Part shown: positions 1 to 64,000 of the stretch, piece by piece
How positions within the stretch are numbered: position 1 is the stretch's first letter
How the letters are laid out: every line of letters begins with the position of its first letter
Source: Falciphora oryzae
Taxonomy: Eukaryota; Ascomycota; Sordariomycetes; Magnaporthales; Magnaporthaceae
Length of the DNA stretch: 64,000 bases
Direction of reading: 5' to 3'
Assembly (NCBI GenBank): GCA_000733355.1
Contig: JNVV01000026.1
Coordinates: 433,612 to 497,611, forward strand
Notes under the pieces: model-generated
What the model saw: only the letters and a program-made list of their open reading frames with translations
What the model was told of the DNA's origin: nothing
The model's database searches: none
Translations under genes and position numbers: made by a program

Positions 1-185
1 TAGGGTGCAGGCCTTCCCCTCGACTGGCAATAGGCACCCGCATACCTTTGCCAGCCATTCTCTGCTCTTTTGGCCCAGTTGCGTTGCCGACGTCGTTGTT
101 GAAAGGAGTCGGAGAACGCGGGTCAGATAGAGCCAAATGGCCTGTTAGACCCTGTTGTGCTGCCGGCTCATTTTTGGTGGCACCA

Positions 186-1634
186 CTACCAAAATGGCCG
201 GGATTCCTTAGCGGCCACTAACAGTGGGTCCGACAGGAAAATTTTTCGGGGGGAAGGTGGTGCCGAGGGCTGGAGGAGGAATTGAGAGCTCTTTTCGCCC
301 TGTGCGTCGAAATGGCCACGGCTGTTCTTCCAAACAATGCCTATGCTTTGCGCATCGCCCCGAAAATCAACCGAAGATATTTTGCCAAGAATATGGCCTC
401 TGCCCCGAACCACCGCCATAGCCCGCAGATTCTCGGGCTCATTCCATGTATCCACAGACATCTGGTCGGATAGGGAGAATTGGACAAGTTTTCGAAAGAC
501 CTCTGCCCATGAAGCCGTATAGTCGGCTGATAACCCTGCCGTCCTAGGGTCATCAGAGCTCATACCAAGCAAGGCGTAAACCCTATCGAGAGGGTTCGTC
601 GCCTTGCGGGTGTGGAACATATCAACCAGTTCACCGAGAGGACGGATGTTGAGAGAGAATGGGCTTGGCGGACTCCTACCAGGCAGATTCGTTTCGTACT
701 GAGGCCTGGTGACTGCGTCTCGTATAAAACGGGTTATCGGAGGGATCGGATTCCCTCGAGCTAGGTGCGTGTCGGAGGATAGCTTCGATAGGTCTAGGCC
801 TGAGCAAAACATATATCCATCAATTGCCGAAGAACCACATTTGATTAAAACGTATCGAGCTGCGGCAACCTCTTGAAGAACCTAAGTCGATCTATTAGTA
901 AATTCGTGCCTAATTGCTTATTATATGCCACGTACCCAAATGCGTTGAAACCATGGCCGTTTAAGTAGAGCGAGGATTGCTTGCTGGGTCGGCTCGTCGA
1001 TGGTGGGAGGTGCGTATCGTCCCCCGGCGACCCCGCGTAATGCCTCAAACGCTTGGTCGCTGTCATTTGCCGCCTTTCCGAGCCAGACGATAACGCGGCT
1101 AGCGTTGGCATAAATTTTGGCCATGGACTGAACCTGTTGTCCCTTTTCGACATTATTTTCTTGGTTGATGCAGATAGCATCTATCCAAATGGTGCGTTCG
1201 AGAAGGCGATCTCGAACATATAACAACGCTTCGTAAAGGTTTGCCGTAACGAGCAAGCAATGATCGTTTCCGGTGGATGGGGTGGCAGAAGAACCCCCAC
1301 TTTTGTCGTTTGACTGGATATAAATGGGTTGCTTGTTTCCCCCAGAACCCCATACATACGACAGAGCCTCGTATAGATGTATCCCTTGGCCTGGTTCCCG
1401 CAGGGGATACTCGAAGAGCTGGCATCGTATAGGCGCCTCCTCGTCTTCGTGCGGCATGAGGCGGAGCAAACGAATCATACTACCATTCTCCGGCAGGGGA
1501 GAGTAGCAGTATGCGTTCCCAAGGCTGCTGGAGGCTCGATTCCTGGAGTCGTCTGGGGGGGAGGAGGCGCCGCTGGGCCTCGAGGTCGCCCTGCCGGACT
1601 TGGGCCCGGGCTCCGATGGCACAAACGCTGCCAT
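186..1634 (-). CDS. HET-domain (heterokaryon incompatibility-like) protein
   Basis: Two exons, 936-1634 and 186-881, joined across a 54-bp intron (882-935) with a GTACGT donor, a TTACTAAT branch site and a CTTAG acceptor. Splicing is in phase and restores the family motif around the junction as IWVLQEVAAARYVL. The product is about 464 aa. The HET domain spans roughly residues 53-240 and shows the hallmark strings YEALSYVWG (about 88-96) and IWIDAICINQEN (about 149-160). The second exon carries the conserved segment about NPLDRVYALLGM. HET proteins trigger vegetative incompatibility or other non-self cell death in filamentous fungi. I chose the ATG at 1634 because the reading frame further upstream has no ATG before it closes. 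The last ~40 residues, after QFLLQPSAPPSP, do not look like the usual HET C-terminus, so the gene may be truncated or have lost its tail by a frameshift. The exact partner or allele is unknown. Confidence 0.85.
882..935 (-). other. Spliceosomal intron of the HET gene
   Basis: GTACGT donor at 935, TACTAAT branch sequence and CTTAG acceptor at 882. Without splicing the frame hits a stop just after the conserved FQRIW. With splicing the conserved HET continuation follows directly. Confidence 0.85.
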
Positions 1635-2394
1635 GATTGATGCAGGGGACAAGGTGGCTTGCGTATCTCCCTATACCGTAGGTCTTCGTCTGAAACAGAA
1701 AGGACGACTTTACTTGAATGTGAGTAATTGGGGCTTTGCAGGCGGTTGCCGCGGTGCTATTTTCGCGAGGCTCAACGATTGTATCGAAGCTTGAAGTTGG
1801 CCGTTGCTCCCCGCGCGTTGGGCTTTGCCGGGTTTGGTGCCTAACCGACTGCGCCAGGACACAGCCTGCCTCACTCCTGGGCACATGCAACGCGGCCGAT
1901 TTAGCTAGTTTGATGCCAACAAGAGTAACGCCTATCTCCGACCTGACTTCGCCCCGCGCCCTATCGGTAGTGTCACCAGTCTGGCCCTGGGCCTTGGGCG
2001 CCGAAGACAACAGCGACCACGAAGACCATCACCGCTCTCCAGAACTGTGGAAGGCTACTCGTGCCGCAACAGATTAGTGGCTCTATCTTGGACCATCGCC
2101 TGCAAACTCTGCAGGCAGCGGCCCGAGGGCTAAACTACAAAATGTGTGCCTCGTAGACCACGACCAAACGTGACGTCTTGTGCAGCGCCGCCGCGCCGCG
2201 CTTCATTATTAACCTAGCCGAACCAGGCAGATGGGAGGAGCTTGTGTGCGATACGCGTGCGTGGATGTAGGACGAAGAGCGTGGTCATGGCAAAAATTCA
2301 ACAGCAAGGCTTGCAAGTCAATCGGAGAAACTTGATTGGGAAGATGCTGAGATAGCTACTATGGCTGCCGCACGGTGACAAGCCTGCATTTCAG
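1635..2394. other. Intergenic, upstream of the HET gene
   Basis: No coding region that I can support. It should hold the HET promoter (reading leftwards), but I see no clear TATA element. Open frames here are short and lack family features. Confidence 0.5.
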
Positions 2395-2513
2395 CAAGCG
2401 CAACTCGTCTGTCATGACGGTCTCGGAGATCGAGGAGCACGCCGGCCACGATCCCACCACCAAGGCCTTCGGCATGTCCGCCAATACTATCACTTACGAC
2501 GTCCTCGTCTCGG
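2395..2513 (+). pseudogene. Orphan coding-like exon, function unknown
   Basis: A 119-bp open block between an acceptor-like TTTCAG (ending 2394) and a donor-like GTAAGA (2514). Most codons end in G or C, unlike the flanking DNA. It reads through MTVSEIEEHAGHDPTTKAFG and contains two Met codons. I do not recognise the family. No continuing exon is evident on either side, and the next 400 bp on the other strand look like a retrotransposon relic. It may therefore be one exon of a gene interrupted by insertion, or chance. Low confidence. Confidence 0.25.
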
Positions 2514-2599
2514 GTAAGATTGCCCTCGTCCCCGAGGGCTCGTTCGCGGCCACCCCCGCGATCGAGGCGGCCCGGTCAGGGGGCAGTGATCCTTCAGCC

Positions 2600-2880
2600 C
2601 GACGTACTTTCAGGTTCTTCGTTGGCCCGTCTGCCGGCATCTCCGCCGTTGTATAAGCCAACTCGATCTTGCCGTCGTGATACGCCTCGCTAAGCCACAA
2701 GTTTTTGGTATCCACGCGTTTCAAGCCGGTTAATACGCGCTTGTCTGACACCACCACCAGACGGATGGTCCGCAGGTTGGTGCGTCGGCCTTGTAGATGG
2801 GGTCACGCAAGGCTGAAGCGACCACGTCCACAAGGTAGGTTTCGGTGGATGTCCCAAGGGTCAAAGAGAGCGTGGATGCG
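2600..2880 (-). pseudogene. Decayed Ty1/Copia-type RNase H relic
   Basis: The minus strand reads, across two frames, a run starting STETYLVDVVASALRD (about 2850), then after a 1-nt frame change near 2775 LKRVDTKNLWLSEAYHDGK and finally TAEMPADGPTKNL. This order matches the C-terminal RNase H of Copia-type retrotransposons, where KLKHVDI.HQWLRE is followed by the TAEMPADGLTK box. Only a few hundred bases remain, with no integrase, reverse transcriptase or LTR visible, so it is a fragment. Confidence 0.5.
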
Positions 2881-5800
2881 AAGGCTGCGGGTGGTACTTG
2901 CGGGCCAAGAAATATTTTTCGTGCCAGTCTCTGGCCTCTCCTTTTCCGGACAAGTCCTTCCGGACAATTTCGAGAGAATGAGGAACGCCTCATGACGGTT
3001 ACTTTGATAGATCAAGGGATCTGCAAACACTTGTGGCTGTTCAATTACCTTTCCCACACAAACTAACTCGGTTCATCTACTTGCTTTTCCCATCCCTCTT
3101 CAGAACAGGGGACGCTCGATTCCTAGGCCCTAGGGCCGTAAGTAGTTCGAGATTTGCAAATAGTGTTCTTGCTGTCCCCAGTTTTTGCTAGTAGCAGCAA
3201 AGCAAAAGCGGCCTTGGTTCCGCAACGTACAAGACCACCCTCGGAAATAAGCTCAGGCAAACGACACCGTCGACACTCGACGCACCGTGGCAACGTACCC
3301 AACGACGTGTGTCTCCGTCCCGGTAGCGTGCCTGCTCTCGCAAGTCTAGCCCATCATGCACTGGCGTGCTTGCGCGACTTTTCCTCACACGTTCCAGTCC
3401 CTTCTATCTTTTTACGTGCTTATCGAAGCTTATGAGCTAAAGCTGGCTCGATCGGCGCGACGTTGTACGCCTGGGCCACTGGGGAATACACGCGGCCGTC
3501 ACTCTTTTTCCGCAGCTGGAGTGTTAGGCGTCATGCTGCCTCCTCCCTCCTTCCCTCCAGCAGCCAATACACGGGTGTGTCTCTTTCTCCTTTGGATCCA
3601 CGCACACCCCTCCGCTTGGGCCCAGGTTCCTGCACAGTGCCTTCGTCTTTGTGGGCAGAGGTAGTGGTTGTTGGGTGGGTCTGAACCGCTCGCTTGTGGT
3701 TGCTTTTTTGCTTCGGCTACTGCGCGTCCCCTACTCTCCAATGGATGAGCCCACGGTTGGGCCACCCTCCTCCCTTTTTCTTTGTGAGAGAGTGGAGCTC
3801 TTGTTTTCCTGCTAGGTACAGAAACCCGTCCGGGGACAAGCCAGAGACGTCCCCGCCCTCAAGGCGTCTTGGTCCGGCCTGTGCAGTGGTGGGTGCTACA
3901 GCTCGCCGAATCTTCCCCTCCGGTCGTGTGTGCGTGCATGCGGGGCGGTTTGGAAGAGGCTGGTGGCGATTCGTTCATCAGGGCTGTCGTCTCTTGTGTC
4001 CTGACACTCGAACCTCCACGTCCAGTCCTGTCCCGTGAACCGTCGAATGGTGGCTGGGCTGCCAATCGCCTAGCCTCTTTTTGTCTGGTGAAGAAGTTAC
4101 CGGTGACTGTTTTTGGGGGGATCTACATGTACGTGATGCAATGGCGTTCCAGGGTGGGTGAGGCAAGGTTTTGGGGCAAAAGTCTCGGCCTTGCGAGGCT
4201 TCGTTCACTTCCATCTGTCTTCTCCCGTGGCGCTTGTTACAACCTATAGGTAGCTCGGCAGGCAGCCTGGTGCTCTGACACTGTGACCTCTGAACCATCA
4301 AGGCCCTCTCCCCGAAGTCGAGGCGGGGCTCTTCGAGGGATGTGGGGGTTGACAGACACGAGCACGAAGAAATGGACAAAGGGCCGCGGGACGTATGTTC
4401 AAAGCGCCGTCACTTCACATCTAACATCCCGGCGTTCTCCCAAACGGGAAGTTATCAACGATGGGACGTCAAAGGGTGGGTGTCGTTGCCCGCGGAGCGT
4501 TGTGTTGCTGCTAGTCAAGACATGCACACACGCCTTGTTCGCCAACCCGCTATCCGGTCCACGGGGCCCGCGGATGGCAAGCCGGAGGTGGAGGGTAGGA
4601 GGGAAAAGACGCTCAGGAGCTCAGGCCCCCATCCATCCCATGCACCTCATGTGGAGCAAAGAAGCTCGAGGCGGTTTGTGTTGCCGAACCGGCCCACGCG
4701 CAGTTCGTGACAGGCGAGTCGCGAGTCAAGGAAGATGCTTGCTTTTTTTTTTTCGTGCCTCGGACCTCTCTGTGCTATTTTTTGTCCTTCCGGTGTTTGT
4801 TTTTATGCTTACCGCGGCTTTCGGTCTATAAGGGGAGGGCGGGAGAAAACCTTGATGTGGGCAAACGGGCTGGCATGAAGCTTGACGGGGAGCGGGAGGG
4901 GGTGGTGGTGGTGGGTGCAAGAGGTAGATAGAGTTCGCCTGACACTTACCGAGGGCCGACGAGGCCCGCCGCTCTCCCGCGTCCCGTCCTTCCTCTTCTG
5001 CCTTTGAACCAATGGTCAGGAGAACATCGCATGTGGCGAAAGCTCCTTGCGGCCCCGGTCCGGCTTGTTCCTTGACACGTTACACCGGGGCCGACGGCGG
5101 TTTAGGTTAAGGAGGCACATATGTATGCCAGGTGGGAGGGGGATAGTCTCAACCCTATGTTGTCGTCGTTGCTGCTGCAGATGCAGCCTGTGCACGTTCG
5201 CACCGACTCTTGAGAGAGTCAAACATGGGCCGAACCTGACTCTTATGGCTGGGAGGGGAAAAAGAAAAAAAAAGGGGGCCGTCCCGAGGCACAACGCACG
5301 CACATGCGCGCACTCTCGAGGCCTTTTCGGATGGCACAATGGCCGTAGCGAGATTTTGCGAGAGTGACAGCAGCAGGACGCGCCCAGGCAGCTTTCATCG
5401 TAGGAACCACAGACACACAGACACACGCACATAAGCACACACCCCTATTATTTTGGTCCGCCCCAGCCAGACTCTGGGCTCTTTAACTGGGTTCTGTCTC
5501 AGGGCGATACGGGTGGAGAGAGAGAGGGAGAGGAGTGCGTGTGTCCCGGTCGGTCGTCGCCAAACAATAGGGCGCAGGCAGGTCTCGGGGCGAAAAGAAA
5601 AAGAAGATAAAAAAGGGTGGGATTCTAGAGATGACCAGTCAGCTCGGATCTCTGGGCCCAGGGTGCGGGAAGAAGTTGCACAAAAGCGTCCCCAGTGCCC
5701 GGTTTGCGATGCATCTTTTTTTTTCACTCGGAAATAGATGCTGTTGTTCGGGCCCGATGTTTTGTTTTTCTTTGTTGTCTAAGGGCGGCGAGAGTGTCTG

Positions 5801-8800
5801 AAGTTGGGATTGGGGACTTGGCGGTTTGGAGACATCACGAAATGTGAATATGAAGCACTGTGTGTGCACATCGAAAGAGAGCAAAAAGAGTGGGGGCGCC
5901 TTCGGTGGAAGCAAGCGGGCGGGCGGGCGGGCAAATAATAAACGAAAAAATAAAGAGTGGGTGTGGCCTCCCTCCTCCACGATGGACCCAGATCTCTGGG
6001 ACCGCTTCCACTCGGTAGCAGTCGAGGTCGCGGTTGTCGGGAGAGGCAAGGGAAGGGGGGGCTTGCTGGAGATCATTTTTGTTTCGGTGCACACTTCCTG
6101 ATTGGGCTTGACCTCCGCCTAGGCAGGCATCTATTGGGTTGGGGACTAGGAAACAACGTTGGTTAGCCAGGAGCAAAGAAATGCAGCTGGCCGTCAACAC
6201 AGGCTCGTTGCATGGAACAATCTCTGCGCCGTGCTCCGCTCTCTTGTTCCACGTTGAAGCAGGCGTTTGATGCGGTTCGACAAGACAGAGAAAAGCCCAT
6301 CGTAATCCAGCCAAACAAAAACGGTCGACCAAGGCCAAAAATATATGTGCAAGATGCAGGTCTTGTGGAACCCGACTCGGATCAAATAGTGAGGGACACA
6401 AACGGTTTTTTTCGGGTTTTGAGTAGAGCAGAAATTGAAACCGTGGTTCGGGTGGCGGAATATGCAACCGACTGAGTCTCGCCCAACCCCGACGGACCTT
6501 ATTCGGACATCTCCCATTGGTAATAATACTCCGGTTCCGCAACTCTGCACTTCTTCTTTGATTTTTTTTTCCTGCTACCAGACGGAAGGACAACACCAGG
6601 GGGTGTACAGCAGCAAGCAAGCAAGAAGCAAGCAGCAGCACCGCCTCACGGCGTTTCATGTCGCACCGGGCAGGGGCATCGGCGGGCGGGGAAGAGATAG
6701 ATGGATGGACGAGATCGAAACGGCTGACGACGGCCGTTGTCGCCCAGATTCTGGGAAACCTGACGCCAAACACTTTCTTCTCACCGTCACCACTCGGGCT
6801 GACTGCATGACGCGACTGGCCCGGCCGACTGCATCATCTCGGATTGCTCTTTTTTTTTTATTTTATTTTTTTTATTGCGCCTTGCCCATCCCATTCAGCT
6901 TGTTGTGTAGGCAAGATCCGAGGTAAACTGGGACAAGGCAAGCAAGCATGTGAGCATGAACATTCTCGTCTCGGCAGGCAATAGACGAGAAGTAAAAAAA
7001 AAAAAAAAAAAAAAAAGAAAGAGGGAAAGCAAGACACTGTTTGTCTGGGTCCCCGACACGGAGAGGCAGTGCTGCGACGCACGATCTCGGGTTGGATCTT
7101 GCATCAAGCGGCCCCAAGAGGGTTTTCTTGGGGCCGCCGGGGCGGCGGGTCTGAGCCTGCTCGCCCGCCCGCCCCTCCCCCTGGTTCCCCTCAATTTCCT
7201 CAGCTCACATCCTTCCATCCCCTGCAACTTCCTTGCGGCTGCTTGCTTTTCAACGCGGAACGCTCGCTGTCCTGTCAGACAGGATTTGGCTTTTGTTTTC
7301 TTTGGTTATTTATGGAATGCCATGTTTTATCGTTTATTGGAGGCCCATCTCTCGCCTCGTCTCAAGATGCGATTGGGCGTCTGGCTCCCATCCGCATTTT
7401 ATGCTCGAGATCCCAACGGCGTCCTACCCCGTCCCTGCCGTCCCCGAAAGTCCAGCTCTTAGCCCGTAACTAGGAGGCGTCCGAATGATTTCGAGAGGAT
7501 CATCCATCGATTGTCGTGCCAGGGCGCGTCCGGGGATTGCCGCACAGCCTTCCTGCTTCCTCTGGGCGTCACCGTTCCACCGGGGACAAACGGCGGCCAT
7601 GGCCGACCGCCGGATGCTTGCGGGTTGCCCATCGTCATCACTTTGGGCGCGATGATACGGTGTGACGAGCCCGATGCGGGGGATTCCGCGTTTTTCTCTG
7701 GATCGGTCCGTCTCACCGTGCAACTCTCCCATGCCCAGCCACCCCAGTGGTAGAGATCATCATGCTTCCGGTGATCATGCCGCAAAAAAAGGCAACATGG
7801 CATGGCGATGAAAAGAGCAGTAGGCGTGTTGGGACGAAGCTGATGCTAACTCAAGGCTAAAGCTAGCTACGCCTGTCACCGAGGCACAGAAAGCCGATCG
7901 AAAAAAAACGAACGGTCTTGGCCCCTCGCCAAACCGTCCCGGGACTAGCAGGACAGAAAAAGATGGGATGGCCGCCCGCTAGCTAGTTTTCAGGCAACGC
8001 GCCCCTGGGATTGGCCGCCCGGCCCTGCCCCTACCCTGGGCTTCCCAAGGATGTGGATCAGGACGCTGTATCAGTAAACAAGATATCGTTGAGGATCCGA
8101 TCCAGGGGCCGCCCCGTTCGTCCTTTTTTTTCTTCTTCTCAGCCAACCGACCGAGTGCCAAGACCGCTTGTGTGATGCTACCGGACGATGTTTTATCTCG
8201 GTGCTACCAGGGGCGTCATCCCTCCGGGCTTTTCCCAAACTTTTCAACAGAAAGGACACCGATTGTCGTTCGCCGCCGTTATCCAGGGCATTAGCCGACG
8301 ACGCAGCGCCTGAGCGGCACACGACCCCCGCCTTTGCCCTGCTCACACTCCGCTTGTGCTAGGGGGAGCGAGCCTGTGCGGATCGTCTTTATGCATAAAG
8401 TAAGCGAGCACCCGGGATCTTTTTTTTGTATCTGTTTCTTGATAAATGGAACACGAGAAACTAGGGAAATTGTTGCGATATTGCGTTCGACATCCTGGAC
8501 CTGGTCATGCCTCTCCGCAGAAGGATCCCATTCCTGGGCGGGCATCATCACTATCGGGGTGTTGAAACATGGGGTGGGGAAAAAACGGCAGCAGCGGTCG
8601 AGGCTGGGGAAACCAGGGCAAGGGGGCTGGCTTTGGCTGGTTGACTGGGTCTTGAGAAAAAAAAAAAAGAATAAAAGAACAAACCAACCGGGGTATCCCT
8701 GCGACAGATCCTCGAAACATCCGAAACACAGGACAACAAAAAAACAAAAAAAAAAAAAAGTCCACCCCCACCCATCGAGCGCGCCAACGCAGGAGGGCAG

Positions 8801-9896
8801 CGTTGCAATGAGGATGGAAATACGATCCACTTGGCTTGCATCTGGGGCTGGGGCTAGGCTGAACTTGGTGGCCACAGGCCACCTACCACAACGCTCTTCT
8901 GTCCGCGCGGCCTTTGTGCTTTATGCGCTGTGCAATCACGCCTGCCCGCCTGCAGCGGGCTGAGGTGGAGGGTCGCATTCACAACATGGAAAGAAGCAAT
9001 TCTTTGGGCTTTTGACCCGTCTTGGCCATATGTCGTGGATTATAGCCGTGGGGACAAGGGGCTTGTTTGGTCGCGTTTACGAGGGCAGCACACAGTCACA
9101 CTGAGTTCTTTCGAGCTGGGTGTTGTATAGGTTGTGCCGGTGTCATTCATCCATCCTTGCTATCGGATCCTCCGTCTATCGGTTCAGCTACGCGTGAGGC
9201 CAGCACCGCAGCACCTCCAAAAGGTGAAAGCCGCGACTCATTGAGCGCTCCCGCTTTGTGGCTTCATTATTCAAACTCCATGGACGGCAAAGGCCCGGGC
9301 CCCGACCTCCACCCACTGGGGAAAGCAACACCCCACCAGACCCGGTCGGGAAGTCCCTCAAAAGTGGAGCCGGAGCCATCTGGGGTTGCCTTGTACACAG
9401 TGCGCAGGGTACCCAGGCCTTTTTTCTAATATGTTTTCCTCCATTCACACCCCTCTGCCCTGCCTGCCAGCTATCACCGCCGCCGCCCTACCCGACAACG
9501 AATGTGCGGGTTTTTTTTTTTTTTTTTTTTGGCCCAGGGGATTCAGGACCGCTGTGGTTGGCCCTCGTGACAAATAACACCGAGCTCGCCTCGGAGTCCC
9601 GGGGCGGGTGTTCGCCAAGACGCAAAAACACATCATTACCCGGACTGTTCGTGATCCAGTTGGGAAGAGAAAAAGAAGGGACCAAAAGATCCCGGCAACC
9701 TGGAGATGGGAGGGTACTGGGTGGCAGGTAGGTGAGGCCCGACGGTGAAGCCAAGACGGGGAGCGCCTTTATTGCTACTCCCTTTTGCCCACACTATTGG
9801 ACGTATCAGCATCATCACTCGACAGGAGCTGACGCTCTCCGGCCAGGGAACAGGGGACTTGGGATGAAATGTCGCGATGTAACTCTGCGTCCGGCT

Positions 9897-9924
9897 ATTG
9901 ATTGATTGATTGATTGATTGATTG
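9897..9924. repeat. (ATTG)7 microsatellite
   Basis: Seven uninterrupted tetranucleotide units in the gene-poor region. No function is inferred. Confidence 0.9.
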
Positions 9925-12900
9925 ACGGTTGCTTGTTCACAACCGTTTTCTTTTCTTTTTTGTCTTTTTGGGCGGCGCCGCTGAGGCGTCGGGTGGGTGG
10001 CCTAGCGGTGGGCGCACCCGGCTCTCTGGTTGTCAGGTCGTCGTGCTGTCTCGCTTGTTTCTGTCACTTGCTCCGGTCCTTCGAATCATCCCACAATTAC
10101 TTTCTTTTTTTTTTCTTCTCCCGGCTCGACCCACGCTACCGGAGTTAAAGTTAGGTTGGCGTAGCTTCTGCCACTTCGATTTGAGGCTGACAGAGACAAC
10201 CTCTCAAGCTTTCACGCTCTTTTTTATCCACTTTCTTGGAGGGGCGGACTAACTTAGCCGCTACCTAGGTCGCCCAGACGACGCCTGATTGGGTTTTCCC
10301 TGGGCCACCTCAATCGCCACCACCACCAGAAAGAAAAAAAAAAAAAAAAAAAAAAAGAGCGCGCCGTTGTCCATCATCATTTTAGACGCCCGGCGCCGGC
10401 GCCGTCGCCTTCGCTGCAGGGGTCATGGCGTCTTCGATCTACAATCCTCTGATCTGGGAAGCCGCTCTCGATTCCGAACCATCGCGCTTTTTGGTTACGT
10501 TGGTGATTGGGGAAGATGATGCCATGGCCGCGATGACGACGGCGGCGGCGGAGAGATTTTTGTGTGTGTGTGTGAGGGAGAATAGACCTTCGCAGGATAG
10601 AATTCCACAACGAGGCGCAGCCAAGAAACTCGTTCTGATGAGGTTGTCCTCTTTCGAAATTGGTATCGGATCGTCGTTGGAAACATCTGCAATAATGCAG
10701 GCAAGCGAGCATGGCCAGCTGGCGTCTGCTCGTTCGGGAGGATCAGGCCCTCCAAAGCCCATCGATCTGGATTACCACCCGCCGGGAGGCCCTGTCTGGA
10801 TTGATTGATTGATGACTTGCCTGCGTGGGATACGAGCGAATCGGAGGGGCTCGCGCCAGGGCTTGGCGGATTACCCAACCGGGGGCTGCTGGTGAGACAT
10901 GCATCGCTTTAGACATAGATTTGGGTGGGACCGGGTACCACGGTGGTACGTTTGGCCTGTCCTGCAGGATAACCTTTTTTTTTTTTTTGTTTGTTTTTAT
11001 CGGTCCTTTGGTGATGAGAGCCAGGCGGATGGGAAGTCGAGGTTGCAAGATCTTCACTCGCAATTTTGGGGGTGGGTTGAACCCGGCAGGTGCAGTTGCA
11101 ATCTCGTGCAGGTAGGTGCTGGCTGGCAGACAAGACTGCAGCGACAGCAACGACGATCCCTAACCCATGGGAAAGGACAGATGGCATAAAAGCAACGCTG
11201 AAGAATAGGCGAGCCCGACGACCATGGCGAAAAGAAAATAAAGATGGTTGGGGAACGGTGAAGGCGAGAGCGAAAAGGCGACTCACCAACAAGCAGAACC
11301 TGTCGTTTGTCGTTCGTGTTCTGCCATGTCTCCCGATTCCGATTTTTTTTTTTTTTTCATTCCTTTTTTGTATTTTTTTTTTCTTTTTCGTTTCTTGTCA
11401 CAGCGAGCACCCCCAGCCCAGGTAGCATCGCCGTCACCAGATCCACACATAACGGAGGCCCACTATGACGATCACCCAGCTGATCACCCGGGGCGCAGGG
11501 GAGGCCCGCACACTCTTTTCTGTTGCTGCTGCACTCGATCAGAAAAATTGAAGATTTGCAACGAACAAATATTTGGTGACGGGCAGGGGTGAGGAGGGAC
11601 ATCAATGTGACGGGCCGGGGCTGGCCAACTGTCCGTCCGCCGAAACACCACTCACGTCGTCGACACCCAGGGAGGGCATCACGGGGAGACGTCGGCGGCG
11701 GCGGCGGCGTTTCTTTTCTCTCTCTCCAGCCAGACAGGGGTTTTCTTTTGCTTTGCTGGGGGCACCCGATGCACGAAACCGGGAGGCCGCGAACGCATGG
11801 GACCGAACCAAACGGCCAACCCTTGCTGCTCTCCCAAGCCTCCTCCTGCGCTGGACCCCAGCCGAGGCTCTTGTGGATTTTACTTTATTGAATTTTCTGT
11901 CTGCTCCTTGCGCGCTGCGGCTGGGACACTATTGCCTTCGCTTGGGATCCGAAGCAGGGGGCAAGGGGAGAGCAAGGAACCAAGAGGATCGGGAATGGCA
12001 AGATACACAAGGAGATAAAAAAAATATAAAAAATGAAAAACACAGGGGTCCGCGATGCAATACACCGCCACCCACGGCCTTATTCCACCTCGAAGGCGTC
12101 CCGAACGATTGTCAAGGTCTCGGTGATTTTCTCCGGAACTAAAAAAAACAAAAACAAAAAAAAAGTGAAGCGGCGACTCAGAGAAAAAAACAGCCAGCCG
12201 CTCGGAAACACGATTTCCTTGGCGAACCCTTGCCGGGGCATCGCCATTCCATCCCTTTAATCCGATGTCTGCTAAGGAGCGAGGGCCAGGGTCTCCTCCC
12301 GATCGTGAGAGTTGACAGGCATCCACCCCCCTGCCTGCCGCTTAGTTCTGTCCGTTTTCCTCTCCACACCCCAGAAGACGAAAAAAAAAAAAAAAAAAGG
12401 GCGGCTGCCGGCCGCCGAGGACCCTCAGACCCGTGTGTGATCTAATGCAAGAGCAAAGACCCCCAAAAAGTCAACCGCCGCCTGCAGGAGACGGAGACGG
12501 AGGAGACAGCGTGTAAGAAGATGGGATGAGACAGAACCAAAAGGCCCTGTTCACGAACCCTGTCTATTTCCGTTTTCTTTCCTTCTTTTCGTTATGCCCT
12601 TTACACAGACACAACAGCCAGATGAACACCTCATCCACAAAAACGGGAACGTTTAGGGGTCGTCGGTACGATGGGAGGCACAACTCCCGCCTTCACAATC
12701 ATGGATGAATCCCCGGTCTTACCGTCCCAGGGTCACTACCACCACCACCCCCTGGTGACGATCAGCCTCTGGATCATCCTTGTACCCATCAACTCCCCTA
12801 TCCGCCTCCCCTCTATCACTGCCAGTCTCCAGTTTGCTCCACCATCGGGCTTCTTCCCTCCCACCCATCCCACTCCTCCCCAGTCAGGTTGACAATCCAC

Positions 12901-12973
12901 TTCGCACTCCCCCTCCTTTTCCCTAGTTCGGGGTGAGAAAAAGAAAAAAACGGCCGTGAGGGATCTCCTGCAT

Positions 12974-12976
<3 letters not shown>

Positions 12977-13028
<52 letters not shown>
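12977..13028. repeat. (CA)26 microsatellite
   Basis: Fifty-two bases of perfect CA dinucleotide, flanked by imperfect CA/CG continuation to about 13042. A polymorphic marker candidate in the region downstream of flbD. Confidence 0.95.
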
Positions 13029-13035
<7 letters not shown>

Positions 13036-14886
13036 GCACGCATTTTGCCCACCACCCTCTAGCTTCGTCGACGTCGTATGTAGGCGGGTCCCGCCGTCTC
13101 CCCCTCCTTTGTCAAGGCGCCCGGCTTAGCCCTCTCCTTTCTGGACCTCCTCGTCTCTTTTCGTCTGCTCAGCGGCGGCTACTGCACACGCACGCACACA
13201 CGCACAAGTCCCACTCGCACCACTTCTCCGTGCTCGTCCACACACTTTCTTACTTCCCTTCCCGATAGCGAGAGAGAGAGGGCGGGGGAGAGGTGGTTGG
13301 TTAGCCCGGCATGTCGGCAGTGGCCATCAAGTCCCTAAACAGCAAAGAGCGTCGGCGGAAGGGGGGCACGATGCCAGCTGAACAGATGCAGAGGGAGAGA
13401 GAAAAAAAAAAGCCGCACATTTAATGCTACAGACGTTCTCCCCGACGAATGGTTGCCGTAAAACACCAAGGGGAAAAAAAAGGTCTCACAGAGAAAAGCC
13501 GCCCTCTTTCGTGTATGTAGGTCCTGTAGTAGGAGGCCCCCCGGTCGCAGTAAACCCATCCCATTGCTCGCCTGCCCGCCCGCCCGCAGGTTTGTTGACG
13601 TGGTCCCGTCCACCGTTGCTCGATTTATCCTTCTTCTTTCGTCCGTCCGTCGTTCCCCCCTCCCGGATGCGCGCCGCTGCAGAGTAACAAAAGCCCATCC
13701 TGCTCGTTCAAGTGGTCTCGATCTGATACCGAGGGGCGCCTCTTTGCGAGCCCCCCTCCCCTTTTTGGGCCAAGCAGTGACGCACCAACTCTCCCTCCCT
13801 CGCTCTCGCAAAACCGCCAACATCACATCCGATTAGTAACCGGCGTCGACGGGATTGGGTTACCGTTCGTCAAGATTATTTCCCACTAAATGCAGCTGAC
13901 TTTTGTCACTTGGGCTTGGCATGCTTGGTCATTTTGATGGACATCAGGGTATTGTTTTTTTTTGTCAACGACGAGAATCTGCCGGCTCTTCGTCGGAGAA
14001 ACAAGGTTTGCCATGTGTATACAAGAGAAATTGAGAAAGTCCCCTATTCCGCCCCAGATCCGCCCAGACCTGACATCACCACGCCCATTAGACTTCCCAA
14101 ACAGAGGAAAAAATAACCTTCCGAATGACCGTTTGTGTTGCTCAAAACAAAGAATGCCTCCCTCGCTCGTTGGATACAGGAGTCTTGTTAGAAAAGAAAA
14201 AAAAAATTGACTCGGAAAAAGTGCCCACCCCCGTTATTTTTGCGTGTCCATAGAAAAAGGAAAAAATGACAAACGATAGAAAAGCCAACAAAAAAAAGAG
14301 TTTAGTAAAACATGAGACTGCCACCCGACTCAAGGATTCTATGTTCCTCTGGAATTAACCTCTTTTGTTTTTTTTTTTTTTGTTTTTTTTTCGGGGGATA
14401 TTTGGATGATGTGATTGATGCCTTTGACCCGTCCCGAGAAGAGAAGAAAAAGAAAGGAAATAAGAAAAGAGGCCGGTGGTCTGCCTGATCTCTTTCAGAC
14501 GGAAAATAAAATAAGCATATTGTCGTAATACAGAAAAGAAAAGACAAATGAGAAAAAGAAAGCCAAATAATTTAGGGTTTTAAAACGAAGGTATCCGGTG
14601 CATGCCGCCTCGACGAAAATAGAGAGGTGTTGGAAAAAAAAAAAAACGAACGATGCCTTTCCGCATGGTATCATACGATAAAAGTTTGGGGGTATGATGT
14701 TTCCGATGTTTCTGCAGAACAATTGAAAAAAAAATCACAGGCCTAGCCCCCCTCAATGACAGCAACGAGAGATGGAAAGTGGGTATCGAGAGACAAGGAG
14801 GCTCAGAGGCCGACGCACGCGAACGGAGGCACGCAAGATGAGGAAAAAAAAAAAAAGAAAAGAAAGAAACCGCCACTGCACAAAGT

Positions 14887-16068
14887 TCAGCTGATGAGGC
14901 TGGAGATGCCCAAGCGGTCCCGGCTCGCAGACGCCTGGTGGTGGACGTAGCGGTGGTGTTGTGCCTGCTGCTGTTGCTGCTGCGGCATCCTCAGCGCGGG
15001 CAGGTTGTTGACGGGCGAGCTTGGGGCCGTGGGCAGGTGCGAGTGGTGCGTCCTGGGCGAGTAGTGCTCCGGGCCGGCAGGTCCCTTGTAGGATGAGGCG
15101 GCCAGCGAACTGAAGCCCGGCAGCTTGACGTCGGCGGGCGAGAGAGACCCCGGGCGCTGGTACGGGTGGTGGTGGTGGTGGTGGTCGTACGACCGGCTCC
15201 CGCGCCGGACGGCAAAGTTCTTGAGCGGCGGCAGGTCGATGGGCGACCCCAGGTCCCGGTTTGAGGCGCGCGGCGAGGTGCTGTAGGACGAGCCGTTGTC
15301 GGACATGAGCGAGGGGGCCGGCCCGCCGTCGACGCTGTCGGCTCCTGGGGATAGGGCCGAGGGCGAGGGGAGCGGCGTGTCGTACTGCCGGCTGTTGAAG
15401 GTCGGGGACAGCGGCCGGGGCATGGGGCGCGTCAGGGGCGGGAGGGTGTTGGGCAGGGTGCGCGGGATGTCGGCGAGGGTCCGCACGGCGAGCGGGCCCA
15501 CGCGGGTGTACGAGGGCTCCGGGATGTCGTAGGAGGCCAGGATGCGGGAGCGCGGATGGTGGTGGTGCGGCCCTGCTGCTGCTGCGTGCGCGTCATGGTG
15601 GTGGTGGTGGTGGTGATGGTGTGCCGGGGCCGAGTCGACGGGCGAAGACAAACAGTGCTGCTGCGAGGAGGCGACGTGGTGAGGGTGGCTGCCGGCCGGG
15701 ACGTGGTGGTGGCCGCCGTAGCTCGACTTGCGCCTCCCGTCGCGCTTCCGGCGGTTCTGGCTCCCGTTCCACCAGTTCTTGACGGCGTTGTCGGAGCGGT
15801 TGTGCAGGCGGCGCGCGATCTCGGCCCAGCGCTTGCCCATCTCGTGCACCATGCGCTCGATCTGCGCGCCCTCCTCGGGCGAGATGGGCTCGTGGTTCAG
15901 GCTCGGCTTGAGGTTCTGGTGGTACCGCTCGCGGCACTGCTTGGGCGTCCGCGTGCCCAGGAACTGCGCGATGCGGACCCAGTTGAGCGCGCCCTGGTGC
16001 GACACGAGCGTCATGAGCTGGTGGTCCTCGGCCTGCGACCAAGGGCCTCGCTTGTGGCTGTTCGTCAT
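14887..16068 (-). CDS. flbD: Myb-type conidiation regulator FlbD/RCA-1
   Basis: Single-exon 393-aa protein. The N-terminus carries two tandem Myb/SANT repeats (R2 about residues 5-56, R3 about 57-107). Diagnostic FlbD strings include RTPKQCRERYHQNLKPSLNH and EMGKRWAEIARRLHNRSDNA followed by VKNWWNG. FlbD in Aspergillus, and its Neurospora counterpart RCA-1, is a DNA-binding regulator of asexual and sexual development. The C-terminal ~280 residues are disordered and contain pure His runs of about ten and six residues, a Pro/Ser-rich middle and a Gln run near the end. The ATG at 16068 sits eight codons before the first Myb tryptophan; an in-frame GTG lies three codons upstream and is not needed. 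The gene is isolated, with ~12 kb of gene-poor DNA downstream and ~18.6 kb upstream. Confidence 0.93.
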   Translation of the reverse strand: MTNSHKRGPWSQAEDHQLMTLVSHQGALNWVRIAQFLGTRTPKQCRERYHQNLKPSLNHEPISPEEGAQIERMVHEMGKRWAEIARRLHNRSDNAVKNWWNGSQNRRKRDGRRKSSYGGHHHVPAGSHPHHVASSQQHCLSSPVDSAPAHHHHHHHHHDAHAAAAGPHHHHPRSRILASYDIPEPSYTRVGPLAVRTLADIPRTLPNTLPPLTRPMPRPLSPTFNSRQYDTPLPSPSALSPGADSVDGGPAPSLMSDNGSSYSTSPRASNRDLGSPIDLPPLKNFAVRRGSRSYDHHHHHHPYQRPGSLSPADVKLPGFSSLAASSYKGPAGPEHYSPRTHHSHLPTAPSSPVNNLPALRMPQQQQQQAQHHRYVHHQASASRDRLGISSLIS

Positions 16069-16252
16069 GTCCGCCACGCTCTCGTCCGCCTCGATCGGTC
16101 CTTGGCTGCAAGCAGTACATCCTCGCCGTCAGTCCAGTTCCACTTTCTTTTTCTCTCTCAGCTTCTTCGAGCGTCCAGAATCCCCCCACTCCAGCTTCTG
16201 GGCTCCATGGGTACTTCGTTCTTTGTGGCTATGTAAGTCGCCGCGGGCACTG

Positions 16253-16259
16253 TTTTATA
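16253..16259 (-). promoter_or_regulatory. TATA box candidate for flbD
   Basis: TATAAAA on the minus strand, about 185 bp upstream of the flbD start codon. A CT-rich stretch and possible 5' UTR lie between them. It is the only clear TATA element close to the gene; use in vivo is inferred. Confidence 0.45.
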
Positions 16260-19200
16260 CTCACGGGAAAAAAAACGCGGAGGCGGGGTGCGTCGCGCGA
16301 GCGTGGTTAAAGTTGTAGGCCCGCATGTAACTGACGTGAAAAACCTAATGGAGAAAGGCGTTTACGGTGACGGAGGGTGTGAAGTTGTGGCGCAAGATAG
16401 AGTGCACCCGCACCGGAAGACGGCAGACAGATAAGCTCCAAAGGTATTATGGAAACGAGAAAGTGTGAAGAGAAGAATAGTCGACAACTCGCTGGCGAGA
16501 AGGTGACGGAGATCCACTCGAGACTATGATGCTGTGAAGGCAGAAGAAAGGTGGTATATCCAGAGGACGGTCGTCGCTGGTAAGTTTGGCGGGCGGGTGG
16601 TAGTAGCGGGTAGATATATGAAATATAAAAGCGCGGGCGGGTCGAACTTTGTATTGGATGGATAGTTCAAGTCGTTGCTTGCATCCGGGGCTGTGCGTTG
16701 CTTTAGTGCTTTTTCTTTTTTTTTTTCTTGCTGTGTCCTTGACCCAGGCCGTGGCACATTCAACCCATGAAAGAGACGAGCCGGTGGATCTCAAGAGTGT
16801 CTGGGATTCCGGGGTATGGGAGTTTTGAGAAGGGGTCAGAAGAAGAAATAAAAAAAATAAAAAGAAAAAAAATAAGATAAAAAAGAAAAGAGAGGTGCGT
16901 GTCTGGGCACGCCAGATGTAGGAGGACGAGGAAATCGACCTAGCGCCTGTTCGAGGTCGCCAGAGAGCAGGTAGCACGGTGGCCCGCTAGCTCAAGCAGA
17001 GGGGCTCGCTCGCTTGGGGACAGCTGCTAGGTCTGGGAGGTGTGTGGAGATGCGCGTGTGCAGTCAGGTATCTAGTCCATCCTGGATGGGCGCAGGTGGG
17101 GATGTGAACGGTAAGTCGACGGGAGTGCGTTCATCGAGGTGACGGGGGTAGAGTGACATGGGTCAGGGCAGGGGCCTGGGGGTGTGCAAAGAGGGGCGTG
17201 CGGCTGTCAGGGGTGTGTTTGTCGCTTGTACAAACACGCCCACGGCCGGGGGATGATGGGCATGGAGCAGGGGCTGCCCCAGCAGCTGGAGACAATCAGG
17301 GCAAAAGATGTGAGACCGGGATGCGCTGTTGAGCGTGCTCTGCGCTAGACGGCCGCTTGTCGACCCAAAGCGAGGAAGAAGACGGCCAAGAACGACCGAA
17401 GGTGCTGCGAGAGCAACGATTTTGGTTTCCTCCGGTTGTCGGTTTCCTTTTATCCTCCTGACTGTTGTTCTTTTTGATTTTAATTTTTCTCTGCCCCTCA
17501 TAGCCATGTGCGCGGCATGAGGTCAGTCGACATTAAACCTGAGTGCACCTGTGAGCCAGGAAAAAGGAAAAAAAAAAAACTCTCACACCCTCCGCCATGG
17601 GAACAGAGCAGCATACCTACAGGCTTGTTCTCCACATGCACCCAGAGCAGGGGGGTTAGGTGTTTCCGAGGGCAGGCCTGGAGCGGCAGTGTGCACCTGG
17701 CTTGCTACGGATATTGCGGCCAAGACCAGTGTGCCGGTTCTCGCGGGCGCATATGCAACATGCGCGGAAACCCAGGCACTGTACGAGGGGGCGTGCCACA
17801 AGAAAAAAAAAAAAAAAGCTCCAGAGACAAACCGGCTCGCCGGTCTAGCAGCAAAGCATGTATGCCCGTGTGTTTCCCTCGAGCCAAGCAGGAGGCGGGG
17901 GGGAGGGATGAGAACGAGGTTTCGCCAGCGGGGCCGCTGCGGTGCGAACGAACAAGACCTTCCCCCCATCTGCCCGCCCGGCATCATGGCCGATGAGCGG
18001 AAGTGCGAGATTAGAAACCAAACCAAACGCAAGCCACCCGGGAGCCCAGGCCTGTTGCCGCTGGCCTGCACCAAGGAGAGGGGTGGCCCTGGAAGCGTTT
18101 TGGCGTCGAGTCGGGGAAAGAGGCTTGTCGGATGTGTGTACCAGGTACCAGAAACAAACAAGAGAAAAGCGAATAGTAATCGGCTCGGCCAGCTAGGCGC
18201 GCGCGGAAGGAGGCCAGGATCTGGGCTGGGCGTGCCCCATCAGCGATTTGGAAAACAAGATGGAAAAAACCAAAACAAGCCACCGCACCCGGGGGCCTCC
18301 AGATCACGGCTAGAGGGCGATCCAGCCCAGCCGCCGAGCCATGGCGGGCATCGAGCCAGCCCGCGGCAGAGCGAGGGGGGAGCTTGAGCTTCACCTTGGC
18401 TGGAGAAGCGCGTGGGCAGGCGGTGGAGACAAGCCAGCCCGGCCGTTCGCGCTGGTGCCGTAGTCTCGATCGCTTGCCAAAGCCACGCGCCCCCGGCGAG
18501 CCAGCCTGGAGCCGAACTCTTTTTTTTCTTTCTAGCTGCTCCTGATGGACGGCCTCTTGCCGCTGCGTACCACGCACCCGCAAAACTCTTTCTCCCTCGC
18601 TCTCCCTTTCGTCTCTACCCGCGATGACAGGCAACCGGCCAAAACTGTCGGCTAGGGGAGGCCCGAGCTTGCGGGACCGAGAGCCGCCGTCCGTCTGGCA
18701 TAGCGGATGCACGCTTGAGCCCGCGCCCGCCCGTCACTCTTATTATTTTGGCTGGCAGGAGGCAGATGCTGACAGATAAGACACTGGCTGGCTTGGGCCC
18801 GCGCAGGGGCAGTCGAGGAGGGGCAATTTTGAGGTTAGTAGTTGGGGCGAGTGGTTGGTGGTTGGGCTCGAAGGGTCTTTTTTTTTTTTTTCTTTGCTTC
18901 TTTTTTTCGTTTGGCGGAGCGGAATTTCCACCGCGGGCTGTTCGGTAATGCACCGACACAGAGGAGGCTGCCTGCCCACCTACCAAAAGGGCAGGCACCC
19001 CTCGGGCGAGCTAGGCCCGATCGGGGCCACCAGCATTGCCAATCTGGACGGGCTGGCCGGCTGGGGTGGACGTGCTTGGCACATGGCAGCAGCAATCCGT
19101 TGAAGATCAACCTCAGGCGCGCAGGCAATTCTCCGTCGGATATTGTCCCCGTTGCAGATTGTGGCAGTCGCAGGTCGTATTCCCCCACCACCAGTGCGGT

Positions 19201-22200
19201 GAGGTATTATAGCAGGCTCTTCTATTTTTGTTGCAAAAACATATCCGATGCTACCTTCCATCCGTTGCCAAGAAGGGGAAACTGGAAGGAAATTTTAACA
19301 ACTAGACAAGCACCTCTTTGTGTCCTCTCTGCTGTTTTGTGTCCCCTCTGCTGTCCGACGGGGCCCTTGCCCCAAAGGTTAACGGGAATAAGGTGCTCCT
19401 CGAGCGACGACCAGTCGAGAACAATTCAGGGGTGGGACGTCTCCGGTTTCTCAACAGGGCGAGTCGTCTCCGCTCCACGACTGCGGCTGAGGCTTGATCC
19501 CCGACCGTCTTTCCCCTCCCCAGTGGCTTGCGCATGGACCGGCCCTGATCCGATCACTGTTGCTCGCCCAGATCACGGCCCGGTCTGTTGGGTGTTCACG
19601 TCCATTCTCCCATCAGAGATTCGCCTCTTGGATGCCGGACAGTCGCTATCGGATGCCTCACGGTGCTCGTATTCTCAGCGGTTTAGCGCGAGGCGCGCGG
19701 GAAATTTCTGCCGTTGGATCGGAAAGATAACTATACAATTGCATCCGAGCGCGTCTCGCGTGTGTGGACGATTCCAGCGGCAGCTATCCATCCTCCCATG
19801 CTAGCTCGCTCCACCTCCAAGCCTCACTGTTTCCCCAGGCAGGCAGAGCTGGGTTCCCTGCCCAAGTCGCCCCCGCGAGAGCGAGTGCCCAGCGGCGATC
19901 TCAATTTAGTGCGCACGAAAGGGCCCGATTGACTACTGGACGGCCGCGTCGAATCGAACGCGTGTTACAGCCTGGTCTTGGGGTGGACAGTCCTGTCTCG
20001 CCGCAACCAGAGAAGCGCGCAAAGATGGGAAGAAGGCTTATCCTGCCTGCCTGTTTGGTGCTAACCTCTGCAAAACACACCGAGATCGAGTTACACCGAG
20101 GTGGCTCAAAGTCATATCTCCAGGATGAAGATTCCCCGTCGCTACTCCATGTCTAAGGATGGGCCGGGCTTGGAGGGCAGGGCAAGGGACGCCCGGACCC
20201 GGTTCCCCAATGGTTCCAACGTTTGATGTCTCTCCCAAGAAAAGCCGAGACATTGCTGTGGGTGCGACAGTATCTTGAACGACATGCCACGAGCAGAAAC
20301 GAAGAAAAGAAACAAAAAAAAAAAAAAAAAAATTAAAGTAACAGGCATGATGTGCAGCGCACGAACCTGGCGTGGCATGCCCGTTTTGCGAACTGACGAT
20401 GCGATGCGGGATGCGGGTGTGTCGTTTGCCGTTGTTTGCCTTGTAAGATCGCCGCCCGGGCTTTGGAGGGCAGAGGACGAGAAACTAACGACCAACGAAT
20501 CGCATCAGCAAGAGGCGCAATGTCTGCAGGGCGCGAAACGGCGTACTCGAAATTCATGCACACGGGCAGGCAGAAAGCCCAGCCGGATTCGAAACGTTGC
20601 GCCAATCCTCAATATACGGCCACAACGTCTGCCTTCCACGCGGGCTGGGATCTTCTTGCAAGTTGGAGTATAGCACGGACGCGATATAGCCCTGTTTTTG
20701 ACAGGATTCTGGACGGGCTGCCGGCTACATCAAGTCCGTAAGGAGGGAAGGCCTTCATGCCGCGCTTGCTTTTTATTCCGACCTGGCTTGGTCCTGGGCA
20801 TCACAGCCACACTTCCTAAAGCGGCAAGTGTAGAGAGCGAACGTCGCAACCACCCAGTTGTCGACGCCGGCTGTCCGTTTGCCTCGCTCACTCCGCCGGG
20901 TTTCCCAGCGCAATACGAGCCCTGCAAACAATCGCCCCCTGCCACATCATCTGCTCCCGAAATATCGGGGACATCTTCTACGCACGCAATTTGCCTTTTT
21001 TTTTTTTTTTTTTTTTTTTTCCTACTGTTTCCTCCCCGGCACGCGTTTACTGCTGATTTTCCAAGGTCGTATTCTCCAGACGTTCGTCGCTTCTTTTTCC
21101 CTCTTCTGATCGCGTCATTGAAAGGACTGCGTGGATCCTATAGTATAGACACCCCAAGCAAATAAGCGGGAGGCAGCCCGACATATTGGTACATAGGCTG
21201 GTTCCTGGATCCTTGCCTCCATCCTCCAAACCAACCCCTGGACCTCGGTATTGCGGAGGAGTCATTGAGATCGGGCGGCTCCCGGCCCATGTCGACCGAC
21301 CTAGCAGGCAAACCTTGGTTTGTTTGCCTGTTGGGTTTCACTGTCGAGTGCTACAACCGACGTGCACCAAAACATGCAATACCAGCCCAGCCGCCTTGCC
21401 TTGGAAGCCATGGCATCTATCTGCGACCAGACACCCAGGGGCTTTTGACGTGGTCGAGGGAAGCACGCGAGTGGCCCGGAAGGGAGCACCGGATCCTCGG
21501 GAGATCAGCACAGGCGAAGACTAAATTATTGGAACGGATGACGGCGTTGGTCGCGCAGACAGCCACCGAGTGGGAGGAACGGACGCTTGCTACCTACTGT
21601 ACGTCTGCACAGTTGATGGCCAGCGCACAAAGTTGACAGGTAGAATTTAAGCTTGTCGCCCAGCCAATCGAGAGCTACGGCAACAAGATGGAAGAATATG
21701 AGGAGATAAAAATGGAAATAAAAATAAAAGAATAAACGATCATTGACGCAACACAAGGCCAGGTCCCCCCGCCCAGCCTATGATCAGCGGCGGGTGGCTT
21801 CTAGAGTTACCGTCCACTTGGGATTTCGAACGGCTATTTGCAGGCGCCAGGGGTGCTCAACACGCAGCACTGGGCTGGACGCCACAATCTCTGTGTGCTG
21901 GGGCTGGCTTTCCGGCTCTCGTTTCTGTGGGCAACGGCTCACAGTTCCAGGAGCTGAAGGGCCACGACGGGCTAGCCGGCAATCCTAGCTGCTGAGCTCC
22001 AAAGGAAGCCCGTCCATTTGGAATTATTGACCCTCTCCACCCAAGCCAATTCCAGCTCCGGCAACCCCTGCCTCTGGCGGGAAACGTATGTTTCTTGGCA
22101 CGCTCCTGGCTAGGCGGGCAGGCCATAGCCGACGGGCGGGCTGGCTGGCTAGAGCCTCCTCCCTCGAGCTAGCAGAGTCGCCCGTTGGGAGTGTTGCGTG

Positions 22201-25200
22201 CCCGCGTCCAGCTAAGCAAGCGCAGGAGGTGGCACTCGAGTGCGAGGGAACAAGTGTGGGTTTTGTGTGCCGTGTTTGGGCGCGGAAAAAAAAAAAAAAA
22301 AAAAAAAAACGGCGCCGCGTCCGTCCACCCCCCGTAGCCACGCGGCCGAAGGGACTGGACTGGACCCAAAGGCTCGGAAACCAAGTGGCCGGTTCGCACT
22401 TGGCCACCAGCACAACGCGGAGATGCCGTGGGAGAAAATACACTCCTACCTTACCCATCCCATCCATGCCATCCGACCTGGTTGCCGTCCATTCATCCTC
22501 CTCGCGACCAAACTGATAATCAAATGGTGTCCAAATAAATCAACACCCAGGCCGACGAGCTGCAACGACCCCTGTCGCCACGCGATCCCAGCAACAATCC
22601 TTCCCTCGACCAGGGTTGCGGAGAGATTGTTTCGAAATGCACGCTGTCTTCTGACTTCTTATTCGTCGTTACCCCCGTACGGGTGGTGAGTCGGCCGATG
22701 CCACTTCATTTTCTCACCGTGGCCAGACTGCACGACAAATCACCACCGCCATCCTTGAGGCTGAGTCCTCTGGGTGTCGTGGCGGGGCATGGATTTGGCT
22801 TGTGGTTGCCAAACATGACCCGTCCAGGGCAGCGGTGAGGTAGGTCTGCCAGCTGCCAGCTGCTGCCGGGTGCCGTGTGTCGATCTGGGTGTGGAACCGG
22901 AAGGCGCGACGTATCCATTGCGTGCGTGCATGCCAACTCGGGACATCACAGCGAACACGCATGACGGATGTTGGTCATCGCTCCTGCCCTGCCACAGAAA
23001 CAGAGCCGCGGGGCCCGCGAGGGAACTGAGCTTGAACTGGTGAAGGCGGCTCAGCTCGCTCTGCTCAGCTCCACCCGCCATTTGTCACTCTCTCTCTCCC
23101 TGCCGAGCAACGGGCAAAACACAGCGTGCAACATCCGCAACATCCCATCCCTTTAGCGGCCGCCCCAACGTCTCTCGGTCCCGGCCAAGACGAACGCAAC
23201 GCCTCGGTCGCCAACCAAGGCGCGCTATTGGCTTGTGCCCACAGCATTCTCGGCCGTGGGTGCTCCCAGGAACGGATGGCGCTAGTAAAACACAAAAAGA
23301 AATCCACACCGTTGACGCAATCGCTGGCTGGCTGGCTGGCTGCTGCCGTCCAAAAGGCCTGTCCCTGACGTCCTTTTGCCGCGGGGGAGCCTCTCGCTGC
23401 CATTGGCCCGCGGCGCCGTCGGGGCCCCATTCGGAACCGTCTTGGCCGGGGCTGGGGGACAGCGAAGCGGGCTTTCTCGATTGCCGTCCGCAGCCTCGTC
23501 GCGTCGCACCGCTCTCTGTCTCCCTCTCTCTGTCTCCCTCTCTCTGTCGCCCGGACATGTCGTGTCGATCGGGCCCGGGGTGGGCGACCAAGAACGACGT
23601 GACACCCACGGACGCACACCCCCGGCCACCATCATGATTAATCGGCGATCTCGGGGACCCACCTTCGGGGACCACTTTGTGGGAGGGCACTGCAGAGAGC
23701 GCTGCGGCTTGGGGTTCACTCGAGACTGGCACACTAGGCTCCCACTGGGCTCCTCTGGCTCGCGCCCAATGGGTGGAGGGGATCTGCGCCCAGCTCGCAT
23801 GCCTCTGGCGACCCCCCCCCCCCCCCGGCTCGGGGGCCGGTTCTGGCGATTTCAAGCGAAAATCCCCAGCGGCTTTTCAGCTGAGGCGGGCCTGGGCCCC
23901 ATGTCCCCCATCCGGACGGCTGCAACCTCATTTGGACGCGCCCTGCCTTGGCCCTCGTCCCAACTGGCACCCACAGGCACCCCTCCCTGCAGGTGTGGAC
24001 GGCATGCGATGGCGATCAATCAGTGGGCAAGCTGAAGATCCCCCAAACCCACAAAATTCTGGCCCTGGCACCCTGGCTCCCCGACACCCACCACGAGCCA
24101 CCTTGTGTGCCTGGCACTGCGAAGCACACTACTGCTGCTGCCGCTGCCGCTACCGTTGCTGCCCGCCTGTGGCCCTGCCTCTGCGAGTTCGTGCCAAGAC
24201 CGGCTCCATGTCCAGGTCATCGCACGCGGAATGAAGAGATGACGGCCACCTGCCTTTCCCCCACGCCAATGCTGCGGTCCTGAAACCACGACCCTTCATC
24301 AAGATGCCGGAATCCAAAAGTCTAATTGTCCGTGTGCGCAATTTTCACAATATCCATGATGAGTGCTCCCGTGCTCGCTCTGAGCCGAGCCCGCCAGCTC
24401 CCAGGCGAGCGCCGTGGTAAGCCCTGGCGCTCGACGATAACATCATCAGACCACGAACCACCACCGCCTCGCTTCGATGGAAGGTGCGCCAGTCAGCTGT
24501 CGCCCAGCAGGCCCTGCATGCCTCATCACATTAGAAGGCTCCGGAGCGGCATACGGACGTAATGCACTCCTTTTCAGCATCGATGATGGGGCTAGCCACG
24601 CATACCATAGCAGCAAAAACCAACAGCCCTCGCCTCGCTGGCCCTATTCGAAGTTCAGCTGCGGCGAATGACCCCCCTCAGAGACTGGTGCCTCGTTGAG
24701 GTTGAGGAAAACTCGAGAATCCCAACTGGTCGAAAGCCACCCAGCGGGCTGCGGTTGCATCATGGTTCCTCCCTGCCTCTAGGGATGGAGGGGGAGTGTG
24801 TTTAGGGGCACGTCCCGCCCCCTCCTTCTGACAAGCTACCCTGTAATTGGCCCTTTCCTGAGGGTCTCCTAGTCTCCACCACCCAGTGGGAAAAAAAAAG
24901 CACGATGGCAGCCGGCACACGCCCCTTCCTCTAACGCATGCCCCCCCTCGCTAAGGGTTTCATTGTGCCCGGGGCGCCAACGGCCGTACCCAGATCGTGG
25001 ACGCTCTTGCGACAGAGAAGCAGAAAAAAGAAAAAGAAAAAAAAAAAAAGAAAGACAGGCCAAATCAAACCGCCGAGGCCAGCTCAGCAGACCTGAACCA
25101 AACAGGCGTGTTTCTGTGGGCATGCTTCCACACGCCACAAATTCTCAGTACACGCACGCACACGCACACACCACCGACAGTCAGGCTGGTGCCCCTGGCA

Positions 25201-25307
25201 TCAATGGGCACTTTCCCGCATAATTTAGCCCCCTCGAGGCAGCGACAGTAGCTGAAGGGTTTTTGGGGCCGTTAGTCGCTCAGGTCCCCCCACACAGCCA
25301 TCAGTCA

Positions 25308-25309
<2 letters not shown>

Positions 25310-25338
<29 letters not shown>
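25310..25338. repeat. (CAG)n trinucleotide run
   Basis: About nine to ten perfect CAG/AGC units. It is not part of any supported coding region. Confidence 0.85.
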
Positions 25339-26310
25339 CAGCCAAGCACACACGCCACACCACCGCAAAGCAGAGCCTCCAGGCGGTCCAGCGGGCCTGG
25401 CGAGACGGAATACCCGGAACCTCAGACCCACCACACCGGGACGGACCACGCTCCCGTTCGGTGCTACATGTCGTCTACACTACCCAGAGGAGCAGCTGCC
25501 CCCGTTGTTGCGCAGCACAACTCCACCTTTGTGCTGGCGGCGACGACATGTCGAGGCACAGGCCGGGGCCGACCATCCGAGAATCGGCAGTCTTCTCTTT
25601 GTAGGAGAATTGTTTATTTTTAGCAGGCGGGAAAACCGTTGAGACGGCGATTGTCGCAAGGGCTGCGATTGGTCTGCTTACGGAATTGCCGGCAGGCTAG
25701 CCGGATTGCGATGGCATGCCCCTCGAGGAATACGATGGCGACGCGCTGTTGTCGTGCCACAAGGTTGCGAGCCCACGACGCTCGGACGGATGGGATCCCG
25801 CCGCAGCCCGAGACAGAGGAAAAGGCATGCCACACAGATTATGTGTCCCCAACGGCCGCTGCGTGTAGCCCTGGGCCGTCGCAACCAGGGCCCGGCGCCG
25901 GGTCCCGCCGTCCGCAGCCCGTATGTGCGTTTTTATTTATTTTTTTCTTTCTTTTTTCTTATTCATTCTTTTGCTCACTGCAGCAGCATTCGATATCTCC
26001 GGCCAGACTCGGCCGGCTAGGCCGCGGCGTGGCGGTGGCCATTTTTGAGGCATTTTGATCTCGACGCCTCCTTCCCCAAACCAACCGACCCAACCGACCA
26101 GCCAGGTCGGCCGAAGAGCACAAAGAACACGCAGACAGGGCAGCCAAGCGACAAGCATCAACCTCGCCGGCCAAATATCCCGATCATCGCGAAGGCGGCC
26201 AAAAATTGTGTTTCGGCGCCGAAGAGAGAGCGAGCAGCAGATTGCAATCTGCCAAGTCGGCGGCAAGGCAATATTCCACCGACGGGGCACACCGTTGTCG
26301 CTGTTGCTGC

Positions 26311-26336
26311 TGTTGTTGTTGTTGTTGTTGTTGTTG
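26311..26336. repeat. (GTT)n trinucleotide run
   Basis: About eight GTT units, preceded by CTG units. It lies in noncoding-looking sequence. Confidence 0.85.
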
Positions 26337-29300
26337 GCAGACGCCCTTGATCCATGCATGCCGTGTTGTCTGGATGCTTCCTTTTTTTTACTGTCCTGAC
26401 CTTTTTCTTTCCTTTTTCCTTTTTCGCTTCTTTCCTCGTCGCCTCTTTGCTTTTTGCTCCCTCCAATTTGTGCTCCCCGGCGTGTCCGGTGACGACGAGT
26501 TCCGAATGGGGAAATGGAGGCTAATTGTTCCTCTGTTGGCGGCTCCGCTCCGCCCACGGCCCCAGTGGACGCAAGAACCGCCGGCCTGCACTGTGCGAAC
26601 GGTGTGGCGTCGTACAGTGAGCTACCCAGCCATGTCTGGCTTGACGGAGGTTGCCAGAGCAGGGGGCTAGGAGCTTCTTGACCCCTGTCCGGCTGGAAAA
26701 TCTCAGAGAACGGCCAGTAGACGACGTCCTCGGGGTTCTCGCCAAGCTGGACGCGGGAGAGGCCTGCATTCTTTTTTTCTTTTTTTCTTTTTTTTTTCTC
26801 GTTTTCTTCTTGGCGTGGATCGGCCACCACCCTTTCACGGTACTCGTTGCTTCCTCGCGCCTCTATCCTCGTTGGGGAAGTTTGTACCGTCACTCTGCAT
26901 CTACTACATCACTCTTGCACGCTATGCCGCTGTTGTTGTCTTGCAGGCCGCCCACCCCTTTTCTTTCTTTCTCCTGTCCTGGCGGCTTCGCTGGCATCGC
27001 CCATGCCTTGGACTTTCCCATGCCGGGGCTCTGAGGCGAAATTTGATCTTCTGCCGAGCGGGCGAGGTCGTCTGGAGCGCATGGAGACACAAGGACGCCC
27101 GCGGCCTCCAGCCAGGCCCGCACACACATGCACCCCCTTCCCCGTCCGAGGGCGGGCGATGGATGTCGGTGTCGGATTCGTCGGTGGTTAGATCAATCAA
27201 GTCGCTGTGGGGGCCCCGGCATGATGCGGATTTGTGTGTTCCAAGCCGAACGGTCAGGCAGGCAGGGCATAGCGCCTGGCAACGGATATGGCATAGGCCG
27301 GCTCGTGTGCTCAGGCTGCGTCTGCCATTTCTGGACAGGAAAACGGACGCCCTTCTTTGACTGACAGCGTCTCGCTGGGTTCGTCTCATCATTAGCTCGC
27401 CTCCTTCCCAACGGGCTGGCTGCTGGCTAGGCCGCCCTCAAACCCGTTCCAGTAGCAACTGGCTAGCAGCAGAAGGACGCCAGACCAACCACGGGAAGGC
27501 TCCCCGCCCACAGCCGGACTGGACTGGCTACCTCAACCTGAGCCTCTGAGTTGGGAAACGGCCCTATCCTCGCCTGCACGTCCGATGGTCCCATCAGCGA
27601 AGGGGGAGGGGCCCGGGGCCGGCGACTGCAGCGGCCTAGGCTAGTGTCAAATGTCAGCCCCAACTGGCTACTAGACGGTGCTAGCAGGAATCCTCTGCTG
27701 TTGCTCCTTCTTCTTCCGGCTCTGCAAATCTGCAAAGGGGTGGGGGAGGGTGGTGTACGCAAGGGAGCTAGCCACCAGCCCAGAGCAGAGGCGAGAAGAG
27801 CACGCCTGAGGAGGGGAAGAAAAAGGGGGGGCTGAGGGCCAAGAGAGCGCTGTTGAGAACTCTGTGGCAGCAGCAGACTGAGACATACCACCCACCCACC
27901 GCTCCCACCGGCCTATCCAGGACATGCCTACATTCATCATCGTCGACATGGCGACACATCGGTGGGCTCCACCTGGCGGAACGGGCGACCGTCCGGAAGG
28001 CCTCTCTGGTCGTCGCGCGACGCGCACAAACTCGCTAGTGCCCTTCGCTAGCGGTCAAGCCGGCGTGACGCCCCCTCCCCCTTGTCTCTTTTGGGCTTGA
28101 TCGCCCATTCCATTTTCTCTCATGGTCGTTATCTTGGGCGCCCCGTGGCGCTCGACTGGCTGAATATGGTTCCAGTTCAAGCCTCCCATGACGCCGTACT
28201 CGGGGCGCCGTTGGCCGTTTCACGGTTTCGGTTCTCCTCTTTTTGGCGTCGCCTCGAGAAGGCACCTTGCCGCCAGCCCAATTCTTTTCTACTTTGGTGT
28301 GCCGCCCGCCGCCGCCCTGTTTCCTTTTCCACCTTGCCTGCAGAAGGGAGCAGCGCTGATCCTCTCCTCTTTGGAGCCCCCCGTTCCGGCACTTGGCCAA
28401 GCATGAATGGCCGCCGAGAGGGAGATTGTGGCTTGAAGATGATGCCCGAGATGGACAGGAAGAAAAAAGAAAAGAAAGAAACCAGGCATGAATGAGGTGA
28501 CGAGGAAGCGGGAAAAGGACTACGACAAAAGGGCGTCGTGCTTGCCGTGTGACTAGTTCACACACAACACACACACGTGGTCCACTAAACGGCTCCTCTC
28601 TCGACGCTTGCTCTCGAACACGGGCAGGCTGCAGACAATGCATTGGCCCTCATCAGAAAGATAGCAGCTGCCTTTGCGCACGGCAAGACGCTGTTGATGG
28701 GGTCACGGACGGGCAATCAAAATGGCAATCAAATAGGGGAGCGGTGGAAGGACGCTATGTAGCAGGGGCGAATGGGGGGCATGATGGATGGAGGAGGAGG
28801 GGAGGGGAAGGCCAGGCGGGGGCCACTGAGCCGACGGACGGAGCCACGGAGCTTTGTTTCCTGAGGCACAGACAGGCTGTGAATCACGGGTCCTCCCCTT
28901 CCCCCTCCCTGCCTCCCCTGTCAGTCGACGTGGATCAGCCGGCATGAGGATCGTTCTCTGCTTGTTCTGTTTCCCTCCCCAAACGCAAGCGCGGGGCGTT
29001 TTGTCATCCCAGCAGACGATCGACTTATTCCCCGCCCGCTCGCCCGTCGGGAACGGACGGGCTGCTGTAACGCCCAGGGACGCAGGCGCAGAAGAACGCA
29101 CGCGCCCCAGCTAGTCCCCCAAGTTGCCGACGGCTCTTTCTCTGGGTATCCTCTGTGCCTCTCTGTCCCCTGGCCCCAGACAAAGTCGGTGTCGGACCAG
29201 TCACTTCACTCCACACCATGTCAGGAGGACGGGCGAACGGGCTTTTTTTTTTTTTTTTTTTGTGGAGGGGCGGCGGCAGCGGCATCATCTGAAGACTTTC

Positions 29301-30507
29301 CCTCCTTCGGTCTTGTCTTTGTTGTTTCCGATGTCTTGTTTCTTCTCTGTCTAGTTACATACCCCCTTGGCTCTGCTGTGTTACCCGCGCCTCTTGTTTT
29401 CTGCCCAGATCTGTTTTCTCAAATCCCCACACGCCAACGGAAACGCGAACACCAACGCACGCACACAAAGGTAATTCCAACTTCCTACTGGCCTTGCTCA
29501 TCTCCCGACGACGCCGTCTCGACCTCGGGGCCCTCCCCACCACACCAGCGCCTCTTTTTCGTCTCGCGACTGCAAGCCCTGTGGAGACGGAGGGGGAAGG
29601 GGAGGAGGGAAGACACAAACGAGTGGAGTCAGGGGGTAGGTGTAGATATCAAGGCTTGCATCCTGGACGGATCCAATGGCATCGAGACATTGAATACCTC
29701 TCTGTCATGAAGGGTGACGGGATCCCAGTAGGGTACTTGTGTGTCTTTCTCTGTTTCGTTGTGTATTGTGTGTCTGGAGGTGCGTACCGATGTAAATGTG
29801 TGGATGTGTGTGTGCGCGCGCTTGTGCTTGGTCTATTCTGTTTCTGTATTGAACCAACAGGCCCGCGTTCCCGCCCATCAAGCCTGCGTAGCGTGGACGT
29901 GTCTCTGTCCGTGTCTGTACCTAAAATGCATGGACCGAAGAAAAAAGCATTTTGTTCCTTTTTTTTTTTCCTTTATTTATCTGAGGGAATAACCCACCGG
30001 TTTCTAGCCGACGACGCGCCGGTCACTGGCCCAGAAACATACACGCCCCCTGCCTCCTCGGTCTCGAGTTTTCATTTTCTTTCTTTTTATTGTGTACGTA
30101 GACAGTTCACCATCCCGCATTAGGCCCTGGAGCCTGCATGGTGGATGGGTGTGGTTTTTTTCACTGCAGGAAAAAAAAAAAAGAAAACGAGTGGGACTTG
30201 GCCGGAGAAGGAAGGGAACATGGCAGGGTAAGGGGGAGGGTGGGATCGGGAGGAGGGGTGTTTAAAACGAGAAAGAGCGAACGCGAGGGGAGACGAGGAG
30301 GAGTCACGGTACCCAGCAGAGCAGGGGACGACAGAAACATTGATGAGCCCCCGGGGGGTGGGGTGGGGTGGACGGGGCGATCAGGATCCCGCCACAAAAA
30401 CGGCCGTTCCATCTTGAATACACGACATATAATCCCTCTTTTTCATCCAGCCAACTGCATCCCCTGGAAGGGCAGGCCGGTCCCCCTTTTGACGTTGAAC
30501 GCTGCCC

Positions 30508-30508
<1 letters not shown>

Positions 30509-30542
<34 letters not shown>
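30509..30542. repeat. Poly(T) tract of 34
   Basis: Longest homopolymer in the window. Poly(dA:dT) of this length disfavours nucleosomes in fungi (established). It could also be a retroposon tail remnant, although no adjacent element is seen. Confidence 0.9.
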
Positions 30543-31193
30543 CGTTTGTGGCCGCGCGCGCGCTAAGTGATGATGGGAGGGGGAACCAGACACAGACAAG
30601 ACAAGACGCGCGGGAGGCCCGATCAAAGAACAAGAAAGGCGCCGGCCGGCGGGCGTGTGGGTTCGAACGCGGCCGCTTGAAGCCGAGTGTGTGTGCACAG
30701 GAGGCGGGTTAGGTTTAGGCCCAGCCAGTTTTTTTTTTTTTGCCAGATGCAGCCAGAGAAGGGAAAGGAGAGAGAGATGGGCCTAATACACAACAAGACA
30801 CAGAAAAAAAAAGAAAGAAAAAAAAAAACTCACACGCACATGTACACCTTGGTTTTTCTTTGTTGGGCCGTGTGCAAGGAGCGGAACGCCAGCCAGCCAG
30901 CCACAGCCAGGCTAGCCCCGTCGTCTTCCTGACTAGTCCGTTTTCGGACCCCTTGATGGATGGGGGGCCATCTCAGGTGTGCCTTTGGTTCTCGCGGTTG
31001 GGACCAAGAAGCACACGCCCTGGCCGGGGGGCCCCTGAGACAGCGAATAACAACGGCGGGATATTAGGGGTCGGGCAGGGCCAATGGGCTCGTGGGCTGG
31101 GACATTCCGTTCGGCAGTAGTGATGGAAGCAAAGAATGGCATAAAAATGCATTTTTTTTTGGTATTGCGGTATCATGGCGTCTTCCGTGTTGA

Positions 31194-31226
<33 letters not shown>
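31194..31226. repeat. (GGCT)8 microsatellite
   Basis: Eight near-perfect tetranucleotide units. Shorter copies of the same unit occur near 23326-23344 and 60045-60062. Confidence 0.85.
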
Positions 31227-34200
31227 CTTGGTTTCTTTTTTGTTTGTTGGCCCGGCCTCTGGACTGCCTCAGCTGCCATTTTACTTGATCGAAAAGCATT
31301 CTTGCACCCGGGACACCAAGGAAAAACACCAAGAATGTCTTTTCCTATCCCTCGCCTCCCTCCCCACACAAAGCAGAGCCGAAACGACTCGGGACAAGAG
31401 GGTGGGTGGGAAGGACAAGGGGTGCGGTGGTGGTGAAAGGGCCGAGATCAGCCCTTTTTTTCGCTTTCGTTGTGTGGTGCGGTTTGCATCTTTTCTTCTT
31501 CGGTCGTGATGCTCGTGCCGCTCCTTTCCCCATCCAGCCCGTCCCCAGCTGCACATTTGTCAAGCCACGATCCCCCCGTTTTGGACTACGCGTTTGGTAG
31601 TATGGTCCCGCCCCCGGGGGGAGCTAGACATGGGGGGGTTGGAGGAAAGGGCAAGCTCGGCAGGGTTAGGGCCGCTTCGACTTGGGGTCCGGCAGCAAAC
31701 GCAAAACGCTCTCTCCTCCTCGCTCTCGCTCTCGCTCTTCACGACGGACGGACGGGTGGTGGTGGTGGTGGTGGTGGTGGTCCCCCGTGCGAATCAGCGG
31801 GATGGTGGTGTGTGGGGATGGACGGATGGATGGATTGGGAAGAACCAGGGTGAGGACGATCAGGACAGAGAGAGAGAGAGAGATGTGAGCCAAGTGACAG
31901 ATACTGACTGCCGACTTTAGCGCCGCCCATCACCCATCCATGACGCCCCATTGATATGTGCACAGGAGTGCACACAGACCGGACCAGACCACCCCTGTCC
32001 CTCTCACTACCTCTCCCATCCCGCTTGGCAATTTCCCTGTGCCGTGCCGTGGGGGTGTGTGGTGATTTTACGACCAAGGGGAAACAAGACAAGGCTTTGC
32101 CTCTGATGACCGCCATATTCCGTCACTGCGTGGTCCCTTCCAAGACGTGGAGTGCGGCATCCACGAATATACGATAAGTGGCCGCGGCCCATGCATGATG
32201 ATAGCCACCTCCTTCCCCTTTCAGCACCCAGCAAGAAGCGTGGCAGAGGACGGGTGTGAATAGATGGGCAGGAAACAGGGAAGGAAAAGAGCAGGGGCGT
32301 GTACGGCACCTCGTGGTTCAAGGCAGGATCAACAAGCCAAGGGAGGAGAAAAAAAAGAGAGAGCAGCGGGTAAACATGGCAAAGGGGACACAAGAAAAAG
32401 CAAAAAAGGCATAAACGAAAGCAAGCGAGGAAAAAAAAAAAGGCAAGATTTTGACACGAACACGCACTTGACCGGATCCACGAAAGCTTGCAGGGCCAGG
32501 GCCGGCCATCCATCCAGCCATGCCCGTTTTCCCCTCCTCCGTCTCTCTCCCTATCCTCGTCGAGATGGGCATGATAGACCGATATAGGGCCTTCTCTCGG
32601 GCCGGGCCCAACCCCAGCAGCAGCAGACAACAGGTCACCCCAGCCCGCTCATTGGAGGCAACGGGGGGGCCTGCCATGCTCGCAGTCGAGATTAGGCTGG
32701 CCAAGTGAACAACCAGGAAACTCGCTCGTCAGGTTTTGCTCTCCCCGCCCCCGACGATCTCCGCCGATGGGCTGCAGGGAAAGAAACCCTCGGTATGACA
32801 GACATGGTTAGGTTGGGCAGGTTCGGCACGCTGCCTACTTTACACAAGCACTCGGCTCTCCCACGTACACGCCCACGCCCCCTCCTCACCGGTGTGCGGA
32901 CTGCCCGAGGCAAGCGAGTAAAAAAAAAACGGGGGGATGTGATGGCATGCGTGTGTTGTGCTCGCCGGTGAGGCGATGAGGGCAGGTGACATGCTGTCTG
33001 TCTGTCCATCCGCCCGTCAACGGCGCCCCTGGTGGATGGGCAGCGGAGACGAACAGAGCCTATCTAGCCCATCTAACGTATCCCCTAGGCGAGACTTGGG
33101 CAAGCAAAGGCCGGTTACGCTGTTGCACGAGATCTCTGCCGCCGGTGCCAGCCCAGTCCCGCCCCGCCAGTTGCGTGTGTGTGGCCGGCGGCCCACGATG
33201 GCGCCCAACACAGCTACGAAAGGCCCGATGACGGCCTTGCGCCACTCCCGTTCCGTCCGGTGGTCCGAAGAAAACAGAGAGGGAGGGCCAAGGTGGAGAA
33301 GGGCGTTCGCGAGATAACGGGAAAGGCGGGCGGGCTAGTGAAAGAGGGCAGGCAACCAATACGGCAACGGGCGTGGGAGGCGCCTGCTTCACTTGGGATC
33401 ATATCGCAATATTGGCCCCATGCTGGACAGGAAAGCCAGGGGTCGGACGGGGACGGGCGGCAACCAAGCAGACCACGACGGCACACTGTGGCGGTTGTTT
33501 ACTTTTCGCATGGAAAGACGCCGGAGGGAGGCGTCCGGGGAGCGTGATGGGTGCGGTGTCCCTCCTCAGCCCACCCACCTGTCCTGCTTGCCGCTCTCGG
33601 AGGCAACCACCATCGAGCAAAAGAGGCAGGCAGGGTGGGCGTGTGATATCCCAAGACGGCGAGACGACCCCCATCACCGCACCGGCGAGTATTGGTGCAT
33701 AAAGACCGGGATCCTGTCAGCTCCAGCCGCCTGTGCCCTCCATTCTAGGCCATTTTCCTCCTTTAGGATGAAGATAGAGGTGTCGAGTGGAAAAGGTGAA
33801 GGGCGCGATATAATGGGGCGGGTGAGTTGGGGCTGAGGGTCTTGGCATAAAAGAGACCCCTGGAGGTTGGGTTGGCAAGCGAGGAAACAAAAAAAAAAGC
33901 AAAGAAAGACTAGCGGCAGGAAGGGAAAAGAAAAGCGAAAATGATCCATCCCCCAGGAATCAATAAGAAGAAACTGAAAAGGTTGGGGAAGAAGGGACAG
34001 GGTACGCAAGAGTCGCCTCATGGTACCGGAAAGGGGGAAAAAAAAGAAAAGAGAGAAGAGCCGATGACACATTTTTGTTTTTTCTTCTTTCTTGCTGGGG
34101 CTGCTGGCATTTTCCTTACCGTCTCGTGGCGATCAGCCGTGTCACCGCCCCTTTCGCGACTTCTTCCGCATGTGGTGATGGCTCGTGGGAATCCCTCATC

Positions 34201-34691
34201 GAGGGAAATCACAATTGATGCCCCAAAGGCACGCCTTGGCAGCACGGTGCTGTGGGTAATTCAGAAAAAAAGCAAACGATATACCGGACACTCCCGTTGA
34301 ACCCAGACCAGAATCCTTTCATTCGTCCGTCCCGTCCGTCCCAGTCGCATAATCCCATTTCCTACTCTCCATCCGGAGGCGTGGAAGGTGTGCCCAGCTC
34401 CAAAACTCCCATCATAATGCCGCTCAAAAAGTATATAGCTTCAATGAAAAACAGAATAGGAAAATGGTCGTTAAAAGAGAAGATAAAAGAAAGGCGTTAA
34501 GGTGATGGAAAAAAGCGCGCATGGAAATAGCTGGCGACACAGGCAAGACATGTTCGCATGTGCGCCCACCCGGTATATACGCGAAAGAAAAACAAAGAAA
34601 CAAAAACACGCAAGCTAAGAGGTGTCGTGATGGCGGTCAAACGAGACCATGGGGCCACTCCGGATAAAACACCACGCAGACAGGCAGGCAA

Positions 34692-37600
34692 CTAGAGGTG
34701 AATGTCACCCCCTTCGCCCGCGACCCATCTCCGCCAGGCTTCGTCGTAGGCGTCTTCTAGATCCCGAACCCAGCGCCGCGTGTCAAACAGCGCACAGGTC
34801 CACTTGCTCTCCCAGAGCAGCCGCCGCAGCTCGGCAAGCCGGCCCGAACCTTCGCCGTACCCGCCAGGCACGTTGAACCGGTACGAGAGCCCGTTGGCAA
34901 GTTTGACAGCCAGGTTCTCGTAATCGACGTCATCCTCGGCCACCAGCTCCGACGCGGCGCGTATGCCCTCCTCTGACTTGGGCAGTGCGCCCTTAAGGAT
35001 CGAGGCGGCCATGCGGGAGCACATCTTGTACTCGTATCTCGGCAGCGTCAGAAGCGGTGTGCTGGACCACAAGATGTCCGCTGCCGTGGTGTGCGCGTTG
35101 CACTCGGGTGTGTCCAGGAATAGGTCGCAGACTCGGGCCCGCGAAATGTGCTGTTGCTTGGGCGCAACATCGGTAAACAAGATGCGGTTGGCCACATGCT
35201 CGCCGGCCCACTCCTTGGCCGTTCGCTTCAGGTTGGTCTCGCCCAGGTCTGGGAAACGGAGGAGCCAAAGGATGGCCTTGGGAACCGCTGACAGGATGCG
35301 CAGCCACGCCCTGAAGGTCGTCGGATCGATCTGTGTAGTGTTTGTCGGTCAGTAATGAGCAGCTTTGCTATACATGTTATGTTAATCACAGACGACTCAC
35401 CTTGTAGAGCTGGTTGAAGTTGCCGAGGATGATGGTATCGTCGGGCAGGTTGGGAAACAGCTCTTTGCGCATCTTCCACCGCCGTCGCTGCTCCTCCTCC
35501 CACGACATGTTCCGCTCGTCCTCGACATCGGCCGACTGCGCATGGTCGCAGCAGAAGAACGTGTCCCTGCAGTAGATGATGTTTTCCGAGTACACCCAAT
35601 CGCCATTGTCGACATCTGCCTCGTCCTTGAACACATCCTGGAGGCTGAGGTTACCGCGCCACGGTCGAAGCGTCGAGGGCGGCACCGCGGTGGCGTCTGC
35701 AAGAAGGTAATCGCACCATTCCGCGCCGAGAGTGCCGGCGAAGCCCATAAATGACATCTGAATTGGTGCCGGGCGCGCTGCGAAGATCTCGTTCCGGGCC
35801 CCGCGTGTGTAGCCGTTGAGGTTAACCAGGATGTGAATGCCGTCTTGCACGATCTGGTCCACAAGCTTGTCCGAGGACCAGCTGCTCACGTCGCGGAACA
35901 CGGGCGCTTCTCGCTCTATCTGCTGCCGATGAATCGACTTGTCGCTCGCCGTCGTCGCATAGCAGAACGCCTTGACGCGCGTCTGGTCGTGGAAGCCAAA
36001 GACGGACTGCATCAAATGTGCCAGCGGGTGGTTGTTGAAGTCCGACGAGAGATAGCCGACGTTCAGCTGTGGTTTGGGAGGAGCCGGTGGCGGATATACG
36101 GAGCTGGACAGCCAGGGGGCGCGAAGAGTCGAGCACGATATCCGGTGCGCGTTGCGCTGAGAGATCATGCGGATGTCCTTGGCCGTCAAGGGGCAGGTGA
36201 AGGTGTGGAAGGGGAGGACGGTAGGCGCCGAGGGGATCGTGAGGCTGCCCGGCAGGCGAGGCCTGGGGTAGCCTCCCGCCGCCTCCTGGCCTTTCACATA
36301 CTTGTCCAGGTACCACGTTCGCACCGCCGCCCGCGTGGCGCGCTCGATCAGGCGAATGATCCTCGAGCCCTCCCACGGTTGATCCGTCCACTTGCGCAGT
36401 TCGGCTTCCAGGTCGATCGAAGTGTTCGTCGGCTTCGCGCCCGAGTTGGTCAGCTGGGAGACGAGGAGCGCGATAGCAGTCTCTACGAGAGTGCCGGCGC
36501 CCCACGACGCCGACTCCTGGAGCTGGCGCCCGACGATGTCCACCACTCGCTTCATCAACCCGCTGCCCTGACCGCTATTCCTGACGTCTTGGAGCATTCC
36601 CTGCTCGTCAACGTGCCAACGGTCAAATTTTGCGCCGTACAGATATACGCCTCCTCTTCCCCTCCAGTCGCAAACCGAGTTCAGGGCCGTCGACAAGCCG
36701 CAGACGGCCTCGGCGAAGTCTGGGTTAGATGTTACGGCGCGCTTGTAGTACATGATAGCGTCGCTGATGCGGCCTCGGTCCTTAACCGCATTCGCCAGGT
36801 TGGTAAGCGCTATGTCGAACGTCCCGTCGCACGCCACGGCCCGTTCGTACATCTGGATGGCCATGTCGAGTTGCCCGATGTCCTTCAGGAGACTGCCCAG
36901 GTTCGTGTGGAGGTGGACGTGGTGAGGATCCAGGGTAAGGCCGTACTGGTAATAGAGCAGCGCCAGCTCGAGCCCGCTGCCGCGCACGATGCCGGGGATA
37001 TTCTGCACAAGGGCCGCTGACTCTGGAGACAGGGGCTCGATCTGGGCCGCCGATTGTTGTACACTGGCAAGGAGAATTCCGACGTTGTTCGCTGTCGAGG
37101 GGCTCTCCTGAAGGGAAAGAGACAGGTAGTAGAGGGCGAGAATGTCACCAACGCCAGAGGCCTGTCCGCCTTGGCCCGGCGGCGTGCCACCTGTGGCCAT
37201 GGAGTCCTGGAATATCTTGGCGAGCGAAAGCAGGGAGTTGCTAGTCGTGGAGATGGCTGACTTGCGATGGCTGCCCTCCCCGACATATCGGAGGCCAGGG
37301 AGTTGGGCGTTGGTCGAGCCAAATACGAACCGTGCCGTCAACTTAGCCCGGTCCGGTGGCAGGAGAAGCGGGCCCGACACCGGCCTGCGCACTAGAGCCC
37401 CGGTGGTTGAGGGCATGGCTGACTGGCTGGGTCTGGGCGACAGTACCGTCTGTATCTCGCGGATCAAGCTCTGTATCCCTCGACTTTGCCTGCCGGTGCT
37501 GATCATGACAACCTCCTCAAACGCCTCTGATGCGCGCTCGATGTCCTTTAGGGCATAGAGCATGTTACCTTTGGCGTGAATGAGTAGAAGCATGCGACCG

Positions 37601-39558
37601 TTCTCGTTGCCTGGGATCATGTAGCCGCTCGATCCGAATCCCGGCTGGTTCGACGCTTCTGCGAAGGATGATGACGACGGCAGGGTCTGAGAGACTGCGT
37701 CGCCCTGAGGCGGCTGGTGTTCGGGCATGCGAAGCCCCCGCTGAACGCGACTTATAATGTCCACGGCCTGCCTGCTGCGCTGGGTCGAGCAAAGCAGGCC
37801 CACCAGATGCTCGACGGCTTCAAGATACCCCGGTCGGAGGGTTACAGCCTCTACCCAATACCTCTCAGCCTCATCGTGCCTGTTCAGACAGTATAGGGTG
37901 GCAGCGATATTGGAGATGGCCTCGACATGACTTTTTCGGGTCACTGGGTTAGTATAAATCTCGGGGAGGAATAAGGCGGGAAATGGAGATGATCGGTACC
38001 TTGCGTCGAGGTTGGTGATCCTCTTGAACCAGTCCAGAGCCTCCTCGTAGCGTTCCAGGCCGTAGTGCAGACAGCCACCGAGCAACATCCCATCGACCCA
38101 TTTCCACCCGCTCTGCTCGCACAAGTTGGTGAGCATCTCCAGAGACTGCCTAGCGCTGGATACCGGCGAGGGAAGCTCGGCCGGGTTTCCGCTCCCGGCA
38201 CGGTACGTCTTGCCCGCATATGCATACTCGGCCTGGCCAGAAGGCCCGAAGGCCGACTCAGCACCGGCGAACGAGCCGTGGGGAGCGTGCATCGCCGCGG
38301 TACGGCGAAGAGGGCCCAATGACAGACCCAGCTGTTTGGGTGGCTTCGGAAATACGACCATCTTGGACAATGTCCGGAGACCAGACATGGTCTTCCCAGG
38401 AAGCGACTGCTTCGTATAACTGATATACACAAGGAGGTCGGCATATGTCTTGTGCGCGTGCGCAAGAACCCTCTCCTTGAACCGAGCAGGCGTTGACAGG
38501 TCGGAGCGCGAAGCGAGGCTGCCGGCCGGGCTGGCGGCAGCCGAGCCGTGCAGGGATAGTGATTCGAGTCCACCGCGGGGCAGCTGCATTACCGTCTGAG
38601 GTGGCCGGAGCACTCCATGGTCCGTGTCGAATCCGGGAATTGGGGCATGCATGGCGTGGCCCTGGACAGGGCCGCCAAGCATCTGCTGGCCCATTGGGAG
38701 GGGGTGGTGCATGGAGTTCTGGGCTGGCATATATGCGGCGTCAAAGGCGGCATTCTGGGGGATAAAGCCTAAATTGGACAGGGGAACTTGGCCACGGTAA
38801 TCTGACACTCCGGGGTCCTTCCACACGGGTGGAGGAGTGAATCCGGCTGGGTTGAAGGCGGTTGGGCCCATGGTATTATGCTGGTACGACGGCGTGAAGA
38901 CGCCCTGAAGCCGTGGGTCGTAGCTGAACAGGTTCGACGGAGGTTGCTGGGGGGCCATAATCCTGTCCGGCAGCGGTGCGCCGTCAGGCTGTATGGACTG
39001 TCCCAAGTTCCATCCCGCCGGCTGGGTCTCGTATCCCCCACCGACCTGCTGCCCTGTGGGCGGGTACTGCCAGCTGTTGTTAGCCAGGTGCAACTGGCCG
39101 TTGACTGCGTCGGCCAGTTGAAGGTTGTTCTGGACAAACGCGGTCGGGAAGATCTTGGGAGAGGCCGGGATGATCAGCTGCTTCTGCGGGGGCCCGATGG
39201 CCAGACCGGCGGGCGAGCCATCGTAGCCGGCGTCGATGGTCCCGCTAGGCGTCTTTCGTCGCAGCTGATGCTGGCTGTGATCGGGTTGTGCCTGGGGGTG
39301 GCTCTGAGCGAACGGCGATGCGCCGGGCGCGCGATAAGAGGACTGCTGCTGCTGCGATGGCTGAGCGGGCTGCGAACTCCGGATCGGGAATGGCCTGGAG
39401 CCGACGTTTGGGCCCGGGTAGGGGTTCGATGGCCTCGGGTGTCGGGACTGTTGACATAGTGCCAGGTATTCGGGTTTGATGTGGTTCGAGACGGGGAGGA
39501 GGTGCTCGAAGTGAGGAGGCGTGGGCACCATCGGGTGCATCTGCATTAAGGGCAACAT
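34692..39558 (-). CDS. O-GlcNAc transferase (OGT, GT41)
   Basis: Three exons, 38000-39558, 35401-37930 and 34692-35330, give 1575 aa. Roughly the first 330 residues are Pro/Gln/Ser-rich and disordered, TPR repeats follow, and the GT41 catalytic region occupies about residues 1140-1550. Catalytic landmarks seen are YLSSDFNNHPLAHLMQS (human OGT His498 equivalent, here about H1154), NLNGYTRGARNE, GNFNQLYK, then VAPKQQH (UDP-binding Lys equivalent, about K1421) and CNAHTTAAD (about H1443). The enzyme transfers GlcNAc from UDP-GlcNAc to Ser/Thr of nuclear and cytosolic proteins. The 'intervening' domain between the two catalytic lobes is much shorter than in animals (about 50 residues). Intron 35331-35400 has GTGAGT and ACACAG. 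Intron 37931-37999 is 69 bp, stop-free and in frame; I remove it because of its GTACCG donor, ATACTAAC branch site and AAAAAG acceptor, and because the TPR helix then joins cleanly. Start ATG at 39558. Confidence 0.92.
37931..37999 (-). other. Stop-free in-frame intron (69 bp) in OGT
   Basis: Donor GTACCG, branch ATACTAAC and acceptor AAAAAG inside a TPR unit. Its length is a multiple of three and it has no stop, so an unspliced message would carry 23 extra residues (from RYRSSPF to VTRK) instead of terminating. Confidence 0.75.
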
Positions 39559-42500
39559 CGGGGAAGGGGTATCCTATGGCTGAAATCACAACAAAAAAAG
39601 ACAAACTCGCGGATCACCCGGGGCGGGGAACGGGGCCGGCGGGCAGAGCGACAAGAGGGGCCGTCGAGAGGGCGGAGAGACGGGCTGGGACCGAGCCCGA
39701 TGGCGTAAGAGAGAGAGAGGGAGAGTCGTTGCCTGCTGGTTAAAGCAAGGCCGAGGGGGCCTATCTTGTGATCATTTGGGCTTCGCAGCGGCGGGACGAA
39801 GCCGGCGCCAAAGACGAGCAGATGCGTTCCAGAGAGCCCAGCTGCCCAAACCGGGAGAGTCGTGGGGTCGTCACCGAGGCAGGAGGCGATGTGTTTGTTT
39901 GGGAGAGGATCAGGATCTAGCTGGGGGAGGCAGGCGAGAGAAAATTACGGGGATTGAATTCGTCCTAGCCGTCGGGAGCCGGTGCGAGGGCGACCAAAGC
40001 CACCCGCGGTGCCGTAGTTTTGGGGGCGCACGCCGGATCCTACGCCTCGCTCGCAGTTTCTTGCCGTTGGTTCGGATTCCAATGGCCTCGGGCGGCGACG
40101 GCGGCCTAGATAGCGTTGCTGCTTGGACGTCGCCGTTGCGTGCTGGGTCCGTCCAGGCCCCCTCGCGGGAAAAGCGGGCGGGGCTCGATGGGATGCGGCG
40201 CCTTCAATTTTTTTTTTTTTTCTCTAATTTTTTGTCCTTCGACTTCACTCGCTCCGTCGAAACGTCGATGGCGGGGATGGCGGAATGAGGTGGAAAAAGA
40301 GAGGCCCCGATCGGATGTGGATCGTCGGTTTGCGGTTCTGCGGACGGCAGCGGTAATTAACTGGAGTGACTGGAGCGGGTTTGAAAGGCTGGCCTCCCCA
40401 CCACAGTGGGTGCCGGTGTTGCAGCGACGCACCACCAAAGGACAGCCCAGCAAGGTGCGTCGCCGGTGCAAAGTGGGCGGGTGGGCGAGTGGGCGAGTGG
40501 GTGGGTGATTGGGTTTTGCCAGGGACCAGGGGCTAGGGGAGGGAGGGGAATGCAGGGCACGTTGACAGGGAACTCCGCTGTGACTGGCGGTGGGCTGGTG
40601 CCGCCGGGGGGGCGATTGGCCAGGGAAGCACTCCCACGGGCACCAAGCCGGGCATGGAAAACCGCAGATGGCGCTCTTGCGGCGCAGCTGAGGCGCTGGG
40701 GCAGACGGCCTGCGGACTCCCAAGAGGCGACCCGTGGTCAAAGGGTGGTGGGCGCCTGCAGGAATAGCGTCGCTGCGACATGCACGCCAAGTACCGGTAA
40801 TCCGCCCGTCCTGCCCTCCCTCGCCCAACACTCGTTCGAATCCTCGCTGCAGCCGCATGGAGCACACACATGGGCCTGATTGCGTGGCAGGGCTTGCTGA
40901 CCTGACCTCTTGGCGCCCATTCCAGTCACTCGCTGTCAAACGGTACATATCTCAGGCGAGCCCAGCGAATGAGTCCAAAGGCTCAATCATGGCGCTGCTG
41001 GTTGGCCGCCGCTGCTGCCAGGGAGTGCATGGCCGTGGGTGCTTTCTGCTCTCACCTGCATCAACGGTGCATGTCGCGGCAACATTAAAGACACCTGTCG
41101 GCACAACCTAGCCTAGTCTCTCCCGCCGCCCGGCTGCAGAGTCACCGCCCGTTCCCATCGTCAGCCGGCCCCTCAGTCAATCATTTCAAGGCGGCGACTC
41201 ACACAGACTCCAATGAAATACAAACAACCCCCCACAACCTCCATCAAACTTAAATCCGCCTCTCTCCCACCAACGCACAGCGCACACCGTAGCCTCACAC
41301 ATGTCTTGCCTACGGGAGAAAAAAAAAACACAGCTTGGGGACGGCGCCTTTCGGGCGGTGGACAATGGATGATCGACACGCAAGAGGTAAGACAAAGAGC
41401 CAGGCAGGGTCAAGCGGGCCAACAGGGTCGGGTCCAGAAACGGACTGAATGGGTTGCCATGTCAGCCCGTGTCTCAACTCTCAAGCCCACCCACCCTCCC
41501 ACACGCAAGGAGCTCGACGCTACCCTCCCTCGGCCGCCTTAGTGGCTGCGTGCCGTCCATTCCAGCAAAGCCGCCAGTTGTCACCCGTCATCCTGGCCGG
41601 CCGCAGGTAACGGGTATTGTTTCCCCAAACGTAGAAAGAGACCCTCCATTGCGGGATATTGGAAACACTTATGGGGCTGTGATGGTGGTGTGCGGGCGGG
41701 TGATATTTGATGTGGCGCCCGCCTGGCTGCCCGGGGTTGAATATCGCTTGCTTTGCTGATGAACAAAAGGTACTTTCTAGGCAAGGGAATGAGCCTAGGA
41801 ACTAACGGGCCCGACGTCACCGGCTAGAAAAACTCCGCGATGCCCAGCTGTCTGAACCTTGCTGCCCAAGAAAAAGCGGATTGGGTAAAGAAACGCGGCA
41901 AGGAATATCAGCAATGAACGGCACAATCAAGATGCAAGCACGATACCAATCCAGATTAATTGATGTGACTGTGGCAGGACCGCCGCCGCTGCCCGCCGCC
42001 ACTGCACACATCCCTCCCATCCACACTCGCTGTAACCGCTTGGCGCTGTTCGCCCGCCGTTTACCCTCGCCAGGGTCAAAGGGGCACTGCAGGGGGGTTA
42101 AAAAGGCACCCAACACCCGCCCAGTCTTTCTGCCTTCCGGTCCGAAAATTTTTCCATCCTCGGGGATGGGGGACCGCTATCTAATCCTCCCACATGCAGT
42201 GTCCCGAAGAATGGCGAGTCCTCTCAAGGACATTTCTTTACTGCCTCTCCTTTCGTACGCCACCGTGGCTTGGCGGCTCACCTATGGGAGGCGGCGGCCC
42301 TGAAGTTCCGTGCATCAAAACACCGTATAAAAACCGCCGATAATAGAGATACGACGCTGGGCCGGGGTCCGTCCCTGGAGGACATGGCCGGGCGCTTCGG
42401 AGAAGTGGACATGCCTGCCGGAGGACCTTGCTGCTTCCGTAATCTTCCTTCTCATTCCCTTCAAGCTCTGCCTCCTATCTCTCTATCCTGCCTCTTGCAG

Positions 42501-43126
42501 TCGCCTAAACATACACACCTACGGACCGCAGGTTTGAGGCGAGCAGCGCGGGAGGGTGCGTTGATGCCAAAGGCCAGCTGGTCTCGCCGGTTTGTGGCAC
42601 ACACACACCTACGTATACATCCGTTCCCACCGGGGTCACGGGAAGACTCACCTCGCCGATAACGTCAGCTGGCGGGTGGATGGGGAGAGGCGGCGCCGTT
42701 AAATGGCTCGTAACGACTTACACCGTGCCTGGAGGGTCCCCGATTATGGTTGCATATTACCATGTGTTTTTCTTTTCTGTCCCACATTCCAGCTTCCATG
42801 GTGCGCAAAGTTGCATCCAACCACGGCCGCCTTTGCAATGGGGAGCTGAGAAACGAGGACGCACACGGCCGGACGCCGGCTCCTTAGCTTCCATGCGTGC
42901 CATGCTACACTCTGTTCTCTTCTTCCACTCAGGAAGCATGTCCCGCTGGTGTGTTGAAGTCAACCGCCACGCATGCCCTGCCGGTATTGGCTGATCGGCT
43001 TGCAGGCTGTCGATCCGCCTGACATGTTTTCATGCAGAAACCTGGCGAAAAGCAAGGTGACACGAGGCGAAGTGGAAGAAGGAGACGTGCATTGGCTGCG
43101 GCTAAGATGAACAATACGAGAAAGCG

Positions 43127-43159
<33 letters not shown>

Positions 43160-44228
43160 CAGGCCACACTGCCGCCAAAATTGTCCGTCCTCTTGCAACC
43201 AACGACTCCAAGCAAAAAGGCCAAGCTGGACAAAGAAAAGCAGGCACGAATACGGGCTAGATAGGTGTAGATTTCGGTGCTGTCAGGTAATAAACGACAT
43301 CAAGGTCTCGATAGAGCCCTGAAACACGCTGCTCCCCCGTATCTTTCCTTGGATCCTGGGCCCCGTTTCGGATCTGCATTTGGTGGCCACCTAGACGGCA
43401 CGGCAGTCTGCGGCAAATGGATAAACGTGAGGCCGATCTGGATGCATCACTGACGCAAACGCCGAACTCAGCTGAGGCTCTGGGCTCCTGTCGTGTTCCT
43501 GCAAAAAGTACCATTTCTGCCAAGCCGGCCCGGCCTGGCAGGGGATCGTCAACCCGGCGGCACTGCGGCACGGAGATCCCTCAAAACACCCGCCGCATCC
43601 GAAGAGGATTTGAGTGTACACCGTGCCATCGTGCCGATCCCAAACTCCCAGCCAAGGCCAAATCCGCTCCGATCAGTCCGAAAATTACCAGGTGGTCAAT
43701 AGGACGTAGTCTGTAGACTTGTCAGAAAATGCAGGAGCAAGACACAGCCAGGGGCGCAAAGCAATAGCTCGCCAACCTTTCACCGCTGCCGGGCGGAATT
43801 GCAAGTCGGCTAGTTTGGGAGTATGTCAGCTTCAAATGATGGACCGCTGCTTCCACCTGTAGCAGGAAGCCGCGGTGAGTAGTGAGCCGATTAGTATCAA
43901 TCTTCCTCGGCACCAAAATTGAGACAGCAAACGGGGAGCTTTGTCATCTCAGAGTGTAGGCCAGGTGGTGGAGAGTGCCTCCGTGTCGTGGGGGAAATAG
44001 TACGCAGGGCGGATGGAGGATCGTCGAACCAAGTCACTTTACGTGCTGGTGCTGCCCATCTGCTTCTTGCTTCACTTCGTGAACATGTTCGCGCGCAGAA
44101 ACCACGATGCCATAACCTTTCCGTTTTGTAAATTCCATGGCTGGGCAAGCCTAGTTTTCAAAGCAAGCCTGAACTCCAATTCACATGCCCCAAAGAAGAA
44201 ATTCCCGAATCGTCGTTGTTCGTTTCGC
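39559..44228. other. Intergenic, 4.7 kb
   Basis: Contains the CT/GA-rich 5' leader and promoter of OGT (39559 to about 40300) and the 3' side of RPL12. An A31 tract lies at 43127-43157. No gene is supported; open frames on both strands lack family features. Confidence 0.5.
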
Positions 44229-45130
44229 TTACTCCTCCGGGACTATGGGTGCGCGTGACGTCCGTGGTTAGCAGGCACGCCCACAGGGCCTTTCGATGGA
44301 CCTGCGCGGAGGCACAGGCATAAACTCGAGGTCCACAGGGGCGAAACTCACTATCAATCTCTCCAGCGTCAATGGCCTCGGTGATTTCACGCGGGCTCTT
44401 GCCGTCAACCTGGCAGCCGACGCTGAATGCGGTACCCAGAATCTCCTTGACGCAACCCTTCAGATCCTTGGAGTACGACTTGAACTTCATCGTCCTTGCG
44501 ATCTCAATGACCTCGTCGATCGTGATGGACTTGTTGTGCTTGATGTTCTTCTCCTTTTTCCGGTCCCGCGGGGGCTCCTTCAGGGCCTTGATGATCAGGG
44601 ACGACGCAGTCGGGACAACCGAGACGGCGGCTTGACGGTTCTGGATCGTGAGCTTGACGGTGACGCGGAGACCCTTCTGTATTCGGGCAAAGAAATCCGT
44701 GGTAAGCGCTTATTCCAGTGCAAGCGAGAAGGCACAGGTCCCCCAGGAGCCCGTGCATGCACGCAAGAGAACGGAAGGGGTCGTCGTTCGTACCCAGTCG
44801 CCGGTCGCCTTGGCGATATCTTCTCCGACCTTCTTGGGCGACAGGCCCAGAGGACCGATCTTGGGAGCCAGCGCCGACGAGGCACCGACCTCACCGCCGG
44901 TGGCGCGGAGGGTGCTGTATTTCGAGTTCGCCGTCAGTCCAATTCGCCGTCGTCGCAAGGCGCCCGCCCACCATCGCCGCCCGCGCGCCCAGAGGATATC
45001 GCGAAGGGTCGGTGTTGTCGTACATCACCTTAACCTCATTGGGGTCGAACTTGGGAGCTGTAGACGGATCGAATTAGCAAGACAGTCAAACGGTCTCATG
45101 GCAAGTTCAATGAGCGTCTCACGTACGCAT
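44229..45130 (-). CDS. rpl12: 60S ribosomal protein L12 (uL11)
   Basis: Five exons: 45127-45130, 45024-45057, 44794-44914, 44352-44676 and 44229-44242. They total 498 nt, giving exactly 165 aa, the usual eukaryotic L12 length. The protein starts [20 protein letters not shown] and contains the invariant [20 protein letters not shown] in the rRNA-binding N-domain. It ends GEIDIPEE. uL11 forms the base of the ribosomal stalk with 25/28S rRNA and P0, the GTPase-associated centre. The first exon is only ATG plus one base and the last exon only 14 nt, so short-exon prediction tools may miss both ends. Introns are 69, 109, 117 and 109 bp with GTACGT, GTACGA, GTACGA and GTGAGT donors. It lies in tandem with SMC1, whose stop codon is 522 bp upstream. 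Confidence 0.95.
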
Positions 45131-45651
45131 TTTGACGGCTATTCGGTTGGTGACAGAGGCTTGCTGGAAGTTCGAAAGGGAGGATTGTCGCCGTTTTCAA
45201 GAAAAACCAAGCCCGCCGCGGATGAATTAAAATTCGTGTGGGATTTCGACTCAGGGCAAGTGCGTCGGTGGGGGTTGCCGTCTTTGCGGGACCAGTCATA
45301 ACGTAAGCAGGGAGGGAGCGCCACATTGCCTCCAGCGGATTGTCCAGCACGTGGATATCACGTGGACCAACGGAGCAAAGCCTGTCTGTCGGATTGGCCA
45401 CAAATGAACTGCCGATAGCTGGGTAAGGCGGGCGGAGCCCAGGAGCGGGTTCTTAGGTATAAAAAATGTGTCTACGGAAGGTAAAATGCGACAGAACCTC
45501 CGTGGTATTCACACCAAGACTGAAATAAACAGGCGTCACTAGCAATAGTCGCGTATAATAAACAAATAAGGATAGCCCCAGGCGCCATCAACAACTCCAG
45601 AGCCAACCCGCGCGAAGAAAGTGCCCAAGAACATCGACATGCCCCCACGAA
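45131..45651. other. RPL12 promoter / SMC1 3' region
   Basis: About 520 bp between two genes on the same strand. It must contain the SMC1 polyadenylation region and the RPL12 promoter. No distinct motif that I can name with confidence. Confidence 0.5.
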
Positions 45652-48600
45652 TCATTGGTATTTGCGAAGCTAGAGAGATTATCACGATTAGCAATTGAGA
45701 GAGGTCGTCAGGGAAAGGGGGGAAGCTCACATCAAGAGTTAGAGTCCGTGAACTGTTCACGTCCTGGTCTCGGTATACGCCGACAAGACTCTCGCTGTCC
45801 TGGAACAGTCCAGGCTTCAGGGAGATGACGATAAACTGCATGCCTGGCCCGGCGTGCTCGCGAATGTATTTCTTGATCTTGTCGACGTTGGCATTGTCCA
45901 AGGCGGCGTCGACCTCGTCGAGCACGAAGAAAGGACTAGGCTGGTAGCTGTGGATCGCGAAGAGCAGCGCCATGGCGGCCATAGTCTTCTCGCCGCCGGA
46001 CAAGTGGTCCATATCTCTGAAGCGCTTCAGCGGCGGCATGGCGTGATACTTGATGCCAGACAGATACGGCGTCTCGGTGTCCTCCTCCATGTCGAGATAG
46101 GCCTGGCCACCAATAGGGTAGGCCTCGGACCGGGTAAGCTCCTTGTAGACGTGTGTGATTTGTTGTTGGATGTGCTTGAACGCCTTGTCGAACAGCTCAA
46201 ACCTCTTTGCCTTGACTTCGTTGAAGGCGTCCTGGGCGGAGTTCCAGGCGGCCTTGGACGTCTGGAACTCCTGTTCGACCTGCTTGAGGCGAGTCTCGAC
46301 AGTCTCGAGTCGCTCGACGGCGCGCATGTTGGGGTTCGACTTCTCGAGTTCGGAGTTGAGGTCCGAGATCTTACGCTCGAGGATCTCCTCTACACCGTCC
46401 TCATCAGACTGTTCATGGTAATTGTCAGCTTGGTACATGCCCCCTCAAGTTGAACGTGAAATACTCACGTTCTTGTATTCCTCAGGCAGACCGTCGTAGT
46501 CAACCTCGATTCCATGATCGTCCATGGCGGCCTCCATCATGGCGTCGTCACCTTCATCCACGTCCATGGCGTCCGCATCCGGGTTCAGAAGGTTGTCCTC
46601 ATTGGGCAGATCGTCGAGCGAGCCGTGCTTCAGCGGTATCTGGATCTGCTCGATCTTGCATTTCCGCAGGAGCGAGAACTTGAGTGCACTGTTCTTCTGC
46701 ACCTCCGTCTCCAGAGCATCGATCTCCTTTTGCCTCGCGTCGATTTCTTTGCTTCTGCTCTGCACCTCGGCCCTCGCTTCTTGGACCTTGGCAACCTTGC
46801 GCTGGTGGTCCTCCTTGACTTCTTCGAGAGCTTCCTGCAGGGCGGTCAGCTCATCGCGCAGGCTTTCCAGGTTCTCGTTGACGGTTGCCTCCTGCTGCCT
46901 GTAGTTCTCGATATCTCTCTGGAGGCGCTCGAGCGTCTCCTGTAGGTCGTGCAACCTCTTCTCCGTATTGCTCAGTCGGTTTGTCTCGAAGCTGAGGGCA
47001 GAAGTCACCCGCTGTTTCTGGACCTCGAACTTGTTACGTTCTGCCGCAGCCTGAGACTCCAGGCTACCCTTCTGCGCCTCGTACTCGCGGATATCCGTGT
47101 ACCCGAGCCTCTGGCAAAAGCTGCCGAAGATGGCGTCTTCGACAGCGGCTATAGCGTCCTTGAACTGTGCGAGTTTCTGTCGCGACTGCTCCAGTTCACC
47201 GGATTTTTCCTCGAACTTGGACCGCCATTTTCCGTACTCGCTCTCGGCATTGTCCAGCTCTTTGCGCTTGCTCTCCAGATTTTTGCGGAGCGCGTTGAGC
47301 TCTGCTCGATCATTCTTGAGAGCCCGCTCGAGCATGGAGAGTTCTTCCCTGATGTAGTCGGTATCGCGCAACTCCGAGTCACGACGCCGCAGCTCCTCGA
47401 GTTGGTTCTGGAACTCCCTGACCATCTCTTGAAGGTGCTGAACATCTTGCTCGTCGAACCGGCGCCTGCCCCCCTTGTTATTGTCGTTCGAGCGACCGCC
47501 CGTCATCAGACCGCCCTTGTGGATGAGCTTGCCGTCCAGCGTCACGGCTTTGACAGCGAATTTCTCGTCATAGCAGATCGTCTTGGCGATATCAAAGGTG
47601 TCGCACACGATAGAGCTACCACAGGCGTATGCCATGGCACGCTCGACGGACGGGTCGAAATCGATGGTGTCGATCACCAGACGAACGCCGGGCTTGCCCT
47701 TGAGAGCCGAGAAGGGAGTGGTTGCCTTGATGTTGTCCAGGGGGATGAAGTGCATGCGGGGCAACCGTTGCTTCTTGAGGTAGTCCAGACATTCGTCAAC
47801 CACCTTGTTGGTTTCGACCACAATGGTATCAAAGTCGTGACCTAGGGCTGTGTCGACAGCTTCGGTGTATTTCTTCTGCTTGGGCTTGCAGAGCTCGCCG
47901 ACCCGGCCCTTCACACCGGGGTAGAGCTGCTTCAGCCTAGCCAGGGTCTCCTTCCTGTCCCTCTCCTTAGCACTCTGATGTCTGCCCGCCGTAGCCTCTG
48001 AGAGCTTCGCCGCAGCCTGCTGGAGCTTCTCCTCAATCTCGGTGCGCGACTGCCGGATTCTCGTCTTCTCCGATTGCGAAGTGTTGAAGGCCTTCTTCTT
48101 CTCTTCGATCTCGGTGGCCCGTTCACGCTCCGAAATTTGCAGCGATTCCGCCGTCTTCTCGATGGATTTCACCTCCGCCTGCAGCTTCTCCACCACCGAG
48201 CCTGAGACATCGACTTTGCTCTGGAGGCTGTTGAATGTTACCTCGTCGCCTTTGAGCTGTCTGGCAAGCTGCTCCATCTTGACCTTGTTCTCGGCAACCT
48301 TGGCGTCGGCTTGGCGCCGTAGTGTGTCGTATTCTTTTCGGTCGGCCTCGCTCAGTTCCTTGCCTTGGTGCTTGAGCTTCTCTTTCCACTGCGCCTCGAA
48401 AAGCTTCTCGTCCTTCTCCACCTTGGCCAGCTCCCTTGTGTGCTTCTGGACCGCCTCAGCCTGCTCGTCGCGCACCTTGGTCAGGTTCTCAAGGTGTTTA
48501 TTCCGAACCTCGGCGCTGTTGACGCTCTCCCGAACCTTGGTCTGGATTGGGATTAGGCTATTCTCCTCGTCCTCGATCTGCTTCTCCTTCTCCTTGATTG

Positions 48601-49708
48601 TCCTTTCGATCTTGCCCGCCTTGCGGCCAACAGTCGCCTGATCCTTCATGGCGGCTTCCAGCTGTTTTTGAAAGGTATCCATATTGCGTCGAAATTCCTT
48701 GAGGTTCTCGTGGTGTTCCTGGATTTTGTCATTCGAGTCGTCCATGATACGCTGGTAGTGGTATAGCCTCCAGAGGATCTGCATCACTATGGCCTCGTCC
48801 CGCTCCTCGGTTTTCTTTTGAAATTCCTCGGCCTCCCTTTTCTGCTCCTGGTACTGTTTTATTTCCGAGTTGATGCCCCGCCTCCGATGGAGCATGAACG
48901 CCTGGTTCTCCGAAGCCTGCTCTAGGTCCGCCTTGAGCCTCTCGTACTCGGCCTTGTACTCGAGACTGCCGGAGATCTGCTCGATGAGGCGAGTGAGGTC
49001 TTGGGGCGACTGGGCGGCAATGGCCTCGACGTCGCCCTGGAAGACGAGGAAGTTGCGGGCCTTGATCAGAATGTTCTCGTCCTCGAGGGCCTGGTTGTAC
49101 GCCTGGGAGGTTACGACGCGGTCGTTGATGCGGTACTCGCTGGTTCCCTGGTTCGTGATGGATCGTTTCCACCTCTGTTCGTCACCTGCGTCGTCCTCGT
49201 ACACGGCCATGACCCACGCGGTCTTGGGGTCGCCTCGCGACGCCCGCGAGGACTCGTCACCACCGTTCTGGGCGCCATTGGAGTGGCCGTTGGTCTCTGG
49301 TGTTCCTGCGGAGCCGTCCTCTTTGATCTTGGACGTCTTCATGACACGGCCACGGTAGACGAGGTCTTTCAGGTGGGTCGACCGCAGGTGGCTCGATTTG
49401 ATGCCCAGCACGAAGGAGATGGCGTCCATCCTAGAGTCGCGTCAGCACCGCAAGGTCGAAGCAATGATGCGAGGCAAGACAGAAGAGGGGGTATCGCAAG
49501 TTTGCGCCTTACGAGTTGGATTTGCCCGAGCCATTGGGTCCGATGATGGATGTGAAGTACGAATCACCAAAAAGGAGTGTGTGGTGGCCCTTGTAGGACT
49601 TGAAGTCTATTGCGCCAGATCAGCGCGTGCCGTTCCGCAGTCGAGGGCAGAGCTGGGAGGGAGAGGGGACGGCCTACTGGAGAGCTCCAACCGAAGCAGT
49701 TTCCCCAT
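45652..49708 (-). CDS. smc1: Structural maintenance of chromosomes protein 1 (cohesin SMC1)
   Basis: Five exons: 49678-49708, 49513-49606, 46469-49430, 45731-46408 and 45652-45669, coding 1260 aa, the expected SMC1 length. The N-terminal head has Walker A GPNGSGKS (residues 33-40) within YFTSIIGPNGSGKSNSMDAI. Two long coiled coils flank a hinge, which ends near the glycine-rich GGLMTGG. The C-terminal head has the ABC signature LSGGEK (about 1165-1170) and Walker B FFVLDEVDAALD (about 1189-1200). The protein ends TLDLRKYQ. SMC1 pairs with SMC3 in cohesin, entrapping sister chromatids and acting in repair and loop formation. Introns are 71, 82, 60 and 61 bp. The first exon encodes only ten codons, MGKLLRLELS, and the last only five plus stop. 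The divergent neighbour is GPC1. Confidence 0.96.
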
Positions 49709-51166
49709 CTTGCAGATTCTGGTCGCGCCAGGACGCGACGACGACGGGGAGACGCGTAGGCTGCCCAGGCGAAGGGGTAGTTGGACTATTTGCGCAATAA
49801 GCGCCTCGAGATGGTGGACGTAGAGCCTCGGACGGAGGCGATCACGTTAAACTAGAGAGTTGGGCGGCGGAGTGGTCAGGAGCCGCCGTGTCGCATTTCG
49901 GTTGTTGGAGGCGCGCGATCGAGCGACCCAGAATTTACAATTTACGCGACGCCATCTCGTGGTTCGGCTTAGTTGGAGGGGAACAGCACCCATGCCTGCT
50001 ACCCACTGGCAAGGGGGTGCCCCAGTTTGGTAGGTGTGGCTGCGACCAGCTCGATCAGCTGTGGCTGGTGGCACAGACTGATGAACGTGCACGCGTTGAG
50101 AAGCCACATCTGTTGTGCAGGGGCCAGCCACTCCCTCACGCAATTCTCAAACACGTCGCGGAAGAACAGTGGAACAAAGTGGGTGCATATGTCATTTGTG
50201 GGGCCAACGTCGGGATGTGCAAGTTGGCTGAGATGGGAAAGTTGAGATGCTTCCGTTTTCAGCACTTCGATCTCATTGAAGCCTGGTGCTCCCAGCATGC
50301 TGCCGCTGAAGGGTCATCTCCGCCATGCCAGGTAGAGGCCACACAATCCAAGTTTGGGAGCATAAAGTCATGAAGTCTGCTAAACAGGCGGGGTGGTCTC
50401 ACGAATGACTCTGCACAGGATTCTGCCTTCTGCGGCTCGTCCAACCAGAGTGCAGTCCAGGGACACGCCCTGAGGAGCTGGGCTAGGGGGCGTCTGAGTC
50501 GCACTAGCACCTGCATATCAACGTCAACACCGCCCGAGGCCAAACGACGGCCTTGTGACGAAGCACCAGACGTGTGTGGCCCTCCCTCCTTCCAACTCTT
50601 TTGCGTCACCTGGCCTTCTAGCTTCCCATAGCACCTGGTCCTGCTTTGCTGTCTTGGTCCCCTTCCCAATAGCCGCGCACGCTGGCACGACAAGGCTGTG
50701 CTCCTGTGAACTCGCTCTCGCCATCGAGGACTTCGACCCCTAAACTCGTCTCGATACCGACTGTCACCTGGCACACCGACCTCCGGCTGCACCCCCACCT
50801 TCCGACCTCGAACCGTCTCACAAGCCTGAGCTGATCTTATACGGCGGACTCCCTCGACACACCTCGGTCGGCCTTTTCTCCTGGCTGCGCATATCCTCAA
50901 CAAAGGCCCCTACTGCCTACTTCATTTCAAAGGTGCTCTCTTGGCGGGCCCAGACGCTTGCGTCGTTCCCCGCTGGTTTTCTTTGTACCATCAAGGTGCC
51001 CATTTTTGCCTGGTAGGTATGACATCCGTCCAGAATCACCTTGGCTGCATAGCATTTAAGACGAACCTTCCAGGACTTCTTTATCTAACACCGTTACTTC
51101 GACCATCCCAATCTCACTAGCCGCTCCCCCAGCCCAGCACCAAACTCCAGACCACAGCCGTCAAAG
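49709..51166. other. Divergent intergenic region SMC1/GPC1
   Basis: 1.46 kb between divergent starts, so both promoters are here. The last ~350 bp before GPC1 is pyrimidine-rich, as expected for a 5' UTR. No third gene can be supported. Confidence 0.5.
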
Positions 51167-52816
51167 ATGTCAGAACCAGATCCGAAGCCGGCACCGATCC
51201 CCAAATCCAAATCGACAAGCACTCTGACCGACAGCGAGCACATAATGACGCCTGACGAAGGCGCCACGTCGCAAGGGTCGTCCTCGCCGCGCGAGCGCGC
51301 TGAGAGCAACGCCGCCCCCATGCTCCCCGAGACCCCGACGCTCGGGGCGACGACGCCCAAGAGCCCACGCCTGTCGCGCAACCCGTCCTTCTCGGGCAGC
51401 AGTTCGTACCAGGAGGACTGGGAGGCGCTGCCGCCGCTCGACCGTCTGACCGTGCTCGACCTGCTCGACAACTTCGCGTTCCCGCAGCAGCTCGAGCTGC
51501 AGTTGGGCAAGATCCAGAAGGGAATCTCCAAGTCGCGGCAGGCCCTCCGCGCGAGGGGACAGGTAGCGCGCGAGCGCATGGTGGAGGAGTGGCGCCAGCG
51601 CGTGCCCTCGGCCGACGAGCAGCTGGAACGGTACCGCAAGCGCATGCGCACGAGCGTCGAGAAGCTGGGTCGCCAGTGGAACGACACAAAGGCCGTGACG
51701 GCGCGCGAGAAGGTCTCGTTCATCTGCGGCGTCATGAACATTTTCATCAGTGGCTACCTCATCGGTGGCTTCCCTGAGTGGATGCCGCTGTGGTACACGG
51801 CCCAGGTGCTCTACTTCCTGCCCATCCGCTTCGTTACCTACCATCGCCGTGGTTATCACTACTTCCTCGCCGACCTTTGCTACTTCGTCAACTTCCTCCT
51901 GCTCCTGAGCATCTGGGTCTTCCCGAATTCCAAGCGCCTCTTCACGGCCGTCTACTGCCTCGCCTTTGGTAACAACGCCGTCGCCATCGTCATGTGGCGC
52001 AATTCGCTCGTCTTCCACAGCTTCGACAAGGTCACCTCGCTCTTCATCCACATCATGCCCTGCGCCACCCTGCACTGCATTGTCCACCTGGTCGACATGG
52101 CCTACCAGGAGGCCCGCTTCCCGGCTATCTATCAGGTCAAGCACTCACCCAAGGGCTCCCCGACCGCCTACGCCAACGTCATCTCCATGTTGGCCTGGTC
52201 CACCATCCCATACGCCTTCTGGCAGCTGTCATACTACTTCTTCATCACGGTCCGCCGCCGCGACAAGATCGCCGCCGGCCGCCCCACCTCCTTCACCTGG
52301 CTGCGCAAGTCCTACTCAAAGACCTGGATCGGCCGCATCGTCCTGGCCCTGCCCGATGTGCTGCAGGAACCCGCCTTCATGATGATCCAGTATTCGTACG
52401 CCGTCCTGACTATGCTGCCCTGTCCCGTCTGGTTCTACAGCCGGTGGGCCTCGGCCGCCTTCCTCATCTTCGTCTTCGCCTGGAGTGTCCACAACGGCGC
52501 CACCTATTACATCGACGTCTTTGGCAAACGCTTCCAGAAGGAGCTCGAGGCCATGAAGGCCGAGGTCTCAAAGTGGCAGAGCCACTCAGAGTCTCTGGCC
52601 AGCCCGCCTCTCGGGCCCGTCCATGACGGCGCCAGCAGCATCGGCGGCGACGCAGACGACGCCGAGTTCGAGTCGGCCACGCCCTCGGGTGACGGCGCCA
52701 AGAAGGCCGTCCACGACGCCATCAACGTCATTCCTCTACTCAGTAGCGAGGACGAGATCTCTGCAACAGGGGTCGACAGTGGGGCCAGGGACGTCGCCAG
52801 AGAACGGAAACAATGA
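51167..52816 (+). CDS. GPC1: Glycerophosphocholine acyltransferase 1
   Basis: Uninterrupted 549-aa frame starting at an ATG in a good context (aaagATGt). Residues 1-85 are Ser/Pro/Thr-rich and disordered, and residues 90-180 are a charged helical stretch with EWRQRVPSADEQLERYRKRM. From about residue 180 there is a polytopic membrane domain (formerly DUF2838) with conserved strings REKVSFICGVMNIFISGYL, FVTYHRRGYHYFLADLCYF and MWRNSLVFHSFDKVTSLFIH; several hydrophobic helices continue to about residue 465. The tail is acidic and disordered. Yeast Gpc1 acylates glycerophosphocholine with acyl-CoA to lysophosphatidylcholine in the endomembrane, so the same role is inferred. It converges on the micro-exon gene, whose last exon lies ~250 bp away. 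Confidence 0.9.
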   Translation: MSEPDPKPAPIPKSKSTSTLTDSEHIMTPDEGATSQGSSSPRERAESNAAPMLPETPTLGATTPKSPRLSRNPSFSGSSSYQEDWEALPPLDRLTVLDLLDNFAFPQQLELQLGKIQKGISKSRQALRARGQVARERMVEEWRQRVPSADEQLERYRKRMRTSVEKLGRQWNDTKAVTAREKVSFICGVMNIFISGYLIGGFPEWMPLWYTAQVLYFLPIRFVTYHRRGYHYFLADLCYFVNFLLLLSIWVFPNSKRLFTAVYCLAFGNNAVAIVMWRNSLVFHSFDKVTSLFIHIMPCATLHCIVHLVDMAYQEARFPAIYQVKHSPKGSPTAYANVISMLAWSTIPYAFWQLSYYFFITVRRRDKIAAGRPTSFTWLRKSYSKTWIGRIVLALPDVLQEPAFMMIQYSYAVLTMLPCPVWFYSRWASAAFLIFVFAWSVHNGATYYIDVFGKRFQKELEAMKAEVSKWQSHSESLASPPLGPVHDGASSIGGDADDAEFESATPSGDGAKKAVHDAINVIPLLSSEDEISATGVDSGARDVARERKQ

Positions 52817-53063
52817 AGGATATGACTGGTTTGTTTTCTTTTTCTCTATTTTCGACGTCACGGCCACTCAAGATATCCATGCTCTTTTTGGCGTCTCTGG
52901 TTCTGTTAGCATGTTATCTTGGCTTTGCACATGAATGTTCTCGTTTTTGGGGGTCGTTCAGACGGCCCGCTCTCATAATGGATTTTATGGTCCGCTGGAG
53001 TGATGACGACTGCCCACGTCTGCCCTCCCTCAGCCCGCACCTACCAAGTTTCCATCATCGAAA

Positions 53064-55018
53064 TCATCTAAATGTATGATATTTGTAGTTAGTATCAGGA
53101 CAGCATTTTTGTATTCCCGAAGAAAGACCAGATGCACTTACTCCTGCTGCGACTGCTGCTGCTGCTGCTCCTTCTCCTCCTTCTTCTTCTTCTCTTCCTC
53201 CTCCCTCTCCCGGTCCATCTCCTCTTCCTCCTCCAGGAACTGCCTCATGTTAGCAACACCTCATCGCAAACCATACTGCATATCAGTTAGTTACCTGGCG
53301 TTGGAGCCTGCATCTCTGTCACAGGACATGGTGTCAGACTGATGGGGTCTTCAAGTCTGCTATGATAGCGAGCAAATGCACATACGGCCGCTTCGTTGGC
53401 GGCCTCCTAATCAACATTTAGTCACAAACATCGTCAGGAAATGGGATAAAAAAATAATAATAATAAGACAGGAAATACTAACCAGTATCTGGACCTCAAG
53501 TTCCTATCGAGCCGGTATCCTTGTGGTTAACATTGGTTTCTTTGTAAATACAACACCGCGCCACATAGAACGGTCTTTACCTCTTTCTTCATTTCATAAA
53601 ACTTCGTGACGAGAGCACGAAGGATATGGCTGTTAGTAGCACTCTGACTAGATATCTGGAACGTTTACTCACGGCAATCCGTCTTGCGTGCTTCTGTAAA
53701 AAGACGCATTAGCATTACATCTCGGAAACGCTAAGAGTAGTTTATTTTAATGGGAGAAGGTGAGTATGGTGTTTGGGAAGGATCCAAGGTCATCTGAGGC
53801 AACTATAAAGAAATGAAGCCGCAGGAAGAGAGGCCGGAATGGGGAAAAGTGAAATAGAAGTCGAGAGGCACTGGTTCAAAGTGCTCACTGGAAGGGGGAG
53901 AGAGAAAAAGAGAGCTACTTACCGCAGCCAGTCTCTCGTGGTGGAGCTATGGGTATGGACACAAATCAGTCAGGAATGTGATTATGTTTAAGAAGAGACT
54001 GGGGTGGCACTTACAGCCATCTGCCTACAGAACTCCTGGCACGAAGAAAGTGTAAGTGTTAGCACGAGCACCGCTTTTTCCCTGCAACAATATGGATGCT
54101 TGTACCACGGCGCCAAGAACCTAAGCGACAACGTGGATTTGTTAGTCAATTTAACGCGGGCCAACGGACAGGAAAAGCGGAGGAGAGAGGATAATGTCGT
54201 TTACGTTGATGTCAGGGGTCTATAAAACCACCAATGCGTGTGCGGTCAGCAACGGTAAATCCACCTCGCAAAGACAGTGGCTAGAAGAGGGACCGTCTCC
54301 GTATCGAAGGAGGAAGCGGGTGATAGGGAAGCAGAACGAGAGCACGAACGTCCGACGGCATTTCTGCGAACTAGATAGCATATGTCAGCGCCGAGTACAA
54401 GAACAAGAGAAGAGTCACGGCAGACAGTTCGCTCCAGTGGATGATATATACTTCTTGTTTAAGTTGGTAGTCTTTCAGAGGCAAGTAGGTTAGCTCGAGT
54501 GTCGGTGTACTCAAACTGTTAGAGAAAGGAGAGACAAGTTGAAAAGGGAATAGAGGGGAGGGCGGTGAAAGGACAGTGGAAGGAGGGCAGAAGGAGGGCG
54601 GTTGAATGAGGGTAAAGCTCAAGATATAGACAATATATAGGGCCAAATGTCGAGCTGGCATCAAAAGAGTGAACCCGCTGTTGGAGATGTACGTGCTGTT
54701 TGATGGTTTGTGGTCTAATAGGCAAATAGCATCGTGTTAGCTAGGTGGCCATCGAGGTACAAGCAGAAACCAGGAGCAATCATCCGAGAGGGAAGACTAT
54801 CAGACCAGGGGGAACGTACGGCTCCGCAATTGTGGTGTCTGCATCAATTGTGCTGCCGGTTAGCGATCTAAACGCCTAAAAAGAGCAACCAATGTCGACA
54901 CGGCGGCGCTTGGAAAAGGGGAAAGGGGCATGGGGTTGCGCGCGAAGGGTATACGTACAGCGATGGTATCAGGTGGTGCCAAGGAAAAAAGAAGAGAAGA
55001 AAGGAAAGGAAAATTCAT
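53064..55018 (-). CDS. Unrecognised micro-exon gene encoding a heptad-modular coiled-coil protein
   Basis: Reconstructed from splice signals: 15 coding exons and a stop exon, about 160 aa. Exons (nt): 54959-55018 (60), 54820-54875 (56), 54693-54714 (22), 54452-54493 (42), 54350-54370 (21), 54205-54219 (15), 54106-54120 (15), 54015-54035 (21), 53923-53946 (24), 53673-53693 (21), 53581-53601 (21), 53483-53503 (21), 53386-53406 (21), 53295-53315 (21), 53142-53239 (98) and 53064-53067 (4). Nearly all junctions are phase 0; only the exon 2/3 and 15/16 junctions split a codon. Introns are 55-229 bp with GTAAGT/GTGAGT/GTACGT-like donors, CTAAC/CTGAC branch sites and AG acceptors. The N-terminus is hydrophobic (MNFPFLSSLLFSLA). 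The middle exons encode single helical heptads such as EFCRQMA, FYEMKKE or EAANEAA. The last large exon is a Glu/Lys/Gln coiled coil beginning FLEEEEEMDRERE. I recognise no family. Exons 1, 4, 6 and 7 are the least certain. Function is unknown; a protein-interaction scaffold is inferred only from the coiled coil. Confidence 0.65.
53068..53141 (-). other. Last intron of the micro-exon gene, overlapping a stop codon
   Basis: Perfect GTAAGT donor, TACTAAC branch and TTTAG acceptor. If retained, the frame stops at the TAA inside GTAAGT; if spliced, it stops at TGA in the next exon. Both routes give the same C-terminus, ending SQQE. Confidence 0.65.
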
Positions 55019-55292
55019 CCCGAACCCAAGAAAAGTGTCTATCCAGGCCCAGTCTGCACACGGAAGTCACCACAAACCGCTTGCCTCCATCGTGCATTCC
55101 CTGTTGGGAGCTCCTGCCCAAGAACCGCAGGCCGCCAGGTGCGTTAGATGTCGAGGGCACACCTCTCACACAACCGTAATCCTGCACCCAAAGCATATGA
55201 ATGTGCACATCTTCAAAATCGCCTTTGTTATCCCCCTGTCTCCGTTTAGGAGCCCGTTCCAGCACGACACAGGTGGCTGCCCGAAACCCCGA

Positions 55293-55456
55293 GTCTCCAA
55301 AACACAAAGCAATGGTCGGGACGCGTTGCGCCGTTACCTATCACTTGGACCAGCAGCATATTCTACCGACGTATACACTCAACTCCCTCTTGGGCCAGCA
55401 GCATCTGCTACCGACATATCTACTCAACTTCCTCTTACTTGGCCGCCATGCCGATC
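55293..55456. repeat. Dispersed repeat copy A with 45-bp internal duplication
   Basis: Shares with 62359-62485 the sequence from GTCTCCA through CGCGTTGCGCCGTTACCTAT to TTACTTGGCCGCC. Copy A contains two tandem versions (55344-55388 and 55389-55433) of a 45-bp unit CTTGG.CCAGCAGCAT..CTACCGAC that is single in copy B. It lies ~280 bp upstream of the micro-exon gene start. Probably a transposon-derived fragment, with no coding capacity seen. Confidence 0.8.
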
Positions 55457-57803
55457 ACGTCTCCAGCAGGCGGTCGCTGTTGTTCCTCTGGTATCCGAAA
55501 GATGGAAGTCGAGGTGCATTCGATTTGAGTATAAAGTAGTAAGTATCCAGGGTACCTAAATACCACTTGGGGTGTATTGACGAGAGAAAGGCCACCTTGT
55601 GAAACTCCTTTGTGACTCCATCGAGTAGCTGAATGAGTGTGATAATGGGACATCAAGGGCGAATTTACCCTTACTAAAAGGTGCTTTATATATATAGAAT
55701 AAACACAATGCTAATAGGGCGACCGGGCGGGCATCTTGGCCGGTCAGTCGCGGAACGGCCGTCGCGACGGCACGAAACACGGGGACAAGTGGGACTGCGG
55801 AAACAAGCTCGTTCGCGACGGAAAAAAAAATGGCACCCCATTGGATTGCTTCAATTCTTCCTGTCCTATATCTTTTTCCCGTGTCTTTTTCCCGTATCTT
55901 TTTCATGTATATTTTTTTCCTGTTCCTGTGTCTTTATGTGTCTTTTTTTTTTTGGCAGTGGTGCAGGCGGGAGGTGCCAACTTTTTTTTGTCGTGGAAGG
56001 GGCAGGGGGCTAAAATGGAAGAAAACAAACGCCACGGCCAGGCGCGGATGGAAGCGCGCAACTGGGCCAACTGTTGGGCTGCAGGAGAGCCTGACCAATG
56101 GGGCCGCGGCAAAGAGGGCGACACCCCTGCTCTAGGCCCCTGACATGTGTCCTGGAACCTCTGCTTCTGACCAGTCGGACGCGTCGGGGCCGTTTGGACC
56201 GCTGCCGCCACACTTCTCATCCAGGCCGAGCGCTGCGCAATCTGAAAACAAAACAAACAAACCCCCGTGCCCCTCCACGTCAACTGCAACGGCTTGGATG
56301 GCAGGCGATGCCGCTCGAGGGGGGCCGGGATTAGCTGCGTTCCTGTAGGCCTCCTTGGCTGGGACCTGCTTTTCTTTTCTCGCAGCGGGCAAAACACAAG
56401 AAAACGCGACAAGTCCGGTCGTGGCCCTACATGACGCCCTGGGAGATATCGCTGCACTGGGGTGTGTGGGATGGACGTGTTGGGCGGTGTTTATTGTCCG
56501 TCTGTTGTGCCCCTGAGCATCGTGCGTGCATCACCAGCGCGTGCGCCACCGCTATTTCAATAGGGATCCCGCCATGCCATGTTTGTTGTTGCAAGGTGGG
56601 TTCTTTTTGAGTCGCGCTCCGTCCCTTTCCCCTCGAACAGATCACGGAGACTGTCAACATTGTCAATTGGCTGTGGTTATTCTAAAAAGCAATGGTGTTT
56701 TGTGCACGAGCCTGCCTCTCGCTTCTTTCAGTGTTCGGTTTCAATAGCATCAGCCAGGGGCGGATTACGATCAGTGCTTGCCAGCCCAGCCTCCCCGCAA
56801 TGTTGTTTTCTGCAACCAGGTGGCCGGCAAGGCGAGGCAAGGCAAGGCAATTGATGCGCGCGGGACAATGACGACAAAAAATGGGGACAGACGATTGAGG
56901 GAAAGAAAGCGAGGGTTGAGTGCTGAGAATGGACTGCTTCTTGAACACCAAGTATGCACCCAGAACAATAGAAACCCGCCTATTGTGATTTTTATTGTCT
57001 GATCTGCTTGATATTGTCGACCTCTCAATAATCCGGCGTGATGTTCTCGTCCAGCATCGACACTGGCGGGCTGGCATGCAGTCTTGGATCTGGGGCCCAA
57101 GTGAGGGTGAATTGGAGACCCGCCGTGTTAGCGTGCCTGAGGGTCCTGTGTTTTGACCAAGCTACCGACACGCCTGTGGAGGGAACGCGCTAGCCCGCAT
57201 TGGTACTAGTCAGCCTCCCACCTTAGCGCGACCGGCTCCCAGCTCCCAACCCCAAACCCGCCCATCGCCTTTCCGCTTCGCACCTCGACTCGCACCCATC
57301 AACACATCACGCACCGTCGCTTGCTGCGAGGACTCGCAGCACCAAACCACCTACCGACCGCCAGCATTCATATCCGCCACCTTGCTTCCTCCCCGCCGAC
57401 ATACCTGCAAGGTTCTCTTCGCCTCCTAGCTTCAAGCCATTCGTCGCGTTTTCTTTGTCGGCCCTGCGACGCACGAACCGCCCGCCAAATCCGAAACCGA
57501 GGAGGATGCGATAGGTCCTCCCCGTTCTTGCTGCTTCGTCGACGACAATTCCGACGCGCCTCGCACCAAATCGACCGCCTGGGTGCACGCGCCAACTCAA
57601 CTCATTCGAGAGGGCATTGCGGCAATCTCTCACGTCCTTGAATTAAACTATCCCTGCCTATGCTCGAAGCACCTCGCAATCCCGCCCGCAACTGAGGCCG
57701 ATCCGAGATCTTGCTTCTCTCTACCTTGCGAACCAGCCACGACCGCCTCGCTACTGGCCGACAACTCGCATTCTTCTATACGACCCGTGCCCCGCATCCG
57801 AAG
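55457..57803. other. Intergenic plus 5' UTR of cdh1
   Basis: No supported gene from 55457 to about 57200. From about 57200 to 57803 the sequence is C/T-rich with short frames and is best read as the long 5' UTR of cdh1. Upstream frames with ATGs (for example at 57583) could act as uORFs but show no conservation that I can judge. Confidence 0.45.
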
Positions 57804-59796
57804 ATGGGTGCCATCTCGGATGCTCTCGCCGGCAACGGCCTGGCATCCTCATCGAAACGCCCCGTCAGAGACTCGCGCAGTCCTGCCATCGCGACACCTG
57901 CCAGGAGCACCACCCCGCCCCCAGCTTCAGACCGCGCTCGCTTGGAGGCCAGGCATCATTTTGATCCTAGCGGCTCACGCAGCTCGCGGGGCAGTGCACG
58001 GGCGAGCGACGTGGGTATTGGCAGGGAAAGCAGCCTGGATTCAGATGCGGTAAACCATGCTCTCAGGAGGGAGATGCTGAGCAGGCAGCAGAGGGAAACT
58101 ACGCCAAACGGAAGCCCGCACAGGAAACGCCAGCGGATAAATGGTGACAGGTGAGCCTCACGTCCAGCCCCGGACGCGTCGGTGCCGCCCGGGCGGAATG
58201 GATCGGGCAATCGGCCATGCTCACACGTTTGCCATTCAGATTTATCCCGACCCGATCAGGTCAGGACTTGCAGGCGGGCTTCAGTTTGTTGCACGAGGAT
58301 GGCTCCCCGGCGACCCCGTCCAAACAAAAGAAGCGTACTCCGCACGGCGAGCTTCATTTCCAGAAGAGTAGGCACCCCTTTTCGGCACCCTTTGGCCCAA
58401 TGCTATGGATCTGGCACGGTTGCTGACATCACCTTTAGCCGAGGAGGCAAACCGCACCTTCTCGACCCTGCTGCGGGCCGAGCTTTTTGAGAACTCGATC
58501 CCACAGGCAGCTCCCGCACCAATAGACCACACCATTCCATCATCGAGGGGGTCCAATGTGCACGATGGCACCAGAGCACAAACACCTCCCCACAACCCCC
58601 CGCCATCACTCCCTGCCTCATTAACCCCCTCAACCCCCCACAAGAACCTGTTCTCGTATATGTCTCCCCGCCACAACAGTATCGGCGGGCATCCGACACC
58701 ATCACGGACACCACAGAGCCGACATGGCCCCAACCTGGACACCAGGTCTGAAATTTACAGCCTCTCTCCCGTTCGGTTTGGCAGCCAGCAGATGCTCTTG
58801 AGCCCCCGCCGGCAACCAAGAGCCGTCAGCAAGGTGCCTTATAAAGTGTTGGACGCACCAGAACTAGCCGACGATTTCTATCTGAACCTTGTCGACTGGG
58901 GAAGTGCCAACGTGCTTGGAGTGGGCCTCGGTTCCAGCGTGTACATGTGGAACGCGCAAACGAGTCGCGTCAACAAGCTGTGCACCCTAGAGGACGACAC
59001 GGTGACCAGCGTATCCTGGATCCAGAAGGGCACGCACATCGCCATCGGCACCGGCAAGGGCCTCGTGCAAATATGGGACGCAGAGAAGACTCGGCGGTTG
59101 AGGACGATGACCGGACACACCGCTAGGGTCGGCTCTCTGGCCTGGAACACACACATCCTGACCTCGGGCTCCCGCGATCGCCTCATCTACCACCGTGACG
59201 TCAGGGCGCCCGACCAATGGCTCCGGAAGCTCGTCGGCCACAAGCAAGAAGTCTGTGGTCTGAAGTGGAATTGCGAAGACGGGCAGCTGGCGAGTGGAGG
59301 CAACGACAACAAGCTGATGGTGTGGGACAAGCTCTCGGACACGCCACTCTGGAAGTTTTCAGATCATACTGCCGCAGTCAAGGCGATGGCCTGGTCTCCC
59401 CATCAGCGGGGACTGCTGGCATCTGGCGGTGGTACCGCTGACCGGCGCATCATCTTTCACGACACTTTGCGAGGCACCGTCATCAACGAGATCGACACGG
59501 GAAGCCAGGTTTGCAATCTGGCCTGGTCTAAGAACTCGAACGAAATCGTGTCGACGCACGGCTATTCCCAGAACCAAATTGTGGTCTGGAAGTACCCCTC
59601 GATGACCCAAGTCGCCAGCCTGACGGGTCACACCTACCGAGTGCTCTATTTGGCCATGAGCCCAGACGGACGCACCGTGGTCACTGGCGCTGGCGACGAA
59701 ACTCTACGGTTCTGGAATGTCTTCGGTCGACGGCCCGGGGCCCGCGAAGACGGCGAAAGCGGAGGACGGCTATCTGACTGGGGCATCATTCGGTGA
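57804..59796 (+). CDS. cdh1: APC/C activator Cdh1/Fizzy-related (WD40)
   Basis: Three exons, 57804-58150, 58240-58367 and 58439-59796, coding 610 aa. Intron 1 (89 bp, GTGAGC to ATTCAG) splits the C-box; splicing restores DRFIPTR (residues 115-121), the APC/C-binding motif. Intron 2 (71 bp, GTAGGC to CTTTAG) joins the conserved EEANRTFSTLLRAELFE. A Ser/Thr-Pro-rich linker with many CDK-type sites follows. The seven-blade WD40 propeller starts at about residue 290 (VPYKVLDAPELADDFYLNL), binds KEN/D-box degrons and runs to about 595. The last two residues are the Ile-Arg tail that docks on TPR subunits of the APC/C. Cdh1 drives degradation of mitotic cyclins in late mitosis and G1. The C-box context and linker favour Cdh1 over Cdc20. 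An in-frame non-conserved extension exists 5' of 57804, but the first ATG in the matching frame near the conserved body is at 57804. Confidence 0.93.
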
Positions 59797-60955
59797 TGTC
59801 ACCCAACGACCCACTTTTGCTCAGCACTTTATAGTAGCTGTGTGTACCAACCTTCTCACCTCTCCAGATGGGGGAATCACGTCGAATTCCTTCATGGGAT
59901 CTGGATCCGATACCCTCCATGTCTCTTCATTTTTCATACCTTACTCTTGCATTGCAGCGGTGTTTTCATCTTTCAGCCTTGACTTTTATCCTTGGCCCCT
60001 CCCGCGGGGATTGGACAGCAAACCTATTTTTATTATGACTTGTTGGCTGGCTGGCTGGCTGGAGCGCAGGGTGGCGGGTGCTCCTGGCGTACATAGTATT
60101 TTCATGATATCATGGGCCGGCGGGTTATGTGAGGGAAGTCTTGGATATTACGGACAAGACTAAGCGCGAGCAGGGGCTCTCCGCGATGGAGACCGCACCA
60201 AACTCTGGGGACGATATGACAGGCCAGTCAGTAAGAAAACACATGACCGGACAGATTTGAATCGACGCAGCCCAGACTCCCCTAGCGGACATGAATGCAT
60301 CGCGACTTCCCGTGCTTTTTGCCGCGCAGGCACTCTTGTGACTTGGCCCTGGGGACTGACGCAAGTGCAGGAATGGACAGGAAAAGCCCTCCCGTATTAT
60401 TTGACTTTCTCACCGTCCCCGAACAATTCCAAGCCTCCATAGGTAGGTATCCTCGCCTACGACAAAAAGGTTGGCACCTCAAGGCCTCAACTGCCCGTAT
60501 TACCGCCAGAGAAGAGGTGTGGATAAAAGACGGGAACAGGAATTAATACAGTAACAGGATAAAATTTAGGGATAGGAAAAAAAAACATAGGAGTGGGAAA
60601 AGATGTAGGAAATCGAAGCAATGGGGTGCCATCTTTTGCGTCGTGAACGAGTTATCTTTCTCGAACACGATTCCATCAAAGCTAGAATAACCGGTATGAC
60701 TACAGCGTTCAAACATGCGCCAGCCTTTCATGAGCAAAACGGCCGGGAACCTCGAGCGCAATATGGAGTCATTTCTCTCAAAATACACGCAACCATTTCT
60801 CCGAAGAGAAAGCCAAAAGGCCATATCCAGCACTTCCCTCGGGGCTTATAACTGAGGAAGCCCGCCCGATCTGTCACCCTAGATCTTAATCACACTCTCC
60901 CCACTGCACGAAGCAAAGCAAGAGGAAGACGCGGAAGGGATTCACAAAGGCATAC
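59797..60955. other. Intergenic, 1.2 kb
   Basis: Includes the 3' UTR of cdh1 and a short GGCT repeat (60045-60062). A TAGGTAGGTA motif occurs near 60440. No gene supported. Confidence 0.5.
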
Positions 60956-61815
60956 ATGACAATGGCAGGCCACGGCCGCACATTCAACTTGTTCGGCAAG
61001 CTGCCCAAGGAACTCCGAGACAAGATTTGGAGCGTGGCTGCCGCTGCTGGAGACCAAGAAGAGGGAGAGCAGCAGCGCCCAGGAGTCCACTTCTTCACCG
61101 TCCCGGACAACGGCGGCTGGCACACGGGCCCGCCTCACTGCGCTCTACGACCAGGTCGGTCAGGTCGAACGGGTAGACCCTGAATTTCTAGGCGCCTGCC
61201 CATCCATTCCTGCCAGCGACATGCTCGACTGGAACGATCGCCCGCCGGTAAACCGCTCAGCGGGGAACACGACCAAGTCTTGCTTCTTCACCGACGGGAG
61301 GGGCAATGGTCGGCAATACCGTGTGTTTCCGCGCGATCTCGTCTGCGTCAGGCCTTTCGACATCGCCAGGACGTTTGCAGACACGGCGGTCGACCACTAC
61401 ATCTGCAAGGGCGCCGAGCATGTAGCTCTGGAATTCGACCCGACCTGGCGCACACCCGCGGCTCTTTCGCTTTGGCAACCTACGAACTGGCTTCTGGGAA
61501 GGGGTAGCCCGCCGAGATCTCGATGGCCCGGCCGGTCTAGAGCTGGCTCTAGCAGGAGCCAAGTCGTACCTGCAACGGATGTGGCTCACCGACCACCGGA
61601 TAAGAAGAAGGCCCGGCGGCCGGGGCGGCGTACCCAAGGGCCGCTTCGTGTTTTATGGCGGCAACTGTTGGGTCGCCGAAGTGGAGGCGACAGGCGGCGA
61701 GTGGGGATACGATGGGAGGCCGCTCGTTGGCGATGAGAAGCTGCTCATGTCGGTAGAGAAGGGTTTTCCGTTTGGTGCAACCCCCGGTGTTCTGGCTTTT
61801 AAAGCCTTGGGATAG
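60956..61815 (+). pseudogene. Frameshifted 2EXR-domain protein
   Basis: Starts ATG at 60956 with FNLFGKLPKELRDKIWSVAA, the start of the 2EXR module (an F-box-like fungal domain of unknown biochemical role). The coding sequence then moves between frames. A 1-nt shift at about 61128-61132 (a GGGCCCG run) joins to the frame reading LYDQVGQVERVDPEFLGACP and DMLDWNDRPPVNR. A second shift at about 61450-61475 joins to LRTGFWEGVARRDLDGPAG and ends KGFPFGATPGVLAFKALG with stop at 61815. Without the two shifts the protein would be ~286 aa, a plausible full length for the family. Either a recent pseudogene or two assembly errors in GC-rich runs. Confidence 0.7.
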
Positions 61816-62358
61816 GTCTCGGGTACCTCTAAGCGCATAGGTGGGTATTCGTTTGCTGCGTGTACCTAAGAGAGGAATGGTTCTGAATGATGCTATCAGC
61901 AAGTCGATACTGTCCAAGACGAACCTACCTAATCAATGCGGATACAGGATCAATGCCACTCGATACCATGGGGTGGCACACACGATAAACAGCCCGGTGG
62001 CGCATGGCAAGCTCGCTTTTTCGTTTACCCAGGTAGGTACCAACCTGTAGGTACCTATATTTCTTTGCTCTTTCATTGGGCTGCCCCTTTTCCTGCCCCT
62101 TTTCCTTTCCCCCACCCGGACTTTTCTATTTCGGCAGCCACTTCTCCCTATAATAACGATAAGTCCACCGTTCCGTTTCGCGGCCCTTCTCTTTCCCCGT
62201 TTGAAGCCCCCTAAGTAGGTATCTAAGGGTGGTGCAACCCATTCGCAGTCTGGGTCGCTGGCCCCTCGCCCCGAATAGCGCTCAGAGTAGGGGTAGAAGC
62301 CTCCGCCGGCACGGGCGGCTGTTCGAAACTACCTAGGCTAGCTGTTTTTTTATCCTGC
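61816..62358. other. Intergenic with TACCTA/TAGGTA motifs
   Basis: Noncoding-looking. Contains repeated short TAGGTA/TACCTA words (for example near 61812, 61835, 61862, 62033, 62051, 62215 and 62332). Confidence 0.5.
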
Positions 62359-62485
62359 GTCTCCACAACACAGAGCAATGCCCGGGCCGCGTTGCGCCGT
62401 TACCTATGCTGTCACTTGGCCCAGCGGCATCTACTACCGACATGTCTACTCGACTCCCTCTTACTTGGCCGCCGTGCCGAGCCAC
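62359..62485. repeat. Dispersed repeat copy B
   Basis: Partner of 55293-55456: same start (GTCTCCA.AACACA.AGCAATG), same CGCGTTGCGCCGTTACCTAT core and same TTACTTGGCCGCC end, with one copy of the 45-bp unit rather than two. Confidence 0.8.
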
Positions 62486-62639
62486 GATTCCCTTCTTACC
62501 GACGACCCGTCGAAACCATCCGTCCCCCAGGTCGAGGTTGGGGTTGTCGGCATCCTTCGGGGCCGGCCGGCAGAACCATGTAGTGAGAATGCCCTTCCTC
62601 CCCTCAAAGAGGGCTCGCAGGCACGTTTGGCCGGGCAAT

Positions 62640-63045
62640 ACCCCACGTGCTCGGCTATTGGGTTTGACTCTCAGTGGCTGCTGAGATCGTCGTCGGGCTC
62701 ACAGAACGGCTCCCAGCGCTTCTACATGGGGTGACTCCCAGCGGCTACCGAGGGTGTCTTCTGGCCCCTCAACAACGGCTGCCTGCGCTTTTATTGATGA
62801 GAATGACCTCCGGGTGGTTTTTACCCTCGGCAGTGGCACTCATCGTGGGAAACTTCGGGTCCCCTCTTCCCCCACGCCTGCTCGGTAGATACCGGTCGTC
62901 AGCGCTTGGGAGGATTTTCAGCCTCCGGGGGAACTGACCCCCGGAAGCGGCATCCTGCATCGCGGCGAAGGGGACCTTCCAGTCCTATCTTCCTGCAACG
63001 CCTGCTCGGTAAACACCGGTCGTCAGCGCTATGGGGTCCTCCAGT
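62640..63045. repeat. Degenerate tandem repeats beside an assembly gap
   Basis: A motif CGCCTGCTCGGTA..ACCGGTCGTCAGCGCT occurs at 62875 and again at 62999, a spacing of 124 bp with related flanks. Further upstream, looser copies of GACTC.CAGCGGCT.C and GGCT.CC.GCGCTT occur about every 70 bp. The array runs into the gap, so its true length is unknown. Confidence 0.6.
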
Positions 63046-63086
63046 NNNNNNNNNNNNNNNNNNNNNNNNNNNNNNNNNNNNNNNNN
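63046..63086. other. Assembly gap (N run)
   Basis: About 41 undetermined bases immediately after the tandem repeat. Likely a collapsed or unresolved repeat. Confidence 0.99.
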
Positions 63087-64000
63087 GTGCCGGCGGGCAG
63101 TGAAGCCGGACTCTGCGGCCTCCTCGTGGTACTGCTTGGGTAGCGCCGATGCGGAGACGCCAGCCGGTCGGCTGAAATGTATACAGGCATTGGATCTAGA
63201 CCTCGTTTTATTCTCTGCAAGCGTGTTTGGAGCCTGAACAGCATGCCTTCGTGTAGGAGTGTAGGGGTGGCGGGAGGGAGGAATTGCGGGCGATCTATTT
63301 GATATCGGGTGGCGTGTCGGGCGCGAGGCCGATAGGCCATGGCTTGATTGATGTGGACATCGGCGGCACGGCACGGGCATCTGTACAGCACGATGGCGGA
63401 CAGCCCATGGAGCGATCCCACGTGGTGGCTGACATAGATGCAACCCCTGCGTCCCCAAGCACTTGGCCGCCGGCAGGGAACCTATCACGAAGGGCCATGC
63501 ATATTGAGCGTCTGGTAGAAGGGGTGGGACCTTACCTGTTGGAGCTATTGTGCATTGGTCGCCCCAAAGCAGCCGCGCAGTCTCGCGAACCAACAGCCCT
63601 CCTCGAGTCAAATAATGCGGCGTCAAGCAGCTCCCTTGCTAGACAGTTGCCTGGAAGCCCAAGGGATGGAAGGAATTGTAACAAAACCCGTATCGCGGAC
63701 AAGTATAAGCAGGGGTGGGTGAGCCGACTTCCAGCCATCACGACGGACGGATGGTGTCCATTTCCTGAGGTCGGTTGGTGTCGATACTGGCCGTTGGGAA
63801 CTTTTACCAGCAAGATAATTGCAGATAGGTGGAGCGTGTCGACGTTCCCAGTGGACATATATTTGTCCCACCAAGACCACCTGCCGGAACTGGACCGTGA
63901 TAAGGCCGGACCAGACCCATCAGCATAACCAAGATGTCGCAAAAGTACGGAGAAGGAGGGCGAGGAGGACCACAAGTTTTGTCTTTTTGTCGTCCAAAGC
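63087..64000. other. Unassigned region at the right edge
   Basis: Open frames of up to ~215 aa exist on both strands (for example plus 63284-63928), but none shows a family signature or a clear codon bias over its complement. Possibly degenerate repeat or part of a gene that continues beyond the window. Confidence 0.3.

Follow-up and report, generated by a model that had tools for sequence, protein, structure and literature searches.

Our analyses point to a small gene, on the minus strand of the window (the whole 64,000-nucleotide stretch of DNA analysed, whose positions are used throughout), in which most of the micro-exons would be only seven codons long. We put at roughly 0.7 the probability that this is a true protein-coding gene, of which the genome yielded a single copy, with eleven introns, mostly seven-codon micro-exons and a highly charged, likely helical product of about 97 residues. 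The most likely reading is a lineage-restricted gene for a charged helical protein whose frame-neutral exons would permit skipping.

Layout of the predicted gene and its surroundings

For positions 53000-55100, the best structure (63.5 bits) of a semi-Markov gene model is a 12-exon, 97-codon gene on the minus strand, running from an ATG at 54361 to a stop at 53064 (Table 1). The model has no preference for exon size or phase, and its codon usage was taken from four long open reading frames (ORFs) of the window, one of which (35386-39558) was not checked as a gene. The nine internal micro-exons measure 15, 15, 21, 24, 21, 21, 21, 21 and 21 nt, all in phase 0 and multiples of three, and phase 0 holds at every junction from exon 1 through exon 11. 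The last seven of them (exons 4 to 10) form an uninterrupted, stop-free array. The earlier note had described these seven exons of 21 or 24 nt, in phase 0 and separated by introns of 55-229 bp, and each was found exactly in place; also present upstream are the two 15-nt exons (54219-54205 and 54120-54106) and the other 21-nt block that it had set before the array. From exon 1 to exon 11 the introns are 130, 84, 70, 68, 229, 71, 77, 76, 70 and 55 nt long, and the last one, between exons 11 and 12, is 74 nt by the model coordinates, so that all introns but the 229-nt one fall between 55 and 130 nt. Read in the order of the table, the predicted protein runs from MPSD through TPDIN, VLGAV, EFCRQMA, LHHERLAA, KHARRIA, FYEMKKE, ELEVQIL, EAANEAA and RCRLQRQ to FLEEEEEMDREREEEEKKKKEEKEQQQQQSQQE, and EELEVQILEAANEAAR is a tryptic peptide predicted across exons 7 to 10.

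Table 1. The predicted micro-exon gene and its two flanking genes. Acceptor, donor and net support values are in bits.
Feature	Position	Strand	Details
Exon 1, coding part	54350..54361	(-)	MPSD, ATG start; start picked by the gene model; donor GTTCGT 0.66
Alternative for exon 1, internal 21-nt block	54370-54350	(-)	Applies if coding continues upstream
Exon 2, 15 nt	54205..54219	(-)	TPDIN; acceptor 8.1, weak donor GTAAAC -0.2; net +1.4
Exon 3, 15 nt	54106..54120	(-)	VLGAV; acceptor 9.2, weak donor GTACAA -1.8; net -1.3
Exon 4, 21 nt	54015..54035	(-)	EFCRQMA; acceptor 9.7, donor GTAAGT 6.0; net +7.0
Exon 5, 24 nt	53923..53946	(-)	LHHERLAA; acceptor 8.1, donor GTAAGT 6.0; net +6.5
Exon 6, 21 nt	53673..53693	(-)	KHARRIA, 3' of the 229-nt intron; acceptor 8.0, donor GTGAGT 4.7; net +2.3
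Exon 7, 21 nt	53581..53601	(-)	FYEMKKE, weakest exon; acceptor AAG 6.1, donor GTAAAG -0.9; net -3.0
Exon 8, 21 nt	53483..53503	(-)	ELEVQIL; acceptor 7.6, donor GTTAGT 2.7; net +3.5
Exon 9, 21 nt	53386..53406	(-)	EAANEAA; acceptor 8.1, donor GTATGT 4.4; net +10.0
Exon 10, 21 nt	53295..53315	(-)	RCRLQRQ; acceptor 8.6, donor GTAACT 1.6; net -0.4
Exon 11	53142..53239	(-)	Glu/Lys/Gln-rich tail FLEEEEEMDREREEEEKKKKEEKEQQQQQSQQ(E); acceptor 9.7, donor GTAAGT 6.0 overlapping in-frame TAA
Last exon, start of	53064..53067	(-)	Acceptor 9.2 at 53067; completes GA/A TGA, Glu and stop
Convergent neighbour Gpc1, glycerophosphocholine acyltransferase (Pfam DUF2838)	51167..52816	(+)	PF10998, E=1.9e-47
Divergent neighbour, CDC20/Fizzy-type WD40 APC/C activator	58405..59796	(+)	PF24807 WD40_CDC20-Fz, E=4.7e-129

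The stop codon of exon 11 (53138-53142) overlaps a perfect donor, GA/GTAAGT, which makes the 3' end of the gene splice-neutral. If the last intron is kept, the sequence reads GAG TAA, and if it is removed GA/A TGA, both of them giving a protein that finishes in SQQE. The spliced model scores 63.5 bits versus 59.4 bits for the unspliced one, with an identical translation.

The micro-exon gene stands tail to tail with Gpc1; its divergent neighbour is presumably Cdh1-like. Another neighbouring gene carries an SMC_hinge domain (E 7e-29), and we take it to be SMC1. Upstream of the micro-exon gene lies a dispersed repeat, present in the window at 55293-55454 and 62359-62480 in copies that are 82-89% identical, the first with an apparent internal duplication of about 60 bp; a search of the genome places this repeat in three places, the third on contig C47. 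Elsewhere in the window, base composition jumps within 14001-16000, from 44% GC at 14-15 kb to 71% GC at 15-16 kb, and long ORFs of the two strands overlap there. Short, mutually similar tracts at 6985-7020, 10325-10366, 20294-20332, 22282-22320, 30504-30553 and 43111-43166, some of them inverted, are apparently simple repeats, and a minus-strand ORF at 62985-63638 contains a short run of masked bases (unknown residues).

Splice signals, codon usage and chance expectation

Donors and combined branch and acceptor sites were scored with fixed weights for fungal introns, drawn from general knowledge; the sole comparison was with two introns, placed by eye, in the neighbouring SMC gene. The acceptors (6.3 and 8.1) and donors (0.2 and 2.4) of these two introns score positively, below the best sites of the array. 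The acceptors of the seven array exons and of the last exon lie between 6.1 and 9.7 bits, branch-like motif included, and a score of at least 7 bits is reached by about 2.9% of the scored minus-strand AGs in the window. The array donors range from a perfect GTAAGT, found twice, down to the weak GTAAAG that follows FYEMKKE.

The exons had first been picked by reading the sequence and its splice signals. A search for phase-0 chains of exons of 12-30 nt, maximal in length, in which codon scores were not used, then recovered eight of these blocks unaided. The controls were 20 segments of 10 kb from the same genome (40 strand scans, with 6,463 of the 200,000 bases being N) and 1000 dinucleotide shuffles. 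With donors of at least -1 and acceptors of at least 5, a pair of cut-offs set after the scores were known, the chain has 9 exons, against 0 or 1 per genome strand scan and at most 3 in the 1000 shuffles. A looser pair (-0.5, 2), already employed in the search that recovered the eight blocks, yields a chain of 8, against at most 4 in the genome scans (reached in 2 of 40) and at most 6 in the shuffles (1 of 1000). With the pair (0, 5) the chain is 6 exons long; the genome scans then have no more than 1 and the shuffles no more than 3. Because the first pair had been chosen post hoc, the semi-Markov model, which works without chain cut-offs, was added. When the sequence upstream of the last exon was shuffled, none of 150 runs reached 63.5 bits (maximum 52.6), and all of them lacked internal micro-exons. 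Among 160 genome-sample segments of 2.5 kb, this model placed no internal micro-exon in 152, one in 5, two in 2 and three in 1, and a run of heptad-sized exons in none. As a feature of the sequence, this array of micro-exons is real.

When the ten small exons are put end to end (64 codons, the low-complexity tail left out), the predicted frame scores +0.28 bits per codon and the two other frames score -0.29 and -0.61. For codons sampled from the introns in between, the mean is -0.45 (sd 0.14), with none of 5000 draws reaching the value of the exons, and the four training ORFs score 0.22 to 0.56 bits per codon. Much of the exon score is supplied by EAANEAA (7.0 bits), and KHARRIA and RCRLQRQ are slightly negative. 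GC content is 55% in the seven exons versus 43% in the introns between them. Stop-free blocks would arise by chance with a probability of 0.037, and the absence of stops is, taken alone, weak evidence for coding. Two plus-strand ORFs, at 54930-55559 and 54155-54493, were rejected as genes, their codon usage (-0.21 and -0.17 bits per codon) not being coding-like.

Frame-neutral exons and the extent of the gene

Intron definition is established for fungi. The short introns of the predicted gene, with their strong branch and acceptor signals, would lead the spliceosome to recognise each intron rather than each exon, which would allow exons as tiny as 12-24 nt to be joined. Most transcripts are probably fully spliced. 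Since all nine internal micro-exons are multiples of three in phase 0, the omission of any of them would keep the reading frame, as the earlier note had reasoned, and the predicted skipping of one exon would shorten the helix by 5, 7 or 8 residues. The weak donors after TPDIN, VLGAV and FYEMKKE would make these the exons likeliest to be skipped. The absence of proline and glycine past residue 14 of the predicted protein, together with 43% Asp, Glu, Lys and Arg, makes an extended helix plausible. We infer expression, helix, skipping and any role in protein-protein contacts from the DNA sequence; that the helix acts as a small partner in a protein complex is a guess.

A more ambitious version, which extends this best explanation and overlaps it in probability, is that the array exists so that skipping yields helices or coiled coils of different length, in the manner of the schistosome micro-exon genes or of the vertebrate troponin T 5' exons with their alternative splicing. 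The nine frame-neutral micro-exons, mostly one heptad each, would then be interchangeable segments that tune coiled-coil length by splicing, ahead of the splice-neutral end. We give this a low probability. It draws on the symmetry of all nine internal exons, with 2^9 = 512 in-frame combinations, on the great variation in donor strength, on the last intron giving the same protein whether kept or removed, and on the length of the exons, six of the seven consecutive ones being precisely seven codons long (with seven equiprobable in-frame sizes the chance is about 4e-4, a figure computed after the fact). However, the heptad core is not statistically established, and a simple register would be thrown off by the exon of eight residues. 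Hydrophobicity is highest at exon positions 2 and 6 as a pair, with a mean hydropathy of 0.72 versus -1.53 at the remaining positions (permutation p ~0.09). Over residues 15-66, the best helical moment is equalled or exceeded in 551 of 2000 shuffles, and the moment at a 3.5-residue period in 1219 of 2000. Strong heptad amphipathicity was looked for and not found, the helical moment being no larger than in shuffled sequence, and a coiled-coil register is hinted at, not significant. The earlier proposal that exon borders coincide with heptad units is therefore true as length but not yet as structural register.

Two possible origins of the array were also considered and are not supported. Tandem duplication of exon and intron units finds marginal similarity among the exons (47 of 1000 codon shuffles were equally similar) and none among the introns (190 of 200 shuffles). 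Introner-like intron gain finds no near-identical intron copies elsewhere in the genome, the 1.3 kb region matching only itself at E <= 0.001 in a search that skipped simple and very common words.

It is unlikely that the gene is shorter than modelled, with only its 3' part coding (for example, from the methionine of FYEMKKE or as 53248-53138) and the upstream blocks being 5'UTR exons or noise. This reading emerges as the penalty per intron is raised. Seven penalties were tried, and only two of them, 8 and 9.5 bits, give the full structure as the optimum; at 11 bits six 3' exons are kept and at 12 and 13 bits five, the model start being 53592 at all three values, and at 14 bits a single 36-codon stretch is left, the exon 53248-53138. 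The net values of Table 1, at a penalty of 9.5 bits, show EFCRQMA, LHHERLAA, KHARRIA, ELEVQIL and EAANEAA to be self-supporting and TPDIN barely so, while VLGAV, RCRLQRQ and FYEMKKE lack individual support and depend on the surrounding chain; either these last three are genuinely weak exons that can be skipped, or they are where the model is least secure. Nevertheless, the upstream blocks keep phase 0 and contain no stops, EFCRQMA and LHHERLAA have the top splice scores of all the micro-exons, and all ten small exons are coding-like in frame.

A longer gene, translated from 55018 or from elsewhere upstream and passing through 54838-54820 and 54714 onward, appears quite improbable. Good splice signals do occur upstream, at 54959 and 54820 (donors), 54838 and 54714 (acceptors), 54471 and 54370/54363; 400 open paths lead from a start at 55018 into the array, and a penalty of 6 bits extends the model to 55090. 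Against this, codons in the open stretch 54736-54371 are used in a non-coding manner (-0.27 bits per codon), and two of the blocks, 54838-54820 (19 nt) and 54714-54693 (22 nt), have lengths that are not multiples of three. The earlier note had let the gene span reach 55018; with such codon usage, a start there was rejected despite the open paths, and translation most likely starts at 54361, where the ATG (context AGAAATGCC) encodes MPSD and is the model start at the default penalty. The upstream signals suggest instead a spliced 5' leader, and two acceptors, 54370 (8.1) and 54363 (8.6), point to a 5'UTR intron immediately before exon 1. The upstream blocks are better read as spliced 5'UTR. The N-terminus of the favoured 97-codon model, MPSDTPDIN, shows by eye no hydrophobic, signal-like leader, whereas translation from 55018, the less likely start, would begin with a hydrophobic leader.

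Relatives and comparison with known micro-exon genes

Protein relatives were sought in a database of about 5.8 billion proteins by a word-based search, which finds only those with common 5-residue words. For a 93-aa query (length window about 51-163 aa), none of 25 word-sharing candidates had E <= 10, nor did any of 855 candidates (about 110-348 aa) for a 199-aa composite scored over residues 103-199. As a control, Gpc1 was searched against this database: of 7997 candidates scored, 1409 were relatives at E <= 1e-60, and relatives bear the name glycerophosphocholine acyltransferase 1. Fungal proteins are therefore present in it; correctly spliced models of such a gene may be absent. The nearest named relative of Gpc1, 79% identical, comes from Pyricularia sp. 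CBS 133598 (another relative is 96% identical). Pyricularia belongs to the order Magnaporthales, and on the testimony of this one gene the fungus looks like a member of that order, not of the Sordariales that the earlier note had named as the place to look for relatives. No match rose above the cut-off in Pfam (best 14.3 bits vs 27.4, and 14.1 vs 26) or NCBIfam (best 12.1 vs 441), and the PDB gave no clear sequence match (best E 0.62). A DNA search of the 50.2 Mb genome found no second copy, the region matching only itself, and a protein search of the genome returned the gene's own last exon and one weak match (E 0.07, 28% identity). The micro-exons are too short to expose diverged paralogues exon by exon, and copy-number searches are nearly blind to them. 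Because of this near-blindness, and because annotation often misses micro-exons, calling the gene an orphan is provisional.

Many short exons and introns, with no homologous protein found, would also be expected of a non-coding, multiply spliced RNA, for example a snoRNA host gene. We consider this very improbable, since no Rfam family matched at gathering score in the whole window and, with E up to 5 allowed near the gene, the two matches lay far below their gathering scores (MAT2A_C, intronic at 53518-53569, has 20.6 vs 47 bits); furthermore, most introns of the gene are apparently too short for a box C/D snoRNA, and the phase-0 open frame has coding codon usage. A chance line-up of splice-like motifs in intergenic DNA, which would account for the lack of a found homologue, is made highly unlikely by the shuffle, genome-sample and codon-usage tests.

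The protein-coding micro-exon gene that we favour has several analogues outside the fungi. The micro-exon genes (MEGs) of Schistosoma are described as having 10-20 very short exons, more than half of them multiples of three, along with introns that measure 0.1 to 5 kb and secreted products with a signal peptide, and as numbering 35 in S. mansoni (PMC10526429). As in that description, most internal exons here are very short and multiples of three. In contrast, the introns here are 55-229 nt, one copy was found, the N-terminus of the favoured model is not signal-like by eye and the organism is a fungus; the likeness to schistosome genes proposed in the earlier note is one of exon symmetry. The bicycle genes of aphids, a large family of putative effectors, are reported to have about 17 exons on average; the small internal exons are numerous, alike in size and almost without exception in phase 2 (PMC9168663). 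The gene described here shares with them, as so reported, the small, similar-sized internal exons of uniform phase, but its nine micro-exons are in phase 0, no relatives were found and it was found in one copy.

Exons 4-8, at the 5' end of the gene for vertebrate fast troponin T (TNNT3), are tiny and rich in Glu. These exons are described as alternatively spliced and of one phase class, with a heptad-repeat domain encoded further 3' (PMC2447309). The exons of the fungal gene likewise share one phase class; their skipping is predicted, and the protein is unrelated. Within filamentous ascomycetes, Xlr2 of Trichoderma virens has a functional micro-exon, none having been described in filamentous fungi before according to its authors, who also note micro-exons predicted in three fungal genes and functional in S. 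pombe (PMC11121469). Xlr2 as described there is a transcription factor with one cassette micro-exon, whereas here the whole gene would be built of micro-exons. Among the titles and abstract beginnings of the matches listed from openly licensed PMC papers, no fungal gene built of a micro-exon array appeared, which agrees with the earlier remark that no described fungal family is known to have heptad-sized exons.

We class the gene as one of the micro-exon-gene kind, outside the MEG, bicycle, troponin T and Xlr2 families. Such genes are easily overlooked by automatic annotation, and others may therefore be hidden in fungal genomes. If the prediction is true, it would provide a natural test of how small a neighbouring exon can be before the spliceosomes on adjacent introns interfere. 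Small one-phase exon arrays are already known in flukes and aphids; a fungal case would mean, if true, that this architecture arises independently, works under intron-definition splicing and has tractable relatives such as Neurospora. On the low-probability reading of splice-tuned coiled-coil length, exon and protein unit would coincide and the gene would be a fungal, intron-definition counterpart of the animal micro-exon genes, independently evolved.
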